DNA from: Nitrosococcus wardiae
GTDB taxonomy: Bacteria; Pseudomonadota; Gammaproteobacteria; Nitrosococcales; Nitrosococcaceae
Direction: 5' to 3'
DNA: 64,000 bases
NCBI RefSeq assembly: GCF_004421105.1
Contig: NZ_CP038033.1
Location: forward strand, 1,445,659-1,509,658
The first letter of the stretch is position 1; every line of letters begins with the position of its first letter. The position numbers were made by a program, and so were the translations under genes. Under the pieces are notes generated by a model. That model saw nothing but the letters and a program-made list of their open reading frames with translations, ran no database searches and was not told where the DNA came from. Of the stretch, positions 1 to 64,000 are shown in pieces.

Positions 1-556
1 CGATATGGCGATAGTAGGGCCAGGAAGTAGGCCAGATCATGTTTTCAGCGGCGAAATCTTCTCTAGCCCAGGGAATAGGGGCTCGGCTAAAATAAAGGGC
101 ATAGCCTTGCGCATCCCGAACCACTTTGACAATGTTGGGATTAAATAATTCCTTGCGGCTGGCGATATTTACGCTTAAGGTGGCCACATCCGCCTGGGAG
201 TGAATTTCTAGATCTTTTGCTGCCTGGGCAATCAGGGAAGGAGGTAAAAGGGGTTCATCACCCTGGACATTAACAATGAGGGTCTGATCCGAGTAACCCT
301 GTTGAACCACCACTTCGGCCAATCGTTCAGTGCCAGAGCTATGCGCGGTTGAAGTCATACAGACCTGGATACCGTAATCTTTGACGATTGCCTCTATGCG
401 CCTATCATCGGTGGCTACTAAAATTTCCTCCGCGCCACTTTCTTGGGCTTTTTTGATGACATGGAGCAGCATGGGTTTTCCTGCCAGATCGAGCAGCGGT
501 TTACCAGGCAAGCGGCTAGAATTATAGCGGGCTGGGATAATGACTTTATAGGGCAT
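1..556 (-). CDS. kdsB: 3-deoxy-manno-octulosonate cytidylyltransferase (partial, N-terminal part)
   Basis: Activates Kdo with CTP to CMP-Kdo in the cytoplasm, the committed step for attaching Kdo to lipid A. The frame reads 185 codons from ATG at 556 down to the window edge, so the C-terminus is missing. The start shows the nucleotidyltransferase signature [15 protein letters not shown] (residues about 7-21), followed by ATDDRRI and the VNVQGDEP motif that binds CTP and metal. The stop of the LOG-family gene upstream and this start are one base apart (TGA-A-ATG), so the two are almost certainly translationally coupled. LPS-core glycosyltransferases near 55-63 kb belong to the same general pathway. 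Confidence 0.95.
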
Positions 557-557
557 T

Positions 558-1373
558 TCAAAGAATCGCTCCCCGTTCCTCAATGGCGTATCGGGTGAGG
601 TGATTGACGAGAAATGTATAAGCTTCATCGACGGAGTCAGTCTGATAGAGCAGGTTAAGATCCTGGGGATCAATATTCCCGTACCGAACTAGCGCGTTGA
701 AGTTGATAGTCTCATTCCAGTACGCCTTTCCAAAGAGGACAATGGGAAGGTGTTTCCGGATTTTGCCCGTTTGCACCAGGGTGAGAAGCTCAAACAATTC
801 GTCAAGAGTCCCAAAGCCGCCCGGAAAGACGATAACGGCTTTTGCTAAATAAGCAAACCAAAACTTGCGCATGAAAAAATAGTGGAAGTGGAACGAGAGT
901 TCGCGGGTGATATAGGGATTATCAAATTCCTCGATAGGGATGGAGATAGTCAACCCCACATTGATCCCCTTCGCTTCAGAGGCTCCCCGATTGGCAGCTT
1001 CCATGATCCCTGGGCCACCGCCAGTGCAAACCACGAAGCGCCGCTCTTCATCGCTTAATCCCTTGGACCATTCTGTTAAGCGACGGGCTAGCTCCCTGGC
1101 AGCCTCATAATACTTCGACATTTCAAGCTGCTGCTTCGCTTTGTTAATGTCACCTTGATTTTCCTCGGCTGCCTTGAACTCCTTTTCAGCCTGCGCGCGG
1201 GAGACGGTACGCGCTGAGCCCATAAACACCACCGTATCATCCACCTTGTAGCGCGCGAAGCGGCGCTGGGGTTCCAAGTACTCGGAGAGAATCCGAAGTG
1301 ACCGTGCCTCGCGGCTAGAGAGAAATTCTTCATTCCGATAGCTTTCTGGAAAATGGCGGTGTCTTTGGGGCAT
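558..1373 (-). CDS. LOG-family (TIGR00730-type) Rossmann protein
   Basis: A 271-residue protein of the LOG / 'lysine decarboxylase-like' family, whose characterised members release cytokinin-type bases from nucleotide monophosphates; in bacteria many act as nucleotide phosphoribohydrolases. The central motifs [14 protein letters not shown] and [18 protein letters not shown] are intact and include the Arg/Glu active-site segment. It is longer than minimal LOG proteins because of an N-terminal basic extension (residues about 1-75) with a charged helix. It precedes kdsB by one base. A second, shorter LOG paralogue lies at 51093-51818. The substrate cannot be told from sequence. Confidence 0.9.
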
Positions 1374-1723
1374 GGTAAGTTAATCTATCCTTTCGTTATG
1401 TAATTATTAAATTAATGAAAAAGGGTTCGCGGAAGGTATAAAAAATTATTTGTCACCATAAATCTGGCAGGACATCAGCGTAAGTAAGTTTTAGCAACAC
1501 TATATCGCGGGGGGGACCATAATATCCTAATATGGTTATTTAGATACGTACATTGGCGTGAGCTATACACTTAAATAAAATCCTAATACATGGAAGGAGC
1601 ACAAGGAAGTGCGACGACCCCCCAGCGAGAGTGCGGAGCATCGAGCGCGAGGGCTAAGTTAAGTGTTGTTTGCGGCGGCGCTTTTCCGTATAGTAGTAGG
1701 TGCGACGCTTGATAAGGTTAGTG
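1374..1723. other. Intergenic region upstream of tnpB
   Basis: About 350 bases without a convincing gene. An imperfect inverted repeat (ACCATAATAT / AATATGGT) lies at about 1517-1537, and a G/C-rich stretch at 1600-1680 differs in composition from the AT-rich part before it. This probably contains the left end of the TnpB-bearing element, but I cannot fix the boundary. The promoter of the LOG-kdsB pair must also lie near its left side. Confidence 0.4.
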
Positions 1724-2971
1724 ATGAAAGCCTACAAACTACGATTTTACCCGACGCTTGCCCAGCGCAGGCAGTTGGGAAAAGAGTTCAATGCTTGCCG
1801 TTATGTCTGGAACTGGGCGCTCGATCGGCGCACCAAGGCATACAAAGAAAACGGCGAGTCCCTGTATGCCGTCGCGCTGTCGCGGGAACTCACCTTATTG
1901 AAGGCGTCGCAACCTTTCCTTAAGGCCGCCAGTGCGACGGCCCTCACTTATATCCTGAAAAGCCAGGACGAAGCCTTCCAGAAGTTTTTTAAAAAGCAGG
2001 CTCGCTACCCGAAGTTTAAAAAACGCGGGGCAATGCGGTCCTGCACTTTCCAGATCGACAAGCGGCGCGGGGATAAAGTGTTTCTCCCTGGGGAGTTCTT
2101 GCGCCTCCCAAAACTCGGCCCCGTGCGGGTAGCCTGGTCCTATCGGGATATTCTGGTGATGCCAAACAGCGCCACCGTGAGCAAGAATGCTGCCGGGCAG
2201 TGGTTTATCTCCCTCCAATGCGATTGTATTGATGTCATCAATCCGCCTGCGACGGATAAAACGATCGGGCTAGATTTGGGAGTGTCGACTCTGGTGGCAA
2301 TGAGTGATGGCAGGAAGGAGAAACCGAAACGCTTTTTGAAACAGAGCTTACGGCGGTTGGCCCATGCTCAGAGAGATTTATCTAGGGCTAAAAAGGGTAG
2401 TTGCAACCGTCGCAAGCAAAAGAGCCGCGTAGCTCGGCTCCACCAAAGAATAGCCAACAAGAGGGCGAATTTCCTGCACGGATTGAGTACCGAGATCGTG
2501 CGCGAGAACCAAGCTATAGCGATCGAGGATTTAAACGTGCGTGGCGTCATGGCCAACGGGAAGCTAGCCCGATCGGTTGGGGACTGCGGATGGCACGAGC
2601 TACGACGGCAGCTGACCTACAAGGCGAAGTGGTACGGTAGGCCACTCACTATTGTGCCGAGGTTTCAGCGTACCACGGGGGTCTGCCCTGATTGCGGGGT
2701 AATAGGTGAAAAGCTGCCGCTGAGTGTGCGGTCCTGGACGTGTGAGCACTGTGGAAGCGAGCATGACCGGGATATTGCCGCCGCTCGGGTGATTGATCAA
2801 GTTGGAAATACCCTGGGGAGCAGGGGAACTGAGGCCTGTGGATGGGCACATCAACCGGACGATAGCGGGACTACCCGCGACAATATGGGCCTAGACGAAG
2901 CAGGAAAAGCGCAGCGAGTGAGGCCGCAAGGACGTGGCCATGTGGCGATCAGCCACGATCACGAGCGTTAG
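1724..2971 (+). CDS. tnpB: TnpB, RNA-guided endonuclease of an IS200/IS605-type element
   Basis: TnpB proteins are RuvC-type nucleases guided by an RNA made from the element's right end; they cut DNA and help retain the transposon. The start MKAYKLRFYP is typical of the family, with an AAGG ribosome site six bases upstream; a GTG at 1700 would add eight residues. RuvC motifs are visible: GLDLGVSTLVA (Asp), AIEDLNVRG (Glu) and HDRDIAAARVI (Asp), with a four-cysteine zinc ribbon (CPDCG and CEHCG) before the last one. The usual Asn in the last motif (DRDxNAA) is Ala here. No TnpA recombinase gene lies nearby, so the element is non-autonomous or a lone TnpB. Length (about 415 aa) is normal and the frame is intact. 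Confidence 0.9.
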   Translation: MKAYKLRFYPTLAQRRQLGKEFNACRYVWNWALDRRTKAYKENGESLYAVALSRELTLLKASQPFLKAASATALTYILKSQDEAFQKFFKKQARYPKFKKRGAMRSCTFQIDKRRGDKVFLPGEFLRLPKLGPVRVAWSYRDILVMPNSATVSKNAAGQWFISLQCDCIDVINPPATDKTIGLDLGVSTLVAMSDGRKEKPKRFLKQSLRRLAHAQRDLSRAKKGSCNRRKQKSRVARLHQRIANKRANFLHGLSTEIVRENQAIAIEDLNVRGVMANGKLARSVGDCGWHELRRQLTYKAKWYGRPLTIVPRFQRTTGVCPDCGVIGEKLPLSVRSWTCEHCGSEHDRDIAAARVIDQVGNTLGSRGTEACGWAHQPDDSGTTRDNMGLDEAGKAQRVRPQGRGHVAISHDHER

Positions 2972-2985
2972 CCGCGAACTCCAAT
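2830..2985 (+). ncRNA. Possible omega-RNA / right end of the TnpB element
   Basis: In this family the guide RNA is processed from the 3' end of tnpB and the adjoining right end. The stretch overlapping the last 45 codons and running just past the stop is G/C-rich and contains short hairpins, for example GTGGC-GATCA-GCCAC at about 2940-2955. The position follows from family knowledge. The exact ends, and whether the RNA is made, cannot be seen. Confidence 0.3.
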
Positions 2986-3012
2986 AGTAGATAAACTAAT
3001 AAAGGGAAAGGA

Positions 3013-3300
3013 ATGAAAAAGACCTTACTCCTTGTCGTGGCTACAATCCTTATCTTCGGGACAGGGGTTGTAACCATGGGACAGCTTGAAATTGCCCCCG
3101 AAGCTCCTGATTTTTCTGAAGTAGATATGGATCAGGACGGCTCTCTCAGTAGGGATGAGGCTGCCCTAGTCGAAGGCCTGGATTTTGATATTGCCGATAA
3201 AGATCGTAATGGTATCCTGAGCAAGGAGGAATATAATGCGGCCATGGTAGGCGGGGCGATTATCCTAGAACCTATGGAAGAGAGGGAACCTACCGAATAA
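3013..3300 (+). CDS. Small exported EF-hand protein
   Basis: 95 residues with an N-terminal hydrophobic segment (about residues 4-22) that looks like a signal peptide or anchor, then two EF-hand-like calcium loops, DMDQDGSLSRDE and DKDRNGILSKEE, each with Asp/Asn/Glu at the coordinating positions. A good ribosome site (AAAGG) precedes the ATG. Calcium binding outside the cytoplasm is the likely activity; its role is unknown. It stands alone between tnpB and a stable hairpin. Confidence 0.75.
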   Translation: MKKTLLLVVATILIFGTGVVTMGQLEIAPEAPDFSEVDMDQDGSLSRDEAALVEGLDFDIADKDRNGILSKEEYNAAMVGGAIILEPMEEREPTE

Positions 3301-3322
3301 TTATAAAATTATCAGCTCGGCG

Positions 3323-3356
3323 CACAAGGGTCCTCCTTATAGGGGGCACCCTTGTG
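3323..3356. terminator. Stable hairpin between convergent genes
   Basis: CACAAGGGT pairs with ACCCTTGTG (9 bp), extended inward by CCTCC/GGGGG. There is no clean T run after it on either strand, so it is a probable rather than classical intrinsic terminator. It sits between the EF-hand gene and the SDR gene, which converge here. Confidence 0.55.
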
Positions 3357-3377
3357 ACTATTCGGCGCTGTAATCCG

Positions 3378-4091
3378 CTACGAAGAAACCACTAGACACT
3401 TCCCCGTGGAAATCGGCGGATGGTGTCCCGCCAATTGCAGAATTTTTTGGCCAACCTTTTCAGGAGGTAGGCCGATTTTTTGGCCTGATACGGCCTCCTG
3501 CATATCGGTGGCTACTCTCCCTGGACAGATCCCGAAAACCCGAATCCCTTGGAGGTCGACTTCCTGGGCGAGGCTTTCAGTAAATCCCACTACCCCGAAT
3601 TTAGAAGCGCAGTAGCTGACTAACCCTGCAAAGCCAGACAGCCCCGCTCCCGAGGACACATTGATAATCGTACCGTGCTTTTGCTCTACCATGAAAGGCA
3701 ATACGGCATGGGTGGCATATAACACTCCCTTGAGGTTCACATCGAGGGTTTTATCGATACTTTCAATCGCCTCTTCGATAAAATCGCCACTCCAGGCATA
3801 GCCTGCGTTGTTAACCAGGATATCGATCCGACCGAATCGTACCTGAGCTTGGTTGACAAACTGCTGAACCTGATGGAAATCCCGCATATCGGCAGGTATC
3901 GCCTCCACTTCCCCCCATTGACGCAGTTGTTGTTGGGCCTTAAAGAGGCGATCGGTATTAAGAGAACAGAGGGCCACTCGGGCACCTTTCTCCAAAAAGG
4001 CTTGCGCAGTAGCAAAGCCGATCCCTCTCGAGCCGCCGGTGATCAATACACCTTGATCAGTAAAATCGTTACGGTTTTTTTTAAACCACAT
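3378..4091 (-). CDS. Short-chain dehydrogenase/reductase
   Basis: 237 residues with the classical SDR fold: NAD(P)-binding GGSRGIGFATA near residue 18, the NNAG motif, a catalytic Ser in the INVSSGAG segment, and YCASK (catalytic Tyr and Lys). The N-terminus MWFKKNRNDF is a short basic extension. The substrate cannot be inferred. It follows the membrane-protein gene upstream by only three bases, so the two are probably co-transcribed. Confidence 0.9.
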   Translation of the reverse strand: MWFKKNRNDFTDQGVLITGGSRGIGFATAQAFLEKGARVALCSLNTDRLFKAQQQLRQWGEVEAIPADMRDFHQVQQFVNQAQVRFGRIDILVNNAGYAWSGDFIEEAIESIDKTLDVNLKGVLYATHAVLPFMVEQKHGTIINVSSGAGLSGFAGLVSYCASKFGVVGFTESLAQEVDLQGIRVFGICPGRVATDMQEAVSGQKIGLPPEKVGQKILQLAGHHPPISTGKCLVVSS

Positions 4092-4094
4092 TTT

Positions 4095-5228
4095 TCACCT
4101 GGGGGTCGCTTCGAGGATCTGACGACACGTGAATTGATGGAGATCAAATCTTGCCGGCAAAAAGAAATCGAGGGTAGCCACACAGGTCAGCCCGAAAGGC
4201 AGATAACCTGCATACCCTAATAATGGCATCTCAAACAAAGAGAATCCATGCACCTGGGGAATGGCGTACGCCCACCGGGAGAAGCTGTACTCATTCCACA
4301 TCTCCCAAAAGAACCCGCAGATCAGCCCGGCCAGGGCGGGTAACCAGAGGGGTCGCCAATCCCCTTGCTTCAAGGAGGAAAAGAGGGTGTTGCTACCGGT
4401 CAGGGCCTGAAGGGCGACGATTAACAGCACCGGCGCTACCCAGACCGCCGGAAACAGATACATCGGCCAAAGGCCAATACCCAGTAATCCCCCTCCGCCT
4501 GCCAGTAAGGCCATCCAGGGAAGTAAGTGGGGAAAGGGAGCCGGCACTTGATGGTAATTCCCGAGCCCGGCACTGAGGCGAGGAAAAGACGCCAGTAAAT
4601 CCCGAGTACTGAGGACCGCCGGCAGAACCGTCGAAAATGGTAAGGAAGCGGTCAGAAAATCTCTTATCCCGCCGGTAGATTCGCTGCCCCCCAGGTAGTA
4701 CCAGTTTTGAGCGAATAGATTGAGGTACTCAAAGAACCACCAAAAGAGGGCGCTTAAGGGAAATAGAAGCAATAACTGTTTGGGGCGGTCCACCAGCAGA
4801 CAATGACCAGTGCGCCAGAAGGTGAGCCCATTGATCACCCAGATATAACCCACCCAGAGCAGAGTGAAAGTATAGGGTTGCAAAGGCGCAAACCAGGAAA
4901 AGCGGCTCCAGGCCAGAATCCAGGCAATGGTTACGATTCCCACGCCCCACCACCCCCAGCGGGGGAAGGCGACGGGATAAGCCGTCCTGCCAGGGGAGGG
5001 AGGCTTGGCGGTGTTCACCCGGAGGACAAGGAAACCGACTCCCCCAACCACCACTAGGGCGGTGGCCATAAATAGAGGCCAGGAAAAGGACTTGGAGTCC
5101 CAAACTTCAGGAGTGGGAGGAAATTCCAGATAAGGCGCTAAGGGTTGGCCAGCCAGCCAAGCGCCTAATAAGGGCAGTCCCAGAATCATCAATGGCACTA
5201 GGAAGCGTGCCAGCCAGACGGGAAGCAC
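4095..5228 (-). CDS. Polytopic membrane protein of unknown function
   Basis: 377 residues with roughly nine or ten hydrophobic segments spread over the whole length and a small Trp/Pro-rich content. The C-terminal half has conserved-looking aromatic segments (GFFWEMWNEY and the following FSLFEMPLLGY). I do not recognise the family. It is the first gene of a probable two-gene unit with the SDR, which suggests a joint but unknown pathway. Confidence 0.75.
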   Translation of the reverse strand: MLPVWLARFLVPLMILGLPLLGAWLAGQPLAPYLEFPPTPEVWDSKSFSWPLFMATALVVVGGVGFLVLRVNTAKPPSPGRTAYPVAFPRWGWWGVGIVTIAWILAWSRFSWFAPLQPYTFTLLWVGYIWVINGLTFWRTGHCLLVDRPKQLLLLFPLSALFWWFFEYLNLFAQNWYYLGGSESTGGIRDFLTASLPFSTVLPAVLSTRDLLASFPRLSAGLGNYHQVPAPFPHLLPWMALLAGGGGLLGIGLWPMYLFPAVWVAPVLLIVALQALTGSNTLFSSLKQGDWRPLWLPALAGLICGFFWEMWNEYSFSRWAYAIPQVHGFSLFEMPLLGYAGYLPFGLTCVATLDFFLPARFDLHQFTCRQILEATPR

Positions 5229-5396
5229 TGTCTATGACCTCTCTACCTGTTTATTCAGGCTAGATTGTAAAACATGATTAAACCTTTGCCTTTCTTAAGG
5301 GTGTTTCTCTTCTGATTAAAGTAGCATCCTAGCGCCGATAACTCACCTCAATTCTCTTTCTCTGCTTTATTTCGCATCTGGAAAACCCTTGCCCCA

Positions 5397-6992
5397 TCAA
5401 GCTGTGCTGGCTAGGAATTCCTCCAGCGCAGCGTAGTCTACCGGCTTGAGCAAGTGTCCGTTGAATCCCGCTTCTTTTGATCTTCGGCGGTCCTCCTCTT
5501 GCCCCCACCCCGTCATGGCCACAATAACCATGTCCTTGCCCCATGCTTGTTCCCGGATGCGGCGGCAGGCCTCGTAGCCGTTTAGCTTCGGCATCCCAAT
5601 ATCGAGTAGCACCACGCTAGGCCGGTAACGTTCTGCCGCTTCGACTGCTTCAAAGCCGTCGTGCGCCATCTCGACCTCGTTACCATGTAGCCGCAGCAGC
5701 AAGGCAAGCGACTCCGCACAGCCCATGTGATCGTCCGCAAGGAGAATACGGTGGGCCGCCGCTGCTTTGGAATCGTCCCCACTCTCGGATAATGGCGCCT
5801 GTGGTACCGGTATAACGGGTAACCGCACGATAAACTCGCTCCCTTTGCCAAAGCCTTCACTCCTGGCCTCCACTGTCCCACCATGCATCTCCACTAAGCC
5901 TTTAACCAGCGACAGCCCGATGCCAAGTCCCCCCTGCGACCGCTGGAATGAAGATTCCATCTGCGAAAACATCTCGAACAGTTGGCTCAGGTGTTCGGGC
6001 GAGATGCCGATACCGGTGTCTTTAACGGAGACAACCACATCACTCCCTGCCCGCTTGGCGGCCAGCCAAATGCGGCCTCCTTTCTCAGTGTACTTGCAGG
6101 CATTTTGAAGCAAATTCGATATCACCTGCGCCAGCCGTGCCGGGTCAGCGTCGAGGAAGAGCGGCTGCGGCGGGAGCAATAGGGTGAGGTCGTGCCCGGC
6201 GGATTTGATGTGAGGTTGGGCCATTTCAACCGCCTGCTCCACCACCGCCGCCAGCGCCACAACCTCCCTACGAAGTTCGAGCTTTCCGCGGGCGATACGG
6301 CTCGCATCCAGTAGGTCATCGACAAGCCGCACCATATGCTGCGATTGCCGCTCGATCAGATTCCGGGCTGCCTGCACTGTGGCGTCATCCAAACCCTGGC
6401 GGTTGAGGATCTGCACGGCGTTACGGATCGGGGCCAGGGGGTTGCGTAGTTCATGAGACAGGATGGCCAGGAATTCGTCTTTTCGCCGTACCGTCTCCTT
6501 GAGCGCTTGGGCATACTGACGGCTTTCCTTTAAAAGCCGAGCGTTTTCTTCATTCACGATCTGAAGCGCGTCCCGCTGGCGGATCACCTCCTGTCGCTGA
6601 CAGGCAAGTTCAAAGAAGACCTCCGCTTTGCTCTTTAGTATGTCGGGTTCAAGAGGCTTGTGGAGAAAGTCCACGGCCCCAGCCTCATATCCACGGAACC
6701 GCCGCTGTTGGTCAGCGTTTTCCGCTGTGAGGAAGATAATGGGCACCCGCCTGGTCCGCTCGGCCCCTCGCATCAACTCGGCCAACTCGAAGCCGTCCAT
6801 CCCCGGCATCTGAACATCGATGAACGCAAGCGCCACTTCGTGCTTGAGGAGTACTTCGAGAGCATCCGGGCCGGAACAGACTTTTTGTAACACCAGCCCC
6901 TCACGGCGCAGGAGCGCCTCGAGCGCAAGGAGATTCTCCTCCCGATCATCGACGAGCAAGAAACAAACGGGATTTGCCGGCGTCATGATCAT
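5397..6992 (-). CDS. Hybrid histidine kinase (REC-HisKA-HATPase-REC)
   Basis: 531 residues with no membrane segment. An N-terminal receiver (LLVDDREEN..., phospho-acceptor Asp in FIDVQMPGMDG, about residue 58) is followed by a short coiled coil, a HisKA domain with ILSHELRNPLAP (phospho-His), an ATPase domain (N box LLQNACKYT, G boxes DTGIGIS and GGLGIGLSL) and a C-terminal receiver (LLADDHMG..., acceptor Asp in LLDIGMPKLNG). It is last in an operon with CheB and CheR and overlaps cheB by four bases. It probably relays phosphate from the larger upstream kinase or integrates a second input. No DNA-binding output domain is present. Confidence 0.92.
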   Translation of the reverse strand: MIMTPANPVCFLLVDDREENLLALEALLRREGLVLQKVCSGPDALEVLLKHEVALAFIDVQMPGMDGFELAELMRGAERTRRVPIIFLTAENADQQRRFRGYEAGAVDFLHKPLEPDILKSKAEVFFELACQRQEVIRQRDALQIVNEENARLLKESRQYAQALKETVRRKDEFLAILSHELRNPLAPIRNAVQILNRQGLDDATVQAARNLIERQSQHMVRLVDDLLDASRIARGKLELRREVVALAAVVEQAVEMAQPHIKSAGHDLTLLLPPQPLFLDADPARLAQVISNLLQNACKYTEKGGRIWLAAKRAGSDVVVSVKDTGIGISPEHLSQLFEMFSQMESSFQRSQGGLGIGLSLVKGLVEMHGGTVEARSEGFGKGSEFIVRLPVIPVPQAPLSESGDDSKAAAAHRILLADDHMGCAESLALLLRLHGNEVEMAHDGFEAVEAAERYRPSVVLLDIGMPKLNGYEACRRIREQAWGKDMVIVAMTGWGQEEDRRRSKEAGFNGHLLKPVDYAALEEFLASTA

Positions 6993-7567
6993 AAGGGGGT
7001 ACTCCTCTCCTGCAGGTATGCCGTAATTTGCTCTAGGCTCATGACTTGCGCCTCGGGACAGGCATCAAGGGCAGCTTGCGGCATGGTAGGGATGTACGCA
7101 AGATCCGGGCGCTGAATCAGCGCGGTCCCGCCTGCACTTACCACCGCTTTGAGCCCCTGAGATCCATCGTTGCTGGCACCGGTCAGGACGATGCCGATAA
7201 GTGCTGCTCCGTAGGCATCAGCGGCAGTCTCGAACAACACGTCGATGGACGGTCGTGAGTGGTGGACCGGTTCCTCAATTGAGAGTGACAGGTGTTTATC
7301 CACCTCCACCAGTAGGTGGTAATCAGGGGGGGCGAAATAAATTGTGCCGCCTTGAATAGGCTCCTTGTCTTCAACCTCGCGAGCGTCCAGTGAACACTTT
7401 GCTCGGAGAAGTTCAGCGAGCATGCTCTCTCGGTCGGGCGAAAGATGGACCACCACCATAATCGGCAAGGGGTAATCCTGGGGTAAGGCCGGGAGAAGAA
7501 TGGATAAAGCTTCCAGAGCTCCGGCCGATGCGCCGATGACAATCGCCTCTGCTTGCGTTGCGGTCAC
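6989..7567 (-). CDS. CheB-type protein-glutamate methylesterase, stand-alone catalytic domain
   Basis: 192 residues: only the methylesterase domain, without the usual receiver. The catalytic triad is visible: Ser in GASAGALEAL, His in VVHLSPDRES and Asp in TGASNDGSQG. Classical CheB demethylates chemoreceptors, but there is no receptor or cheA here. It overlaps the cheR-like gene by four bases and the kinase after it by four. In this setting it may modify the kinases rather than chemoreceptors; that is inference. Confidence 0.9.
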   Translation of the reverse strand: MTATQAEAIVIGASAGALEALSILLPALPQDYPLPIMVVVHLSPDRESMLAELLRAKCSLDAREVEDKEPIQGGTIYFAPPDYHLLVEVDKHLSLSIEEPVHHSRPSIDVLFETAADAYGAALIGIVLTGASNDGSQGLKAVVSAGGTALIQRPDLAYIPTMPQAALDACPEAQVMSLEQITAYLQERSTPL

Positions 7568-8421
7568 AGGTCACCTCGCTTTTGGTAGATCCGCTCGCTG
7601 CGGGCAAACTCGGTGAAGGTATCGGCGTGCCGGTTGAACCGAAGGCTCTCCTTGAAGCCGAGTCCTAAAAAACCTTTCCTCGCAAGAGAGTCTTTGAACA
7701 GCCCCACAGCCCGATCCTGCAGTTCGCGGTCAAAGTAGATGAGGACGTTTCGGCACGAGATGAACTGCACTTCAGCGAATACCCCATCGGTGGCCAGGCT
7801 GTGGTCGGAGAAGACGACTCGCCGGCGCAAGTTCTTGTCGAAGATGGCGGCCTGGTAGGCTGCCGAGTAGTAGTCGGAGAGGGATGATTTTCCCCCTGAT
7901 TGTCGGTGGTTCTCTGTAAATAGTGGGATCCGGTCAAGTTTGTACACCCCGGCCTTGGCTTTCTCGAGCGCTTCCGGACTGATGTCCGTCCCGTAGAACA
8001 TCGTGCGGTTCTCAAGTCCCTCCTCGCGAAAGAGAATGGCCAGCGAGTACACCTCCTCGCCAGCGCCGCAGCCGGCCACCCACACTTTAATTGACGGATA
8101 AGTTCGTAAGTACGGTATGACCTTCTCCCGTATCGCCAAAAAGTAAGCCGGGTTTCTGAACAACTCGCTCACCCGTACGGTAAGAAATGACAGCAGCTTT
8201 GATAGTACCGCCGGGTCGTGGAGTACCCGGTCCTGGAGCTGGGAGAACGTGCGGCAATCAAAATGCTCTCTGGCTTGGAACAATCGGCGTTTGATTGATG
8301 CCATCGAATACCCCCGGAAGTCATAACAGTACTTCTGGAAAAGCGCTTCGAGCAGCAGTCTAAGCTCAATCTCGGTGGTCTTGTCGTCCACAGGCCAAGC
8401 TCTCCTCACCTTGGCATCCAC
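7564..8421 (-). CDS. CheR-type SAM-dependent protein methyltransferase
   Basis: 285 residues. The N-terminal all-helical CheR domain (about 15-75) is followed by the SAM-binding domain, with VWVAGCGAGEEVYSLAI as motif I and a downstream CRNVLIYF motif typical of CheR. The frame is complete and overlaps the start of the preceding kinase gene's end by 16 bases. Together with the CheB domain it forms a methylation/demethylation pair embedded in a kinase operon. Confidence 0.92.
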   Translation of the reverse strand: MDAKVRRAWPVDDKTTEIELRLLLEALFQKYCYDFRGYSMASIKRRLFQAREHFDCRTFSQLQDRVLHDPAVLSKLLSFLTVRVSELFRNPAYFLAIREKVIPYLRTYPSIKVWVAGCGAGEEVYSLAILFREEGLENRTMFYGTDISPEALEKAKAGVYKLDRIPLFTENHRQSGGKSSLSDYYSAAYQAAIFDKNLRRRVVFSDHSLATDGVFAEVQFISCRNVLIYFDRELQDRAVGLFKDSLARKGFLGLGFKESLRFNRHADTFTEFARSERIYQKRGDL

Positions 8422-11400
8422 ACGCGGACAAGCGAGAGGAGCTTCTCGACATCCAGGGGCTTTGCCATATAGTCGTTAGCACCGGCCGTGAAACAATCTT
8501 CTTGATCATTCTTCATGGCCTTCGCGGTCAGCATGATGATCGGAAGATTCTTCCATTCGGGGTGCTTTCGAATCTCGCGGGTGGCGGTAAGGCCGTCCAT
8601 CTCGGGCATCATGACATCCATGAGCACAAGATCGATGGGCTGCCTGGAATCGCCGAGGGACTTCTCAAGAATTTCAAGCGCTTCGCGGCCGTTACGGGCG
8701 ATCTGCACTATTGCGCCACGGGGTTCGAGGATGCTGGTGAGGGCGAACACATTTCTCACATCATCTTCGACGATGAGGATGCGACGGTCTTCGAGCACGG
8801 CATCCCGGTTTCTGGCCCTATCAAGCATCCGCTGCTGCTCAGGCGGGAGCTCGGCTACCACTTGATGGAGGAACAGGGTCACTTCATCGAGCAGTCGCTC
8901 GGGAGACTTTGCTCCCTTGATGATAATCGACTGCGAGTACCGGCGGAGTCGCTGTTCCTCGCCAGCGGAGAGATCCCGGCCTGTGTATACGATCACCGGG
9001 GGGAAGGAGTAGGCGTCCTCACAACTAAGTGTTTCGAGCAGCGAGAACCCCGAGGCATCGGGCAGGGATAGATCGAGCACCATGCAGTCAAATGTCTCTT
9101 CCTTAAGTCGCTCAAGGCATTCGGCCGCACTCCTGGCCCCAGTGGTTTCAACCACATGCGAGCCGAGTAGCTCTCGTAAGCTGTCAAGCTGGATGGGATT
9201 ATCCTCCACGATGAGGACTTGCCGCATCCGCTGAGTGAGCCGCGCCTCAATGTGTTTGAGTGCCTGAACCAGCTCCTCCCGCTTGACGGGCTTGAGCATG
9301 TAGCCAGCGGCGCCGAGCGACAGGGCCGTATGAGCGTAATCGCTGGCGGAGACCACGTGTATCGGGATATGGCGGGTGCGGGCATCCTGCTTGAGCTGGT
9401 CGAGGACCGAAAGCCCGGAGCGATCGGGGAGGCCGATGTCGAGCACTACAGCGCTTGGCAAGTACTGCATTGCCATCACCCGTGCTTCTTCTGCGGTGGT
9501 GGCGATTAGGCATTGAAAGTCGAGTTCGTGTGCCAGATCGTAGAGAAGACGGGCAAAGGACTCATCGTCCTCCACCACCAGGAGGGTGCGGCTATCAGCC
9601 GTGAGTCGCTCCCGATCGTCCTCGTGCGGGTGTGTTGGAGCCGGAGGAGCGGCAGGCTGTCTTTGCTGGAAAAGGGACGTTGTGTCCGCCGGAGAAGCGG
9701 GCTCGATCAGCGGTTGTGGGTTGGATACCTCCTCGACAGGAGTGCATCGCTGTACGAGGCCAGGGTCGTAGCTCTCAGGAACCGTGACGGTGAACGTACT
9801 CCCCCGGCCTGGCTCGCTCATTAGGTGGATATCGCCGCCGAGCAGCTGTGTCAGCTCCCGCGCGATCGATAGCCCTAGGCCCGTGCCGCCGTACTTGCGG
9901 TCAGCTGTACTTTCGGCTTGGCGAAATGCCTCGAACACCACTTGCTGTTGATCTTCGGGAATACCGCTTCCAGTATCAATGATAGCAAAAGATATGCGCC
10001 CGTTCGGCACCCCGCTCACACTGAGTGTTACTTCACCTTTGTCGGTAAACTTCATCGCGTTCGATAGGAGATTTTTAAGCACTTGTTCGAGTCGCTGTCG
10101 GTCGATGTAGATACTCTCCCGACACTCGGAGGAGATAAGTGTGGAGAAGGTAATCCCCTTGTGCCCAGCAATTGGTTCGAAGATGCGACGGAGATTGTCC
10201 ATCAATTCTGCCAGTGAAGTCGGCTCCGGCCGCACCTCAATGCGCCCGGCCTCGACTTTCGCCAGATCAAGGATGTCATTGATAAGGGCTAAAAGATCGT
10301 TGCCGGCGGACAGGATGGTTTGGGCGTATCTGACCTGCTCGTCCGACAAGTTTCCCTGGGGATTGTCGGCGAGGAGCTTGGCGAGAATAAGGGAAGAGTT
10401 GAGCGGGGTGCGAAGCTCGTGCGACATGTTGGCGAGGAATTCGGATTTGTACCGGCTCGCCTGTTCAAGCTCCCGTGCTTGCGCCTGCACAGCCGCTTTC
10501 GCCTTCACGAGATCCTCCCGCTGGGCCTCGAGGCGCTCGGTCTGTTCCTCGAGCTGGGTATTCGTCTGCTCAAGTTCAGCCTGTTGCTGCTCAAGTTCAG
10601 CCTGTTGCTGCTCAAGTCGAGTCTGGGACTCCTTAAGCATTCGGTTCTGCTCTTCGAGCTCCTCATTTAAGACTCGAAGTTCCTCATCCCGCGCCTGAAG
10701 TTCGCTGGTCTGTTGCTGTTTCTCCTTCAGCAGGTTCTGTAGGTGAATGCGATAGTGCGCCGACTTGATAGCTACACTGATAGATTCCGTTACTTTTTCT
10801 AAAAGCTCAGTAGTGGAGGTGTTGAGTGGGTGGATAAAGCCTAGCTCGATCACTCCATTTACCGTTTTATCCGTAGCGATCGGAGCGATAAGGAGGTGCC
10901 TCGGCTTGCCCTGTCCGAGCGCAGACTTCACGTTCAAGTATCCATCGGGTACCTCTTGAACAAGAAACAGCCGGCCATCCTTGGCCGCTTGCCCAAGTAG
11001 GCCGTCGCCCAACCCAAACTCCTCGGGTACCCCGTCCGCAGCGGGATTACTATAGGTGGCGAAGGTAGCGATGCGGCGGTAGATGTCACCCTCCTTGGCA
11101 AAAAAAGCCCCGACATGGGCGCCGAGGTACTCGGCTAAAAATCTAAGCGTGCTCTCTCCAAGCTGCTCCAGCCGCTGCTCCCCCCCTATCGCCTTACTCA
11201 GTCCCACCTGTCCAGACTGAAGCCATTCATGCTGCTGGATAGCAAGCCAGTCTTTGATGGAGAAATGGCGGTCGATGGCCACAGCCCAGATGGCGATAAA
11301 GCCGCAGCTACGGCTGAACGCAACCCACCACAAAGCTTCCTTTGACGGGCTTATTAAGAAGTCAATGGTCATCAACGCCGTCGCCAGGAGCGCGATAATC

Positions 11401-11633
11401 AGCGGCGCTATCGGACGCCCGAGCCAGAATGACAGGATGATAGGGAGGAAGTAAATGGCCCAGACGCCTATCCCAAGCAGGGTGTATAGATCGACAAGTA
11501 GAGTGCCCCCCATCAACAGGATAATCGCTGCATAGATAAAAGGTATGGCAGGCTGCCCGGCCGGATCAATGCGGCTACGGCGAAGACCGGCTAACAGGGA
11601 AAACGTGGCTTTGGCGGGTTGGCTCATGGGCAC
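8406..11633 (-). CDS. Large membrane hybrid histidine kinase with GAF domain and three receivers
   Basis: 1075 residues. Four or five membrane helices occupy about residues 28-145, then a GAF domain (about 165-305), then a long Gln/Glu-rich coiled coil (about 310-405). The HisKA domain has FLANMSHELRTPLNS and the ATPase domain has LLSNAMKFT, DTGSGIP and GGTGLGLSIA. Three C-terminal receivers follow (LLVVEDDES, VLIVEDNPI, ILIVEDDVR), each with its Asp (VVLDIGLPD, MVLDLSLPD, VLMDVMMPE). This is the kind of architecture seen in phosphorelay kinases that work with CheB/CheR partners. It lies 26 bases after a MerR-like gene and overlaps the cheR-like gene, so it is the core of the operon. The signal is unknown. 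Confidence 0.92.
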   Translation of the reverse strand: MPMSQPAKATFSLLAGLRRSRIDPAGQPAIPFIYAAIILLMGGTLLVDLYTLLGIGVWAIYFLPIILSFWLGRPIAPLIIALLATALMTIDFLISPSKEALWWVAFSRSCGFIAIWAVAIDRHFSIKDWLAIQQHEWLQSGQVGLSKAIGGEQRLEQLGESTLRFLAEYLGAHVGAFFAKEGDIYRRIATFATYSNPAADGVPEEFGLGDGLLGQAAKDGRLFLVQEVPDGYLNVKSALGQGKPRHLLIAPIATDKTVNGVIELGFIHPLNTSTTELLEKVTESISVAIKSAHYRIHLQNLLKEKQQQTSELQARDEELRVLNEELEEQNRMLKESQTRLEQQQAELEQQQAELEQTNTQLEEQTERLEAQREDLVKAKAAVQAQARELEQASRYKSEFLANMSHELRTPLNSSLILAKLLADNPQGNLSDEQVRYAQTILSAGNDLLALINDILDLAKVEAGRIEVRPEPTSLAELMDNLRRIFEPIAGHKGITFSTLISSECRESIYIDRQRLEQVLKNLLSNAMKFTDKGEVTLSVSGVPNGRISFAIIDTGSGIPEDQQQVVFEAFRQAESTADRKYGGTGLGLSIARELTQLLGGDIHLMSEPGRGSTFTVTVPESYDPGLVQRCTPVEEVSNPQPLIEPASPADTTSLFQQRQPAAPPAPTHPHEDDRERLTADSRTLLVVEDDESFARLLYDLAHELDFQCLIATTAEEARVMAMQYLPSAVVLDIGLPDRSGLSVLDQLKQDARTRHIPIHVVSASDYAHTALSLGAAGYMLKPVKREELVQALKHIEARLTQRMRQVLIVEDNPIQLDSLRELLGSHVVETTGARSAAECLERLKEETFDCMVLDLSLPDASGFSLLETLSCEDAYSFPPVIVYTGRDLSAGEEQRLRRYSQSIIIKGAKSPERLLDEVTLFLHQVVAELPPEQQRMLDRARNRDAVLEDRRILIVEDDVRNVFALTSILEPRGAIVQIARNGREALEILEKSLGDSRQPIDLVLMDVMMPEMDGLTATREIRKHPEWKNLPIIMLTAKAMKNDQEDCFTAGANDYMAKPLDVEKLLSLVRVWMPR
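10566..10616 (-). repeat. 21-bp tandem repeat within the kinase coiled coil
   Basis: The 21-base unit CTGCTCAAGTTCAGCCTGTTG is present twice exactly plus a partial third copy. It encodes a seven-residue heptad (LEQQQAE), so copy-number change would lengthen or shorten the coiled coil by whole heptads without a frameshift. Confidence 0.85.
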
Positions 11634-11659
11634 TCTACACTGATAGCCCGTCCGGGTAT

Positions 11660-11890
11660 CTATTCCGCAGCTTTCTTTGCAATGAGACCATTGGCTGCTT
11701 GCTGGAGCAGTTCCTCCAGTTCTTCACGCCGATAGAGACGATAACCATTGAGCGGGTGGCGAGCTGGCTTAAACTTGTTTTGGCGATCCCAGTTACGGAG
11801 CGTTTCGATACTAACACCCAGGAACATGGCAGCCTCGCTGATAGTCAAATAGTTTTTGAAGCTCGGTGAAGTGGCGTTATCGTCAAGCAT
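11660..11890 (-). CDS. MerR/excisionase-type small HTH protein
   Basis: 76 residues: a winged-helix DNA-binding domain of the MerR/HTH_17 type (YLTISEAAMFLGVSIETLRN, then the GYRLYRREELEEL wing and helix), with no effector domain. It is first in the minus-strand operon, 26 bases before the large kinase, so it may be autoregulatory or the output regulator of the kinase system. A BldC-like or orphan regulator role is equally possible. Confidence 0.8.
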   Translation of the reverse strand: MLDDNATSPSFKNYLTISEAAMFLGVSIETLRNWDRQNKFKPARHPLNGYRLYRREELEELLQQAANGLIAKKAAE

Positions 11891-12311
11891 CTTAAACCCT
11901 AGTAAACACTGCTAAGGGTTCTGAAGGTTACCAGGCGCTTGTCTTCGCTTCAAGGTGAGCAGAAAAAGGGGGCCGTTGCGCATTAGAGAAGGCACACTCG
12001 GCTAAGCTGGAATAGTAAAATTGTCTTTTTTAAGAGGACCGGTGCCGGCCGGAGGCGTTCCCGACTATTTTGCCTCCTTGGTTGCTTACCTTTCCCGCGG
12101 ATAGGCGATAAAAAGTGTAAAAATGGGTGCTTAACTTATCTGGCATGATCAACCGATGTTTTACAACTTATCTCGTTTTTCCGAGTAAGCTGGAGTATAT
12201 TTGTCAAACCCCCTTATCCCTTTTTAAAAGTAAAGGGTTTGGGGGATTTTTTGTACCCTCGTTTATACCGTTAGCTCATTCCAGGAGTTTCCTAACACTT
12301 TATTACTGATT
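11891..12311. other. Intergenic region between the kinase operon and the secD stub
   Basis: About 420 bases without a supported gene. It should hold the minus-strand promoter for the kinase operon. A mixed G/C-rich palindromic stretch (ACCGGTGCCGGCCGG) lies near 12040. The 12160-12260 part is AT-rich. I see no clear regulatory RNA. Confidence 0.5.
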
Positions 12312-12400
12312 ATTACTGAGGCGCTTACATTGATGTTAACTGCTGTTGTTGGTACCCCTCGGGTATTTAATCTAGCTCAGGGAAGGCGTCAGGTCCGGCG
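12312..12400 (+). pseudogene. Remnant of the secD C-terminus
   Basis: In the frame that runs into secF, the codons read ALTLMLTAVVGTPRVFNL and then a GRRQVRR basic tail. This resembles the last membrane helix and tail of SecD proteins (pattern ..L.FTAIVGTRA.VNL..GG.R...). No upstream SecD domains are present, and the frame then runs past the secF start and stops at 12434. SecD normally sits immediately before SecF, so position supports the match. The similarity is short, so this is a strong suggestion rather than proof. Confidence 0.5.
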
Positions 12401-12420
12401 AACGGGCCGAGGGGTAGGCC

Positions 12421-13359
12421 ATGGAACTCTTTAAAAAGAAGACCCATATTGATTTTATGAGTAAACGGCGTCTAGCGTTAATATTATCGATAGGGTTAGT
12501 TCTCTTATCCTTGGTTCTTATCATTTTTCGTGGTCTTAATTTTGGTCTTGATTTCACAGGGGGGGTGCTGCTGGAAGTAGGTTACAAACAACCCGTAGAG
12601 CTTTCTGAGATACGTGGAACTTTGGCTGAGGCCGGATATGGGGAGGCCATGGTGCAGCACTTTGGTTCGATGCGGGAGGTTCTGATTCGGCTCGCACCGA
12701 GAGAGAGTCAAAATAGTGCCGAAATCAGTAATGCAGTGCTGAATGCTTTGCAGGCTGGAGATGATAGCCGTGTCAACCTACGCCGAGTGGAATTTGTGGG
12801 CCCGCAGGTAGGTGAGGAACTCACCGAGGATGGTTGGTTGGCCATGTTTTATGCGCTCATCGGGATACTCATCTATGTGGCTCTTCGATTTGAATATCGG
12901 TTTGCCATCGGTGCGGTGGCGGCGCTTATTCATGATGTGCTGATAACGCTTGGTGTATTCTCAGTGTTCTGGTTTGAGTTCAACCTGACTGTGTTGGCGG
13001 CCGTGCTTGCGGTGATAGGTTATTCCCTCAATGACACCATTGTTATTTCCGATCGTATCCGGGAAAACTTCCGTAAATTACGTAAGGCAACGACTCTGGA
13101 AGTGATGAATATCTCCCTGAATGAAACTTTATCCCGCACGGTGATGACAGGTGTGACCACCTTGATGGTTTTGGTGGCTTTTTACTTCTTAGGGGGAGAA
13201 GCAATTCACGGCTTTTCTATTGCCCTTATCATCGGTGTTTTTGTGGGAACTTATTCCTCGATTTATATCGCGAGTCCAATTGCTTTGGCTTTGGGCGTGA
13301 GCAAAGCTGACTTTATACTGACTAAGCACGAAAGCACCAGCAGAGACGATCGCCTTTAA
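12421..13359 (+). CDS. secF: Protein translocase subunit SecF
   Basis: Full-length SecF (312 aa), partner of SecD in the membrane complex that uses the proton gradient to pull proteins through SecYEG. Six membrane helices are visible, with the GLDFTGGVLLEVGY motif after the first helix, a periplasmic domain of about 100 residues, and the conserved GYSLNDTIVISDRIRENFR segment. An ATG with a GAGGGG-like ribosome site begins it. secD is missing apart from a possible C-terminal stub, which is unusual, so this copy is either an extra secF or has been separated from its operon. The frame is intact. Confidence 0.93.
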   Translation: MELFKKKTHIDFMSKRRLALILSIGLVLLSLVLIIFRGLNFGLDFTGGVLLEVGYKQPVELSEIRGTLAEAGYGEAMVQHFGSMREVLIRLAPRESQNSAEISNAVLNALQAGDDSRVNLRRVEFVGPQVGEELTEDGWLAMFYALIGILIYVALRFEYRFAIGAVAALIHDVLITLGVFSVFWFEFNLTVLAAVLAVIGYSLNDTIVISDRIRENFRKLRKATTLEVMNISLNETLSRTVMTGVTTLMVLVAFYFLGGEAIHGFSIALIIGVFVGTYSSIYIASPIALALGVSKADFILTKHESTSRDDRL

Positions 13360-13441
13360 GGCAAGGAATTTCTCAGCAGATATCTTTATCTTTGATAGGG
13401 GTAATCACAAGGCGATCGATACGGAGTATGGGAAAAAGACA

Positions 13442-14749
13442 GTGCTTCCTACTCGCAACGGCAACCAGGAAAAACAGGGTCCCGCATCGCGGCGGGCACT
13501 GCTGGCCTGGGCGAGCTACGATTGGGGCAACAACGCCTTTGCCACCCTTATTCAGACCTTCATCTTCGCCGCCTACTTCACCCGCCAAGTGGCCGAAAGC
13601 GAGCAACAAGGAACCACCCTGTGGGGGTTGACGCTTGGGATCAGCGGAGTCCTGGTGGCGGTATCCGCACCGTTGCTCGGGGCGATAGCCGACCAAGCCG
13701 GCCGCCATAAGCCGTGGATCGCCCTGTTCACTTTGCTTTCGGTAACGGCCACCGCGCTGCTGTGGTTCATACGACCTACACCCGAATTTGTCATCCCCGC
13801 GCTGATCCTGCTGGGGATCGGCACCCTGGGCTCGCAGATCGCACTGCTTTTCTACAACGCACTACTTCCGCAACTTACCACCACCGAGCGCTTCGGCCGC
13901 TGGTCCGGCTGGGGCTGGAGCGCCGGTTACGCCGGGGGCCTATTGTGCCTGGCCCTCGCCTGGTTTCTCCTGATCCGCGAAGGCGCCTGGCTGCCGCTCG
14001 ATCCCGAATCGGCGGAGCCTGTCCGTGCCACCTTTCTACTGGCCGCCGGCTGGTATCTGTTGTTCTCACTCCCGCTACTGCTGTTCACCCCCGATTCACC
14101 GTCGAAGAACAAACCGGCGCGGCAGGCCATCAGCGACGGGCTGGGGCAATTGCGCGATACGCTTCGCCATATCCGTCACTATCGCCCCGTGGCCCATTTT
14201 CTTATCGCAAGGCTGATCTACAGCGACGGTATGGCGACGCTTTTCGCCATGGGCGGCGTCTATGCTGCCGGTACCTTCGGTATGGAGCCGCGGGAGGTGC
14301 TGCTTTTCGGGATCGCCCTGAATGTCACGGCCGGCCTGGGTGCGGCCAGCTTCGCCTGGATCACCGATCGGCTGGGCAGCCGCCGCACGATCTTGGTGTC
14401 ACTCGTCGGATTAATCGTGCCGGGTACGTTCATTCTCCTGGTGGAGTCGACCCTCCTGTTCTGGGCACTGGGAATGGTCCTCGGGCTGTTTGTCGGTCCC
14501 GTCCAGTCGGCCAGTCGAGCTCTGATGGCCTCCCTATCACCTGAGACACTACGCCGAGAGATGTTCGGGTTCTATGCACTCTCCGGAAAGGCGACTGCAT
14601 TCCTCGGCCCGCTTTTCGTCGGCGGCCTGACGTATCTTTCGGGAAGTCAGCGGGTCGGCATGGGCATGATTATCGTCTACTTCGTGGCGGGGTTCGTACT
14701 CTTGCTTCTGCTTCTCGCTGGAGAAAGAAAACACGACTTGGAAAGTTAA
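13442..14749 (+). CDS. UMF1-family major facilitator transporter (Atg22-like)
   Basis: 435 residues with about twelve membrane helices. The N-terminal signature ALLAWASYDWGNNAFATL is typical of the UMF1/Atg22-like group of MFS proteins. The substrate is unknown. The likely start is GTG 13442; no good ATG in frame lies nearby. The gene is distinctly more G/C-rich than secF next to it, which hints at transfer. Its last codons (HDLES) overlap the candidate left inverted repeat of the IS701-like element, so the native C-terminus may have been replaced by IS sequence. Confidence 0.85.
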   Translation: MLPTRNGNQEKQGPASRRALLAWASYDWGNNAFATLIQTFIFAAYFTRQVAESEQQGTTLWGLTLGISGVLVAVSAPLLGAIADQAGRHKPWIALFTLLSVTATALLWFIRPTPEFVIPALILLGIGTLGSQIALLFYNALLPQLTTTERFGRWSGWGWSAGYAGGLLCLALAWFLLIREGAWLPLDPESAEPVRATFLLAAGWYLLFSLPLLLFTPDSPSKNKPARQAISDGLGQLRDTLRHIRHYRPVAHFLIARLIYSDGMATLFAMGGVYAAGTFGMEPREVLLFGIALNVTAGLGAASFAWITDRLGSRRTILVSLVGLIVPGTFILLVESTLLFWALGMVLGLFVGPVQSASRALMASLSPETLRREMFGFYALSGKATAFLGPLFVGGLTYLSGSQRVGMGMIIVYFVAGFVLLLLLLAGERKHDLES

Positions 14750-16193
14750 CTGCTTAGAGGGATGATAGGGGGAAGAACAACTGAAGAAAATGCATAGAGA
14801 TGTGGCTACCGTTAGTCGGTGTTCCCAGCCTAATAAAGGAGGGTCTTGAGCCTTACCGAGAGTTCTTTTGTCGGGACGCCGGGTTTGAGCATGTGAGTCG
14901 CTATATCACGGGATTGTTGCTCAGTCCCAATAAGACGCTGCAAGGGATTGATGCCCAGCAGGTTTGGGCGAAGGCTGGAGGGGTGAGCCGACGAGCGATG
15001 CATGCGGCGGTGTTTGAAGCCGGCGGGGATAGTGAGGGGTTGCTGGCGCGCCATCGAGCGGTGGTCGCAGGCGAACATCGAGGACGGGGCTTGGAAGTCA
15101 TGGTTCTGGATTGGACCTACGTACATCATGACCGGGGACCTGAGATTTACGCCACCAAGCGGGCTTATGACCCCGTCGAAGGTCGGATGAGTACCTACCC
15201 GACGCTGGTCACGGCGGTAGTGGCCCATGCCGATAGGGTCGATGGTTTAGCGCTAGAGGTTCAGTTTCCCAACTCTCAAGCCGAAGAGTTAGGCTATTTG
15301 AACATGACGGCCCAAGAGGACTACACCGCTCTGGAGCAGGCGCGAGAGCGATTTATCGACTTGCTGCATTATCAGAAGAACCGTCTGTCGTATCGCAAAC
15401 GCACCGAAATCGCTGTGGAGATGGTGCGCCAACTCGAAGCCGAGGGCCATTTTCCGCAGGCACCTTATGCCTTTGATAATGGGGTGCTCTCGTTACCGTT
15501 AATCCAGCTCATTGAACAGCAGGGGAAGCATTGGGTTTCGGAGCTGGAAAGCTCTCGGCTCATTCAATGGCAGGGGCAATGGCGGCGGGTCGATGAGATC
15601 GCCGCCGAGTTGCGTCAGCAGCATCCCGAGAGCTTTCGTCGCGTCAACGTGAAGCGGCGTAGCGGTGAGGAAAAAGCGTTCTGGGCCTTTACCAAGACGG
15701 TGCGGTTGAAGCGCTATGGGCGCAAACGCCTGGTCATTGTTCATGAGCAAGCCGATCTCAGTGATACTCCTCGGTTTCTACTCACCGATGCCCTGCACTG
15801 GGAAGCAGGCCGGGTGATTCGGGTCTGGAGCGATCGCTGGCCGGTGGAGATCTTTCATGAGTTCTGCAAACAAGCCGTGGGCCTGGAAGCGTCTCAGGTA
15901 CGTAAGGAGGAAGCGCTCAAACGCCACTTCCGCTTGAGTGGCGTAGCGCAGTCGTTGCTTCAGCGGACCCCGGCGGGTGGCAGAAAATCAGAACGATTTG
16001 CCTTTGCTGAAGATAATCAGCAAACCGTCGCTCAGAAGCTCTATACCCTCACCCGTGATGCCTTGAGTCAGTGGGTGCAGTTGGCACAGGGCCTCTTCGC
16101 TCAGGGGCAATCTTATCAACAGGTTTTGGAGCGACTCATGCCCGTCTAAATCAAGCCCGCTCTCAGCATGGGGAGGGTAACGTTCCAAGTCAT
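14733..16193 (+). mobile_element. IS701-like insertion sequence (candidate boundaries)
   Basis: A candidate pair of inverted ends flanks the transposase gene: GACTTGGAAAGTTAAC at 14735-14750 and, inverted, GACTTGGAACGTTAC at 16191-16177. The match covers about 14 positions with one main mismatch. I could not identify a target-site duplication, so the ends are provisional. Confidence 0.45.
14800..16149 (+). CDS. DDE transposase, IS701/IS4-like
   Basis: 449 residues, apparently intact. The N-terminal part (EHVSRYITGLLLSPNKTLQG) is typical of IS701-type transposases with a DDE_5-like nuclease. Plausible catalytic residues are Asp in VLDWTYVHHDRG, Asp in AFDNGVLSLP, and Glu in the WPVEIFHEFCKQAVGLE segment. 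The ATG at 14800 is the first in frame. The element may still be mobile. Confidence 0.88.
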   Translation: MWLPLVGVPSLIKEGLEPYREFFCRDAGFEHVSRYITGLLLSPNKTLQGIDAQQVWAKAGGVSRRAMHAAVFEAGGDSEGLLARHRAVVAGEHRGRGLEVMVLDWTYVHHDRGPEIYATKRAYDPVEGRMSTYPTLVTAVVAHADRVDGLALEVQFPNSQAEELGYLNMTAQEDYTALEQARERFIDLLHYQKNRLSYRKRTEIAVEMVRQLEAEGHFPQAPYAFDNGVLSLPLIQLIEQQGKHWVSELESSRLIQWQGQWRRVDEIAAELRQQHPESFRRVNVKRRSGEEKAFWAFTKTVRLKRYGRKRLVIVHEQADLSDTPRFLLTDALHWEAGRVIRVWSDRWPVEIFHEFCKQAVGLEASQVRKEEALKRHFRLSGVAQSLLQRTPAGGRKSERFAFAEDNQQTVAQKLYTLTRDALSQWVQLAQGLFAQGQSYQQVLERLMPV

Positions 16194-16239
16194 GAGAAAA
16201 CGCGAATAGGCTGCCATACTTATTGTTTTATGTTTTAGG

Positions 16240-16282
16240 TGGGCCAATTTTATTGGCCAAAACTGGATCAATTTCGCTGGCC
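16240..16282. repeat. Remnant end of an IS21-type element
   Basis: Two imperfect 19-bp copies, TGGGCCAATTTTATTGGCC (16240-16258) and TGGATCAATTTCGCTGGCC (16264-16282), follow each other directly. Repeated terminal sites of this kind, with a TCAATTT core and TGGCC, are characteristic of IS21-family ends. No istA or istB gene remains. Confidence 0.45.
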
Positions 16283-16540
16283 ATTGATAAAAATGGTGAT
16301 AGCAACGCTGATAGCCCATGCATGGGGATCACCCTCCGCATGTTCCACTAGCAAGTTTAGGGCCGCGTCGGCTTCCACTAGGCTGGCATCTGCCAAAAGG
16401 CGTTGACCTCGTAGCTGCCCTTCCCCCTGCCAATACGGGATAAGCCGCTCAAAGATCTTAGCAAAAATCGACTCTCCAAAACGATCCCGAATGCGGCTCA
16501 TCGAGGAATGACTTTTTCAACAGGCCGTCTAGAATTTTAC
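16268..16540 (-). pseudogene. Transposase fragment, IS5/IS1182 type
   Basis: A short frame (ATG at 16501) contains SRIRDRFGESIFAKIFE and RLLADASLVEADAALN, matching the N-terminal half of DUF772-type transposases (the usual pattern is HSSxSRIRDRF... then a DxxxVEANA motif). The match ends at about codon 60, where the frame runs into the IS21-like repeats. Nothing of the DDE C-terminus is left. An end-like sequence (GGCCTGTTGAAAAAGTC on the minus strand) lies at 16514-16530. Confidence 0.7.
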
Positions 16541-16696
16541 ACCCTCGGGAAGCTAGATTTTAATCAGCATAAAGTAAAAACAACGGCTTACGACTGGGTT
16601 GCCAAAAGCGTATTGCACTTTTAACATATATTAAAAATGTTTTTTATGCAATCATAAATAAGTCACGTTTTAAAAAGGTCAGATGAGGATGTTGTA

Positions 16697-17866
16697 GTGC
16701 TCACTTACCTTCTAAAAGCCAATCGTTGGTTATTCATCTTATATGGCACATTTTATATTGCGTTTACTGCCTTTGCGCAGGATAAGGGCCTCATCGATAG
16801 CTTAACCGGGATCAAAATTAATGAAACTGCGTTTATGAGAGCACTAGGCGCCAACTTTGGAGGTTGGGTAGAAATCGGTTTTACGGGCAATCCACAAAAT
16901 CCGGCTAACGACTCGAATGCGCCCGTCGCTTTCAACGATGGCGCCAATCAATTTAAACTACACCAAGTATACGGATTTATCGAAAACAAAGCTGATACAG
17001 GCGGAAAGAATTGGGATATTGGATTTCGTGCTGATTTGCTTTACGGAAATGACGCCCACTTTACCTCCACAATTAATTTTGATACCAACGTTCTTGATGA
17101 TCAGCTGGTATTTCCTCAAGGGTATGCGGATATTTACGCTCCCATAGGTAACGGCATTACGGTAAATATTGGGCATTTTTACACCATCATCGGTTATGAG
17201 TCCGTGCCATCAACAAACAATTTTTTTCTCTCGCACGCTTACACCATGCTCTATGGCGAACCCTTTACTCGAACAGGTATTCTCTTCTCTTACCCACTCA
17301 ATGAAAATTTTACGGCTATAGGTAGCATTGCGACGGGCTGGGATACCTTTCTTAGACAGCCCATCAATTATTCAGGGAAGATTTTTTATGCAACAAATGA
17401 TAAGAAAACATCTGCATCTGTTGCTTTTGTTACAGGAGATGTGAAAACAAACAATCTAGATAACGATCATAACCGGACGCTCTATAGCATAGTAATGGAG
17501 CATGATATCACCAGCAGGCTTCATTATGTGCTGCAACACGATTTAGGATTTGAAGAAAAGATAATAACAGGCCATTCAGCTCACTGGTATGGAGTTAATC
17601 AATATTTATTTTATCAATTCTCAAACCATCTCAGTGCAGGATTGCGCGCTGAGTGGTTTTCTGATCAAGACGGCGTCAGAGTTATTGGAAATAGAAAGAA
17701 AGAGAATTTTATTGATATAGCGCTTGGCTTAAACTATCAGCTCACCCCTGGCTTAACTATGCGTCCAGAAATAAGATATGATCATGCGACTGAAAATAAG
17801 GTATTCAACGATAATAAGAGCGATGATCAAATATTATTATCTTTAAGTGCAATTCTTAGTTTCTAG
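16697..17866 (+). CDS. Outer-membrane beta-barrel porin (OmpL/BBP2-like)
   Basis: 389 residues. A signal peptide ends at about FTAFAQ (residue 28). The rest is rich in alternating aromatic and polar strands with many Asn, Gly and Tyr, and ends in a barrel-type C-terminus (LLSLSAILSF, terminal Phe). It fits the 'putative beta-barrel porin-2, OmpL-like' group. The GTG at 16697 is used; no ribosome site is outstanding. The gene is more AT-rich than its surroundings and lies between IS remnants, which suggests horizontal acquisition. Solute specificity is unknown. Confidence 0.75.
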   Translation: MLTYLLKANRWLFILYGTFYIAFTAFAQDKGLIDSLTGIKINETAFMRALGANFGGWVEIGFTGNPQNPANDSNAPVAFNDGANQFKLHQVYGFIENKADTGGKNWDIGFRADLLYGNDAHFTSTINFDTNVLDDQLVFPQGYADIYAPIGNGITVNIGHFYTIIGYESVPSTNNFFLSHAYTMLYGEPFTRTGILFSYPLNENFTAIGSIATGWDTFLRQPINYSGKIFYATNDKKTSASVAFVTGDVKTNNLDNDHNRTLYSIVMEHDITSRLHYVLQHDLGFEEKIITGHSAHWYGVNQYLFYQFSNHLSAGLRAEWFSDQDGVRVIGNRKKENFIDIALGLNYQLTPGLTMRPEIRYDHATENKVFNDNKSDDQILLSLSAILSF

Positions 17867-17911
17867 TATCGTTACCGTTTAAATAACCTGGCCTAATGTG
17901 AAACTAAGACG

Positions 17912-18166
17912 ATAGAGCATCTGGGCTTGGTAGCCGGGATGTTTGATAAATTAGGGATTGGCGAGTTGCTCGATGAGGTGATGGTTTAAGATTTCGAACA
18001 ACGCCAAGTCACGGTGGGGCAGGCGGTCAAGGCGATGGCGCTCAATGGTCTGGGGTTTGCTAATCGCCGGCTCTACCTGACGCCGCACTTTTTTCGGAAT
18101 AAACCGACGGAGCAGCTGATGGGAGAGGGGGTGACCCCGGAGAAGCTCAATGACGACACCTTTTTT
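17912..18166 (+). pseudogene. N-terminal remnant of an IS1634-type transposase
   Basis: The frame IEHLGLVAGMFDKLGIGELL is followed by an in-frame TAA at 17987, and then VGQAVKAMALNGLGFANRRL. This is the N-terminal DUF4277 domain of IS1634-family transposases, which normally continues without a stop. The match ends at LNDDT, after which the sequence is unrelated. The catalytic domain is missing. Confidence 0.75.
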
Positions 18167-18573
18167 GATGCATCAAATTTGAGAGACTATAAGCTGAAAT
18201 TCCCTCTCTTATCCCCATTTTCTGCTCCATTGCCCTTCAACTCCATTTTAGGCGGTTCCTTTCGGCACGCCTCTTCCTCCGCTGCACCCACGATCGTGGG
18301 CTGGCCGGGAGTTCGATTGTGCGAGCCCAAGAGGAGGGGAGTTGCCGTCGATGACTCCAGATCGAAAAAGCGCAAGAGTGTTGTGATGCAATCACGGTCA
18401 TTGAGGTCTTGGGGAGAGTGCAACGTGAAACAGGAGCCTCACTTATCAACGATCGAGAAACGCTATGGCGCGATTCTCAATCTCAATCCACTGGATAAGG
18501 TACCGCTGAAAGGAGGTGATCTGTGCTAAGTCGAACAAACTAGCTCACCTTAAAAGGGCTGGCAAGATTTTCC
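18167..18573. other. Non-coding stretch after the IS1634 remnant
   Basis: An open frame continues from the transposase remnant to 18529, but its composition and lack of any recognisable motif suggest it is chance read-through. The sequence looks like rearranged debris. No intact gene is supported. Confidence 0.5.
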
Positions 18574-18981
18574 CTAAGCGCAAATCATACTGGTTGAAAC
18601 TTTCCACGCTCTCCCCTGTTGATCCTCTCCTAATTGACCCTCGTGCGTTAAAAATGGGGAGTTTAGTTTAATGACATTCCCTTTGAGTTTATTCGGAAAC
18701 GTTAAACCTCGTTCACTTAGCGCGGCCCAGAGGTCTATATCAATTATACGCGCTGGCTCTTTGTCCCAGAGTAGAATGACATACGTGGAAGCTCCCTTGT
18801 AACGAGTACTCATCGTGGCATCATTCAGTTCTGCCCCTTCGGCAACGACGGCTTTAACTTTATGACCTAAAGACCACCCCTGGGGGGTTTTATAGTTAAC
18901 GCAAACGACTTGCTTGTCGATGGCAGCAGTTGTATGAGCAATCAAGAGGAAGCACACTACACTCACTACCCTTCTCAACAT
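18574..18981 (-). CDS. Small exported hypothetical protein
   Basis: 135 residues with a clear signal peptide (MLRRVVSVVCFLLIAHTTAA, cleavage near residue 20). The mature part of about 115 residues has two cysteines, one near the start (VVCVNY) and one near the end (SMICA), which could form a disulfide in the periplasm. I do not recognise the family. Confidence 0.65.
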   Translation of the reverse strand: MLRRVVSVVCFLLIAHTTAAIDKQVVCVNYKTPQGWSLGHKVKAVVAEGAELNDATMSTRYKGASTYVILLWDKEPARIIDIDLWAALSERGLTFPNKLKGNVIKLNSPFLTHEGQLGEDQQGRAWKVSTSMICA

Positions 18982-19321
18982 GGCAAACTCTGATTAGTTT
19001 AAGGGAGACATCTCTTTATAACTTGCATTATAGAGTTTTTATCAGGATATTCTTTTTTTCTTGAGGGCTTTACCTCTAAACATTGAGTGGCATGGAAACT
19101 CTCTGAGCGCTGATTGATCTTTAGTAAACGCGGCTATTTCATAGGCATTCGGCTTCTATGGTTTTGTATATGCAGAGGTTTTCCGCTTTGCTTAAGCATT
19201 CAGCCGCTGTGTGGGCCGCACTCGTTACCGTGGTCATGTTTTTTCAAAGAAAATAGGCCGGCAGATCATTCATCTTTATGGGATTTATATTCCCTTCACA
19301 CTGGGATATTTCTTTTTCGAT
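18982..19321. other. Intergenic region
   Basis: About 340 bases. A 32-codon frame from ATG 19158 would give a short hydrophobic peptide, but it lacks a ribosome site and I do not support it as a gene. Nothing else stands out. Confidence 0.4.
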
Positions 19322-19546
19322 TTACGCTGCCCAGCGTAGAATTTCCACCTCAGCGCCCCGGCTGACGGCAGTCTCCGCCAGCACCAGAACCCGCTCCGTC
19401 ATCTCTTCCGATAAATAATATTCGCCGCGGTTATCGCAGACCTGGGCCGGCACTTCTTTGATCACCACTGTGGTCTCCCCCCGCTGAAGGGTGACCGTCG
19501 TTCTGCCAGTCCGGATCTGCCCAGTCTTGCAGATCACGCAATTCAT
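19322..19546 (-). CDS. YgiT-type zinc-finger antitoxin, orphan
   Basis: 74 residues with CVICKTG at the N-terminus and a second cysteine (QVCDNRGEYYLSEE), the pattern of the MqsA/YgiT zinc-finger antitoxin domain. Family members usually follow a small DUF4258 or MqsR toxin gene. Here the sequence upstream is a fragment of an AhpD-like gene on the other strand, so no toxin is present. It may be a leftover or may regulate a distant partner. Confidence 0.75.
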   Translation of the reverse strand: MNCVICKTGQIRTGRTTVTLQRGETTVVIKEVPAQVCDNRGEYYLSEEMTERVLVLAETAVSRGAEVEILRWAA

Positions 19547-19548
19547 GT

Positions 19549-19775
19549 TTGCCTCCGTATCTTGATTGTCATTACTGTGTGCCGGCGCATTCTTTTCTTG
19601 CTAGGCAGGTCCATATTGCACCTGAAGTAATAGCAGCGATCCGTGAGGACCAACCCATTCCGGAGGAGAGACTGGAGGCTTTGAGACGTTTTATCTATAA
19701 TTTTGTTAGAGAAGCGTGGATGGACCGAGGAAGCCGATCTTCAGGCCTTTTATGACGCAGGCTTTACCCAGAGAT
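19549..19775 (+). pseudogene. AhpD/carboxymuconolactone decarboxylase-like fragment
   Basis: Codons from 19558 read LDCHYCVPAHSFLARQ, with the CxxC...H site of AhpD-like peroxidase-related proteins, and then LEALRRFIYNFVRE. At about 19716 a one-base shift is needed to continue with GWTEEADLQAFYDAGFTQ, also typical of the family. The N-terminus is missing and the match stops at about 19775. It is truncated at both ends and frameshifted. Confidence 0.7.
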
Positions 19776-20121
19776 TCGAACTGGCCGTGAACCTTTATAT
19801 CCTTCCCAGTGGGGCAGTTCCTGCTCCTTGAGTTCCGCTTCACCCCGCAGGCCATAGAGCACCTGTAACTCAGAGTGAGAACCGCGGATAATTCTCTCCA
19901 GCCAGTGGAGGTATTCTTCCAGCTCCGTCAGATGGCCCATATTAAATAGCGCATCGAGGGTGAGGGCGCGCATCGAGGGTGAGGGCGGAGTCTCGAATCC
20001 AGGTATAACGATAGTCCCAGTTACGGATGCCGCCCACTTCTTTAGGCAACGAAGTTGTCGCCGCAGCCACTATGGCGCCTGTGGGTTGGAATTCGAGAAG
20101 TTTAAGCACGAGTGCAGAACG
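19767..20121 (-). pseudogene. Glycoside hydrolase family 15-like fragment
   Basis: Reading from 20121 on the minus strand gives [38 protein letters not shown] and [10 protein letters not shown]. After a shift it continues [20 protein letters not shown] and ends at GYKGSRPVRI. This is the start of the catalytic (alpha/alpha)6 barrel of bacterial GH15 proteins (glucoamylase or trehalase type). The frame is broken by an exact 19-bp tandem duplication, and the gene is truncated at both ends. In other genomes GH15 genes are often next to sugar-dehydrogenase-like SDRs, which fits the SDR just upstream. Confidence 0.75.
19949..19986. repeat. 19-bp tandem duplication inside the GH15 fragment
   Basis: GCGCATCGAGGGTGAGGGC occurs twice in direct succession. 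Because 19 is not a multiple of three, it shifts the reading frame, so it is a visible cause of inactivation. Confidence 0.9.
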
Positions 20122-20186
20122 CCCAATAATCGCTGATCTTTTTATAGTGGTGCATTGCGACCGCTTTGTGGTGGATACGGTTGTTC

Positions 20187-20999
20187 TTATCCTCCCTCGG
20201 TAAATCCGGGATAGAGCATCATGCCCCCATCGACGAACAAGGTTGCCCCGTGGACATAGTCCGAATCGTCAGAGGCCAGCCAGACGGCAGCTTTGGCGAT
20301 GTCCTCCGGAATGCCCACCCGGCCGTAGGGGATTTTTTCCAGAAGTTGCGCTTCCGCTTCGGGGGTTTCCCAAGCCTTGCGATTAATCGGTGTCTTGATG
20401 GCACCGGGCGCGATGCTGTTAACCCGAATCTTATGTGACGCCAGCTCTTGGGCCATGCTTTTCATCAATTGCATGAGGCCACCTTTGGAGGCGGCATAAT
20501 TGACGTGCCCCGACCAGGGGATGACCTCGTGTACCGAGCTAATGCAGAGGATCTTGCCGGCGGCGCACGAGACCTCGGAGCGAATGCCGCGGCGGATGAA
20601 TTCACGAGCTGCCTCACGGGCACAGAGGAACTGCCCTGTCAGGTTAACGGCAAGGACTTTGTTCCACTGCTCGAAGGTCATTTCGACAAAAGGCGCATCC
20701 TGCTGAATGCCCGCATTGTTCACCAGGATATCGACTGTACCGAAAGCCTCAATCGTCTTCCGGAACATCGACTGGACCGGCTCTTCCTGGCTGACATCCG
20801 CCTCGATAGCGATTGCCCCACGGCCAGCGGCCTGAATGTCGTTGACCACTTTCCGAGCCGCTTCCCAGTCGCTGAGATGGTTAACCACGACGCTGGCTCC
20901 TGCACCCGCCAGCGCCTTGGCCACTGCCCTGCCAATGCCCGAACTGGCCCCGGTTACGATGGCCACCTGACCCTGTAAAAGCGGCTGCCCTTCATTCAT
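20187..20999 (-). CDS. SDR oxidoreductase, glucose 1-dehydrogenase-like
   Basis: 270 residues with [12 protein letters not shown] (cofactor), NNAG, catalytic Ser in CISSVHEV, and YAASKGG (Tyr/Lys), ending in the ATLFVDGGM segment usual for classical SDRs of the glucose-dehydrogenase/FabG type. The insertion [13 protein letters not shown] before the catalytic Ser is slightly longer than usual. It lies between a flavin reductase-like gene upstream and the broken GH15 gene downstream, all on the minus strand. It probably belonged to a carbohydrate gene set with GH15; the substrate is inference. Confidence 0.85.
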
Positions 21000-21134
21000 A
21001 ATTTTCCTGCCTCTGGGGATAACTGACGACGTCGCCTATTGTGAATGACACCCTGCTCGGCTAATGCGTGTGCGGCGAGCTGGCAGCCTTCATGGAGACT
21101 GCTTTGGTGCGACTTGTTCTCGTCGCTAGGATAG

Positions 21135-22517
21135 TCACTCTTCGAACGCCGCGAACAGGGAGTTGAATGCTTCAGCCCAAAGGGGATGGGCGAACATGCC
21201 ATCGCGCAGTGCGGTGTAGGGCACCTGGCCCCTCATGGCAATCTGGATCATGGACATAATTTCGCCTCCTTCCGGGCTGAAAATCGCACACCCCAGGATC
21301 TGTTCAGATTCTGCATCCACAATGGCCTTCATCAGGCCCCGGGTCTGGTCGGTTTCCAAGGCGCGTGCTACCTGGTTCAAGGGCAGCTTGGCCACGCGAA
21401 TCTTCCGGCCTTGCTGACGGGCTTGCTGTTCCGTCAGTCCCATCCGGCCGAGCTGGGGGTCAATGAATACGGTATATAGCACCGGCCGTCCAGCGATGGA
21501 AGCCTCTCCGCCCTCGAGCAGGTTCGTTTGGAGAATCCGATAATCGTGGTAGGAGACGTGGGTAAACGCGGGACCGCCTTTGACATCGCCGAGGGCATAG
21601 ATGCCGGGCACATTGGTCTCCAGGCGCTCATTAACTTTGATGAATCCCCTGTCATCCGTGCCAATGCCCGCCGCTTGGAGGTTGAGAGCCTGGGTGTTAG
21701 GTACCCGGCCGACTGCCACCAGCAGATGACTGCCGTCCAGTGTCCGTTCGCCGTCCGGCGTCTCGACCGTCATTCGAATGATTCCATCCCCGTTTTGTTG
21801 GACCTTCTGGGCAGTGCTCTGAAGCAGTATCTCAATGCCCTCGTCACGCAAGATATTGGCAACTTCTTCAGCGATATCGGGATCCTCCTGGCTGAGCAGT
21901 TGCTCACCCCGATCCATCAGGGTCACAGCGCTGCCAAAACGCCGGAACATTTGGGCAAATTCCAAGCCCACGTATCCGCCACCCAAGACCAGCAAGTGTT
22001 CGGGGACCTCGTCCAGTTCCATGATCGAGGCATTGTCGAGCGTCGGCACTTCTTTCAACCCCTCGATAGGGGGCAGGGCAGGCTGAAGTCCCGTGTTGAT
22101 GACTATCAGCTCAGCGCTCAGCTGCTCTATTTCCCCCTTTGGCTTTTGAACGCGGACAGTGTTGGAATCAACGAACGCGGCTTCCCCGCGAATCAGGTCC
22201 AGGTGGTTTGTCGATTCGAGCCCTTTCTCGCTCCCGCTGCGGAACCTCTCTACAAGGGCGCGTTTCCGCTCACGGACTTTTGTCATGTCCATACTCACCG
22301 AGCCAGTTCGCACGCCGTAGTCCCCAGCCCGGCCAACCAGATGAGCCACGCGGGCGCTGGCCACCATCGTTTTGGTCGGGGTACAACCATCATTGATGCA
22401 GGAGCCACCGACCTCGGCTCGCTCAATGATAGCCGTCCTGCGGCCTGCCTTGGCCAAAGCGCCGGCGAGCGGATTCCCGCCTTGACCGGTACCGATAATG
22501 AGCGCGTCGTATTTCAT
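21135..22517 (-). CDS. Mercuric reductase / dihydrolipoamide dehydrogenase-like flavoprotein
   Basis: 460 residues of the pyridine-nucleotide disulfide oxidoreductase family: FAD-binding GTGQGGNPLA at the N-terminus, the redox pair in GGSCINDGCTPTKT (Cys-x4-Cys), NAD(P)-binding LGGGYVGLEFA, and the C-terminal dimer domain with a HPLWAEAFN segment. It lacks the C-terminal Cys-Cys pair of true MerA and has no metal-binding N-terminal domain, so it may act on another disulfide or quinone-like substrate. It is upstream of the SDR on the same strand with a gap of about 135 bases. Confidence 0.85.
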   Translation of the reverse strand: MKYDALIIGTGQGGNPLAGALAKAGRRTAIIERAEVGGSCINDGCTPTKTMVASARVAHLVGRAGDYGVRTGSVSMDMTKVRERKRALVERFRSGSEKGLESTNHLDLIRGEAAFVDSNTVRVQKPKGEIEQLSAELIVINTGLQPALPPIEGLKEVPTLDNASIMELDEVPEHLLVLGGGYVGLEFAQMFRRFGSAVTLMDRGEQLLSQEDPDIAEEVANILRDEGIEILLQSTAQKVQQNGDGIIRMTVETPDGERTLDGSHLLVAVGRVPNTQALNLQAAGIGTDDRGFIKVNERLETNVPGIYALGDVKGGPAFTHVSYHDYRILQTNLLEGGEASIAGRPVLYTVFIDPQLGRMGLTEQQARQQGRKIRVAKLPLNQVARALETDQTRGLMKAIVDAESEQILGCAIFSPEGGEIMSMIQIAMRGQVPYTALRDGMFAHPLWAEAFNSLFAAFEE

Positions 22518-22960
22518 GGAGGGTCCTCTTTAACTTCTCAATAAGAACCAATCGGTTTTTATTGGATAATCACTTCACCGACCATACCGGCTGCTTCATG
22601 GGGAATACAGAAGTACCGATAGGTGCCCTTCACCGTGAAAGTATGCTGGAACGTCTCTCCAGGGCCGAGAAGCCCCGAATTAAAAGGCTCGGCCCCCCTA
22701 GGCAAAGCGACATCTTCTGCCCTAGCGGCTTTGGCTGGAACTGCGGTTACGGTATGCACCAGTACCGACTGGCTTTCCCATGGGACGGTCTCACCCATCA
22801 TCCCCTGGGCTTCGTGGGGAATACAGAAGTAACGGTAAGTGCCAGGCACCGTGAAGGTATGCCGGTAAGTGCCGCCAGGAGGAATGTTACAGCATTTCCC
22901 GTTTAGGTCGACACTTTAGTCTGGAGAATAAAGAAGCCCATCGCGCCTTTGCGTATGAGG

Positions 22961-23449
22961 TTAGTCCCGGATGCCCACATGCCCCAAATAGGCTTTGGCC
23001 TGCTCTGGCGTAAGGGTGTGGAGGGCCTGAGCGAGGGCCTCATATAAGGCTTTTTTGGTTCGCGCTTGGGCTTTTCGGAGCCGGTGTTTCACCTGGGACC
23101 AGGCCATTTCAATGGGGTTAAGATCAGGGGAGTAGGGAGGTAAATAAAGGAGTTCAGCACCGGTTTGCTCAATGAGTTCAGCGACCCCCTCGACGTGATG
23201 GGCGGCGGCATTATCCAAAATCACACACTGGCCTGGTTTGAGTTGGGGGCACAAGAAATGCTCTAAGAAATAGAGAAAGACGGCCCCGTTTAAAGTGCCC
23301 TCAAAGCACATGGCCGTGACCAGCCCCGGGGAGGAAAGCGCCCCGAGGGTGCTAATGCGTTGCCCCCGAGAAGTGGGTTTTTCCCCATAGGCCCGCTGAC
23401 CTTTGGGAGCCCAACCGTATTCTAAAGTCAGGTTTAACACCGCCCCCAT
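22961..23449 (-). CDS. IS630 transposase, catalytic frame (orfB)
   Basis: The catalytic part of the DDE transposase. The first Asp is in LIFLDEMG (just upstream of this ATG, in the same frame as read after the frameshift), the second in VILDNAAAHH, and the Glu in YSPDLNPIEMAWSQVK. The frame extends back to the A8 slippery run, so the real product is a fusion with orfA, about 310 aa. Both parts look intact, so the element may be active. Confidence 0.88.
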   Translation of the reverse strand: MGAVLNLTLEYGWAPKGQRAYGEKPTSRGQRISTLGALSSPGLVTAMCFEGTLNGAVFLYFLEHFLCPQLKPGQCVILDNAAAHHVEGVAELIEQTGAELLYLPPYSPDLNPIEMAWSQVKHRLRKAQARTKKALYEALAQALHTLTPEQAKAYLGHVGIRD

Positions 23450-23463
23450 TTCATCGAGAAAAA

Positions 23464-23916
23464 TCAGCTCTTCGGGGGCATACGCGCAGAGGCGTTCTTG
23501 ATGGGCGGCCCGCTGTCGTTGGACCGGCTCGCTCTCGCGCGTGGGCTCATAGAACGTCTTTTTTTTCGCGTGAGGTTCAGCCGCTTCAACGCGCGGTCCA
23601 TAGCACTTCGGCTCATCGATACCCCAAAGTGGCGCTCATAGCGTTCACACAGCTGCACCAGCGTTAACTCCGGCCGCGCCTTGAGCCACGCCCGGATTTG
23701 AGCCCCTCCGGCTTCATCGACCTTCGGCTCCACCCAGCCCCCCATCGGCTCCGGAGCAATGCGCTCACGTTCCTGGTAGCGCTTCCACCACCGCTTGAAG
23801 GTCCTCACCGAAACCAAAAACCGTTTCGCCACCGCCTCCTGGCTCAGTTCCCCCTGCTCATAGCAGGTGATCAGTTTTTGACGTAAATCATTCGAGTAAG
23901 GGGCGGGCATTTTCAC
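23464..23916 (-). CDS. IS630 transposase, N-terminal frame (orfA)
   Basis: 150 residues with a helix-turn-helix region (YSNDLRQKLI, SQEAVAKRFLVSVRTFKRWW) and a second HTH-like part (SRSAMDRALKRLNLTRKK). The family-typical protein is made by frameshifting at an A8 run (23566-23559, minus strand), just after LTRKK, into the orfB frame. Without a shift translation ends with an unrelated basic tail. Confidence 0.88.
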   Translation of the reverse strand: MKMPAPYSNDLRQKLITCYEQGELSQEAVAKRFLVSVRTFKRWWKRYQERERIAPEPMGGWVEPKVDEAGGAQIRAWLKARPELTLVQLCERYERHFGVSMSRSAMDRALKRLNLTRKKRRSMSPRARASRSNDSGPPIKNASARMPPKS

Positions 23917-24956
23917 TTCCTCCTAGCTCACTGGGTATTCAATAGATAAAAAGCTAACCTCTCCCCCTTGTCGTGTCAACTTAAACGCGCATAGCAATAC
24001 CCGAGTTAAAAGGCTTGGCCTGCTGAGGGAGTTTGACATCCTTGGGATCCATAGCGAGTGTCGGATCAGCCGTCACCGTGTGCACCAAGGTCGAGGTATT
24101 CTTCCAGACCAGCGTTTCATCTTCCTGGATCGTGATACGCTGGGGCTTAAAGGTTAGTTGATCGGTTAGAGTAATCGGGGCTTTTTCATGGGGCTCCTGC
24201 TTCACAGCAGCCGCCATTTTCTGATACGCCGCGGGGGTTATCTCCGGCAATGTCTGGACAAAGGCAACCAATGTCCAGAGCACCTCATCTTGGTAGGAGA
24301 CCCCCCAAGCGGGCATACCCGTCATGCGGATTCCATGATTAATAATCCAAAACAGTTCTTCGGCCGACCACCGGGAAACAGTTTCGCTAAGCTCAGGTGG
24401 CTCCGGTGTGAGCCCCTCCCCGGTTTCTCCTGGAGACACTCCCGGAGCCCCATGGCAGGTTTCACAATGTTCCCGCTAATGGCGAAACCCTTCTGCTATC
24501 TGGGCCGGTTCTCCAAGCGAGGGAACATCGATATCTTGAGCGTGATAACGCACCGATTGCACCATGGCGGTACTGAGGAGCCAACGGCCAAGCGGAGTAT
24601 GCGGTTCGGTGGCGGCTACATTGAAATAACCTGAAAAAATAACCCCTACTGCAAGAATAGCCGCCAGGAGTGCCAGCGCTCCGATGACTGCCAGTGTTCT
24701 CATTCGCCGGTACCATTGCGTTCTTAGACACGGTGATTAACCTGGACTAATGGAAGCACCCTTTGTTACAGCCCATGTCTTCTTACTTTCATGGACTTTT
24801 TTCTCAAGGGGCGTCATTCAATCACTTAGCATAGACCGTCATAAACCCTATTGATAAGGGGTAGAGGGATCCATGCTGTGCTAGAGTAAAGAGAAGAAGG
24901 AGTGATGCGGATTGCGGTGTCACTCCACAAGGCTGCTGCAAAGCTGGAGATGGCTT

Positions 24957-25496
24957 ATGTCCTACTTACCTTCGCTGCCCAAAGGCACTTTATTAGAGGT
25001 TTTCAAGGCTTATCCCGCATTAGCGCGCCCTCTCCACGCGTTTGCTGAAACCCTCATGCGGGGTCCATCGCCCTTTAGCGAAGGAGAACGCGAGTTCATT
25101 GCTGCCTTTGTCTCAAGTTTAAATGGTTGCGACTATTGCCGCGCTTCGCACGCCGAGGTCGCCTCCCGCTTTGGTGTCGACAAAGCTTTAGTGGAGGCCT
25201 GTGTAAATGACATTGAAAACAGCGGCCTACCCGAGCGACTCAAGCCGGTGTTGCGCTATTGTCAATGACTTAACAACACTCCAGACCAGGTTGACCCAAC
25301 GTTAGTGGATGCGGTACTCGAGGCAGGGTGGGATGAGACCGCCCTATGCCATGCGGCCTTGGTCTGCGGTTTTTTCAATCTCATGAATCGGTGGGTGGAG
25401 GGTCTAGGTTTGCCTACGGACCCTGAAATGGTTCAATTAGCAGGCAAAATGCTCCATGAACAAGGATACCAGGGGGTGACAGCGTTTTTGAAATAA
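24957..25496 (+). pseudogene. AhpD-like peroxidase-related gene with internal stop
   Basis: Starts at ATG 24957 (GGAG seven bases before). The first part ends at TGA 25266-25268 after RYCQ, and the same frame continues for 76 codons (LNNTPDQVDPTLVDAVLEAG...). Both halves fit one carboxymuconolactone decarboxylase-like protein of about 179 residues. The redox site NGCDYCRASH (CxxC...H) is intact and lies before the stop. The TGA is not at the active site, so a selenocysteine reading is unlikely. A truncated relative lies at 19549. Confidence 0.75.
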
Positions 25497-25667
25497 CCTC
25501 TTGCCTAGGAGGGATTCCCTTCAAAATTAATGTCACCCCTTAAGAAAACTTCTCCCTCTGGATTTTAGCGCCTTTTATTTTTACCTCTATTTTTAAACTC
25601 CACTGTAATAATTCTCTCTGTGGTGCGTCCAAAATAAGTAAGTCATCTTTTCAATCGTGAGAAGACA

Positions 25668-26757
25668 ATGCAACCTATTAAATGGCTCCACCTCAGTCAC
25701 TGGCTGACCCTCGGTCTGGTGAGCAGTAGCCTATTCTTTTTTTTCTGGTTTCTTTGCTCCCTTTTCTAAAGCGGAATATGGTGACCAGGGCACAGAAATC
25801 CGCCTTCCGGTCACTCCGCACGTGGTTCCGCTTTTTTATTCACTGGATGAATATGCCCAACAGGGGGTTTCGGGAGGCCCTGGAAAAGAGGGTATTCCGG
25901 CCATTGATACACCGCAGTTTGTTTCTGCGCGCAGCGCCGAATCGTTCCTGAGACCGGAGGATATTGTCTTTGGGGTAGTATTGAATAACGACATCAAAGC
26001 TTATCCCCAGAAAATTCTGGTCTGGCATGAGATTGTCAATGACCGCTTAGGTCACGAGAAGGTGAGTGTGACTTATTGTCCTTTGACCGGCACGGCCATG
26101 GGTTTTAAGCGGGGAGAGACCACGTTTGGGGTTTCCGGTCGGTTGGTAAACAGCAATCTCCTCATGTATGACCGGGCAACCAACAGCTACTGGCCGCAAA
26201 TTTTAGGCACTGCAGTCAGCGGTCCTTTCAAAGGAAAATCCTTAGAAGAATTTAGCGTGATCTGGACCACCTGGGGGCGCTGGAAGCAAAGGTATCCTGA
26301 GACAGCGGTGCTTTCGGAAAACACCGGCTATATCCGAAATTATCATCGGGATCCCTATGGATCGTACCATCCTCTCAGTGGTTATTATGCCAAAGGCTCA
26401 TCTCTCCTTTTCCCCGTCCTGCATCGAGACCGGCGTTTTGATTCTAAGGCAGTCGTGCTGGGCGCAAGAACAAGAGAAGGAGCAATTGCTTTTAAAAAGC
26501 ATTCCTTACGGGCAAAAAAAATCATGGAGGGGAGTTTAGGCGACAAGCAATATACTGCCGTTTATGACCCGGTCCTGGATACGGGATATCTCTATAAAAA
26601 TCCCGATGGAAAGCGGTTTATTTATGAAAAAGGTCACTATACCCATGCTGATAGGCAGTGGGAAGCGAGGGAATTGCCCCTAGAAAAGGTGAATGCTTTC
26701 GACGCCATGTGGTTTGCCTGGGTCGCGTTCTATCCAAAAACCGATACCTATGAGTAA
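25668..26757 (+). pseudogene. DUF3179 protein gene with a one-base frameshift
   Basis: ATG 25668 opens a signal peptide (MQPIKWLHLSHWLTLGLVSS, then a Phe-rich stretch). At a T8 run (25737-25744) the frame must shift by one base to continue with SGFFAPFSKAEYGDQ and the DUF3179 domain: VTYCPLTGTAMGF, VSGRLVNSNLLMYDR and NYHRDPYGSY. One extra T explains it. DUF3179 proteins are exported and of unknown function. If translated by slippage or if this is a sequencing error, the protein would be about 360 residues. The end overlaps the next start by eight bases (ATGAGTAA). Confidence 0.8.
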
Positions 26758-27328
26758 CATGTTGGCGAAAACTTTATCAGCCGTCCGATTAATCATCAAG
26801 AAAAAACAAACCAGGGGTATTTTTTTACTTTCTAGCACACTGTATCTTTTAGTTTATCTTTTTGCCATTGGTGATCTCAGTTTTAATACTGCACCTTATC
26901 ATTTTGTTATTCGCTGGAGTGATCAGCCTTTTTCTCTGATTTTTAAATCTATCTCGCCTTTCTATTTTGAGGCCATTGCCTTGATAAAGCTGTTCTTTTT
27001 GACCTATTTATTTTCTCCCCTAAATCTTTTCTTGGCAGGGGTGCTTTCTTTGCTGGTTGGCTTCAACATTGCTTTTAGCTATCTGGCCTTCACCCAGCCT
27101 AAAGTCTGTTATGGACAATCCACGGTAGGGATTTTGGCTGCTTTGCCGGCGCTTCTGGCGGGCTCAGCTTGCTGTGGTCCACTTATACTGCTCGTGCTAG
27201 GCATTCAGGCCTCTGCGGCCTTGATGGCCTTTTTTGGATGGCTTATTCCCGTGGCTATCCTTCTTTTAGTAGGCGCTTTACTCTTGAACGGTCATAGAAT
27301 GAATCTCTCTGATTTGGAAAACCGCTAA
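26750..27328 (+). CDS. Membrane protein of unknown function
   Basis: 192 residues with about five membrane helices; start at ATG 26750, overlapping the DUF3179 stop. The segment LLAGSACCGPLILLVLG, with a Cys-Cys pair in a helix, recalls metal-transport membrane proteins such as MerT, but the rest does not allow a family call. It is coupled to the DUF3179 gene and converges with the anti-sigma gene, overlapping it by four bases. Confidence 0.7.
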   Translation: MSNMLAKTLSAVRLIIKKKQTRGIFLLSSTLYLLVYLFAIGDLSFNTAPYHFVIRWSDQPFSLIFKSISPFYFEAIALIKLFFLTYLFSPLNLFLAGVLSLLVGFNIAFSYLAFTQPKVCYGQSTVGILAALPALLAGSACCGPLILLVLGIQASAALMAFFGWLIPVAILLLVGALLLNGHRMNLSDLENR

Positions 27329-27585
27329 TCCATTTTTTTGATGCCATCCTCTGGTTGTAAAAAATAGGCCCTCAGGCGGTCGATTTGTTTATCCATTACT
27401 TCCTCTGGAATTTCAGGGCGAGGCATTTGCCTAAAAGCTATCGTCACTGCACGGAGTTGCCGTAGATAACGGCGGCAATGACGGCAGAGAAAAAGATGCA
27501 AGCGTATACCCAGGCGTTGCTGCCAGGGCAGTGTGCTTTCCAAATAGTCGCTTGCTTGTTCGGTCACTTCTCGACAACTTAACAT
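27325..27585 (-). CDS. Zinc-finger (zf-HC2-like) anti-sigma factor
   Basis: 86 residues with the HxxxCxxC zinc motif (HLFLCRHC) of ZAS-type anti-sigma factors and an upstream Cys (LSCREV). There is no membrane helix, so this is a cytoplasmic type. It overlaps the sigma factor gene by seven bases, the usual sigma/anti-sigma arrangement. Confidence 0.85.
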   Translation of the reverse strand: MLSCREVTEQASDYLESTLPWQQRLGIRLHLFLCRHCRRYLRQLRAVTIAFRQMPRPEIPEEVMDKQIDRLRAYFLQPEDGIKKMD

Positions 27586-28205
27586 CCTTTCCCCCTTTCA
27601 TAATTTTCAATGGCGGCACGCAGCTGTGCTCGCGCCCGATAAAGGAGTACCCTGCCATTAGTGGCGGAGATTTCAAGAATATTACAAATGTCTTCCATCG
27701 CCATGCCTTCCCTATCGCGCAAGATGAGGACAGCCCGTTGCGCAGGCGGCAACGCGGCAACGGCTTTGGTTAAGCATCTTTGAAGTTCTTCGCTGGCAAG
27801 AAGCGCCTCGGGGGTTTCCTCATGCCAAGGCCAGGGAGGGGATAACCAATGGCCGCGGGCATGAAAACGATGGCCTTCTGAAAAGGGGGGATTATCTTCC
27901 CATACCAGGTGGGTGTGTCTGCGGCGTCTCTCACGCTGCAGGCGTGTTTTTGCAGTATTGCTGAGGATGCGTAGAATCCAAGTCTCCAGGCGGGCACGCC
28001 CTTCAAAATGAGGCAGTCCTCGAATCACTGCTAACCAGGTGTCTTGGACAATTTCCTCAGCAAAAGGCTCTCCGACGATGGCGCGGGCTAAGCTGAGCAT
28101 TTTGCCTTGATAAGTGCGGACCACCCAGACAAAAGCTTCTTCATCACGGGCACGTAAGCGTTTTATCAGCGCCTCCTCGTTAGGAGGAGAGGAACCCATG
28201 GCCAA
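27579..28205 (-). CDS. ECF-type RNA polymerase sigma factor
   Basis: 208 residues. Region 2 is clear (EEAFVWVVRTYQGKMLSLAR, EEIVQDTWLAVIRGL, FEGRARLETWILRI) and region 4 follows (LPPAQRAVLILRDREGMAMED, ILEISATNGRVLLYRARAQLR). The linker of about 45 residues between them is His/Pro-rich and longer than usual. It is paired with the zinc anti-sigma factor. Targets could include the neighbouring DUF3179/membrane genes, but no promoter match was identified. Confidence 0.9.
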   Translation of the reverse strand: MAMGSSPPNEEALIKRLRARDEEAFVWVVRTYQGKMLSLARAIVGEPFAEEIVQDTWLAVIRGLPHFEGRARLETWILRILSNTAKTRLQRERRRRHTHLVWEDNPPFSEGHRFHARGHWLSPPWPWHEETPEALLASEELQRCLTKAVAALPPAQRAVLILRDREGMAMEDICNILEISATNGRVLLYRARAQLRAAIENYERGKGC

Positions 28206-28237
28206 CTCTTCGGACTGTTGTCACAAAACCCCTTTTT

Positions 28238-28348
28238 TTACTCAATAATTTTATCATTGTACTCTGAGGCATCCATATTGCCGCGCAGGTCGTCGCAGGC
28301 GCGGAAGAGCAAACTCGATAGCTGGCTCAGAGTCAGCTTCTTGGTCAT
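28238..28348 (-). pseudogene. N-terminal remnant of a type I hsdM gene
   Basis: A 36-codon frame from ATG 28348 reads MTKKLTLSQLSSLLFRACDD and then LRGNMDASEY before diverging and stopping. This is the conserved start of one class of HsdM methyltransferases, where it normally continues into the helical N-terminal domain. It is a different HsdM type from the complete one at 37440. It marks an old restriction locus at this integration hotspot. Confidence 0.65.
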
Positions 28349-28689
28349 GCATCAAACTCCTTGCATTCTGCAACCCTGTGGGTACTGGCGGGAAGCCTAT
28401 TTTAACGAGTTGTAGAGGGAAAGACTCATTATAAGTTTATCTTTTTGTTTTCGTGCTTCTGAAGGCAGCATCGACATTTCCTGGATGACTTGAAGAAGCT
28501 GAACCAGGAGGGATTGGAACAAAAGCTCGAGGATCTCCGCAGGGAAAGAGAAAAGCTGGCAAGGTGCTGAGAGTGGGTATCGGGAGCAGACGACCATTAT
28601 TTCGCAGGTGGAAAACTGCACACTGCTGTAAGACCAGACCATGATGAAAGTTATTTGTATTTTATAAATCAATAACTTATTATAAAATA
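28349..28689. other. Stretch between the hsdM remnant and the left attachment site
   Basis: No intact gene. A short plus-strand frame near 28470-28570 (LDDLKKLNQEGLEQKLEDLR...) looks like a coiled-coil fragment of a lost gene. The last 50 bases before the attachment repeat resemble the sequence just inside the right attachment site (same TATTTTA..AATCAA...TTA.TATAAA pattern), as expected if a second, decayed element lies here in tandem. Confidence 0.45.
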
Positions 28690-28704
28690 ATGGCGGAGAG
28701 GGCG
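28690..28704. repeat. Left attachment site (direct repeat)
   Basis: ATGGCGGAGAGGGCG, identical to the 3' end of tRNA-Ser(CGA) including the encoded CCA (read on the minus strand). It marks the left junction of the integrative element. Confidence 0.85.
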
Positions 28705-28853
28705 TCCGTCTAATTTGTATCTCATAAAACTTTATCTTATCTAATAAGTATAAATAAATTAATAGCTTGAGATTTGCTATTCTCTTGGAACGTCTCATTT
28801 AATGCGCTAAAATCGCATTCCATAATGTGGGTAAAGACGTGGGTAGAGATAGC

Positions 28854-30080
28854 ATGGCAAGAGCAATCAATAAGCTTACCCCTCTGGCTGTAAGTAAGAA
28901 AACCCAACCGGGTTACTATGGTGACGGCGGCGGCCTGTGGCTGCAAGTGAGCAAATCAGGCTCCAAAAGCTGGATTTTCCGTTTTACTTTAAACGGCAGA
29001 TCCCGTGAAATGGGGCTGGGAGCCATTCATACTATATCGTTAGCAGAGGCCCGCGAAGAAGCACACCGCTGCCGACAATTTCTGAGGCAAGGGGTTGATC
29101 CCCTCCAAATTAAACGTGAGAAAGCAGTTGCTAAACGTCTTGAAGCCGCCAAAGCCATGAGTTTTGATGAATGTTCCGCTGCCTACCTTAAGGCCCATCG
29201 TTATAGCTGGAAGAATGCCAAACATGCTGCGCAGTGGAAATCCACACTTTCCACCTATGCTAGCCCTGTGTTTGGTCGTCTTCCTGTGGCTGAGGTTGAT
29301 ACAGCTTTAGTAATGAAATGCCTTGAACCGATTTGGCAGGAAAAGACTGAAACCGCGAGCAGGCTTCGTGGCCGTATTGAATCGGTATTGGATTGGGCTA
29401 CCGTTCGCGGCTATCGCCACGGCGATAATCCGGCCCGGTGGCGGGGGCATTTAAATAAGCTATTGCCAGCCCGGTCTAAGGTACAAAAAGTAAAACACCA
29501 TGCAGCATTGCCTTACAAGAAAATAGGCCTATTTATTCAAACATTACGCCAGCAAGAGGGTATTGCTGCCCGTGCCTTTGAGTTTGCTATTCTAACTGCT
29601 GCTCGCACTGGAGAAGTTACCGGAGCCACTTGGGACGAAATTGATTTGGCTGCCAAAGTGTGGACACTTCCAGCCAGCCGCATGAAAGTAGGTAGGGAAC
29701 ACCGTGTGCCATTAAGTAATCGGGCGATAGCAATTCTGGAGGAGATGGAAAAATTTAATGGTGCGTACATCTTCCCTGGCCAGAGTAAAGGTAAGCTCTC
29801 TAATATGGCTTTTCTGATGCTGTTGCGTCGTATGGAGCACAAAGGTTTAACCGCCCATGGTTTCCGCTCTACCTTCCGCGATTGGGCCGCCGAAATGACA
29901 GCTTATCCGCGAGAAGTAGCCGAAATGGCGTTAGCACATGCTCTAAACAATACGGTTGAGGCTGCCTACCGGAGGGGAGATCTGTTCGAGAAACGAGTCC
30001 GCCTGATGGCCGATTGGGCACTCTATTGTGAGCAGGAACCACTTAATGTTGATGTGACGCCAATCCGTCAACAAGCCTAA
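28854..30080 (+). CDS. P4-type tyrosine integrase
   Basis: About 408 residues from ATG 28854; a GTG at 28827 would add nine. The N-terminal DUF4102-type arm-binding domain (GYYGDGGGLWLQVSKSGSKS) is followed by a core-binding domain and a catalytic domain with the first Arg in TAARTGEVTGA, then HGFRSTFRDW (His-x-x-Arg) and LAHALNNTVEAAYRR (His/Trp position and the catalytic Tyr). It inserts and excises the element at the tRNA-Ser site. Two GTGGGTA repeats (28827-28833, 28839-28845) overlap the region just before the start, so the integrase may repress its own gene. Confidence 0.95.
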   Translation: MARAINKLTPLAVSKKTQPGYYGDGGGLWLQVSKSGSKSWIFRFTLNGRSREMGLGAIHTISLAEAREEAHRCRQFLRQGVDPLQIKREKAVAKRLEAAKAMSFDECSAAYLKAHRYSWKNAKHAAQWKSTLSTYASPVFGRLPVAEVDTALVMKCLEPIWQEKTETASRLRGRIESVLDWATVRGYRHGDNPARWRGHLNKLLPARSKVQKVKHHAALPYKKIGLFIQTLRQQEGIAARAFEFAILTAARTGEVTGATWDEIDLAAKVWTLPASRMKVGREHRVPLSNRAIAILEEMEKFNGAYIFPGQSKGKLSNMAFLMLLRRMEHKGLTAHGFRSTFRDWAAEMTAYPREVAEMALAHALNNTVEAAYRRGDLFEKRVRLMADWALYCEQEPLNVDVTPIRQQA

Positions 30081-30255
30081 GTTTTCCTCCCTCTTTGGAA
30101 CAAGATGAGGGGTATGGGTACAACCATTAAAATTAAGAAACTGTTACTCTCTATTAGAACCCCTGCCTAAATTTTGCCGCTTGAAAATAATTTACTTTCA
30201 ATAAGTTAATGGATTAACTGTCTGAGGGATCGCCTTACGCTTGAAAGGGTGCAAT

Positions 30256-31020
30256 ATGCTGAAACCGGATTATTTAACCGTGCCTGAGCTAGCCGAACGG
30301 TGGGGACAAGGTGTTAAGCAAATTCTCTTCCATGCTTTGAATTTTAAGTTTCGGGCTTATTTCCTATTTGATGGCATAGTCTCCAATTATGGGGCTCCTA
30401 GACCCATTAACCACATAGAAGAGCATACATTACACCAAGAATACCAAGAAGAGATATACGGCTTACTTAGACTTACGCCGCGCCACCTTTTTGAGATATT
30501 AGACAGGGGAAAAACCTTATTTCCAAACCTGGCCTACCATCCTGAAGGGCCTTTAGTAGTCCGTAAAGTAAAGGGGCAGAAGGTATTAGATGGGCCAATA
30601 ATGAAGCTCTCGCCCCCTTTAGGACGGGATACTTTTCTTAAAGCCTTCCTTGCAGCGGATGATGTATTGGTGTTGCTTACTGATGTGCATGCTTTAGAGG
30701 AAAGAAATAAGCAGCCGCCAGCTAACAAGCTTAAAAAAAGGGAACCGTTTACCAAGGCTAAGCGGGCTGATCCCATGCGTCTACTACTTGAAGATCTTAT
30801 CTCAGAAATGGAAAGTGAAGAAGAAAAGGTAACAGCCGCTACCGTGATGCACCGATTGCGTAAAACGGTTGACATAGGGGAGTGTGTGGTCGACATATGT
30901 CCTAAAGGTGTGATATGGGAACAATCGTCCGGTCAGCCTAAGACTCTGACTATGGATGCGCTTAAAAAGCGCCTCCAGGCTATGGGATACCCGAAACAAG
31001 GGAGGGTAAAGGGAAGATAA
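30256..31020 (+). CDS. Hypothetical protein of mobile elements
   Basis: About 254 residues from ATG 30256 (AAAGGG ribosome site). The N-terminus (YLTVPELAERWG...) resembles the start of an excisionase-like winged helix, followed by a region rich in basic and acidic helices and a C-terminal segment (LTMDALKKRLQAMGYP). I do not recognise a catalytic domain. It lies between the integrase and the AlpA regulator, where satellites often keep regulatory genes. Confidence 0.65.
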   Translation: MLKPDYLTVPELAERWGQGVKQILFHALNFKFRAYFLFDGIVSNYGAPRPINHIEEHTLHQEYQEEIYGLLRLTPRHLFEILDRGKTLFPNLAYHPEGPLVVRKVKGQKVLDGPIMKLSPPLGRDTFLKAFLAADDVLVLLTDVHALEERNKQPPANKLKKREPFTKAKRADPMRLLLEDLISEMESEEEKVTAATVMHRLRKTVDIGECVVDICPKGVIWEQSSGQPKTLTMDALKKRLQAMGYPKQGRVKGR

Positions 31021-31115
31021 GCCTGCAAAGGAGAGGATAAGCCTATCAAGTAACATCAGGATTTTTATTTTGCTGAACTGTCCTTTCGTTTCAAAAAATA
31101 CAAAGACAGTTCACG

Positions 31116-31349
31116 ATGAATGAAAGAACTTTGCTCCAATTCGATGCTCTTCCTGATTCGGCTCTAGCAGATATCAATACCATTGCTGCCTATCTGGGAC
31201 GGGGAGTCTCTACGGTATGGCGATGTGCTAAAAGTGACCCCCTATTTCCAAAGCCGATTCGATTATCTGCCCGCTGCACCCGCTGGAAAGTGGGCGAGAT
31301 TCGCGCCTACGTAGCTGCCAAGGCAGGCGAAAGTGATGGATGCCATTAA
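31116..31349 (+). CDS. AlpA-family transcriptional regulator / excisionase
   Basis: 77 residues with a winged helix of the AlpA/MerR type (INTIAAYLGRGVSTVWRCA, then FPKPIRLSARCTRWKVGEIRAYV). AlpA proteins activate integrase genes or act as excisionases in P4-like and satellite elements. It is directly upstream of the DUF3631 gene. Confidence 0.85.
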   Translation: MNERTLLQFDALPDSALADINTIAAYLGRGVSTVWRCAKSDPLFPKPIRLSARCTRWKVGEIRAYVAAKAGESDGCH

Positions 31350-31369
31350 GGAAAGCAAGGGGGCACGGC

Positions 31370-32959
31370 ATGCAAAGTAGTTCAAAAAAACTCAAGGGAG
31401 GAAAGTGTTCTCATAAAGCGGACGCCATACCCACCGACTTTAACGGCTTACACCAGCTTGAGGGATTGGAAGAGGTAAAGCGGCAATTACCGGAAAGTAC
31501 TTCCTTCTCTAATAATTCTAGAGTAACCGATGGGACGGAGATTTTAGAACAAGCAGTTACGAGGCTGGCGGCGTTAAAGCCATTGGAATATGAGCAGGTA
31601 CGGGAGGTTGAGGCGCAGCGTTTTAGCGTTCGTGTGGTTGCCTTAGACAAGGAAGTGGAGCGGGTACGCCGAGAGCTAGGCGGCAAAGAGGAAGGCCCCC
31701 ATTTGGGAAGGGAGATTACTTTTGATGAGCCGGAGCCTTGGCCAGAGCCCGTCAACGGCAATGGATTGCTGAATGAAGTCAAAGCGGTATTTAATGGCTA
31801 TTTAGTGCTCCCCCCAATGGCGTCAAGCATTCTTGCTGCCTGGACAGTGCACACTTACCTCATAAACGCGGCGCACGCTACCCCTTATTTACATATTTCC
31901 TCGCCACAGCCCCAGTGCGGTAAATCCACACTTTTGGATTTGCTGGAGGCGCTTGTCTACCGGAGTTTTAAGTTCGCTAGTGCTTCTCCATCGGCAATAT
32001 TCAGAGTTATCGAAGAGCACCACCCGACTCTGCTGATTGATGAAGCGGACTCCTTCTTAAAAGAAAACGAGGATTTGAGGGGGATACTCAATGACGGTTA
32101 TAAGCCCAACGGTAGTGTTCTTAGGACAGTCTCCATTAATAATGAGCATCAAGTCAGAGCTTTTTCTACCTGGGGAGCCAAAGCCATTGCTGGGATAGGA
32201 AATCTGCCCACCACGATTGCTGATCGCTCTATTGAAATTACGCTCAAGCGGAAGCTGCCGACCGAGAAAACGAAACGGTTAAGGCTGCGCACGATTGGTA
32301 AGGAACTGCTACCCCTACGCCGAAGAATTGTCCGCTGGGTTGAAGATAATAAAGAGGCTATCGCCAAGGCAGAGCCCTTAATACCCGATGAACTGAGCAA
32401 CCGGCGCGAGGAGGTATGGGAAACGCTGTTTGCTATAGCCGATTGTGCAGGGGGTGATTGGCCGAAAGTAATGCGCCAGATAGCCGGACAGCAAAACACT
32501 AGCAGCGGTGACCAACCAGCGGAGTTGCAGCTATTAGCGGATATTCTTTCGGTTTTTGAAGACAAGCAAATTGATCGAATTTTCTCTAATGAATTGGTGG
32601 ATGCACTCATAGAAATGGAGGATCGCCCCTGGGGGGAGTGGAGGCGAGGAAAGCCGATAACAAGCAACTTATTATCCAAGCTACTTAAGCCTTTTAAGAT
32701 TAAAGCTAAGCAGGTATGGATATCCCCTAAAAACCGTAATGGCTATTTAAAAACGGATTTTGATGATGCCTATATCCGGTACGTAGGCTTTCAAAGGTCT
32801 AGAACTCTAAAGGCCCCGTCAGGCAAGAATTACAGCCATTTTCAAAATTCTAGAGGAAATGAAGCTCGAGAGTCTCACAAACCACCAGAATCCGCGCTAG
32901 ACGAGGGCTCTAGGGTTTTAGAATTTCAAAGCCCGGAGTTTGAGGGGAAGAGCAAATGA
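31370..32959 (+). CDS. DUF3631 ATPase (replication or helicase-like)
   Basis: About 529 residues from ATG 31370, or 539 from ATG 31340 overlapping alpA. The P-loop is in SSPQPQCGKSTLLDLLEAL (about residue 185) and a Walker B-like LLIDEADSFLKE follows. The C-terminal half contains the DUF3631 region (LLADILSVFEDK..., LLSKLLKPFKIK). Such proteins are common in phages and satellites and are thought to serve replication. In this element it takes the place of a primase/rep gene. Confidence 0.85.
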   Translation: MQSSSKKLKGGKCSHKADAIPTDFNGLHQLEGLEEVKRQLPESTSFSNNSRVTDGTEILEQAVTRLAALKPLEYEQVREVEAQRFSVRVVALDKEVERVRRELGGKEEGPHLGREITFDEPEPWPEPVNGNGLLNEVKAVFNGYLVLPPMASSILAAWTVHTYLINAAHATPYLHISSPQPQCGKSTLLDLLEALVYRSFKFASASPSAIFRVIEEHHPTLLIDEADSFLKENEDLRGILNDGYKPNGSVLRTVSINNEHQVRAFSTWGAKAIAGIGNLPTTIADRSIEITLKRKLPTEKTKRLRLRTIGKELLPLRRRIVRWVEDNKEAIAKAEPLIPDELSNRREEVWETLFAIADCAGGDWPKVMRQIAGQQNTSSGDQPAELQLLADILSVFEDKQIDRIFSNELVDALIEMEDRPWGEWRRGKPITSNLLSKLLKPFKIKAKQVWISPKNRNGYLKTDFDDAYIRYVGFQRSRTLKAPSGKNYSHFQNSRGNEARESHKPPESALDEGSRVLEFQSPEFEGKSK

Positions 32960-32993
32960 AGACCCCCTTTGAGCATGATAAGGGGGCTGTCTG

Positions 32994-33092
32994 ATGGAGG
33001 CACGCACCCTAATTGCACACCTAGAGGATAGGGATATCTATCTGGGTATCAATGCTGACCGGATTACAATCGATTCCCCAACAAAAGTATAA
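32994..33092 (+). CDS. Tiny protein, TubC-like docking motif (possible)
   Basis: 32 codons from ATG 32994, 34 bases after DUF3631. The sequence (LIAHLEDRDIYLGINADRIT...) has the look of the small TubC-N-like fold: a helix followed by L-x-l-n-x-d-x-i strands. It seems cut short compared with the next gene, and may be a decayed copy. Confidence 0.35.
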   Translation: MEARTLIAHLEDRDIYLGINADRITIDSPTKV

Positions 33093-33172
33093 TGAGTGAG
33101 GACTTACGCCCCAGATACTTCGTGAATACAAGCCGAAGAGTGTAGAGCTTTTAAGGGAAGTGAGCAAGAGCA

Positions 33173-33379
33173 ATGAAGATAGCACCGGAGGCTATTCTCA
33201 AATTGGTGAGGGAGTTCAATATTCACCTACCCACCTCAGGAAATGGGCATCTAATATTCAATGCCCCAAGGAACATAGGAGAACTACTGGTGAGAAATGC
33301 TGAGGCCATACAAACCTCGATTGTTGGGGGTAAGGCCGCCAGCCTTGGAGAATTAAAAATAATGGCGAAAACGATCTGA
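33173..33379 (+). CDS. Small protein, TubC-like (possible)
   Basis: 68 residues. AILKLVREFNIHLPTSGNGH and LIFNAPRNIGELLVRNAEAI give a helix, a short beta hairpin and a second helix, as in TubC-N-like docking domains found in mobile elements. An AAGGGAAG stretch lies about 15 bases before the ATG. Function unknown. Confidence 0.45.
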   Translation: MKIAPEAILKLVREFNIHLPTSGNGHLIFNAPRNIGELLVRNAEAIQTSIVGGKAASLGELKIMAKTI

Positions 33380-33626
33380 GAGCAGTAATTCTTTGACTTA
33401 CCCTACTCAACTACTCTATTGCTACTCCTATGTAACTTTAAACTCCAGAAGCTAGCCATTTCCTAGACTAGACCCTCATCTAGGCATGACCAACAGATTG
33501 GTAATGAGTTTTGTATCTCAGTGCTATACAACGAAGCAACTGCACCTGCAAATACACTAAAAAGTGCTGTTCTCAGGTAGTTTTCTGCAGGTAACGGTAT
33601 TTATAGAATATAACGAGGTGGGAGAT

Positions 33627-34001
33627 TCAGTCTTTATGAAGAGGGAGAGAAGCATCTTTAAGAACAAATTCTATTTTGACGGGATCAGGGATAGATTCAC
33701 CTGGCAAGATATCGGGTTTGTCTTTCCACAGGGTGGGGGCACGGTTTTTGAGATAGAAGATCATTGCTGTAACGTTGCCTTTTACCGCTTTATTAAATAA
33801 TGCGTTCGCCACATGAGCTAATCCCTTAGCCTGGCCTCTTTTTATAGCCTCCGCAATCTCTGGATTAAGCGTTTTATGCTTATATAGGGTGCTTTCTGAA
33901 ATCCCAAGGGCAGCCGCAATCTGTTCATGGGTTAAGCCACAAGAAGCAAGCTCCTCTACCCGATTAATTGGTATCTTTGCTTTCTGTTTCCCACGTACCA
34001 T
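33627..34001 (-). CDS. Terminase small subunit-like HTH protein
   Basis: About 124 residues; ATG 34001 chosen over TTG 34013. An HTH (LASCGLTHEQIAAALGISES, then TLYKHK) is followed by AVKGNVTAMIFYLKNRAP, a segment typical of phage terminase small subunits. In satellites such a protein redirects a helper phage's packaging to the satellite genome. No large terminase, portal or capsid gene is present. It is on the opposite strand to its neighbours. Confidence 0.7.
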   Translation of the reverse strand: MVRGKQKAKIPINRVEELASCGLTHEQIAAALGISESTLYKHKTLNPEIAEAIKRGQAKGLAHVANALFNKAVKGNVTAMIFYLKNRAPTLWKDKPDILPGESIPDPVKIEFVLKDASLPLHKD

Positions 34002-34013
34002 TTTCAGGGCCAA

Positions 34014-34386
34014 GTGGATGGGAGAAGGGGTGCGGTGTCACAAAGATAATAAGCGTTCAACTTAGTAAGTTATTTTATCTGCTTAAATTTTAGGTAGGTT
34101 AAACTATAAGTATTGATTTATAGTATACCCCTAAACTATAAGCGTTGTCTATAAAACAACAAAGATAATGGACCAAGTTAAAGCACAAGGAGTCTGCGGT
34201 AATTTTCTCAAGCGGGCTATATTCTCCCGAATTCTGCCGCTATTTCTAGATGATTAGCTGTAAGCTAAAAAGTAGATTAGGGGAGCTTTTTTTTTCTAGT
34301 CAAGTTCTCTATATATATGTATAGTTTGAGGCTCAAAGCAAGACCCATTTGACTATTATCATATAAATACCTTGGAGATCAAGGAG
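34014..34386. promoter_or_regulatory. AT-rich intergenic region with repeated sites
   Basis: TAAACTATAAG occurs at 34100-34110 and 34132-34142, and an inverted repeat (ACTATAAG / TTTATAGT) spans 34103-34124. A related sequence, TCTATAAAAC, follows at 34149. Such spaced repeats between divergent genes (the terminase-like gene and the small gene at 34387) suggest an operator or replication iterons; I cannot tell which. Confidence 0.45.
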
Positions 34387-34557
34387 ATGGAAATAAAAGG
34401 TAAGCAGACGCTTAAGTATATGAGCAGCGTTGAACGTGCTCAAGCGAATTATGAAGCCCTGCTTCGGGAAGGCCAGCAATTGCGCCAAAACGTCAAAGAG
34501 CGCCTCGAAGCGGTTACTAAAATTAGCGACAAAAAAGTAAGACTAAGGCTGCGGTAG
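34387..34557 (+). CDS. Small coiled-coil-like protein
   Basis: 56 residues from ATG 34387 (TTG 34372 is possible and would add five). The AAGGAG directly adjoins the ATG, which is close, so the TTG start or a later one should be considered. The middle (VERAQANYEALLREGQQLRQ) is highly helical and charged. It lies 35 bases before the peptidase-like gene and may be its partner. No known family. Confidence 0.5.
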   Translation: MEIKGKQTLKYMSSVERAQANYEALLREGQQLRQNVKERLEAVTKISDKKVRLRLR

Positions 34558-34592
34558 GATGAGAGTAAAGAGAAAGAGGCCAGCATTCTACT

Positions 34593-36167
34593 ATGTCCAC
34601 TAATACGCTTGCTAAAAACCAATTCGGCAAGCGCCCAAATAATTGGATTGAATGTGAGCCGTTTTTAAAAGAAACTTTCATAGACATTGTCCAGAAGGCT
34701 AGCAGTTTTTTAGATGAACATAGCTGGGAAGCTAATCCCCAAGTACAATATTTGTCACATTACTTAACCTCCTTGAAGGCTAAGTCTTTAGTAGTAGAAT
34801 ACCATTATATTGATAGGCACTTCATGGAAGAGGCTAGTCTTTACTATTCTAAGAGCCTGATTCCGCGGCCAAACTGGACAACTCGTGTGCACGTCTTTAG
34901 TGATCTCATGGACGAGGAACGAATTGATGAGGCAATGCGTACTGCTGCGTCTGGTTACATAGCTAAAGTTACGGAAGAGCTTCAGCAATCCTATTGTGGT
35001 TATATAGTTATAAGGCCTTTACCATCTGCCCCTATTGGTAGGACGGTGCTAAAGCATTTAAAGTGCCGAGAAGGCGATAAAAAAAGGGAGTTTCTCACAT
35101 GCCAAGCTTATACCATACATTTCTTAGGTTTCGAATTGACGGTTCATGGCATTGCTTTTCAGCAGCAAGATAGAGCTGTTGCGGCGTGCGCAACAACTGC
35201 AATTTGGTCTTCGCTTCAGCGCGTGACCCGCAGGGAAGGAGCAAGATCACCAACTTCTTGGGAGATTACTGAGGCTGCAGTGCGGCATTATCTTCCACGG
35301 GGACGTCCATATCCATCCTCAGGTTTAACTATAGAGCAGATGTGTGAAGCTCTACGTGCCTTTGGATTTGCCCCAGATTTGTTAGTGGCAGAGGAATCAT
35401 CCAGTCCTAATGAATTTCTGCTTTTGATGGATATATATTTGAGATCCGGTATTCCTATTATTCTGACATTTCGGACTGGAGAATGGGGACATGCTGTAAC
35501 GGTGGTTGGTTATGGAACATCTCATAAGATTTCGACTCCTTATGAGATCAGCTCGGGGGAAAAGACATATAAAATCGTCCTTCACAATCTCGACTATGAC
35601 CGTATCTATATTCATGATGACCGACTGGGTCCATATGCCCGCTCTACTTTGAATATTGGTAAACAGAGCTTAACCGACAACGAAACCAGTTCTCCTCCGC
35701 AACTTGCTATTAACATAGAGTGGCCTAACGGGCAAATGGAAGAGCATAGTGTCTATTTAGCAGCTGTGCCTGTTTATCCAAAGCTTCGTACAAGTGCGAA
35801 AGAGCTTTTTGAGACTGCGATGGAACTCTTCCCATATCTTACCGAGGCTCTCTCCGATTTGAATCAGGAGCTTGGCCTGCTTGTCTACTTTGAACGTTCT
35901 GGAGAATACCAGGCGTCCCTTTATGGGAAAACAGTTAATCCTAGCAGAGTTCCTCAGTTTCAGAAAACTATTGCCCTGAGTAGATACGTCGGGGTTCACC
36001 GTTGGTATCTTGATGGTATGCCATTTATGGAAACGCTATGGGATACTACTGATACTATGCGTGAGAATAGATATGGTGAAAACTTGTTAGGAGTTACTTG
36101 CTTGAAACCTTCTCTACAAACCTTTGTTGATGGCCTTGCAAGTCGATATAATGCTGTCCTGGGTTAA
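34593..36167 (+). CDS. Putative C39-like (papain-fold) cysteine peptidase protein
   Basis: 524 residues, not matching a family I know. The middle third has the layout of a C39/papain-like domain: Gln-rich approach and nucleophile in AFQQQDRAVAACATTAIW (Cys199), SGIPIILTF then GHAVTVVGYG (His300), and YIHDDRLGPYAR (Asp342 or 343). The 190-residue N-terminal part and the 170-residue C-terminal part have no recognised domain, and there is no signal peptide or membrane segment, so it is likely cytoplasmic. It overlaps the convergent membrane-protein gene by four bases. A role in defence, toxin processing or helper interaction is possible but unproven. Confidence 0.6.
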   Translation: MSTNTLAKNQFGKRPNNWIECEPFLKETFIDIVQKASSFLDEHSWEANPQVQYLSHYLTSLKAKSLVVEYHYIDRHFMEEASLYYSKSLIPRPNWTTRVHVFSDLMDEERIDEAMRTAASGYIAKVTEELQQSYCGYIVIRPLPSAPIGRTVLKHLKCREGDKKREFLTCQAYTIHFLGFELTVHGIAFQQQDRAVAACATTAIWSSLQRVTRREGARSPTSWEITEAAVRHYLPRGRPYPSSGLTIEQMCEALRAFGFAPDLLVAEESSSPNEFLLLMDIYLRSGIPIILTFRTGEWGHAVTVVGYGTSHKISTPYEISSGEKTYKIVLHNLDYDRIYIHDDRLGPYARSTLNIGKQSLTDNETSSPPQLAINIEWPNGQMEEHSVYLAAVPVYPKLRTSAKELFETAMELFPYLTEALSDLNQELGLLVYFERSGEYQASLYGKTVNPSRVPQFQKTIALSRYVGVHRWYLDGMPFMETLWDTTDTMRENRYGENLLGVTCLKPSLQTFVDGLASRYNAVLG

Positions 36168-37015
36168 GGAGAAAAGAACTTGTGCTGTTCTTTGCTTTTG
36201 CTTTTAGCTGGGATAAATTTAGCATAGAATTGCTTTAAGCGACTGGATTTCTGTTGTTCATTTGTAAGATATTGCCAGAGTTCAAGATCAAATAAGTGGC
36301 TTGAAACAATTTGGTCTGAAGACAGCACAATTTCGAGATCTTCTAGCTCCACATGCTTAAGCTGTGGTAATTCCTTATTAGTAATTTTATGTATTACTTC
36401 ATAATCTGTTGTGAAATGGATTTTATGGTTATCAAGATCTCTGTACCCGCTCAGCATAGGTAATATTCTTACAGCTGATCTTTTTTCTACAGGATTTGGT
36501 GCCCATACTGCCCACCCTACAAAGACTTTGCCGCTACTTAATGTAAATAAAAGTGGTTGACTTTTTTCGGTGGACCTCAAAATTAATTTTTCAAAATCCT
36601 TATGCTTTATAGCAAGTTTTAATAATAGTTGTTCCCACTTAAAAAAAGGCTTTATACCAGAAAAGGGAATTTGAAAATTATACAAATACGGTATTCGCGG
36701 AAAGTTTAATAATTGCGCTAGTGCTGGTCCCAGCATAGCAGAAATAATTAGAACGGCTATTTTGGCCTCTTGCCCCCAGATAGGAGCATTTAGGTTTGAC
36801 TGCCCATTAAAAAAGGATAAGAAATCTCGGTAGTTATGGAATTTTAAAAAAAGAATAATATGTATAAGAAAGGCGCAAATTACAAGAAAAAGTCCATAAA
36901 AAGCAGCTCTAAAATATAGTTTGTGGCCAGATTCACGGGAAGTATGATAGCGGGTATAAGACCAAATTGCTGAAAACGCATAACCGCCTACTATAGGCAA
37001 TAACCCAGCAAGCAT
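36164..37015 (-). CDS. Membrane protein, DUF6338-like (tentative)
   Basis: 283 residues: about three membrane helices in the first 115, then a cytoplasmic part containing LLFTLSSGKVFVGWAVWAPNP and RSAVRILPMLSGYRDLD, an SH3-like beta pattern recalling DUF6338 proteins. That family link is from memory of the pattern and should be tested. It is the second gene of a pair with the 56-residue gene 13 bases upstream, and its 3' end overlaps the peptidase-like gene. Confidence 0.55.
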   Translation of the reverse strand: MLAGLLPIVGGYAFSAIWSYTRYHTSRESGHKLYFRAAFYGLFLVICAFLIHIILFLKFHNYRDFLSFFNGQSNLNAPIWGQEAKIAVLIISAMLGPALAQLLNFPRIPYLYNFQIPFSGIKPFFKWEQLLLKLAIKHKDFEKLILRSTEKSQPLLFTLSSGKVFVGWAVWAPNPVEKRSAVRILPMLSGYRDLDNHKIHFTTDYEVIHKITNKELPQLKHVELEDLEIVLSSDQIVSSHLFDLELWQYLTNEQQKSSRLKQFYAKFIPAKSKSKEQHKFFSP

Positions 37016-37028
37016 GAAAGCCGTTACT

Positions 37029-37199
37029 TTAATCTAATAATCCTTCTTTTTTTAATTTTCCTAAAATTTTAATTTGGCGTTTGGCTTCCGGTGTCTTTAC
37101 AATTTCTGATGATTTTACGTGGACGACGCCAGGCCCACTAATTTCTATTTTTGGCTTGTAATCTTTCGATTTAAAAACATTCTTTATAGCTTCTTTCAT
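37029..37199 (-). CDS. Small basic protein upstream of the membrane gene
   Basis: 56 codons from ATG 37199: IEISGPGVVHVKSSEIVKTP followed by a Lys-rich C-terminus (ILGKLKKEGLL). The spacing of 13 bases to the membrane-protein gene and the good reading frame support it as a real gene of the same operon. Function unknown. Confidence 0.6.
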   Translation of the reverse strand: MKEAIKNVFKSKDYKPKIEISGPGVVHVKSSEIVKTPEAKRQIKILGKLKKEGLLD

Positions 37200-37305
37200 C
37201 TATAAGGCATCCAATTCTAGCAGCTATGACAATATATAATTTTAGCAGCAATTATTATATTTTGCACCCATAAAAATCACTCAAATTTGCTATAAAACAA
37301 AAATC

Positions 37306-37329
37306 GGCTATTTGCAATCTGAGGTTGGA
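37306..37329 (+). repeat. Left terminal inverted repeat of the ISL3 transposon
   Basis: GGCTATTTGCAA, four variable bases, then AGGTTGGA. It matches the right end over 12 plus 7 positions. Two related sites (37363-37385 and 37410-37432) follow inside the element. Confidence 0.9.
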
Positions 37330-37362
37330 TTGTGGCTTTTGACAGATTGGTAGAGAAATACC

Positions 37363-37434
37363 TCTTTTGTGCAAAACTTGGTTGACAGCTCTCCTTCACT
37401 CATTGTACCGTTTTGTGCAAAATGAGGTTGGAGG
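37363..37434 (+). promoter_or_regulatory. Candidate promoter and operator of hsdMSR-tnp
   Basis: A perfect -35 box TTGACA (37382-37387) has a weak TGTACC about 16 bases later. The palindrome TTTTGTGCAAAA occurs twice, at 37365-37376 and 37411-37422, once just before the -35 box and once between the -10 and the GGAGG ribosome site (37430-37434). Both copies are followed by the GGTTG core of the terminal repeats. A transposase bound there could repress the operon; this is inference. Confidence 0.5.
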
Positions 37435-37439
37435 CCAAC

Positions 37440-39467
37440 ATGAACGAATTTGCAGGATCAGCAGCTTCACAGGCTGATTTTATCTGGAAGAATGCGGAAG
37501 ACCTTTGGGGTGATTTCAAGCACACAGACTTTGGTAAGGTTATATTGCCGTTCACCCTGTTGCGTCGTTTGGAGTGTGCGCTTGAGCCAACCCGTGAGGC
37601 AGTACGAGAAGCCTACAACAGCTTTAAAGATGCTGACGTAGAGCTTGATCCCATTCTTCGTTCAACGGCTGACTTCCCTTTCTACAACACCTCCGAGTAT
37701 TCCCTCGGCACGCTGGGTAGCACCAAGACCCGACGCAACCTCGAAGATTATATTGCTCTGTTTTCTGATAACGCTCGGAAAATCTTTGAAGAATTCGAGT
37801 TCGGCAACACGGTGATTCGTCTGGAGCGTGCTGGCCTTCTCTATAAGATTTGCCAGAACTTCGCCAAGATCGATCTGCACCCTGATGTAGTGCCGGACCG
37901 GGTAATGAGCAACATCTATGAACACCTGATCCGCCGCTTTGGTGCAGAGGTTAATGAGGGGGCCGAGGATTTTATGACCCCGCGTGACATCGTTCACTTA
38001 GCGACCTCACTCCTGCTTGACCCAGATGACTCGCTATTTGAAGCAAGCCCTGGATTGATCAGAACCCTATATGATCCGACGTGTGGGACCGGTGGATTCC
38101 TTACCGACGCCATGAATCATGTCACCGAATATGGAAACCAGTACAAGGTCCCACCTGTACTGGTTCCCCATGGCCAAGAGTTAGAGCCGGAGACCCATGC
38201 CGTCTGTGTGGCCGGCATGCTTATTCGCCGTTTGGAGTCCGACCCTGGCCGTGATCTGTCAAAGAACATCCGTCAGGGAAGCACTCTGTCAAACGACCAG
38301 TTTTCCGGGGAACGCTTTCACTACTGCCTATCCAATCCGCCTTTTGGCAAGAAGTGGGAGAAGGATAAAGACGCCGTCGAGAAAGAGCATAAACAGGGCG
38401 AGCTGGGCCGTTTTGCGCCGGGTCTGCCCAAGATCAGCGACGGCTCTATGCTGTTCCTGATGCACCTGGCCAGCAAGCTGGAGCTGCCTAAAAATGGCGG
38501 TGGTCGGGCTGCTATCGTCTTGTCCGGTTCGCCGTTGTTCAATGGTGGTGCGGGTTCTGGTGAGTCTGAAATCCGCCGCTGGTTGCTCGAAAACGACCTG
38601 GTTGAAGCCATTGTCGCTATGCCAACGGATCTGTTCTTTCGTGCCAATATCGCCACATACCTGTGGATTCTTTCCAACAAGAAGCCGGAAGATCGCCAGG
38701 GCAAGGTGCAGTTGATCAACGCCACCGACCTGTGGACTTCTATCCGCAATGAAGGTAACAAGCGCCGCATTGTCGGCGATGATCAGCGCAGACAGATTCT
38801 GGATATTTACGCGGCAGCGGAGAGCGGTGAACTGTCCAAAATGCTGGATTACCGGACTTTCGGGTATCGCCGTATCAAAGTGCTTCGACCGCTACGGATG
38901 AAACTCGTACTAGACCAGGAAGGGCTGGATCGCCTGACATTCGAACCGGCGTGGACGAAGTTGTCACCAGACCATCAATCTTTCTGGTTGGAAGCAATCA
39001 AGCCACGGATTGGGGAAACGGTCGATTATAATTGGGCTGAAACCTTCGCCAAGGCAACCATTAAATCGGAAGATGCCAAGTCGCTGAAGGTAAAAGCCAA
39101 CAAGACCTTTATCAATGCTCTGATCAGCGCCTTTGGCCACAAAGACCCGGAGGCCGAGCCGGTAACTGACGTTAAAGGAGATGTGGTTCCCGATACAGAC
39201 TTGACCGATTACGAGAACGTCCCCTTCCTGGAGAATATTCGGGATTACTTCGCCCGTGAAGTTTTGCCCCATGTGCCCGATGCCTATATCGACGAAAGCT
39301 TTACCGACGACAAAGACAAGCGCCTGGGCCGCGTGGGTTACGAGATCAATTTCAACCGCTTCTTCTACCAATACCAAACACCACGCAAGCTGCACGACAT
39401 TGATGCCGAGCTAAAGCAGGTAGAGGGGGAAATTGCTGATCTATTGGCTGAGGTTGCGAGCGAATGA
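37440..39467 (+). CDS. hsdM: Type I restriction-modification methyltransferase subunit HsdM
   Basis: 675 residues from ATG 37440, with GGAGG five bases upstream. After an N-terminal helical domain (about 1-150, FIWKNAEDLWGDFKHTDFGK, LPFTLLRRLE) come the SAM motif DPTCGTGGFLTDAM (about 213) and the adenine-methylation motif NPPFGKKW (about 299). HsdM methylates N6 of adenine in host DNA and is needed with HsdS for both modification and cutting. The C-terminus (about 500-675) is longer than in E. coli HsdM and ends in a helical region typical of a widespread HsdM subgroup. It overlaps hsdS by four bases (ATGA). Confidence 0.96.
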   Translation: MNEFAGSAASQADFIWKNAEDLWGDFKHTDFGKVILPFTLLRRLECALEPTREAVREAYNSFKDADVELDPILRSTADFPFYNTSEYSLGTLGSTKTRRNLEDYIALFSDNARKIFEEFEFGNTVIRLERAGLLYKICQNFAKIDLHPDVVPDRVMSNIYEHLIRRFGAEVNEGAEDFMTPRDIVHLATSLLLDPDDSLFEASPGLIRTLYDPTCGTGGFLTDAMNHVTEYGNQYKVPPVLVPHGQELEPETHAVCVAGMLIRRLESDPGRDLSKNIRQGSTLSNDQFSGERFHYCLSNPPFGKKWEKDKDAVEKEHKQGELGRFAPGLPKISDGSMLFLMHLASKLELPKNGGGRAAIVLSGSPLFNGGAGSGESEIRRWLLENDLVEAIVAMPTDLFFRANIATYLWILSNKKPEDRQGKVQLINATDLWTSIRNEGNKRRIVGDDQRRQILDIYAAAESGELSKMLDYRTFGYRRIKVLRPLRMKLVLDQEGLDRLTFEPAWTKLSPDHQSFWLEAIKPRIGETVDYNWAETFAKATIKSEDAKSLKVKANKTFINALISAFGHKDPEAEPVTDVKGDVVPDTDLTDYENVPFLENIRDYFAREVLPHVPDAYIDESFTDDKDKRLGRVGYEINFNRFFYQYQTPRKLHDIDAELKQVEGEIADLLAEVASE

Positions 39468-40696
39468 GTCAGTATAAAGCGTATCCGGCATACAAGGATT
39501 CCGGCGTTGAGTGGATTGGGGAAGTGCCGGAGCATTGGGAGGTTAAACCTATTTGCCGTGTAGCTTCGGTCAATGATGATGTGCTTTCAGATTCGACCGA
39601 TGGCGACACCCCTATTCGTTATGTTGACATATCGTCGGTGGACTATACGGATGGTATCAAGCAAGCCGCAAACATGCGTTTTGCCGATGCTCCGTCCAGA
39701 GCTAGACGTAAGGCACTTCCTGGTGATGTTGTTGTTTCGACAGTAAGAACGTATCTCAAAGCAGTAGCTGCCGTTAATGATCAATATTCCGATTGCGTTT
39801 TTTCTACCGGCTTCGCCGTTCTTAGAGCGCGAAATCTAAACTATTCCTTCCTCAAATGGATGACCCTCAATGAGCTTGTGATTCAAGCAATAGAGGCTCA
39901 TTCCGAGGGATTAAGTTATCCTGCGATCAACGCGTCAGCCTTGGTAAAACTGAAAACCACCGTTCCGCCACCCGACGAACAAGTCACTATTGCGGCCTTT
40001 CTCGACCGCGAAACCGCTCGCATTGACACTCTAATCCAGAAGAAAACTCGGTTCATCGAACTTCTGAAGGAGAAGATTGTTGCGACTGCAATGGCCGAGC
40101 AAATGTATGGGGATGGTGAACTTATTCGCTTAAGATATCTGACACAAATAATTTCGAGACCTGTAGAGATAATTGACGGCGATGAATACGTTGCATTGGG
40201 ACTCTACAATAGAGGGCGCGGTTTGTTTCACAAGCCGCCCACGCTAGGTAAAAATATTGGCGATTCGGACTTTTTCTATGTGAAAGAAGGTGATCTGATT
40301 CTTAGTGGGCAATTTGCTTGGGAAGGCGCTTTGACAATGGCGTCTAGTAACGAAAACGGATGCGTTGTCTCCCATCGTTACCCTGTAATTAGGGGAAAAA
40401 CAGTACCAACGGAATATTTGCTCGCTCTTTTGATGACAAATTTCGGCGATTTTTTGCTAAATGAATCTTCCCGAGGGTCAGCAGGAAGAAACCGCCCACT
40501 AAACATCAACCTCCTTCTCAACGAGAAGGTGCGGATGCCATCACCCAAGGCACAACAGGATGTCAGAAGGCTCATCAATCTGAAAGCGAAGCTTGAAACT
40601 AAAGTCCTAGGCAGTATTAGGCTTCTCAAAGAGCGCCGTGCCGCTCTTATCACCGCCGCCGTAACCGGGCAAATTGATCTGCGAGGAGAGCAATAA
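39464..40696 (+). CDS. hsdS: Type I R-M specificity subunit HsdS
   Basis: 410 residues with two target-recognition domains. The first starts after GVEWIGEVPEHWEVKP (about 14-29). A central conserved helix (PPDEQVTIAAFLDRETARID, then LIQKKTRFIELLKEK) separates it from the second, and the C-terminal conserved helix (LLKERRAALITAAVTGQIDL) repeats the pattern. The recognition sequence cannot be predicted. The next gene starts directly after the stop (TAA-ATG). Confidence 0.95.
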   Translation: MSQYKAYPAYKDSGVEWIGEVPEHWEVKPICRVASVNDDVLSDSTDGDTPIRYVDISSVDYTDGIKQAANMRFADAPSRARRKALPGDVVVSTVRTYLKAVAAVNDQYSDCVFSTGFAVLRARNLNYSFLKWMTLNELVIQAIEAHSEGLSYPAINASALVKLKTTVPPPDEQVTIAAFLDRETARIDTLIQKKTRFIELLKEKIVATAMAEQMYGDGELIRLRYLTQIISRPVEIIDGDEYVALGLYNRGRGLFHKPPTLGKNIGDSDFFYVKEGDLILSGQFAWEGALTMASSNENGCVVSHRYPVIRGKTVPTEYLLALLMTNFGDFLLNESSRGSAGRNRPLNINLLLNEKVRMPSPKAQQDVRRLINLKAKLETKVLGSIRLLKERRAALITAAVTGQIDLRGEQ

Positions 40697-43600
40697 ATGG
40701 ATCCGTCAGCACACCAGGAAAAGCATTTCCAGCAGTACATCGTAGATCGCTTGGTCGAACAGGGCTGGAAAGTGGGTGGCACCCAACACTATGACACCGA
40801 ACGGGCAATCTACCCGGAAGACCTCGAAAGCTGGATTAAAGGCAGCGGCCAGCAAGATAAGTGGGACAAGTTGGAACGGCTCAACGGAACCAAGACGTTT
40901 GAAGTGCTGATGGATCGTCTGCATAAGGCGCTGGAAAAGCAGGGAACCATGCATGTGTTGCGTCAGGGCTTTTCGATTGCTGGTTGCGGCCTGATCGAGA
41001 TGACAGAAACCGCCCCCGAGGATAAACGCAACCAGGCGGTGGTTGAGCGCTACAAAGCAAACATTCTGCGTGTGGTGCCGGAACTCAAGTACCATCCCGC
41101 CCGCGAGTTTGCCGTTGATCTGGTGCTGTTCATCAATGGCCTGCCAATGGCGACAGTCGAACTGAAAACTGACTTCACCCAGTCGGCAGAAGCGGCGATG
41201 GACCAATACCGAAATGACCGCCTGCCTTTTGACCCCAAGACCAAGCGCAAGGAACCATTGCTGACCTTCAAGCGCGGCGCGGTGGTGCATTTTGCCATGT
41301 CTGATTCAGAGATCATGATGGCGACCAAGCTGGAAGGGGAAAATACGTTCTTCCTGCCATTCAATAAGGGCAGGACGGAGGAAGACGGCGCAGTCCATGC
41401 CGGCAACCCTCCCGGCGAAATCAAGCCTGATGGCACGCAGGAATACCCGGTAGCCTATTTTTGGGAAGATGTCTGCCAGCCTGATGCCTGGCTGCGAATT
41501 TTCCACAGCTTTGTCTATGTCGAGAAAAAGGATGTGGTGGATATTCAGGGCAACTGGTCGAAGAAGGAAACCCTGATTTTCCCTCGGTTCCACCAGTGGA
41601 CAGCGGTTAATGAGATGCTGGCCGATGCGCGTAAAAATGGTGCGGGCATGACATACCTGGCCGACCATAGCGCCGGTTCAGGCAAGACCAGCACCATATC
41701 ATGGGCAGCCCACGATCTGGTAAAACTGCGCGAGGACAATGGCGACGCGGTCTTTAACAACGTGATCATTGTCACCGATCGCAATGTGCTTGATGGACAG
41801 CTTCAGGACGCCGTAAAGCAGATTGACCACCAGTTTGGGGTGATTGCTGCCATTGACCGGCATAAGTCCTCCAAATCCAAGAGCAAACAGCTCTCCGACG
41901 CCCTGTTAGCTGGGACGCCGATTGTCGTCGTTACCATCCAGACCTTCCCGTATGCCATGGAAGCCATTATCACGGACAAGAATCTGAAGGGTAAGAACTT
42001 CGCGGTCATCATTGATGAGGCCCATAACTCACAGACGGGCTCTACAGCGGCGAAACTCCAAGCTGCCCTGGGCATGAGTGGGCAGGGGAGAATGTCTACC
42101 ATGACGGTGGACGAGCTGTTGGAACAGCTGCAAAAGTCGCGTTCGCGTCCCGCCAATATCAGCTATTTTGCGTTCACCGGCACGCCGAAGCACTCCACGC
42201 TGATGCTGTTTGGCCGTCCGCAAGATCCGAATCAGCCTGTATCCGACGACAATCCACCGGTTGCTTTTCATAAGTACACCATGCGCCAGGCTATTGAGGA
42301 AAAATTCATCCTCGATGCTCTCAAAGGCTACGTTACCTACCAGACGGCTTTTAACCTTTCCAAGCAGCTTGAAGACAGCAAACGCGTCAGTGGCAAAGCG
42401 GCAAAACGCGCCCTCGCGCAATGGATGGCACTCCATCCAACGAACGTGACCCAGAAAGTGCAATTCATTATTGAGCACTTTACCAAGAATGTTGCACACC
42501 GGTTGGATGGCAAGGCAAAGGCTATGGTCGTGACAAGCTCTCGTGCCGCCGCTATTCGCTACAAAAAAGCCTTTGACCGTTATATCGAGCAGCATAGCGA
42601 ATATGGGTTTATTCATTCATTGGTGGCCTTCTCCGGCAAGATGACCGGTAAACAGGTAATGCACCAGGACGATGGTGCATTCAAAGAGGATATCTTTCTT
42701 GTTGATGAAAACGAGGAGTTTACCGAGCAAAGCATGAACCCGGATGCGCAGGGTCAGGATTTGAGATTTGCCTTTGACCGCCCTGAATACCGGGTCATGT
42801 TGGTAGCCGACAAATTCCAGACGGGTTTTGACCAGCCCAAGCTGATGGCGATGTACGTGGATAAGAAAATCGCCAATCATGTGGAGATCGTGCAAACCTT
42901 CGCACGCTTGAACCGGACCGCTCCCGGCAAGGATGAGGTCTTTATCATCGACTTTGTGAATGATCCAGACAATGTGCGAACGGCCTTTGAGACCTATGAT
43001 CAAGGTGCACACATTGACGAAGTGCAAGACCTCAATGTGGTTTATGAGATCAAGGAGCGTCTGGACGAACACGGCCTATACGATGAAAAGGATCTGGCTG
43101 CATTCAAAGACGCCAGATTCAAGACCATTCGCGATATTACTCACGCCAAGTCGCCACAACATAAGGAGTTGTATGCGGCCACCAGCCGGGCCACGACTCT
43201 GTATAACGACAAGATGAAAATGCTTCGTGATGGCATGGCGACCTGGGAGGCTGTCTTTGAAAAAGCTCACGCGAAAGGGGATGAGGCAGGAATGAAGTCT
43301 GCTGACCATCACCAGGATGAATACGCGGAGCAAATCAAGGCGCTCATCGGTTTTAAGTCTGATCTTGGGCGTTTCTGCCGCACCTATTCCTATGTTGCCC
43401 AACTGATCGACTTTGGAGACCCGGAGTTAGAGAACTTCGCCGCCTTCGCCAAGTTGCTGCAAAAGCGCCTGCTTCACGAAGCGCCGGAAACAGTCGATCT
43501 GACCGGCCTTGTTCTCACCGGCTTTGATATAAAGGGACGCCCTGACGATGAAAACGAAGATGGGGAGACGCCAGTGCTCCAGCCTGTTGGTCCCGGTGGC

Positions 43601-43954
43601 GGCGGTGGCGTTGGTGATAAGCCTAAGTTCGTAAAAGAGATCGTAGACCGACTCAATAGCCTTTTTGGTGAGGCGACGCCAATTCAAGATCAGGTTGCCT
43701 TCGTCAATCAGATCAAGTCAATCACCGGTGAAAACGATGTCGTGATGGCTCAGGTCGAGAGCAATACACGGGAACAGGCACTAAAAGGCAATTTGCCCGG
43801 CGCGGTTCAACAGGCTGTTGTCCGTGCCCTGTCAAGCCACCAGAAACTGGCAACCCAGGTGCTCAAATCCGACCATCAGGGCATGACCGCGCTGGTAGAC
43901 GTGGTGTACGACATATTGCGCGAAGGCAAAGACCTCGACTTGAATATGGATTAG
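40697..43954 (+). CDS. hsdR: Type I R-M restriction endonuclease subunit HsdR
   Basis: 1085 residues. The N-terminal PD-(D/E)xK nuclease is visible as FAVDLVLFINGLPMATVELK (Asp141, Glu155, Lys157). A helicase motor follows: Walker A AGSGKTST (about 327), DEAH box IIDEAHNS (about 438), FTGTP, and the motif-VI region TFARLNRTAPGK. The C-terminal helical domain binds the methyltransferase core. It translocates DNA and cuts unmethylated DNA. The frame is intact, so the complete system should be functional. The transposase gene begins four bases after its stop. Confidence 0.96.
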   Translation: MDPSAHQEKHFQQYIVDRLVEQGWKVGGTQHYDTERAIYPEDLESWIKGSGQQDKWDKLERLNGTKTFEVLMDRLHKALEKQGTMHVLRQGFSIAGCGLIEMTETAPEDKRNQAVVERYKANILRVVPELKYHPAREFAVDLVLFINGLPMATVELKTDFTQSAEAAMDQYRNDRLPFDPKTKRKEPLLTFKRGAVVHFAMSDSEIMMATKLEGENTFFLPFNKGRTEEDGAVHAGNPPGEIKPDGTQEYPVAYFWEDVCQPDAWLRIFHSFVYVEKKDVVDIQGNWSKKETLIFPRFHQWTAVNEMLADARKNGAGMTYLADHSAGSGKTSTISWAAHDLVKLREDNGDAVFNNVIIVTDRNVLDGQLQDAVKQIDHQFGVIAAIDRHKSSKSKSKQLSDALLAGTPIVVVTIQTFPYAMEAIITDKNLKGKNFAVIIDEAHNSQTGSTAAKLQAALGMSGQGRMSTMTVDELLEQLQKSRSRPANISYFAFTGTPKHSTLMLFGRPQDPNQPVSDDNPPVAFHKYTMRQAIEEKFILDALKGYVTYQTAFNLSKQLEDSKRVSGKAAKRALAQWMALHPTNVTQKVQFIIEHFTKNVAHRLDGKAKAMVVTSSRAAAIRYKKAFDRYIEQHSEYGFIHSLVAFSGKMTGKQVMHQDDGAFKEDIFLVDENEEFTEQSMNPDAQGQDLRFAFDRPEYRVMLVADKFQTGFDQPKLMAMYVDKKIANHVEIVQTFARLNRTAPGKDEVFIIDFVNDPDNVRTAFETYDQGAHIDEVQDLNVVYEIKERLDEHGLYDEKDLAAFKDARFKTIRDITHAKSPQHKELYAATSRATTLYNDKMKMLRDGMATWEAVFEKAHAKGDEAGMKSADHHQDEYAEQIKALIGFKSDLGRFCRTYSYVAQLIDFGDPELENFAAFAKLLQKRLLHEAPETVDLTGLVLTGFDIKGRPDDENEDGETPVLQPVGPGGGGGVGDKPKFVKEIVDRLNSLFGEATPIQDQVAFVNQIKSITGENDVVMAQVESNTREQALKGNLPGAVQQAVVRALSSHQKLATQVLKSDHQGMTALVDVVYDILREGKDLDLNMD

Positions 43955-43958
43955 GCCA

Positions 43959-45227
43959 ATGCTTGACCTGCTCAATCTACCTGGCATTAAGCCGGTGGAT
44001 ATGTATAAAGAAAGCAAGGCGCTCATTATCGTGGCCGTACCAGAAACTGTTGAGGTTCCTGTTTGCGGGGATTGCAATATCCCGATGCACAAGCATGGCA
44101 CTCGCAAAAACAAGTTCTCGGATACGCCGCTGTATATGGAGCCGGTGCGCCTTGAAATTCAGCGCCCCCGCTTTCGCTGCGAATCTTGCGGCAAGATGGC
44201 GATGCCTGAACTGAGCTTTCTTGATGATAAGCGCCGCGCTACCAAACGCTTGGTGGACGTAATCCGACAACAGTGCCTGAGCATGACGTTCCGTGCTTTG
44301 GCAGAACAAACTGGTGTGGCTGTAAACACCGTCAAGAACATTGCGCACGACCTGATCGATGAGCTAGCCCAAACCGTTCGATATGAAACCCCAGTCATCA
44401 TGGGTATCGATGAGGTAAATCTTGCCGGTGGCTATCGCTGTGTCATTACCAACCTGGCGACCAATAACGTGTTCGATATGCTAGAGCACAGAACGCAGGA
44501 GCATTTGAAACCGTTCTTCAGGGAGTTGCCGGACAAAGATAAGGTGGAGTGGGTCTGCACTGATATGTGGAGGCCCTTCAAGCGATCCTTTGCGCAGTAT
44601 CTCCCGAATGCCAAGCTGGTCATCGACAAGTTTCACGTCGTCAAAATGGCTTCTGAAGCGCTGGAGGAAGAGCGCAAAAAGTATCAGTCACAATTGAGTA
44701 AAGAGCAGCGAATTTACGTCAAAAAATCCATACGCTGGCTGACTCTGAAGCGCCCCGAAAATCTGACACCCACAGAGCAAAAAGCGTTGCAGGTCGTGCG
44801 CCAGGCTATTCCAGAGCTTGCTGTCGCCTACGACTTCAAGGAAAGCTTCTTCGGGATTTACGATGAGCCTGATAAACAAAAGGCTCAGAATGCGTTTGAA
44901 GCCTGGGAGAACACTTTGCCTATGCAGGGACTACAGTCGTTCAGGAGATTGGCCAAAACAGTCCATAACCATCACGACGACATTTTTGCTTACTGGGATG
45001 CGCCATTCCCGATCATTAATGCCTATACCGAAGGGCTGAACGGGCTGATCAAGATGAGCAACCGTTTGGGTAGAGGCTATAGCTACCACATCATCCGAGC
45101 AAAGACGCTGTATTCAAAAGAAGCTCGGAAGGTCGGGACTGGTATTCGTGCTGGGCGTGAAAAGGTGGAGTATGGGCCTCACATACCGACACTCCTCAAG
45201 CAGGCGGAGAGCGGTGACCTGGATTAG
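43959..45227 (+). CDS. ISL3-family transposase
   Basis: 422 residues. A zinc-finger N-terminus (CGDCNIPMHKHG, then CESCGKMAMP) and a helix-turn-helix (LAEQTGVAVNTVKNIAHDLI) precede the DDE domain with Asp in MGIDEVNLAGG, Asp in CTDMWRPFKRS, and Glu in AYTEGLNGLIK. It appears intact. Placed four bases after hsdR, it is probably transcribed with the restriction genes, so transposition is tied to their expression. Confidence 0.93.
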   Translation: MLDLLNLPGIKPVDMYKESKALIIVAVPETVEVPVCGDCNIPMHKHGTRKNKFSDTPLYMEPVRLEIQRPRFRCESCGKMAMPELSFLDDKRRATKRLVDVIRQQCLSMTFRALAEQTGVAVNTVKNIAHDLIDELAQTVRYETPVIMGIDEVNLAGGYRCVITNLATNNVFDMLEHRTQEHLKPFFRELPDKDKVEWVCTDMWRPFKRSFAQYLPNAKLVIDKFHVVKMASEALEEERKKYQSQLSKEQRIYVKKSIRWLTLKRPENLTPTEQKALQVVRQAIPELAVAYDFKESFFGIYDEPDKQKAQNAFEAWENTLPMQGLQSFRRLAKTVHNHHDDIFAYWDAPFPIINAYTEGLNGLIKMSNRLGRGYSYHIIRAKTLYSKEARKVGTGIRAGREKVEYGPHIPTLLKQAESGDLD

Positions 45228-45348
45228 AAATACACTCTGGAATCAGAATCCAACCAAGTATTCATCAGTTGAATGTTTTAAAGAGTTACGAAATCCAACC
45301 AGGCATGCTCAACAAATAGAAGGATGTTCAGGGGTGGTGATTAGGAAA

Positions 45349-45373
45349 TTCCAACCCTGTTTTGCAAATAGCC
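45349..45373 (-). repeat. Right terminal inverted repeat of the ISL3 transposon
   Basis: Read on the minus strand: GGCTATTTGCAA, four bases, GGGTTGGAA. Two further TGGTTGGAT sites on the minus strand lie at about 45293-45300 and 45248-45256, so both ends carry several subterminal copies of the probable transposase-binding core. Confidence 0.9.
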
Positions 45374-45562
45374 CAAAAATCTTTAAATGCGGCAGAGGTA
45401 GAGTTAATTGGGTAGGCAGTAAAAATAGGCTGACCCACCCCTGGGCTAGCTTTTTCTTCATTCCTTGCCAGACAGGCACTATAAAAAAATGGGGTACAGG
45501 CGTGGGTAGATAAATATTTTTGAAATATAATTATTTTAAAATCAAAAAGTTAATATAAATAT
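45374..45562. other. Right-end sequence of the integrative element
   Basis: Starts with the target duplication CAAAAATC (45374-45381). Several TGGGTA/GACCCA-type motifs follow (about 45408, 45432, 45491 and 45501-45510), candidates for integrase arm sites. The last 50 bases are AT-rich. No gene is supported. Confidence 0.6.
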
Positions 45563-45577
45563 ATGGCGGAGAGGGCG
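45563..45577. repeat. Right attachment site (direct repeat)
   Basis: ATGGCGGAGAGGGCG, the right copy of the integration repeat, lying in the 3' end of the tRNA-Ser gene, which stays intact. Confidence 0.85.
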
Positions 45578-45655
45578 GGATTCGAACCCGCGTGGGCTGC
45601 AATAGCCCCAACCGATTTCGAGTCGGTGCCGTTGTGACCGCTTCGGTACCTCTCC
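45564..45655 (-). tRNA. tRNA-Ser, anticodon CGA
   Basis: A complete 92-base tRNA with encoded CCA. The acceptor stem GGAGAGG/CCTCTCC, D stem CCG/CGG, anticodon stem ACCGA/TCGGT with loop CTCGAAA (anticodon CGA, codon UCG), a long variable arm as expected for class II Ser tRNA, and a T arm GCGGG-TTCGAAT-CCCGC all fit. It is the integration target of the neighbouring element. Confidence 0.97.
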
Positions 45656-45709
45656 TTCACTTATATAGAATACCTGCTATAGGCAGTGAACACCAAGCGA
45701 TGTGCAAAG

Positions 45710-45735
45710 GGAGCCAGAAATGTCCTTCTGGCTCC
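45710..45735. terminator. Hairpin, possible terminator
   Basis: GGAGCCAGAA pairs perfectly with TTCTGGCTCC around a six-base loop. There is no T run, so it may act as an mRNA-end stabiliser or terminator for either the dsbA side or the tRNA side. Confidence 0.5.
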
Positions 45736-45792
45736 GGTGAGCTAAGAAGCCCTTAGAATCTTTTGATTGGGGGTTTCCCTTTCCATTTCAAT

Positions 45793-45873
45793 GGTGCGCA
45801 TTGCTAAGCTTTAGGCACCCTACAAAACTCCCGCTCAAAAATTTGGTGGATGCGCTGCGCTTATCCACCCTAC
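45793..45873. repeat. Two REP-like palindromic repeats
   Basis: The second unit, GGTGGATGCGCTGCGC plus TTATCCACC, and the first, GGTGCGCATTGC...GGCACC, are each palindromic and both end in CACCCTAC. Units of the type GTAGGGTGgataagcgcagcgcATCCACC are scattered through many proteobacterial genomes, so these look like members of a dispersed repeat family. Confidence 0.6.
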
Positions 45874-46038
45874 ACCACGACAAAACCTCGGGCTGTAGAA
45901 GATGTAACGGAACCCACCGTTGCTTGTTAATTCTCCTATATTCGCGTGCATTTGCGGCTAAAAGCCAGATCTAGAGTATCTCCCCTATCTATTTTTCTGG
46001 CTCCTGTCGGTCGGTTCGGGGGGTGCAACGAAAGCCAT

Positions 46039-46695
46039 CTATTTAGCAGCCGCAGTCTGGCTTGAAGGACCCCCTTGGGCGATGAGGTAGTCGACGACTT
46101 TAAGCATGTCCTCAAAGCTGCCCGCCATGCTGGCATCGGTGCGGTATTTACCATTGATAATCATCGCTGGAACGCCGGTAATTCCAGAGGTCCTGGTGAT
46201 AACGACAGCTTGTTGAACCTTGCCCTGGACGGCGAAAGATTCGAAGGTCTGCAAGAAGTCTTCTTTTGGAACTCCGAGGGTCGCAAAAAAATTTGCCACT
46301 TCTTGTTTGGTTTTGAGCGGGCGTTTTTCCAGATGGAGGGCATCGAATAAGGGGCGGTGGACTTTGTCCAGCACGCCCAATGCTTCGGCGGTATAGAAGG
46401 CTTGGGCATGAAGTAACCATGAGTCCCGAAATACCGCAGGGACCCGAATAAAGGCCACCTGCTCCGGTTGCGCTTCTGCCCACTGTTCCAGAAGGGGCTC
46501 AAAACGGTAACAGTGGGGGCAGCCATACCAAAACATCTCAACCACCTCTGTCTTCCCCGGTTGGAGGGGATGGAGGGGAGGGTTCACCGTTTTATAGTGC
46601 ACCCCCTCTGTGAAAGTCGAATCCGCCGCTGCCACCCATGGAGAGATAAGCAGTAGGGAAAGTGATAGGAGCAACCCGTGGGCAAATCGCAACAT
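46039..46695 (-). CDS. dsbA: Thiol:disulfide interchange protein DsbA
   Basis: 218 residues with a signal peptide (about 1-23), the thioredoxin-fold active site FWYGCPHCYRFEP (CPHC), and the cis-proline segment GVPAMIINGKY. It introduces disulfides into exported proteins. It follows the cytochrome c4 gene on the same strand, a neighbourhood conserved in gammaproteobacteria. The C-terminal tail (GGPSSQTAAAK) is extra. Confidence 0.95.
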   Translation of the reverse strand: MLRFAHGLLLSLSLLLISPWVAAADSTFTEGVHYKTVNPPLHPLQPGKTEVVEMFWYGCPHCYRFEPLLEQWAEAQPEQVAFIRVPAVFRDSWLLHAQAFYTAEALGVLDKVHRPLFDALHLEKRPLKTKQEVANFFATLGVPKEDFLQTFESFAVQGKVQQAVVITRTSGITGVPAMIINGKYRTDASMAGSFEDMLKVVDYLIAQGGPSSQTAAAK

Positions 46696-46731
46696 ATTTT
46701 AAGAGTCCCTCACAGTGAAAGAAGCCCGATG

Positions 46732-47355
46732 CTACTCTGCTGCGTGTAAACCTGACACGTAGTGGGAAACCGCAGTGATCTCTTCATCGGTCATTTTCTT
46801 TGCCGCCCCTCGCATCATCTCGTTCAGGTCGTTGGCACGTTCACCACTGCGGTAGCTCTTGAGTTGAGTCGCTATATATTGGGCATGCTGCCCTGAAAGG
46901 CGCGGCCAACTTGCTGCCGGGTTACCCTGACCCGCCGGCCCGTGGCAGGCCATGCAAGCGGGAACGCCGCTTTCTTTGTTGCCTTGCTGGTACACTTTCT
47001 CTCCCAGCTCAACATATTGCTCGGGGGTAGCGCCTTCGGCAATGGTTTGGCTAGAGTAATAGGCAGCCAGATTAGCCACATCTTCATCACTAAGGCTGGC
47101 CGCCATCGATGACATAATCGCGTTTACTCGAGCCCCAGACCGATAATCCTGTAACTGTTTTTTAAGATAAGTTGCGTGCTGGCCGGCAAGTTTGGGCCAC
47201 TCGGGGCTGGGGCTGTTGCCGTCAAGGCCATGGCAGCTTTGGCAGGGCATGGCTGTGGTTGCGCCAGCTTCCGGATCGCCGGTCACCATGACAGCGCCAG
47301 AAGAGGAGACAAATAGGATACAGGCAGCGGCAACTGCGAAACGTTTCAATATCAT
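46732..47355 (-). CDS. Cytochrome c4, diheme
   Basis: About 207 residues from ATG 47355 (MILKRFAVAAACILF...), chosen because it opens a signal peptide; the longer frame to 47427 adds 24 residues before it. Two heme sites, MPCQSCHG and PACMACHG, sit in two similar cytochrome domains, each followed by a Met-ligand region (VNAIMSSMAASL and ANDLNEMMRGAA). It carries electrons in the periplasm to terminal oxidases. dsbA lies 36 bases downstream. Confidence 0.93.
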   Translation of the reverse strand: MILKRFAVAAACILFVSSSGAVMVTGDPEAGATTAMPCQSCHGLDGNSPSPEWPKLAGQHATYLKKQLQDYRSGARVNAIMSSMAASLSDEDVANLAAYYSSQTIAEGATPEQYVELGEKVYQQGNKESGVPACMACHGPAGQGNPAASWPRLSGQHAQYIATQLKSYRSGERANDLNEMMRGAAKKMTDEEITAVSHYVSGLHAAE

Positions 47356-47519
47356 TAACAGATCCTCAGTTCTTGGTAATATTTGCAAAGATGACCACGC
47401 CAAAGCATCTTCAAAATTGGTGTGCATGCTACACTGCCTGGAAATATTTTTCTAGCCTGTTGCAGTGACCTAAAGGCAATATCTATGCCTTTGGAGCGCA
47501 GTGCTTTTTGAACTGGAGA

Positions 47520-48137
47520 ATGGCGATAAATCCTCTTTACCATAAGGCCCGTTATCAGGGGAGTGCCTACACTTTATCCCAGTTGCCTCCGGATAAGGGG
47601 ATGGAGGTGGCTTTTGCAGGACGCTCCAATGTAGGAAAATCAAGCGCTATCAATGCCATTACCAATATTAGGGGATTGGCGAGAACCAGCAAGACCCCCG
47701 GGCGCACTCAAATGATCAATTTTTTTCAGCTAGATGCCCGCCGCTGTCTGGTAGATCTCCCCGGTTATGGCTATGCCAAGGTGCCTGAGACGGTGAAACG
47801 GCAATGGCGGCAGACTCTAAGTAATTATCTAGAGTGGCGCCAGTCTTTGTGTGGCATCGTGTTGGTCATGGATATTCGGCGCCTCTTCCAGCCTTTTGAT
47901 CTCCAGATGTTGGAATGGTGCCGTGCCCGGGGTTTGCCGGTTTGTATATTGTTGACGAAGAGCGATAAGTTAAAGCGAGGGGCGGCAAAACAGGCCTTGG
48001 AGAAAGTAACAGCGCATCTGCAGGAAGCTTTTCCCGCGGCAAGGGCGCAGCTATTTTCTGCCCACAATCGGATCGGGGTTGAGGCCATCCAGGCCCAGTT
48101 AGATAGGTGGTTTGAATTGGATGGATCACCGCCATAA
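47520..48137 (+). CDS. engB: Ribosome biogenesis GTPase EngB (YihA/YsxC)
   Basis: 205 residues from ATG 47520; the TTG 12 bases upstream is in frame. GTPase motifs are G1 GRSNVGKSS, G2 TSKTPGRTQ, G3 DLPGYG and G4 LTKSD, and the length is normal for the family. It helps assemble the large ribosomal subunit. It is divergent from cytochrome c4 and convergent with polA, the common gammaproteobacterial order. Confidence 0.95.
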   Translation: MAINPLYHKARYQGSAYTLSQLPPDKGMEVAFAGRSNVGKSSAINAITNIRGLARTSKTPGRTQMINFFQLDARRCLVDLPGYGYAKVPETVKRQWRQTLSNYLEWRQSLCGIVLVMDIRRLFQPFDLQMLEWCRARGLPVCILLTKSDKLKRGAAKQALEKVTAHLQEAFPAARAQLFSAHNRIGVEAIQAQLDRWFELDGSPP

Positions 48138-48168
48138 AAAAGCCCCGGTTCAAGGGGAAAACCGGGGC
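48135..48168 (-). terminator. Intrinsic terminator of polA
   Basis: On the minus strand, GCCCCGGTT and AACCGGGGC form a 9-bp G/C-rich stem, followed by six T residues. It ends polA transcription; its location at the engB stop means it may also serve as a weak bidirectional terminator. Confidence 0.85.
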
Positions 48169-48176
48169 AATCGTTG

Positions 48177-48232
48177 GTCCGGCTTAGGGGGCTCCGGACC
48201 AAAGGATCATCCCGCCCAGGGAGGAGGGCGGG
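48177..48232. repeat. Two more hairpins between engB and polA
   Basis: GGTCCGG/CCGGACC (48177-48183, 48194-48200) and CCCGCCC/GGGCGGG (48211-48217, 48226-48232) follow the terminator. Enterics encode Spot 42 RNA in this same interval, but I see no sequence likeness and make no such claim. Confidence 0.5.
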
Positions 48233-48322
48233 AGAGTGCGACCTTTTTATGGTGCACTCACTTAGTTAAAGACCAACCCCCGAAGAGAAAGTTCAACAAA
48301 ATTTCCAAGCAGCGATTTTTTA

Positions 48323-51028
48323 TTAATGGGCTTCGTCCCAGTTGGTGCCGCTACCCATCTCTACAATGAGCGGCACCTTGAGTTGGGCGGCTCCGGCCAT
48401 GTTTTTCCGGATGGCTGCAGCAGTAGGGTCCAATTCCTCTTCGGCAACTTCAAATACCAGTTCATCGTGAACCTGCATGATCATGCGGGCATTGCCCCCC
48501 TGTTTTTGCAGCCACTGATCCGCACGAAGCATGGCCCGCTTGATAATATCTGCTGCCGTGCCTTGCATGGGGGCATTAATGGCCATGCGCTCGGCTTGGT
48601 TGCGACGTTGCGCTTGCCGGGAGTGGATTTCAGGGAGATAAAGACGCCGGCCGAAGAGGGTTTCCACATACCCTTTTTGGCGGGCTTGCTGGCATATGGC
48701 ATCCATATAGGCCTTAACGCCGGGGTAACGGTGAAAGTAGCGCTCTATGTAGTGTTGCGCGGCCCCGCGGCTGATTCCTAGTTGCTGGGCAAGACCATGG
48801 GCTGACATCCCATAGATCAGACCAAAATTGATGGCCTTGGCGCTGCGCCGCTGCTCTGGGGTCACCCCTTCCAGGGGAGTACGGAAAATTTCGGCGGCAG
48901 TCCGTTGGTGGATGTCTTCTCCCGCTTCGAAGGCAGCGAGCAGGCCTTCATCGTCGGAAAGATGGGCCATAATGCGCAGTTCAATCTGGGAGTAGTCGGC
49001 GGCCAGCAAGCAGTACCCTGGCGGGGCGATAAAGGCTTGGCGAATCCGTCGGCCTTCAGTACTGCGGATGGGGATGTTCTGTAAGTTGGGATCTGAAGAA
49101 GAGAGCCGTCCGGTGGCCGTGACCGCTTGATGGTAGGAGGTATGAACGCGTCCTGTATGGGGGTTGACTTGCAAAGGCAGGCGATCCGTATAGGTGGACT
49201 TAAGTTTGCTTAAGGTGCGATATTCGAGGAGCAATTGGGGAAGGGGATAATTAAGGGCCAGCTCTTGTAATACTGTCTCTGCCGTGGAGGGTTGTCCGGT
49301 AGGGGTTTTGCGGGTAATCGGCAGTTTCAGCTTATCGTAGAGGATGACCTGAATTTGCTTGGGCGAGGCGAGATTAAACGGTTCTCCGGCAAGCTCAAAG
49401 GCTTCTCGCTCAATTTTTTTTAGGCGTGCTGTGAGCTCCGCGCTATGGGCTTTAAGCTGGGCCACGTCTATCTGGACTCCGTTGCACTCCATGCGTGAAA
49501 GTACGGGGATAAGGGGAATTTCCAGCTCTTGGTAGAGACGGCAGAGAAGTTCCTCCTGTTGGAGACGGGGCCAGAAGTAGTGGTGAAGCTGGAGGCAGAT
49601 ATCGGCATCCTCCGCCGCATAGCAGGTGGCCGTGTCAATGGGAACCTGATTGAAGGCCAATTGCTTGGCCCCTTTGCCAGCCACTTCTTCATAGGAAATG
49701 GTGCTCCGTTGGAGGTACTTGAGGGCCAACGAATCCATATTGTGACGACTAGCGGTACTATGAAGGACATAAGACTCCAACATGGAGTCGTGGCGAATGC
49801 CCTCCAGCTCAATCCCATAATTGGCCAGCACATTGCGATCGAATTTGAGGTTTTGTCCCACTTTCCCCCGGTTCGAATCTTGTAGCAGGGGCTTGAGCCG
49901 TGCTAAAACCTGTTCACGGGCTAACTGGGGGGGGGCGGTGTCATAGTCATGACCTAGGGGGACATAAGCGGCCTCCTTTGGCTTGATAGCGAAAGAGAGG
50001 CCGACAATTTCAGCTTCTATGTAGTCCAAGCGGTTAGTTTCCAGGTCAAAGGCAAATAGTTCAGCGGTTTCCAAGCGTTTTATCCAGTGCTCGAAGTGTT
50101 CCTGGGAAAGTACCGTCTCATACAGGGGAGAGGAGTCCGTTGAGGTTTTAGGGAGTGGGTCGTGATCTTGCTCTTTTTCCAAGAGTTCCCGTAGCCAAGT
50201 CTTGAATTCCAGGGTGCTATACAGTTCCCGCAGCGTAGGGATATCGGGCGGCTGGCGTTGCAGGTCTTTAGGACCTAGTTCTAGGGAGAGATCCCGGCGA
50301 ACAGTGGCCAATTGTCTTGCTAAGGGAAGTTGGGCCAGATGGAGGCGTAGATTTTCCCCCACCTTGCCTTTGATTTCCTGGGCGTGAGCCATGATTTGGT
50401 CTAGATCGTGGTACTGGTCAAGCAGTTTGGCGGCCGTTTTGGGGCCTATTCCGGGGATACCGGGGATATTGTCTACCGGATCACCCACCAGTGCCAGGTA
50501 GTCGATAATTTGTTCTGGGAAAACATGAAACTTAGCTTTCACGCCGGCGGGATCCAGCTTGGACCGGTTCATACTGTTTACCAGGCTCACCTGGTGGTTG
50601 ACAAGCTGGGCCAAGTCTTTATCGCCACTAGAAATCAGGGTCTCTAGGTGTTGATCGGAGGCTTGTTGGGCTAAGGTGCCGATGACATCATCGGCTTCAA
50701 CCCCTTCCACACAGAGCAGAGGTAAGCCGAGGGCCTGGATAAGATCGTGGAGGGGGGGGATCTGGCAGGCAAGTTCCTCAGGCATGGGGGGACGATGGGC
50801 CTTGTACTGTTCAAACAGCTCATCGCGAAATGTTTTACCCTTGGCATCGAAAATGGCCGCTACGTATTGGGGCTGATACGCATCGAGCAGCTTGCGCAGC
50901 ATATTTATGACCCCGTAGACTGCCCCTGTAGGTTGGCCCTTAGACGTGGTTAAGGGAGGCAGCGCGTGGAAAGCGCGAAAGAGATAGGAGGAGCCGTCAA
51001 TTAGTATAAGAACTGAATTTTTTGCCAT
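48323..51028 (-). CDS. polA: DNA polymerase I
   Basis: 901 residues, full length. The N-terminal 5'-3' nuclease (LILIDGSSYLFRAFHA at the start, then GVEADDVIGTLA and SGDKDLAQLV) is followed by a 3'-5' exonuclease with the DxE site (FAFDLETNRLDY) and the family A polymerase (LLAADYSQIELRIMAHLSDD, the RRSAKAINFGLIYGMS O helix, and VHDELVFEV). It fills gaps in repair and removes Okazaki primers. A strong intrinsic terminator follows it. Confidence 0.98.
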   Translation of the reverse strand: MAKNSVLILIDGSSYLFRAFHALPPLTTSKGQPTGAVYGVINMLRKLLDAYQPQYVAAIFDAKGKTFRDELFEQYKAHRPPMPEELACQIPPLHDLIQALGLPLLCVEGVEADDVIGTLAQQASDQHLETLISSGDKDLAQLVNHQVSLVNSMNRSKLDPAGVKAKFHVFPEQIIDYLALVGDPVDNIPGIPGIGPKTAAKLLDQYHDLDQIMAHAQEIKGKVGENLRLHLAQLPLARQLATVRRDLSLELGPKDLQRQPPDIPTLRELYSTLEFKTWLRELLEKEQDHDPLPKTSTDSSPLYETVLSQEHFEHWIKRLETAELFAFDLETNRLDYIEAEIVGLSFAIKPKEAAYVPLGHDYDTAPPQLAREQVLARLKPLLQDSNRGKVGQNLKFDRNVLANYGIELEGIRHDSMLESYVLHSTASRHNMDSLALKYLQRSTISYEEVAGKGAKQLAFNQVPIDTATCYAAEDADICLQLHHYFWPRLQQEELLCRLYQELEIPLIPVLSRMECNGVQIDVAQLKAHSAELTARLKKIEREAFELAGEPFNLASPKQIQVILYDKLKLPITRKTPTGQPSTAETVLQELALNYPLPQLLLEYRTLSKLKSTYTDRLPLQVNPHTGRVHTSYHQAVTATGRLSSSDPNLQNIPIRSTEGRRIRQAFIAPPGYCLLAADYSQIELRIMAHLSDDEGLLAAFEAGEDIHQRTAAEIFRTPLEGVTPEQRRSAKAINFGLIYGMSAHGLAQQLGISRGAAQHYIERYFHRYPGVKAYMDAICQQARQKGYVETLFGRRLYLPEIHSRQAQRRNQAERMAINAPMQGTAADIIKRAMLRADQWLQKQGGNARMIMQVHDELVFEVAEEELDPTAAAIRKNMAGAAQLKVPLIVEMGSGTNWDEAH

Positions 51029-51092
51029 GTTTACTTTTAAATAAGGTTGATCAAAATAGCAAGGATTAATACCCCGAGATCAGGACACTTGA

Positions 51093-51818
51093 ATGGATAA
51101 ACAACATAAACGTTCTTTTGCCGAACGAACGGCTGTCAATGACTCTTTGCTTACTCGAGAGTCATGGAAAGTATTCCAAATCATGGCTGAATTCGTGGAA
51201 GGATTTGAACGTTTAGCCACTATCAAGCCTTCAGTCAGTATTTTTGGTTCAGCGCGTATGGTCCCTGGGCATCCCTATTATCAGCTAACTGAGGAGATTG
51301 CTCGGGCCCTATCTGACGCGGGGTTTAGTGTCATCAGTGGTGGTGGTCCTGGTCTTATGGAGGCCGCCAATAAAGGGGCTTTCATGGGGGCATCTCCCAG
51401 CGTAGGCCTCAATATTAGCCTGCCCCATGAGCAGGTGGCTAACGAATATCAGGATGTGGCGGTCAATTTCCGCCATTTTTTCTCCCGTAAGGTGATGTTT
51501 GTGAAATATGCTTCGGCCTACGTGGTGCTGCCGGGAGGGTTTGGAACCCTGGATGAGTTGGCAGAGATTCTAACTTTAGTGCAGACCGGTAAGTCGCGAC
51601 GTATCCCTATTCTCCTGGTGAGCTCATCCTTTTGGGCGGGATTAATGGATTGGTTTAAAAAACACCTAGTAGAGGAAGGGATGATCGATTCCCATGATCT
51701 GGATTTGTTTAAGGTATTAGACAAACCTCAAGAGGTCGTGGATGCTATCTTTAGCTATTATGAGAGTCGCGGCTTTGAGCCCTCGGCAGAAGAGCGTGAG
51801 CGACTGCTCGATCTGTAA
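51093..51818 (+). CDS. LOG-family Rossmann protein (second paralogue)
   Basis: 241 residues with SGGGPGLMEAANKGAF and [22 protein letters not shown]. It shares these motifs with the LOG protein at 558-1373 but has a shorter N-terminus and a different C-terminus. Enzymes of this family typically hydrolyse nucleotide monophosphates; the substrate is unknown. DUF2782 lies 22 bases downstream. Confidence 0.9.
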   Translation: MDKQHKRSFAERTAVNDSLLTRESWKVFQIMAEFVEGFERLATIKPSVSIFGSARMVPGHPYYQLTEEIARALSDAGFSVISGGGPGLMEAANKGAFMGASPSVGLNISLPHEQVANEYQDVAVNFRHFFSRKVMFVKYASAYVVLPGGFGTLDELAEILTLVQTGKSRRIPILLVSSSFWAGLMDWFKKHLVEEGMIDSHDLDLFKVLDKPQEVVDAIFSYYESRGFEPSAEERERLLDL

Positions 51819-51840
51819 GCAACATTTTAGAGAACAGCCT

Positions 51841-52194
51841 ATGCTTATTTCTTATAATAAGGTTTTGATTTATACACATTTCTTATGGCTTCTACTCGTC
51901 TCTACGCCGGTTTTGACAGAAGAGCCGGAAGATCTTTTGCCGCTCCCTGATTTGCCCTCCTTGCCTGAGCAGTCCGAAGTCATTGAGCCTGAAATTAGAA
52001 TCATTCAAAAGGGGGAGGACCTGGTGGAAGAGTATCGCCTCAATGGAAAACTCTATCAGATCAAGGTGACTCCTAGAATTGGTCCTCCCTATTATCTTGT
52101 GGATGCGGATGGTGACGGGGACTTTGATAAACGCTTTGAAGGACCCGTCGATTCCGGCATGCTGATCCCCAGTTGGGTGCTGTTTCGTTGGTAA
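51841..52194 (+). CDS. DUF2782 exported protein
   Basis: 117 residues from ATG 51841 with a signal peptide (about 1-25), then a Pro/Glu-rich linker and the conserved DUF2782 core (EEYRLNGKLYQIKVTP, IGPPYYLVDADGDGDFDKRF, IPSWVLFRW). Function unknown. DUF2782 genes commonly sit near polA in related bacteria. Confidence 0.85.
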   Translation: MLISYNKVLIYTHFLWLLLVSTPVLTEEPEDLLPLPDLPSLPEQSEVIEPEIRIIQKGEDLVEEYRLNGKLYQIKVTPRIGPPYYLVDADGDGDFDKRFEGPVDSGMLIPSWVLFRW

Positions 52195-52373
52195 AGTGTA
52201 GAGCCACCTGGTGAATGGAGGCACGGAGCTGAGAAGCCATTTTAAAAATAGGAATTTTGTGCTAAGACCCGGCGAGGTGCGCTTGAGAAGCGCAGTGTAT
52301 GCACTCATCCATGGGCATTCCAAAACGCGCCGTAACCCTGTATCGGCGCTAAAGGGCATTTTAAAACGGCTTG

Positions 52374-54263
52374 TTAGTCTTCTAGGTAGGTGTATCCGCT
52401 TAACCCTGCTTCTAGCTCCTGAAGATACAGGCGGCGCTGGCTATCATCAAGGGCGGCTTGGTTGAGTTTCGCATGTAAATGTTCCTTTATTTCTGTGGCA
52501 TCGAAGCGCACTTGATGGAGGACTGATTCTACCGTATCTCCTTTCAGGGGATGCAGCAAACGGAAGCCTGTTTGCCCATCTGCTTCTACATGGACTGAGT
52601 CCGTGGCGCCAAATAAATTATGAATATCGCCGAGGATTTCCTGGTATGCGCCCACCAAAAAAAACCCTAATAGATAGGGTTCACCTGGAGTGAAGGGGTG
52701 CAGAGGCAGACTAGTTTCAATCCCTTCCCCATCCACATAAAGATCAATACGCCCATCAGAATCACAGGTGAGGTCTTCGATCCAGACCCGCTCGGTGGGC
52801 GGTTGGGCTAAGCGGTGCAAGGGCACGATAGGGAAAATCTGATTAATGGCCCAGGCGTCAGGCATAGAGCGAAATAGGGAAAAGTTGCAAAAAACCTTGG
52901 CCGTGAGTTTTCCTTCTAACTCGTCCAAGATTTCCCGGTGGGCCCGGACTTGGGGGTTGAGAAAGGAGCGAATCCGACGGCAGAGGGTAAAATAGAGTTG
53001 TTCAGCTTGGGCCCGCTGTTCCAAACTCAGAATTCCATAATTAAACATTTCTAACGCATCAGCGATACCTTGGCTGGCATCGTGATAGGCTTCAATAGCT
53101 GAGCGTCGGGTGAGTCCTTGATAGCTCTGCCATAATCCTTGGATGACAGGGGGATCATCGGCAAGGGGGGGAGGTGGTTCTCCTTTGCCAGGGGCCGGTT
53201 GCGTGTCGATGATGTTGCTGATAAGGACCGCATGGTGGGCTGTCATGGCCCGCCCCGCTTCGGTAATGATCTCCGGGTGGGGGAGTTGATGGGTCTGACA
53301 AATTTCCCACAGCCCATGGACGATTTTATAGGCATATTCCGAGAGGGTGTAGTTAGTGGAGCAGAAACCGCGGGTATGGGTTCCATCGTAATCCACGCCT
53401 AGCCCCCCGCCCACGTCGACACTACATAGGGGGACACCGAGTTCGCGCAAGGTGGCGTAATAGCGTCCCGCTTCCCGGATGCCCCGTTGGATATCTGCAA
53501 TATTGGGAAGCTGCGAGCCCATATGAAAATGCAGCAGGGTCAGACAATCGATCATGTCCATCTGACGGAGTCGCTGGAGCATGGCAAGCACCTGTGCAGA
53601 GGAAAGGCCAAATTTCCCTTTCTCGCCTCCCGTGTTTTGCCATTTGCCTTTTCCTATAGAGGCGAGGCGAACTCGCACTCCTAGGAGAGGTTTCACCTTT
53701 AAAGCCCGGGCTTCAGCAATAATGTGTTCCAGCTCTGAGGGTTTTTCGACCACCAGATAAATCCGTAGCCCTAATTGCCGCCCCATCAAGGCCAGGCGGA
53801 TATATTCCCGGTCTTTATAGCCGTTGCAAATGAGCGGGGCCCCAGGCCTAGATAAGGCCATGACGGCCAACAATTCGGGTTTACTGCCCGCTTCTAATCC
53901 CATGTGTTCCGGGTCCGCCGCTAGGATTTCCTTGACCACCTGCCGCTGTTGGTTCACTTTGATAGGGTAGACCGCGCTAAAGGAGCCTTGATAACGGGTA
54001 GCAGTCATCGCCTCACTAAAGGCAGCTCGCAAACTCTTGGCACGGTGGTGCAAGATCCCGGAAAAGCGCACCAGAACAGGTAAAGATAGCCCTGCCTTCA
54101 GGAGCGCCTGACCGACCTGATAAAGGTCTATTGTGGTCGAGCTATTCGGGCCTTCGGGGCGAACCATGAGGTGACCCTGAGCGTTGATATCGAAATAACC
54201 TTCGCTCCATTGGGCAATATTATAGAGTTCTTGAGCGTGGTGGATACTCCAATTTGCTGACAT
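52374..54263 (-). CDS. speA: Biosynthetic arginine decarboxylase
   Basis: 629 residues, typical size. The PLP lysine is in SAVYPIKVNQQRQV, and the family segments GLEAGSKPEL, HFHMGSQLPN, VDVGGGLGVDYDG and EAGRAMTAHHAV are present. It makes agmatine from arginine, the first step to putrescine. It is transcribed away from speE, the enzyme that adds the aminopropyl group, so the two form a divergent polyamine locus. Confidence 0.96.
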   Translation of the reverse strand: MSANWSIHHAQELYNIAQWSEGYFDINAQGHLMVRPEGPNSSTTIDLYQVGQALLKAGLSLPVLVRFSGILHHRAKSLRAAFSEAMTATRYQGSFSAVYPIKVNQQRQVVKEILAADPEHMGLEAGSKPELLAVMALSRPGAPLICNGYKDREYIRLALMGRQLGLRIYLVVEKPSELEHIIAEARALKVKPLLGVRVRLASIGKGKWQNTGGEKGKFGLSSAQVLAMLQRLRQMDMIDCLTLLHFHMGSQLPNIADIQRGIREAGRYYATLRELGVPLCSVDVGGGLGVDYDGTHTRGFCSTNYTLSEYAYKIVHGLWEICQTHQLPHPEIITEAGRAMTAHHAVLISNIIDTQPAPGKGEPPPPLADDPPVIQGLWQSYQGLTRRSAIEAYHDASQGIADALEMFNYGILSLEQRAQAEQLYFTLCRRIRSFLNPQVRAHREILDELEGKLTAKVFCNFSLFRSMPDAWAINQIFPIVPLHRLAQPPTERVWIEDLTCDSDGRIDLYVDGEGIETSLPLHPFTPGEPYLLGFFLVGAYQEILGDIHNLFGATDSVHVEADGQTGFRLLHPLKGDTVESVLHQVRFDATEIKEHLHAKLNQAALDDSQRRLYLQELEAGLSGYTYLED

Positions 54264-54479
54264 AGCGGCGTTTTTATTTCAGGGGATAGTAGGATTCTCG
54301 GGATTATGGTTTGTTGGCCTCCTTCCCTGGGGCTCACCCTTCGGGGCGTCCTAAGGGCGCCTCTGTTCGCACCCAGCAAACGGGTGCTTGTCAGGGTAAT
54401 ATGGGGCAGCTATTATCGCTGGATTTTATCTTTTATCAAGTATCAAATCGCTAATTATAGCGTCGGTTGGAGAGGCAAT
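54264..54479. promoter_or_regulatory. Divergent speA-speE promoter region
   Basis: About 215 bases between divergent polyamine genes. It contains a hairpin (GCACCC/GGGTGC at 54369-54387) and a repeated GGGGC pattern near 54332-54356. It may control one or both genes through the speE leader; no known riboswitch was recognised. Confidence 0.5.
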
Positions 54480-55331
54480 ATGCAGTTGGATCCGAAAACA
54501 TGGTTTACCGAGATTTGCGAGGAGGGCGGTCTAGCCTTTTCCCTTGCTATCAAGGAAAAACTTCATGAAGAGACGACCCCCTATCAGCATATTGAAATTT
54601 ATCAGACCGAGGCTTTCGGCCGGCTCATGGTTATCGACGGTTTCATTATGCTCTCGCAGCGGGATAATTTTTTCTATCATGAGATGATGTCCCATTCAGC
54701 TCTGTTTACCCATCCTCATCCCCAGAGAGTACTGATCATTGGGGGGGGCGATTGTGGGACTTTGCGAGAAGTGCTCAAGCATGAGACGGTCAAGGAAGTC
54801 CGGCAGGTGGAGATTGATGAACGGGTTACCCGCTTGGCGGAAAAATATTTTCCAGAACTGTGTGAAGGTAATGATGACCCGCGGGCCCAATTCCACTTTG
54901 GTGATGGTATTCGCTTTGTGGCCGAAGCACCGGCAAACAGTGTGGATGTCATCATCATTGATAGCACGGATCCGATTGGCCCTGCAGAGGGGCTTTTTCA
55001 AGCTCCTTTTTATTCTGATTGTCGGCGGTTATTGGGGGACAGGGGTGTTCTCGTTCACCAAAGTGAATCTCCCCTGCTTCATTTGAATCTCCTTAATAAG
55101 ATGCGGGCCGAGATGAAGAAAGGGGGGTTCCCCCAGGTGCGGACCTTAACTTACCCCCAGTGCGTCTACCCTTCGGGTTGGTGGAGTGCGACTTTGGCGG
55201 GGGACTCCGTAGCCTGGTTTCGAGAGCAGGAGGCAGCGGCTAAAACCTTCTCGACCCGCTATTACAATGTGGATATTCATCGGGCTTCCCTGGCAGTTCC
55301 AGAATTTCTGCGCCAAATTGAAGGTGAATAG
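54480..55331 (+). CDS. speE: Spermidine synthase (polyamine aminopropyltransferase)
   Basis: 283 residues from ATG 54480, with GGAGAGG seven bases upstream; a longer frame starts at 54306. The aminopropyltransferase motifs are HPHPQRVLIIGGGDCGTLRE (cofactor), QVEIDERVT, IIIDSTDPIGPAEGLF, and the QSESP active-site segment. It transfers an aminopropyl group from decarboxylated SAM to putrescine. Confidence 0.95.
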   Translation: MQLDPKTWFTEICEEGGLAFSLAIKEKLHEETTPYQHIEIYQTEAFGRLMVIDGFIMLSQRDNFFYHEMMSHSALFTHPHPQRVLIIGGGDCGTLREVLKHETVKEVRQVEIDERVTRLAEKYFPELCEGNDDPRAQFHFGDGIRFVAEAPANSVDVIIIDSTDPIGPAEGLFQAPFYSDCRRLLGDRGVLVHQSESPLLHLNLLNKMRAEMKKGGFPQVRTLTYPQCVYPSGWWSATLAGDSVAWFREQEAAAKTFSTRYYNVDIHRASLAVPEFLRQIEGE

Positions 55332-55413
55332 AGGGAGCCAATAGGTTTCCCTGGCAGAAGGATAAAATCAAGTGCATGGATTGTCCCCAAAGCAGGGTTG
55401 CTGCCGGTAAACT

Positions 55414-56340
55414 ATGCAAGATTCAGCGCGGCCTGTGATTGCTTGGTATCTGACGGATGGTAAACCCGGACATGAAAATCAAAGTGTCGGGTTGTTGGAG
55501 GCGCTAGCTCGCCAAGTACCTGTGCAAGCCCACCGGATAAGGGTATCTTCTGGACTACGTGCCGCTTGGTGGTGGGGGTTGGGTGTTTTCCCCAGTGCCA
55601 GGGAACTCCCCGCTCCCCATATTATCGTCGGTGCAGGTCATGGGACCCATGCCCCGCTGCTGGCTGCGCGCCGCGCCCGCGGAGGGCGGGCGGTAGTCTT
55701 AATGCGGCCTAGTCTGCCTTCCTCTTGGTACGATTTATGTTTAGTCCCGGAGCATGATGGGATAGCTGCCGCAGCCAATATTGTGCTCACCCGGGGGGTG
55801 CTCAATCCGGTCGTTTCGGGGGGAGTCCATGATCCAGCCCGGGGACTCATCCTCTTGGGAGGACCTTCGCGGCATTATAATTGGGACCCTCAGAACATTT
55901 TATGGCAAGTGCAAAGTCTTGTGAAACAGGAGAAAGAGTGTCAGTGGGTGCTGAGCACTTCGCGACGGACGCCGACATTTATGCTGACAGCGCTTCAAAG
56001 TTTAAAGTTTCCCAATTTAAAGGTGTTTGCGTGCCAAATGACCCCTCCTGGCTGGGTAGCGGAGCAGTTGGCTCTTGCCGGGCGGGTATGGGTATCGGAG
56101 GACAGCGTTTCCATGGTGTATGAGGCTCTCACCTCCGGAGCGGCAGTGGGGGTTCTCAATGTGCCTTGTAAAGCTTGGGGGCGGGTGGTGCGGGGGTTGG
56201 ATGGTCTCGCGGAGAAGAGAGTGGTCACCACTTTTATCGCCTGGCGCCAGGGGCAAACGCTTGTTCCGCCTCGACAGCAATTTAATGAAGCCAACCGTTG
56301 TGCTCGGATATTGGTAGAACGATGGCTCAGCGACCACTGA
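55414..56340 (+). CDS. ELM1-family (mitochondrial fission ELM1-like) protein
   Basis: 308 residues of the ELM1-like family, which in bacteria usually sits in LPS/core clusters. The N-terminus WYLTDGKPGHENQSVGLLEA is the family signature, and a conserved VSEDSVSMVYEALTSGA segment follows. The protein looks glycosyltransferase-like (GT-B fold) with a sugar-nucleotide-binding region. The next gene starts within its end (19-base overlap), so they are co-translated. Confidence 0.85.
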   Translation: MQDSARPVIAWYLTDGKPGHENQSVGLLEALARQVPVQAHRIRVSSGLRAAWWWGLGVFPSARELPAPHIIVGAGHGTHAPLLAARRARGGRAVVLMRPSLPSSWYDLCLVPEHDGIAAAANIVLTRGVLNPVVSGGVHDPARGLILLGGPSRHYNWDPQNILWQVQSLVKQEKECQWVLSTSRRTPTFMLTALQSLKFPNLKVFACQMTPPGWVAEQLALAGRVWVSEDSVSMVYEALTSGAAVGVLNVPCKAWGRVVRGLDGLAEKRVVTTFIAWRQGQTLVPPRQQFNEANRCARILVERWLSDH

Positions 56341-57446
56341 CCGTGTTACAGGTTTTGCCCGCCTTGGAGTCGGGGGGAGTAGAGCAGGGAACCCTAGAAG
56401 TGGCGGCGGAGTTGGCCCGGCGGGGGCATCGCTCTATGGTCATCTCGGCAGGCGGGCGTCTCGTCGAAGCCCTCAGGCGAGGGGGAAGCGAGCACTACAG
56501 CTGGCCTATCGGCGTTAAATCTCCTTGGACTTTAAGCTTAGTTCCCCGGTTGCGGCGTTTCCTCTTCCAGCAGCAAGTGGATGTCATCCACGCCCACTCC
56601 CGAGTGCCCGCTTGGGTAGCCTGGCTGGCTTGGCGGAGCATGCCAGGGCCGGACCAGCCCCGTTTTGTCACCACTGTGCATGGCCTTTATTCGGTGAATC
56701 GTTACAGTCGCATCATGACGTGGGGGGAAAAAGTCATTGCCGTGTCCGAGAGCGCGCGCCATTATGTACTCGAAAATTATCCTGAAGTGGCATTAGATCG
56801 GGTGGAAGTGATCCCCTGGGGCGTCGATCCTGAAATTTATTCTTATGGATATCAACCTGGCAGGGAATGGCTTGCCCACTGGGAGGCCGCTTATCCTCAG
56901 TTTCGAGGAAAGAAAATTCTCACCTTGCCGGGCCGCTTGACCCGCCTTAAAGGACACCGGGATTTTATCGAACTTATGGGACAACTGCGACAGAGAGAAT
57001 ATCCAGTGCATGGCTTAATTATCGGTGGCGAGGACCCTCGCCGACGACGCTATGCGGAGGAAATCAGGCAACAGATTGCCCGTGAAGGGCTGCAGGGCAT
57101 GGTGACTCTTACTGGGCACCGCAGTGATTTACGGGAAATCTATGCCATCTCCGATGTGGTAATGTCACTGTCCAGAAAGCCAGAATCCTTTGGTCGCACG
57201 GTGCTTGAAGCCCTGAGTTTGGGTGTACCCGTAGTGGGCTATGATCACGGGGGCGTGGGGGAAATCCTTGGGGATCTATTCCCGGAAGGGCGGGTTTCTT
57301 TGGCGAATTCCAAGGGCTTATATGAGCGTGTCACCCAGTTTATCAAAGCGCCGCCGCTAGTACCGAGGCGGCAGCTCTATACTTTGCAGCACATGCTAGA
57401 GCAAACCTTGCAGTGTTATAGCACCCTCTGCGGGATTGAGCCCTGA
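56322..57446 (+). CDS. Glycosyltransferase family 4
   Basis: 374 residues from ATG 56322, overlapping the ELM1 gene by 19 bases; the longer frame from 56298 adds eight. LQVLPALESGGVEQGTLEV opens the N-terminal Rossmann domain, and the C-terminal donor-binding site contains SRKPESFGRTVLEALSLGVPVVGYDHGG, the GT4 EX7E motif. It probably adds a sugar to the LPS core or O-chain. Confidence 0.9.
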   Translation: MAQRPLTVLQVLPALESGGVEQGTLEVAAELARRGHRSMVISAGGRLVEALRRGGSEHYSWPIGVKSPWTLSLVPRLRRFLFQQQVDVIHAHSRVPAWVAWLAWRSMPGPDQPRFVTTVHGLYSVNRYSRIMTWGEKVIAVSESARHYVLENYPEVALDRVEVIPWGVDPEIYSYGYQPGREWLAHWEAAYPQFRGKKILTLPGRLTRLKGHRDFIELMGQLRQREYPVHGLIIGGEDPRRRRYAEEIRQQIAREGLQGMVTLTGHRSDLREIYAISDVVMSLSRKPESFGRTVLEALSLGVPVVGYDHGGVGEILGDLFPEGRVSLANSKGLYERVTQFIKAPPLVPRRQLYTLQHMLEQTLQCYSTLCGIEP

Positions 57447-57501
57447 GCTTTTGCGAGCTTGCCGTCAATTTCGTTACCAACAGTTTTGTAAGGGACTATA
57501 A

Positions 57502-58512
57502 ATGGGTGCGTGCTCTCTCTCTTCTAAGGGCATTCTAGTCATTCAGCCTCTGCCAGGTATTGGTGATATGATTTGGCACCTGCCAATCCTCCATGCCATT
57601 GCTGCGGCCTCGTCGGAGGGCTGTGTTACGGTATTGACCAAACCCCGCAGCCAGGCGGATCGTTTGCTGAAGGCGGACCCTTCCATCCAGCAGGTGCTCT
57701 GGTTGGAGCGCAATCCAGGCCGACACGACGGCTTGTTGGGTATAGGACGATTAGCAAAGCTTTTGCGGCAGCAGCATTTTCGCCAAGCCTGGATATTGCA
57801 CGGGAGTCCACGCTATGCCCTCGCCTGCTGGTTAGCGGGTATCCCCGAGCGGATTGGCTATGGGCGAGGACTGCAAAGGTGCTTTCTGAATCATCCGGTG
57901 AAGTTACCGCCAGAGCAAACCCATGGTCACCCCATAGCGCTAGCGACTCGCTTGTTAGAGCGAAGTCATATTCCCCCTGTAGAGGAAGAACCGCAATTGG
58001 TGATTGATCCCGTTGCTCAACAGGCAGTGGCTGGCCGTTATCAAGGGTTTCCGCAGCCTTGGATTGCCCTCGGCATTGGCAGCAGTGAGCCCTACAAACA
58101 GTGGGGCGAAGCCAATTTTATCCAATTGTTGGAGTACTTAGGTCAGTCCTTAGGGTCTGTCTTCGTCGTAGGTGGGGTAGGGGAGCAGGTCATGGGGCAG
58201 CGGATTAGCGTCCAGATGAGACAATGGGGGGTCCCCACAGGGGAGGCGCTCGCCCTGCCCCTGGAGGAAACAGCGGCCTTGCTGGCAATGTGCGCCGTTT
58301 ATGTGGGCAATGATACCGGAGTATTGAATATGGCGGCTGCAGCAGGGACGCCTGCATGGGGATTGTTTGGCGCTTCACCGCCGTTACATCATTCCCGGCA
58401 TATCCGTTGCTTCCTCCCTCCACCGGGCCGGGCCGGTATGAAGGCGATTACCCCCGCCTATGTGGCGGCTGAATTGCGTAATAACGGAGTATTGCATGGT
58501 GGTTCTACATAG
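57502..58512 (+). CDS. Glycosyltransferase family 9 (heptosyltransferase-like)
   Basis: 336 residues with the GT9 opening LVIQPLPGIGDMIWHLPIL and the C-terminal VGNDTGVLNMAAAAGTPAWGLFG donor site. Such enzymes usually transfer ADP-heptose to the LPS inner core. It overlaps the next gene by 17 bases. Confidence 0.88.
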   Translation: MGACSLSSKGILVIQPLPGIGDMIWHLPILHAIAAASSEGCVTVLTKPRSQADRLLKADPSIQQVLWLERNPGRHDGLLGIGRLAKLLRQQHFRQAWILHGSPRYALACWLAGIPERIGYGRGLQRCFLNHPVKLPPEQTHGHPIALATRLLERSHIPPVEEEPQLVIDPVAQQAVAGRYQGFPQPWIALGIGSSEPYKQWGEANFIQLLEYLGQSLGSVFVVGGVGEQVMGQRISVQMRQWGVPTGEALALPLEETAALLAMCAVYVGNDTGVLNMAAAAGTPAWGLFGASPPLHHSRHIRCFLPPPGRAGMKAITPAYVAAELRNNGVLHGGST

Positions 58513-59704
58513 ACGGTTGCAAAGTGCCTTTTTTTCTTGGGGGTGGTTGCTGCCCACAGTATTGCCTATCGCTCAGGTACTAGGCCGAGCGGTGTTCAGT
58601 ATTTTGATTGTGTTTTATTTTTTTTGGGGAAGTATCAGTCTGTATGGCCAGAAAAAAAACATAGAACATCCCCTCTTAGGGTTGTTTGTTGCCCTGCTAT
58701 TGGCTTTTTTAATGAGCGTTCCAGGGGCAGAGGACGTGGCAAGAGCGTGGCACAAATGGCTTAAATTTCTAGTCTACTCCATGAGTTTTGTGTTTACGCT
58801 GGTGGCCTTGCAGCAAGGACAAGACAATTTCGAACGCCTTTGTCGGGCTCTTGCAGGGATGGGGATAGGGTTGATAGGAGTCCTTTACTTGCATTTGGCC
58901 TATGTGTTGTGGACCAGTGCTGAGTTTGTCCCTGCCCAGCAACTCAAGGAAGATAATTTGCCCTTTTTGTTGCCCTTTCTTCTTTATGGGTTGCAGTGGA
59001 TAGAATACAGGAAATACCGCCTTTTCCTAGGAGGCGCTTTATTGCTGAGTGTATTATTTTATGTCGTGCTTTCCGAGGGCAGGGCGGCTTTACTGGCGTT
59101 GATGGTCGCCCTGGTGCTCTATGGGGTGCTGGTGGTGGGATGGCGCCTGAAGACCTTGTTATTGCCGGGAACGGTGGCGGCCATAGCCTTAATCGGGATG
59201 ATGACCATCGTCCATGTGGAGCCCCCCGCGAAGGAAAAGGAAACTTGGACTGATCTTGTAGACCGGATCAGTAGCGGGCGGACAGTTCTCTGGCGCCAAG
59301 CTTTTGTCTACCCGCCTGAATCGGTAGTGACCGGGGTGGGGATGGGCAATGCCCGTTACGCAGAGGAAGCTTTGACTATTAGCGAGGGTCGGCAGGTCCG
59401 CCATTTCCATAATTTATTTGTGGATGCCTGGTATGAAACCGGATTATTTGGCCTTGTTGCTATAACGGGATGGTTGCTGCTTATCTTGACCAGAGCATGG
59501 CGTGATTGGCGAAAATCTATCGCCGAGGACCGACGACAGCTCGGCCTTCTGCTCTCTGCCAGTGCGGCCATTCTTACTGCCGCCCAATTAGGGCCATCCT
59601 ATGCTTCCAGCTTAGTGAGTGTCTATTTGATGGTGCTCTTTGCTGCGTTGACGGTCTTCCATGGGAAAATACAGCAAACGTTTTTTGAACCAGCAAATCA
59701 ATAA
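58496..59704 (+). CDS. O-antigen ligase/polymerase-like membrane protein
   Basis: 402 residues from ATG 58496 with about ten or eleven membrane helices. A large periplasmic loop and the helices that follow contain SRGRTVLWR-like and GVGMGNARYAEEALTISEG segments typical of WaaL/O-antigen-ligase proteins, with HFHNLFVDAWYETGLFGL. It probably joins O-antigen or another glycan to lipid A-core; polymerase activity is an alternative. Confidence 0.85.
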   Translation: MVVLHRRLQSAFFSWGWLLPTVLPIAQVLGRAVFSILIVFYFFWGSISLYGQKKNIEHPLLGLFVALLLAFLMSVPGAEDVARAWHKWLKFLVYSMSFVFTLVALQQGQDNFERLCRALAGMGIGLIGVLYLHLAYVLWTSAEFVPAQQLKEDNLPFLLPFLLYGLQWIEYRKYRLFLGGALLLSVLFYVVLSEGRAALLALMVALVLYGVLVVGWRLKTLLLPGTVAAIALIGMMTIVHVEPPAKEKETWTDLVDRISSGRTVLWRQAFVYPPESVVTGVGMGNARYAEEALTISEGRQVRHFHNLFVDAWYETGLFGLVAITGWLLLILTRAWRDWRKSIAEDRRQLGLLLSASAAILTAAQLGPSYASSLVSVYLMVLFAALTVFHGKIQQTFFEPANQ

Positions 59705-59900
59705 CTGCTAGTAATTGTTAGCTTTGAGTTCGCTGCTTACGGGTCGCGATGGCGAATCTTCTGATAACAACCCCATACCCTAGCCTGGGGTCGATTTTGC
59801 CGAAACGCGCTAGCACGAACAATGAGTTATTTAGCGCTCAGCGCGCCGTTTCACTGTGCGACCTTGCTAGGGGGTCGCCTAACATCCATGTGAGGCTTCG

Positions 59901-60896
59901 ATGCAGCGTGTTTTGATTATCAAGTTAGGGGCTTTAGGGGATATCGTTATTGCGACCCCCCACATCAAACAAATCGTGCGGAGTTATCCTGAGGCCGAGA
60001 TTTGGCTGCTCACTGCGCCAGAGTTCGCGTCCCTATTCAAAGAGCATCCCAATTTAGGGGTAAAGCCCTTCCCGAGGAAAGGTCTCCAGTCCCTCTTTGC
60101 CCCTCTACAATGGATACGCAGCCAGAGTTTTGAGGTGGTCTTTGATTTGCAGGGGAGCGATCGCAGCAAAATGATGACAGCCCTCTCCGGGGCTACCCAA
60201 CGCTACGGCCTAGGACCGGGTTTTCCCTACACCCATTGCCCCCTTAACAAGGGAATCGTCAATGGCGAGGTCCATAGCTTTAGTCGTCTAAACAAGTTAT
60301 TGGAAACGGCGGGTTTGGCACCAGTGCAGGCCGGCGCTTATCTTGAGGCCAGTGACGAGCAATGCCGAAAAGTGAGAGATTGGCTAGGGAAGAAAGATCT
60401 GTTAAGAAAGGATATCGTATTGATCCATGCGGGTTCCAGCGCCCGTTGGGAGAGCAAACGATGGGTCACTGCCCATTTCGTTACCCTGGCAACGGTGCTG
60501 GAGCAGCAAGGGATAACGGTTGTCTGGGTAGGGGGGGAGGAGGATGTTCAATTGAATCGAATCCTTTCTCAAACCATCGGGATTGACGCCAGCGAGGCCT
60601 TCTCCCTCTTGGAACTCGCCGAGTTGGCCCGTCATGCCCGTTTTGCCGTGACCACGGACTCGGCCCCTATGCATGTTATTGCCGCTGCCGATATCCCTGT
60701 TTATGCTTTGTTTGGGCCTACTGATTGGCGGCGCAGCCATGCCCTTGGTCAAAAACAGCGAGTGCTTACGCATCCGGTGGCTTGCAGTCCCTGTTACCTT
60801 CCTGAATGTCCCCCGCAGAATGCTCATCGTTGTTTGGTGCAGTTGCAGCCAGGGGAAGTGCTGGCACGTTTGCAGGAGGATGGAATGCTGGGCTAA
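59901..60896 (+). CDS. Glycosyltransferase family 9
   Basis: 331 residues. The opening RVLIIKLGALGDIVIATPHI and VTTDSAPMHVIAAADIPVYA are GT9 signatures, and the C-terminal cysteine cluster (CSPCYLPECPP...HRC) occurs in many GT9 heptosyltransferases. It lies 196 bases after the ligase, with a G/C-rich hairpin (GCGACC/GGTCGC, 59858-59878) before it, so it may have its own promoter. Confidence 0.9.
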   Translation: MQRVLIIKLGALGDIVIATPHIKQIVRSYPEAEIWLLTAPEFASLFKEHPNLGVKPFPRKGLQSLFAPLQWIRSQSFEVVFDLQGSDRSKMMTALSGATQRYGLGPGFPYTHCPLNKGIVNGEVHSFSRLNKLLETAGLAPVQAGAYLEASDEQCRKVRDWLGKKDLLRKDIVLIHAGSSARWESKRWVTAHFVTLATVLEQQGITVVWVGGEEDVQLNRILSQTIGIDASEAFSLLELAELARHARFAVTTDSAPMHVIAAADIPVYALFGPTDWRRSHALGQKQRVLTHPVACSPCYLPECPPQNAHRCLVQLQPGEVLARLQEDGMLG

Positions 60897-60935
60897 AGCC
60901 GGATTGTAGTAGATAAGCCTCAACGACCTCTGCGG

Positions 60936-62003
60936 TCAACTTTCCAGCAAATGGCGATAGAGATTCAGGTAGGCCGAGACGATCGTTCCCCGGGAATAAT
61001 GATGCTGTAGGGTAGCAAGGCCGTTTTTCCCTAACTGGGTCTGTAAGGTTTCGTCAGTGAGGAGGACTGCAATCGCCTGGGCCAGGGTTTTGGGATCGGC
61101 GTTGGGGGTGAGCCATCCGTTTTCGGTTGGTGTGATGAGTTCCTTGGCTCCCTGGGTCTCGGTAGCGATAACCGATTTACCATGGGCCCAAGCTTCCAAG
61201 ATCACATTACCTAACGGCTCATGCCGTGAAGGGCAGATGAAGATATTGGCCAACTGATAGAAAAGGCTGGGATCCTGCTGCCAGCCACACCAATGTATTT
61301 GTCCCTCCAGACCCAGCCTAGCAGCTTCTGCCTGAAGTTCTTTCCTGAGGGGACCATCGCCGACGATGAGTAAGTGTACTGGCCGTTCTGAAATGTGTGT
61401 TGGCAGGCGGGCGAAGGCGGCTAGGAGATCTTCGAAACCTTTCACGGGATGAAGTCGGCCGACAGCAAGGAGCACCCAGGCATCCTCCGGAATGGCTAGA
61501 TGCGCTTTGAGCTGGTGAAATAGCTCTGGCTTTGCTGGGAGAGGGGGGTCGACAAAGTTACCAATATAGAATATCCGCGCCGCAGGTAGCCCCTGTTGCA
61601 CTAAGTACTCACAGATCCCACGGGTGTTGCCAACCCAAGCGTGGGCGTGGCGATAGCCTTTGAGGTTGTAATAGTCACCCAGGCGAGCAATATGGATTGG
61701 CCTGTGTTTGCCTGGAATGCGAGTCAAGCGCGTGGCTCGACCCATATAGGTTTGCACGATGTCAGGCCGATAATGCTGAATCAACTGCCTAATTTGCCAA
61801 CGGGCCCCAGGGTCCCAGATATTTCTCATGGGGATTGGCTTTTGGGGAACTTGGGGACTTAGGGCCTCTCTTAGTGTGCTTTGGGGTGGCAAGGCCGCCA
61901 GGATGGTTCCTGTAGTTTCATGCAAGGCGTTGACTAGGCGACAGTAGAAGCGCTCTGCGCCACCTGATTGCCTGCTTCCAATAAGATGGAGGGAACGAAT
62001 CAC
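60936..62003 (-). CDS. Glycosyltransferase family 4
   Basis: 355 residues with HLIGSRQSGGAERFYCRLVN at the N-terminus and CPSRHEPLGNVILEAWAHGK with the GT4 donor motif. It converges with the plus-strand GT9 gene and lies seven bases after the GT9 gene upstream of it. It probably also belongs to core/O-chain synthesis. Confidence 0.9.
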   Translation of the reverse strand: MIRSLHLIGSRQSGGAERFYCRLVNALHETTGTILAALPPQSTLREALSPQVPQKPIPMRNIWDPGARWQIRQLIQHYRPDIVQTYMGRATRLTRIPGKHRPIHIARLGDYYNLKGYRHAHAWVGNTRGICEYLVQQGLPAARIFYIGNFVDPPLPAKPELFHQLKAHLAIPEDAWVLLAVGRLHPVKGFEDLLAAFARLPTHISERPVHLLIVGDGPLRKELQAEAARLGLEGQIHWCGWQQDPSLFYQLANIFICPSRHEPLGNVILEAWAHGKSVIATETQGAKELITPTENGWLTPNADPKTLAQAIAVLLTDETLQTQLGKNGLATLQHHYSRGTIVSAYLNLYRHLLES

Positions 62004-62010
62004 CGAATCA

Positions 62011-62916
62011 TTACGTCCTATCCAGCAGTTGACGGAGGCGGTGAGCTACGATAACCGCTGAAAGTTGGCCGAGCTGACGATTGGGCGCTAACACATAAGC
62101 GCTATGATTTCCCCAGGGATGATAATGCTCCGGCTGACCGGGGCCAAATAGGGTTAAGGTTGGGGTGCCCACCGCTGCCGCCAGGTGCCCCAGGCCGGAA
62201 TCATTACCCACAAAGACACTGGCCTTTTGAAGTACCGCAGCCACTTGTAATAAGTCAGTGCTTCCACACAGATCAACATAGGGCAAGGGCAGGTTTACGC
62301 TAACCGCCTGGCTTCGTTCCCGATCCTGAGGACCACCAATCAGAATCACCCCCTCAAAGTCATGCTTGACTGCATTGACCAGCGCGGTAAATGCGGAGGC
62401 AGGCCAGATTTTGGGAGCCCAATTGGCCCCCGGTCCCAAAGCAAGCCAACGGCGCCCCGGCAGCGGGGAGAGTCTCGTTTTAGCGAATTGCACCTGCTCT
62501 GCCTGTAGCCAAACTCGGCAAGGAGGGATGGAGGCAGCAGGGGGGCGTAGGGGCGCCAACACGGCCATATGGCGCTCTACGGCATGGGGACCGGTAGGTT
62601 TAACCCCTCTTTTAGTCAGTCGTTTTCGGGCCCTTAAGAGGTAGGCGAGACCATCGGTGCGAAGGTCAACCACCAGATCGTAAGAAGTGCGGCGTAACTG
62701 ATGAATCAGCCCCATCAGTTTTCGCCAGCCGGCTTTCTTGTGTTTGTGCAAAATGCGGCCCCGATAAGGGCAATGGGTAAAGACCAGGCTCGAGCGGGGG
62801 TCTGCCACCAAGTCAATAGAGGCTTCAGGAAAGCATTGGCGCAAGGTCTCTAGGGCCGGGGTGGTGAGCACCGCATCACCAATGTTGCTAAGAGTAATGA
62901 ATAATACTTTGCGCAT
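62011..62916 (-). CDS. Glycosyltransferase family 9 (heptosyltransferase-like)
   Basis: 301 residues with KVLFITLSNIGDAVLTTPAL and VGNDSGLGHLAAAVGTPTLT, standard for GT9 enzymes. It is slightly shorter than most. It is co-transcribed with the GT4 gene downstream. This is the third GT9 gene of the region, so several heptoses or heptose-like sugars are probably added. Confidence 0.9.
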   Translation of the reverse strand: MRKVLFITLSNIGDAVLTTPALETLRQCFPEASIDLVADPRSSLVFTHCPYRGRILHKHKKAGWRKLMGLIHQLRRTSYDLVVDLRTDGLAYLLRARKRLTKRGVKPTGPHAVERHMAVLAPLRPPAASIPPCRVWLQAEQVQFAKTRLSPLPGRRWLALGPGANWAPKIWPASAFTALVNAVKHDFEGVILIGGPQDRERSQAVSVNLPLPYVDLCGSTDLLQVAAVLQKASVFVGNDSGLGHLAAAVGTPTLTLFGPGQPEHYHPWGNHSAYVLAPNRQLGQLSAVIVAHRLRQLLDRT

Positions 62917-62956
62917 GGTTTGGAAGGGGCCAGGAAAAAGCTCGGATTATACTGGA

Positions 62957-63712
62957 CTAACCAGAGTTTGCCAGCCAGATGAGTGTCGCCATACGCCCCG
63001 TTTTCCCCTCCCGTCGATAGGAATAGAAACGGTGGGGGTCGGCAACGGTGCAGTATTGGCCACCATAAATCCATTGGACCCCTTGCTTTGCAAGAGCTAG
63101 GCGCGCCAGTTGGTAAATATCTGCTAGCCAGCGCCCTTGGCGGTGAACGGTGAAGGCTGAGGTATGACGCCAATCCTGGTCTAAAAAAACCTCCCTTACT
63201 TCGGGGCCGACCTCAAAAGCTTGGGGGCCAATGGCCGGGCCCAGCCAAGCCAGCAAACGTTTTCCAGGAACTTCCAAGGCGCTGACTGTAGCCTCAATAA
63301 TACCTGCAGCTAAGCCCCGCCAGCCACAGTGAGCAGCCGCTACCTTTGTACCTTCTTGGTTGCAGAGTAGCAAGGGTAAGCAGTCGGCGGTGAGTATGGC
63401 GCATACCGAACCGGGTCCATAAGCAACACTAGCATCGCCCCGTTGTCCAGGACCCTTGTTAGCAGAGACGATTTCATTGCCATGGACTTGTGTTAACCAA
63501 CTTGGTTCGATGGGCAAAGAGAGGGATTGCTGAAGGCGAATTCGGTTCTTTTCTACAACCTCTAGTCTATCTCCCACATGGTTGGCAAGGTTAAGGGAAT
63601 GATAAGGAGGGGAACTAACTCCGCCCCTGCGGGTGGTGGTATAGGCCTGGATATTGCCCGGAGCGGGCCATTGGGGAGTGATGACAGGGAGTGTATTGTC
63701 TTTTTCGTTCAT
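62957..63712 (-). CDS. pgeF: Peptidoglycan editing factor / purine nucleoside phosphorylase (YfiH/YlmD)
   Basis: 251 residues of the multicopper polyphenol-oxidase-like family. The metal ligands are in QVHGNEIV (His), ILTADCLPLLL (Cys) and AAHCGWRGL (His). Members have purine nucleoside phosphorylase/adenosine deaminase activity and are linked to peptidoglycan quality control. The length is typical. Confidence 0.92.
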   Translation of the reverse strand: MNEKDNTLPVITPQWPAPGNIQAYTTTRRGGVSSPPYHSLNLANHVGDRLEVVEKNRIRLQQSLSLPIEPSWLTQVHGNEIVSANKGPGQRGDASVAYGPGSVCAILTADCLPLLLCNQEGTKVAAAHCGWRGLAAGIIEATVSALEVPGKRLLAWLGPAIGPQAFEVGPEVREVFLDQDWRHTSAFTVHRQGRWLADIYQLARLALAKQGVQWIYGGQYCTVADPHRFYSYRREGKTGRMATLIWLANSG

Positions 63713-63861
63713 ATCCTTGTAATCCCGAAAAAAAATAAGCTATTTTTTAAGATACGGCCTTTAATCAATCCCTTGCAGGTAGCGTGTGGTGAGCAAGAAC
63801 CCGTCGAATCTATTAGGGCGAATTTTAATTTAATGAGTAACATGAAATTATCTTCTTTGGT

Positions 63862-63951
63862 ATGAATAGTAAATGGATTCTTCTCGCGGCGGTGGCCCTG
63901 CTTTGCCTGCTGATCTTTTTATTGCCGGCCATTATTTATTTGCTGAAGTAA
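63862..63951 (+). CDS. Tiny single-helix membrane protein
   Basis: 29 residues from ATG 63862: a short polar start (MNSKW) and one hydrophobic helix through to LLK. The composition is clearly membrane-like, but the gene is small and I see no strong ribosome site, so this is a tentative call. Confidence 0.45.
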   Translation: MNSKWILLAAVALLCLLIFLLPAIIYLLK

Positions 63952-64000
63952 GGCGACGAGCGACGGAAGGAGAGGGCTAAAAGCCGGATCGGGTCTATTA

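What the first reader, a model, noticed from the sequence alone, without database searches (positions are those of the whole stretch)
37306..45373. ISL3-family transposon carrying a complete type I restriction-modification operon
Seen directly: matching terminal inverted repeats (GGCTATTTGCAA, then RGGTTGGA) at 37306 and 45373, and a perfect 8-bp duplication CAAAAATC just outside each end. Known: ISL3 elements make 8-bp duplications. Inside, hsdM, hsdS, hsdR and the transposase gene form one tight plus-strand run with overlaps or gaps of at most four bases, and all four look intact. A whole type I system moving as the cargo of one small transposon, with the transposase as the last gene of its operon, would explain how such systems jump between islands. 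I do not know of a described element of exactly this kind.
Basis: partly seen in the sequence, partly recalled or inferred. Interest (0 to 1): 0.93.

Follow-up and report, generated by a model that had tools for sequence, protein, structure and literature searches.

The report
ISKpn25-like transposon carrying restriction-modification operon
This is an apparently intact, single-copy jumping gene that carries a full DNA-restriction immune system; it is a relative of ISKpn25, an already catalogued element of the same design, so the design is known, though the wider group shows an old partnership whose target-recognition parts keep being swapped.

Summary
Window 37306-45373 (8,068 bp) has matching terminal repeats, a perfect 8-bp duplication and one plus-strand run hsdM-hsdS-hsdR-ISL3 transposase. 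The claim that no such element is described is wrong: ISKpn25 (ISL3, 8,154 bp) has the same layout (684/438/1085/422 aa; here 684/410/1085/422; PMC8796155), its hsdM is called a passenger gene (PMC5142620), and it was caught transposing with 8-bp duplications (PMC8768599). The window Tnp is about 88% identical, so this is a sister, not an isoform. Added here, at group level: hsdR lies upstream of tnp in 46 of 47 scanned loci with Tnp at least 53% identical (the 47th starts inside tnp), in 0 of 32 with 39% or less. HsdM, HsdR and Tnp diverge together while HsdS recognition halves are shuffled, also between N and C positions. The ends share a three-site pattern. An uninterrupted ISKpn25 target has one copy of the duplication. 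New member of a known kind; mobility and restriction by this copy are inferred.

The parts
37298..37305 (.). 8-bp target-site duplication, left copy (CAAAAATC)
37306..37329 (+). left terminal inverted repeat (24 bp shown)
   Evidence: like ends in the elements
37380..37386 (+). left subterminal GGTTGR site 2 (element position 75)
   Evidence: function inferred
37426..37432 (+). left subterminal GGTTGR site 3 (element position 121); overlaps the likely Shine-Dalgarno of hsdM
   Evidence: function inferred
37440..39467 (+). hsdM (675 aa from ATG 37440; 684 aa from TTG 37413), type I methylase subunit
   Evidence: Pfam N6_Mtase and HsdM_N; PADLOC MTase_I
39464..40696 (+). hsdS (410 aa), specificity subunit with two recognition halves
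   Evidence: Pfam Methylase_S; conservation profile
40697..43954 (+). hsdR (1085 aa), restriction and translocase subunit
   Evidence: Pfam SWI2_SNF2 and HSDR_N
43959..45227 (+). ISL3-family transposase (422 aa)
   Evidence: Pfam DDE_Tnp_ISL3, HTH_Tnp_ISL3, Zn_ribbon_ISL3; NF033550
45249..45255 (-). right subterminal site 3 (position 119 from the right end)
   Evidence: function inferred
45294..45300 (-). right subterminal site 2 (position 74 from the right end)
   Evidence: function inferred
45350..45373 (-). right terminal inverted repeat
45374..45381 (.). 8-bp target-site duplication, right copy (CAAAAATC)

Best explanation
The stretch is a complete ISL3-family transposon of the ISKpn25 kind. 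The transposase, made from the last gene of an hsdM-hsdS-hsdR-tnp operon, recognises both ends (a terminal repeat plus two inner copies of GGTTGR at about positions 74 and 119 on each side) and moves the whole 8-kb unit to AT-rich targets, duplicating 8 bp. The cargo is a type I R-M system: HsdM with HsdS methylates, and with HsdR restricts unmodified DNA, so each jump can install a new DNA-marking and defence specificity. Specificity changes by exchange of HsdS recognition halves at conserved joints, while HsdM, HsdR and Tnp mostly stay together. Shown: anatomy, duplication, kinship, co-divergence, half-sharing between elements, the empty site of an ISKpn25 copy, and (in print) movement of ISKpn25. 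Inferred: that this copy is active, that its R-M works, that Tnp binds the inner sites, and that binding near the hsdM start could regulate the operon.
For: Ends and duplication. Domains. Gene sizes match ISKpn25. Movement of 8,154-bp ISKpn25 with 8-bp duplications in print (PMC8768599, passages). Plasmid copies with the same four genes. 46 of 47 loci with Tnp at least 53% identical have hsdR upstream of tnp (44 of the 46 at -8 to +10 bp), 0 of 32 with Tnp 39% or less. 16 of 19 testable loci show perfect 8-bp duplications, all different. Uninterrupted E. coli allele: the two flanks overlap by exactly 8 bp. Pairwise identities over 28 complete elements correlate: HsdM-HsdR 0.978, HsdR-Tnp 0.954, HsdM-Tnp 0.947; HsdS against the others 0.24-0.32. 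HsdS halves: 94 pairs at least 60% identical, 28 of them between N and C positions.
Against: No empty site for this copy. Three of 19 testable loci with both ends lack the duplication (L019, L020, L027). Single copy in its genome, so no sign of repeated movement there. Gene trees conflict slightly: the window Tnp groups with Methylophaga/Paenibacillus elements (96/89), its HsdR and HsdM with the Marinobacter/Klebsiella side (100/99 and 95/94), so the unit has probably been recombined internally. No sigma-70 promoter match in the left end ahead of hsdM. The inner sites are not universal: the left end of L045 shows none and that of L044 only one inner site, at 128.
Confidence: 0.93

Rival explanations
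1. A chance arrangement: an ordinary chromosomal type I operon next to an unrelated ISL3 insertion sequence, with inverted repeats and duplication by coincidence.
For: Relatives of the HsdR without an adjacent ISL3 transposase exist.
Against: Like ends enclose these genes, with different 8-bp duplications, in 16 other elements, and the genes co-diverge.
Confidence: 0.01
2. A once-mobile element now fixed in a tRNA-Ser genomic island; it persists because the R-M system is useful or addictive, and moves only with the island. (This does not exclude the best explanation of what the element is, only of what it still does.)
For: Single copy; it lies at the tRNA end of an island-like stretch with 44-bp direct repeats and a phage-type integrase.
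Against: Open frames, intact catalytic residues and a perfect duplication suggest little decay since insertion.
Confidence: 0.3
3. The R-M operon is a recent, replaceable passenger of a general-purpose ISL3 insertion sequence.
For: Other ISL3 elements carry unrelated passengers (ISPst2: permease and ArsR regulator, PMC6305408, passages); 32 of 32 loci with Tnp 39% or less identical show no hit to the hsd proteins (some of these loci are short contigs).
Against: 46 of 46 testable loci with Tnp at least 53% identical have hsdR, in hosts labelled Pseudomonadota, Bacillota and Acidobacteriota among others, with co-divergence. Plasmid records with Tnp but little HsdR include, in the 60 rows sampled of 2,408, recurring end fragments of ISKpn25; no solo form was seen among them.
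Confidence: 0.08

Closest known systems
ISKpn25 (ISL3 family; NC_009650; listed from ISfinder in PMC8796155)
   Same: Four genes in the same order and nearly the same sizes, the same kind of ends, 8-bp duplications. Against the pKp11-42 copy L102: Tnp 87.7%, HsdR 90.4%, HsdM 87.4% identical
   Different: HsdS only about 30% identical to that of L102, length 8,068 against 8,154 bp, other host; too divergent to be an isoform
ISSm4-type ISL3 element on Enterobacter kobei plasmid p070
   Same: hsdS-hsdR-ISL3 Tnp in one run with an hsdM match upstream
   Different: Tnp 72% identical, extra PDDEXK nuclease gene inside the operon
ISPst2a/b (ISL3 element with other passengers, PMC6305408, passages)
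   Same: ISL3 family, inverted repeats, 8-bp direct repeats, passenger genes
   Different: 2,985 bp; passengers are a permease and an ArsR regulator
Domain movement within hsdS (PMC3077401; title and start of abstract only)
   Same: Recognition sequences move between positions inside hsdS
   Different: Reported for Helicobacter pylori; here inside a transposon group found in several phyla

Membership tests
ISL3 insertion-sequence family | ISL3 DDE transposase with HTH and zinc ribbon | tested here: met
ISL3 insertion-sequence family | Terminal inverted repeats starting GG (here GGCT...) | tested here: met
   compare the ISL3 element ISArsp7, GGCTCTTCGCGG...,
ISL3 insertion-sequence family | 8-bp target duplication | tested here: met
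   16 of 19 testable relatives
ISKpn25 kind (ISL3 element with hsdMSR) | hsdM-hsdS-hsdR-tnp between ISL3 ends | tested here: met
ISKpn25 itself (isoform) | More than 95% identity (naming rule recalled, from no call) | tested here: not met
   Tnp 87.7%, HsdS about 30% identical to the pKp11-42 copy
Type I restriction-modification system | M, S and R subunits with methylase, recognition and nuclease/translocase motifs | tested here: met
Type I restriction-modification system | ATP-dependent restriction and N6-adenine methylation of a bipartite site | not testable with these tools
   needs methylome and plating assays
Active transposon | Movement of this copy | not testable with these tools
   shown in print only for ISKpn25 (PMC8768599, passages)

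The most novel reading that the evidence does not exclude
The ISKpn25 clade is not an insertion sequence with a chance passenger but an old transposon lineage in which a type I R-M operon is a standing part. It is spread over Pseudomonadota, Bacillota and Acidobacteriota, has conserved three-site ends, and has a HsdM-HsdR-Tnp core that diverges as one. Its HsdS recognition domains are drawn from a shared pool and move between elements and between N and C positions. Some lineages add further defence-like genes (Abi, GmrSD, YhcG nuclease, RhuM). It would then be a mobile immune system that changes its target while keeping its engine.
Probability: 0.55. Interest if true: 0.55.

Novelty: new member of a known kind. 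Interest (0 to 1): 0.36.

Why it matters
Type I systems vary in specificity between close strains and turn up in islands and plasmids. A dedicated small transposon that carries the whole operon gives a simple route for that spread. Many of the 34 papers listed for ISKpn25 (listing) concern drug resistance, above all colistin; its cargo as a restriction system came up in few of the passages I saw. The group-level pattern makes testable whether R-M cargo helps a transposon persist and how recognition domains are exchanged.

Tried and rejected
Chance repeats: rejected. Solo ISKpn25-like IS in plasmids: one search gave 1,586 records whose best Tnp place is 80-90% identical, only 556 with HsdR at 80-95%. 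The sampled rows show recurring end fragments (query 7528-8221, or about 17-303), not a solo element; only 60 of 2,408 records were seen. Empty site of the window copy: not found. Empty site for the Methylophaga element L011: the left flank matches 22 of 23 other genomes of its genus (one of them over only 26 bases), the right flank 0 of 23, so inconclusive. Phage carriage: 44 of 50,697 phage records hold a Tnp match, all under 60% identical. Solved structures: none for Tnp; HsdR and HsdM match only distant type I entries, among them EcoR124. Promoter scan of the left end: nothing ahead of hsdM. Literature: 10 searches listed no paper that I could recognise, from titles, abstract starts and the passages I opened, as describing the wider group as a group. 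The library holds open-licence papers only, and Furuta et al. 2010 (gkp1226), a survey of mobile R-M forms (known to me from its citations), was not held, so this is weak evidence of absence.
Full report
Observation. The element spans 37306-45373 (8,068 bp), with ends GGCTATTTGCAATCTGAGGTTGGA and, inward from the right, GGCTATTTGCAAAACAGGGTTGGA, and CAAAAATC outside both ends. hsdM, hsdS, hsdR and tnp follow each other with a 4-bp overlap, no gap and a 4-bp gap. Pfam and NCBIfam profiles match all four. ATG 37440 with GGAGG ahead of it is the likelier hsdM start (my reading; the annotated plasmid copy has the same 675-aa length).

Already described. Tblastn of the transposase against plasmids led to features named 'ISKpn25 family transposase'. 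Annotated copies on a Citrobacter and a Klebsiella plasmid have methyltransferase, S, R and Tnp in that order. PMC8796155 (passages) lists ISKpn25 from ISfinder as 8,154 bp with frames of 684, 438, 1085 and 422 aa; its function labels look swapped between the first and last frame. PMC5142620 (passages) calls hsdM a passenger gene of ISKpn25 within an R-M system. PMC8768599 (passages) recorded insertions of 8,154-bp ISKpn25 into a trap vector with 8-bp duplications such as TATTTATC. That R-M genes ride on insertion sequences and transposons is a known idea (PMC3031569 and PMC4176335, passages). So the kind is known and mobile.

The wider group. One scan of a collection of 84,980 species genomes with the window Tnp confirmed 101 stretches; the best 80 gave 79 loci. 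Of the 47 with Tnp at least 53% identical, 46 have hsdR upstream of tnp; L046 begins inside tnp. Of the 32 with 39% or less, none has a hit to any hsd query (several of these loci are short). In 44 of the 46 the hsdR-tnp distance is -8 to +10 bp; in L036 a further frame lies between, in L038 the hsdR frame ends early. All 32 loci with all four hits have the same order. The scan used short peptides of the window Tnp, so it favours close relatives. Two weaker cases with the same link came from other searches: plasmid L157 (Tnp 49.5%) and L158 (46.8%). Many hosts are metagenome-assembled genomes, and contamination was not tested.

Ends and duplications. The script looked at 50 loci (L004-L050, L101-L103). 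Of 21 with both ends within two mismatches, L042 and L047 run off the contig at an end; of the other 19, 16 have perfect 8-bp duplications and L019, L020 and L027 have none. In 18 complete elements (window, these 16 and EC28) GGTTGR motifs were counted. Right end: 17 of 18 have copies at 18, 72-75 and 117-120; L039 lacks the first. Left end: 13 of 18 have inner copies at 74-75 and 118-121, three have both shifted by about 10 bases (L029, L033, L043), L044 has one at 128 and L045 none; the terminal left copy is exact in 10 of 18. The third left copy overlaps the hsdM ribosome site in the window. That these are transposase sites is inference.

Empty site. In E. coli EC28 an 8,154-bp copy interrupts opgB, with CATGTTTT on both sides. 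The uninterrupted allele of strain 4/2-1 has one copy, and the two flanks overlap there by exactly 8 bp. The left flank alone is found in 5,370 of 5,426 E. coli genomes. For the window copy no empty site could be found.

Coherence and exchange. 28 of 51 loci passed the length limits I set for all four proteins (L004, L031, L047 and L049 fell out by length, others for missing or partial genes). Pairwise identities of HsdM, HsdR and Tnp correlate at 0.947-0.978, HsdS with the others at 0.24-0.32; medians are HsdM 73, HsdR 76, Tnp 71 and HsdS 32%. Elements with Tnp, HsdM and HsdR above 95% identical can have HsdS at 35% (L009-L010). In 12 close relatives HsdS is conserved at the start, middle and end and variable between. 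Of 70 HsdS halves (35 proteins, cut at the middle), 55 have a partner at least 60% identical over 100 or more residues; 28 of 94 such pairs join an N and a C half, for example L010 C with L101 N at 95% and L005 N with its own C at 97%. The window N half is nearest to L035 N (70%) and also matches L020 C (67%); its C half is nearest to L011 C (76%). Its N half is 80-90% identical to hsdS sequence on 29 of 607 matching plasmid records; those listed are largely Klebsiella and relatives. This is exchange of recognition domains, known for type I systems (PMC3874165, passages).

Catalytic residues. In the 28 elements the HsdR and most HsdM positions checked are invariant (HsdM NPPF has one Tyr for Phe); Tnp E358 is invariant, D151 and D202 are kept in 27 of 28 each, so one or two of the relatives may be dead.

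Trees. Tnp, HsdR and HsdM trees agree in main groups and put Paenibacillus (Bacillota) elements beside Methylophaga ones, which points to transfer across phyla if the assemblies are clean. One conflict touches the window: its Tnp joins the Methylophaga/Paenibacillus set (96/89), while HsdR and HsdM join the set of Marinobacter, Pseudomonas, Pectobacterium, Pantoea and the two plasmids (100/99, 95/94). Among the 30 HsdR loci taken from 369 class genomes, only the window and L114 have a Tnp hit. A quick tree of 50 HsdR (28 elements, L114-L131, L156-L159), 32 with and 18 without a nearby ISL3 Tnp, needs 3 changes of the label (shuffled mean 15.0), with the outer 13 all without; 'without' rests on at most about 1.5 kb of downstream sequence, only 422 bp for L122. 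A wider sample of 398 phylum genomes, partly the same ones, had 5 with a match at E 1e-250 or better. So the link is old but not perfect.

Extra genes. I picked ten of the extra frames between core genes for Pfam: nine matched, namely RhuM (L019), RhuM with Fic (L040), YhcG-type PDDEXK nuclease (L020, L026), Abi_2 (L022, L044), GmrSD (L035), AlbA/Schlafen with a RecG-like domain (L037) and PIN (L049); L024 gave none. PADLOC, for six of them, matched defence or candidate defence families, weakly so for L037. Plasmid elements show the same habit.

Setting. The window copy lies in an island-like stretch that ends at tRNA-Ser (45564-45655): direct repeats of 44 bp at 28661-28704 and 45534-45577 (82% identical), an integrase at 28827-30080 beside the far repeat. 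The tRNA side is shared with relatives; the left flank is not. In G001 the same tRNA is followed by a different hsdM (L106 from 2857).

Verdict. A new, divergent member of a known kind. The group-level findings are the interesting part; ten searches of an open-licence library showed me no description of the group, which is weak evidence, and the most relevant survey of mobile R-M forms was not held.

Noticed in passing
window 28661-45577: Island-like stretch at tRNA-Ser with 44-bp imperfect direct repeats at both ends and a tyrosine integrase at 28827-30080; the transposon sits at its tRNA end.
   Followed up: partly
L106 2857-3765 (G001): In a relative the same tRNA-Ser is followed by a different type I hsdM, so the site may be a recurrent place for defence genes.
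   Followed up: partly
window 34593-36167 and 36164-37015: Two proteins of 524 and 283 aa in that stretch without any Pfam match at E 0.001.
   Followed up: no
window 22961-23916: Two neighbouring minus-strand frames resembling the DDE and HTH parts of an IS630-type transposase.
   Followed up: no
plasmid hits H136-H159: The same right-end fragment (about 694 bp, 96.5-96.7% identical) of an ISKpn25-like element recurs in these sampled records, nearly all Klebsiella plasmids and mostly without a listed gene: it looks like a fossil.
   Followed up: partly
L005 hsdS (5387-6739): N and C recognition halves are 97% identical, which would predict a near-palindromic bipartite target.
   Followed up: no
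OZ195684.1 and similar Vibrio phages, 22195-23340: Vibrio phage records with a transposase and a DNA methyltransferase annotated under the same ISL3 Tnp match.
   Followed up: no
G000:C1:103031-105247: A second, about 40% identical HsdR match elsewhere in the same genome.
   Followed up: no
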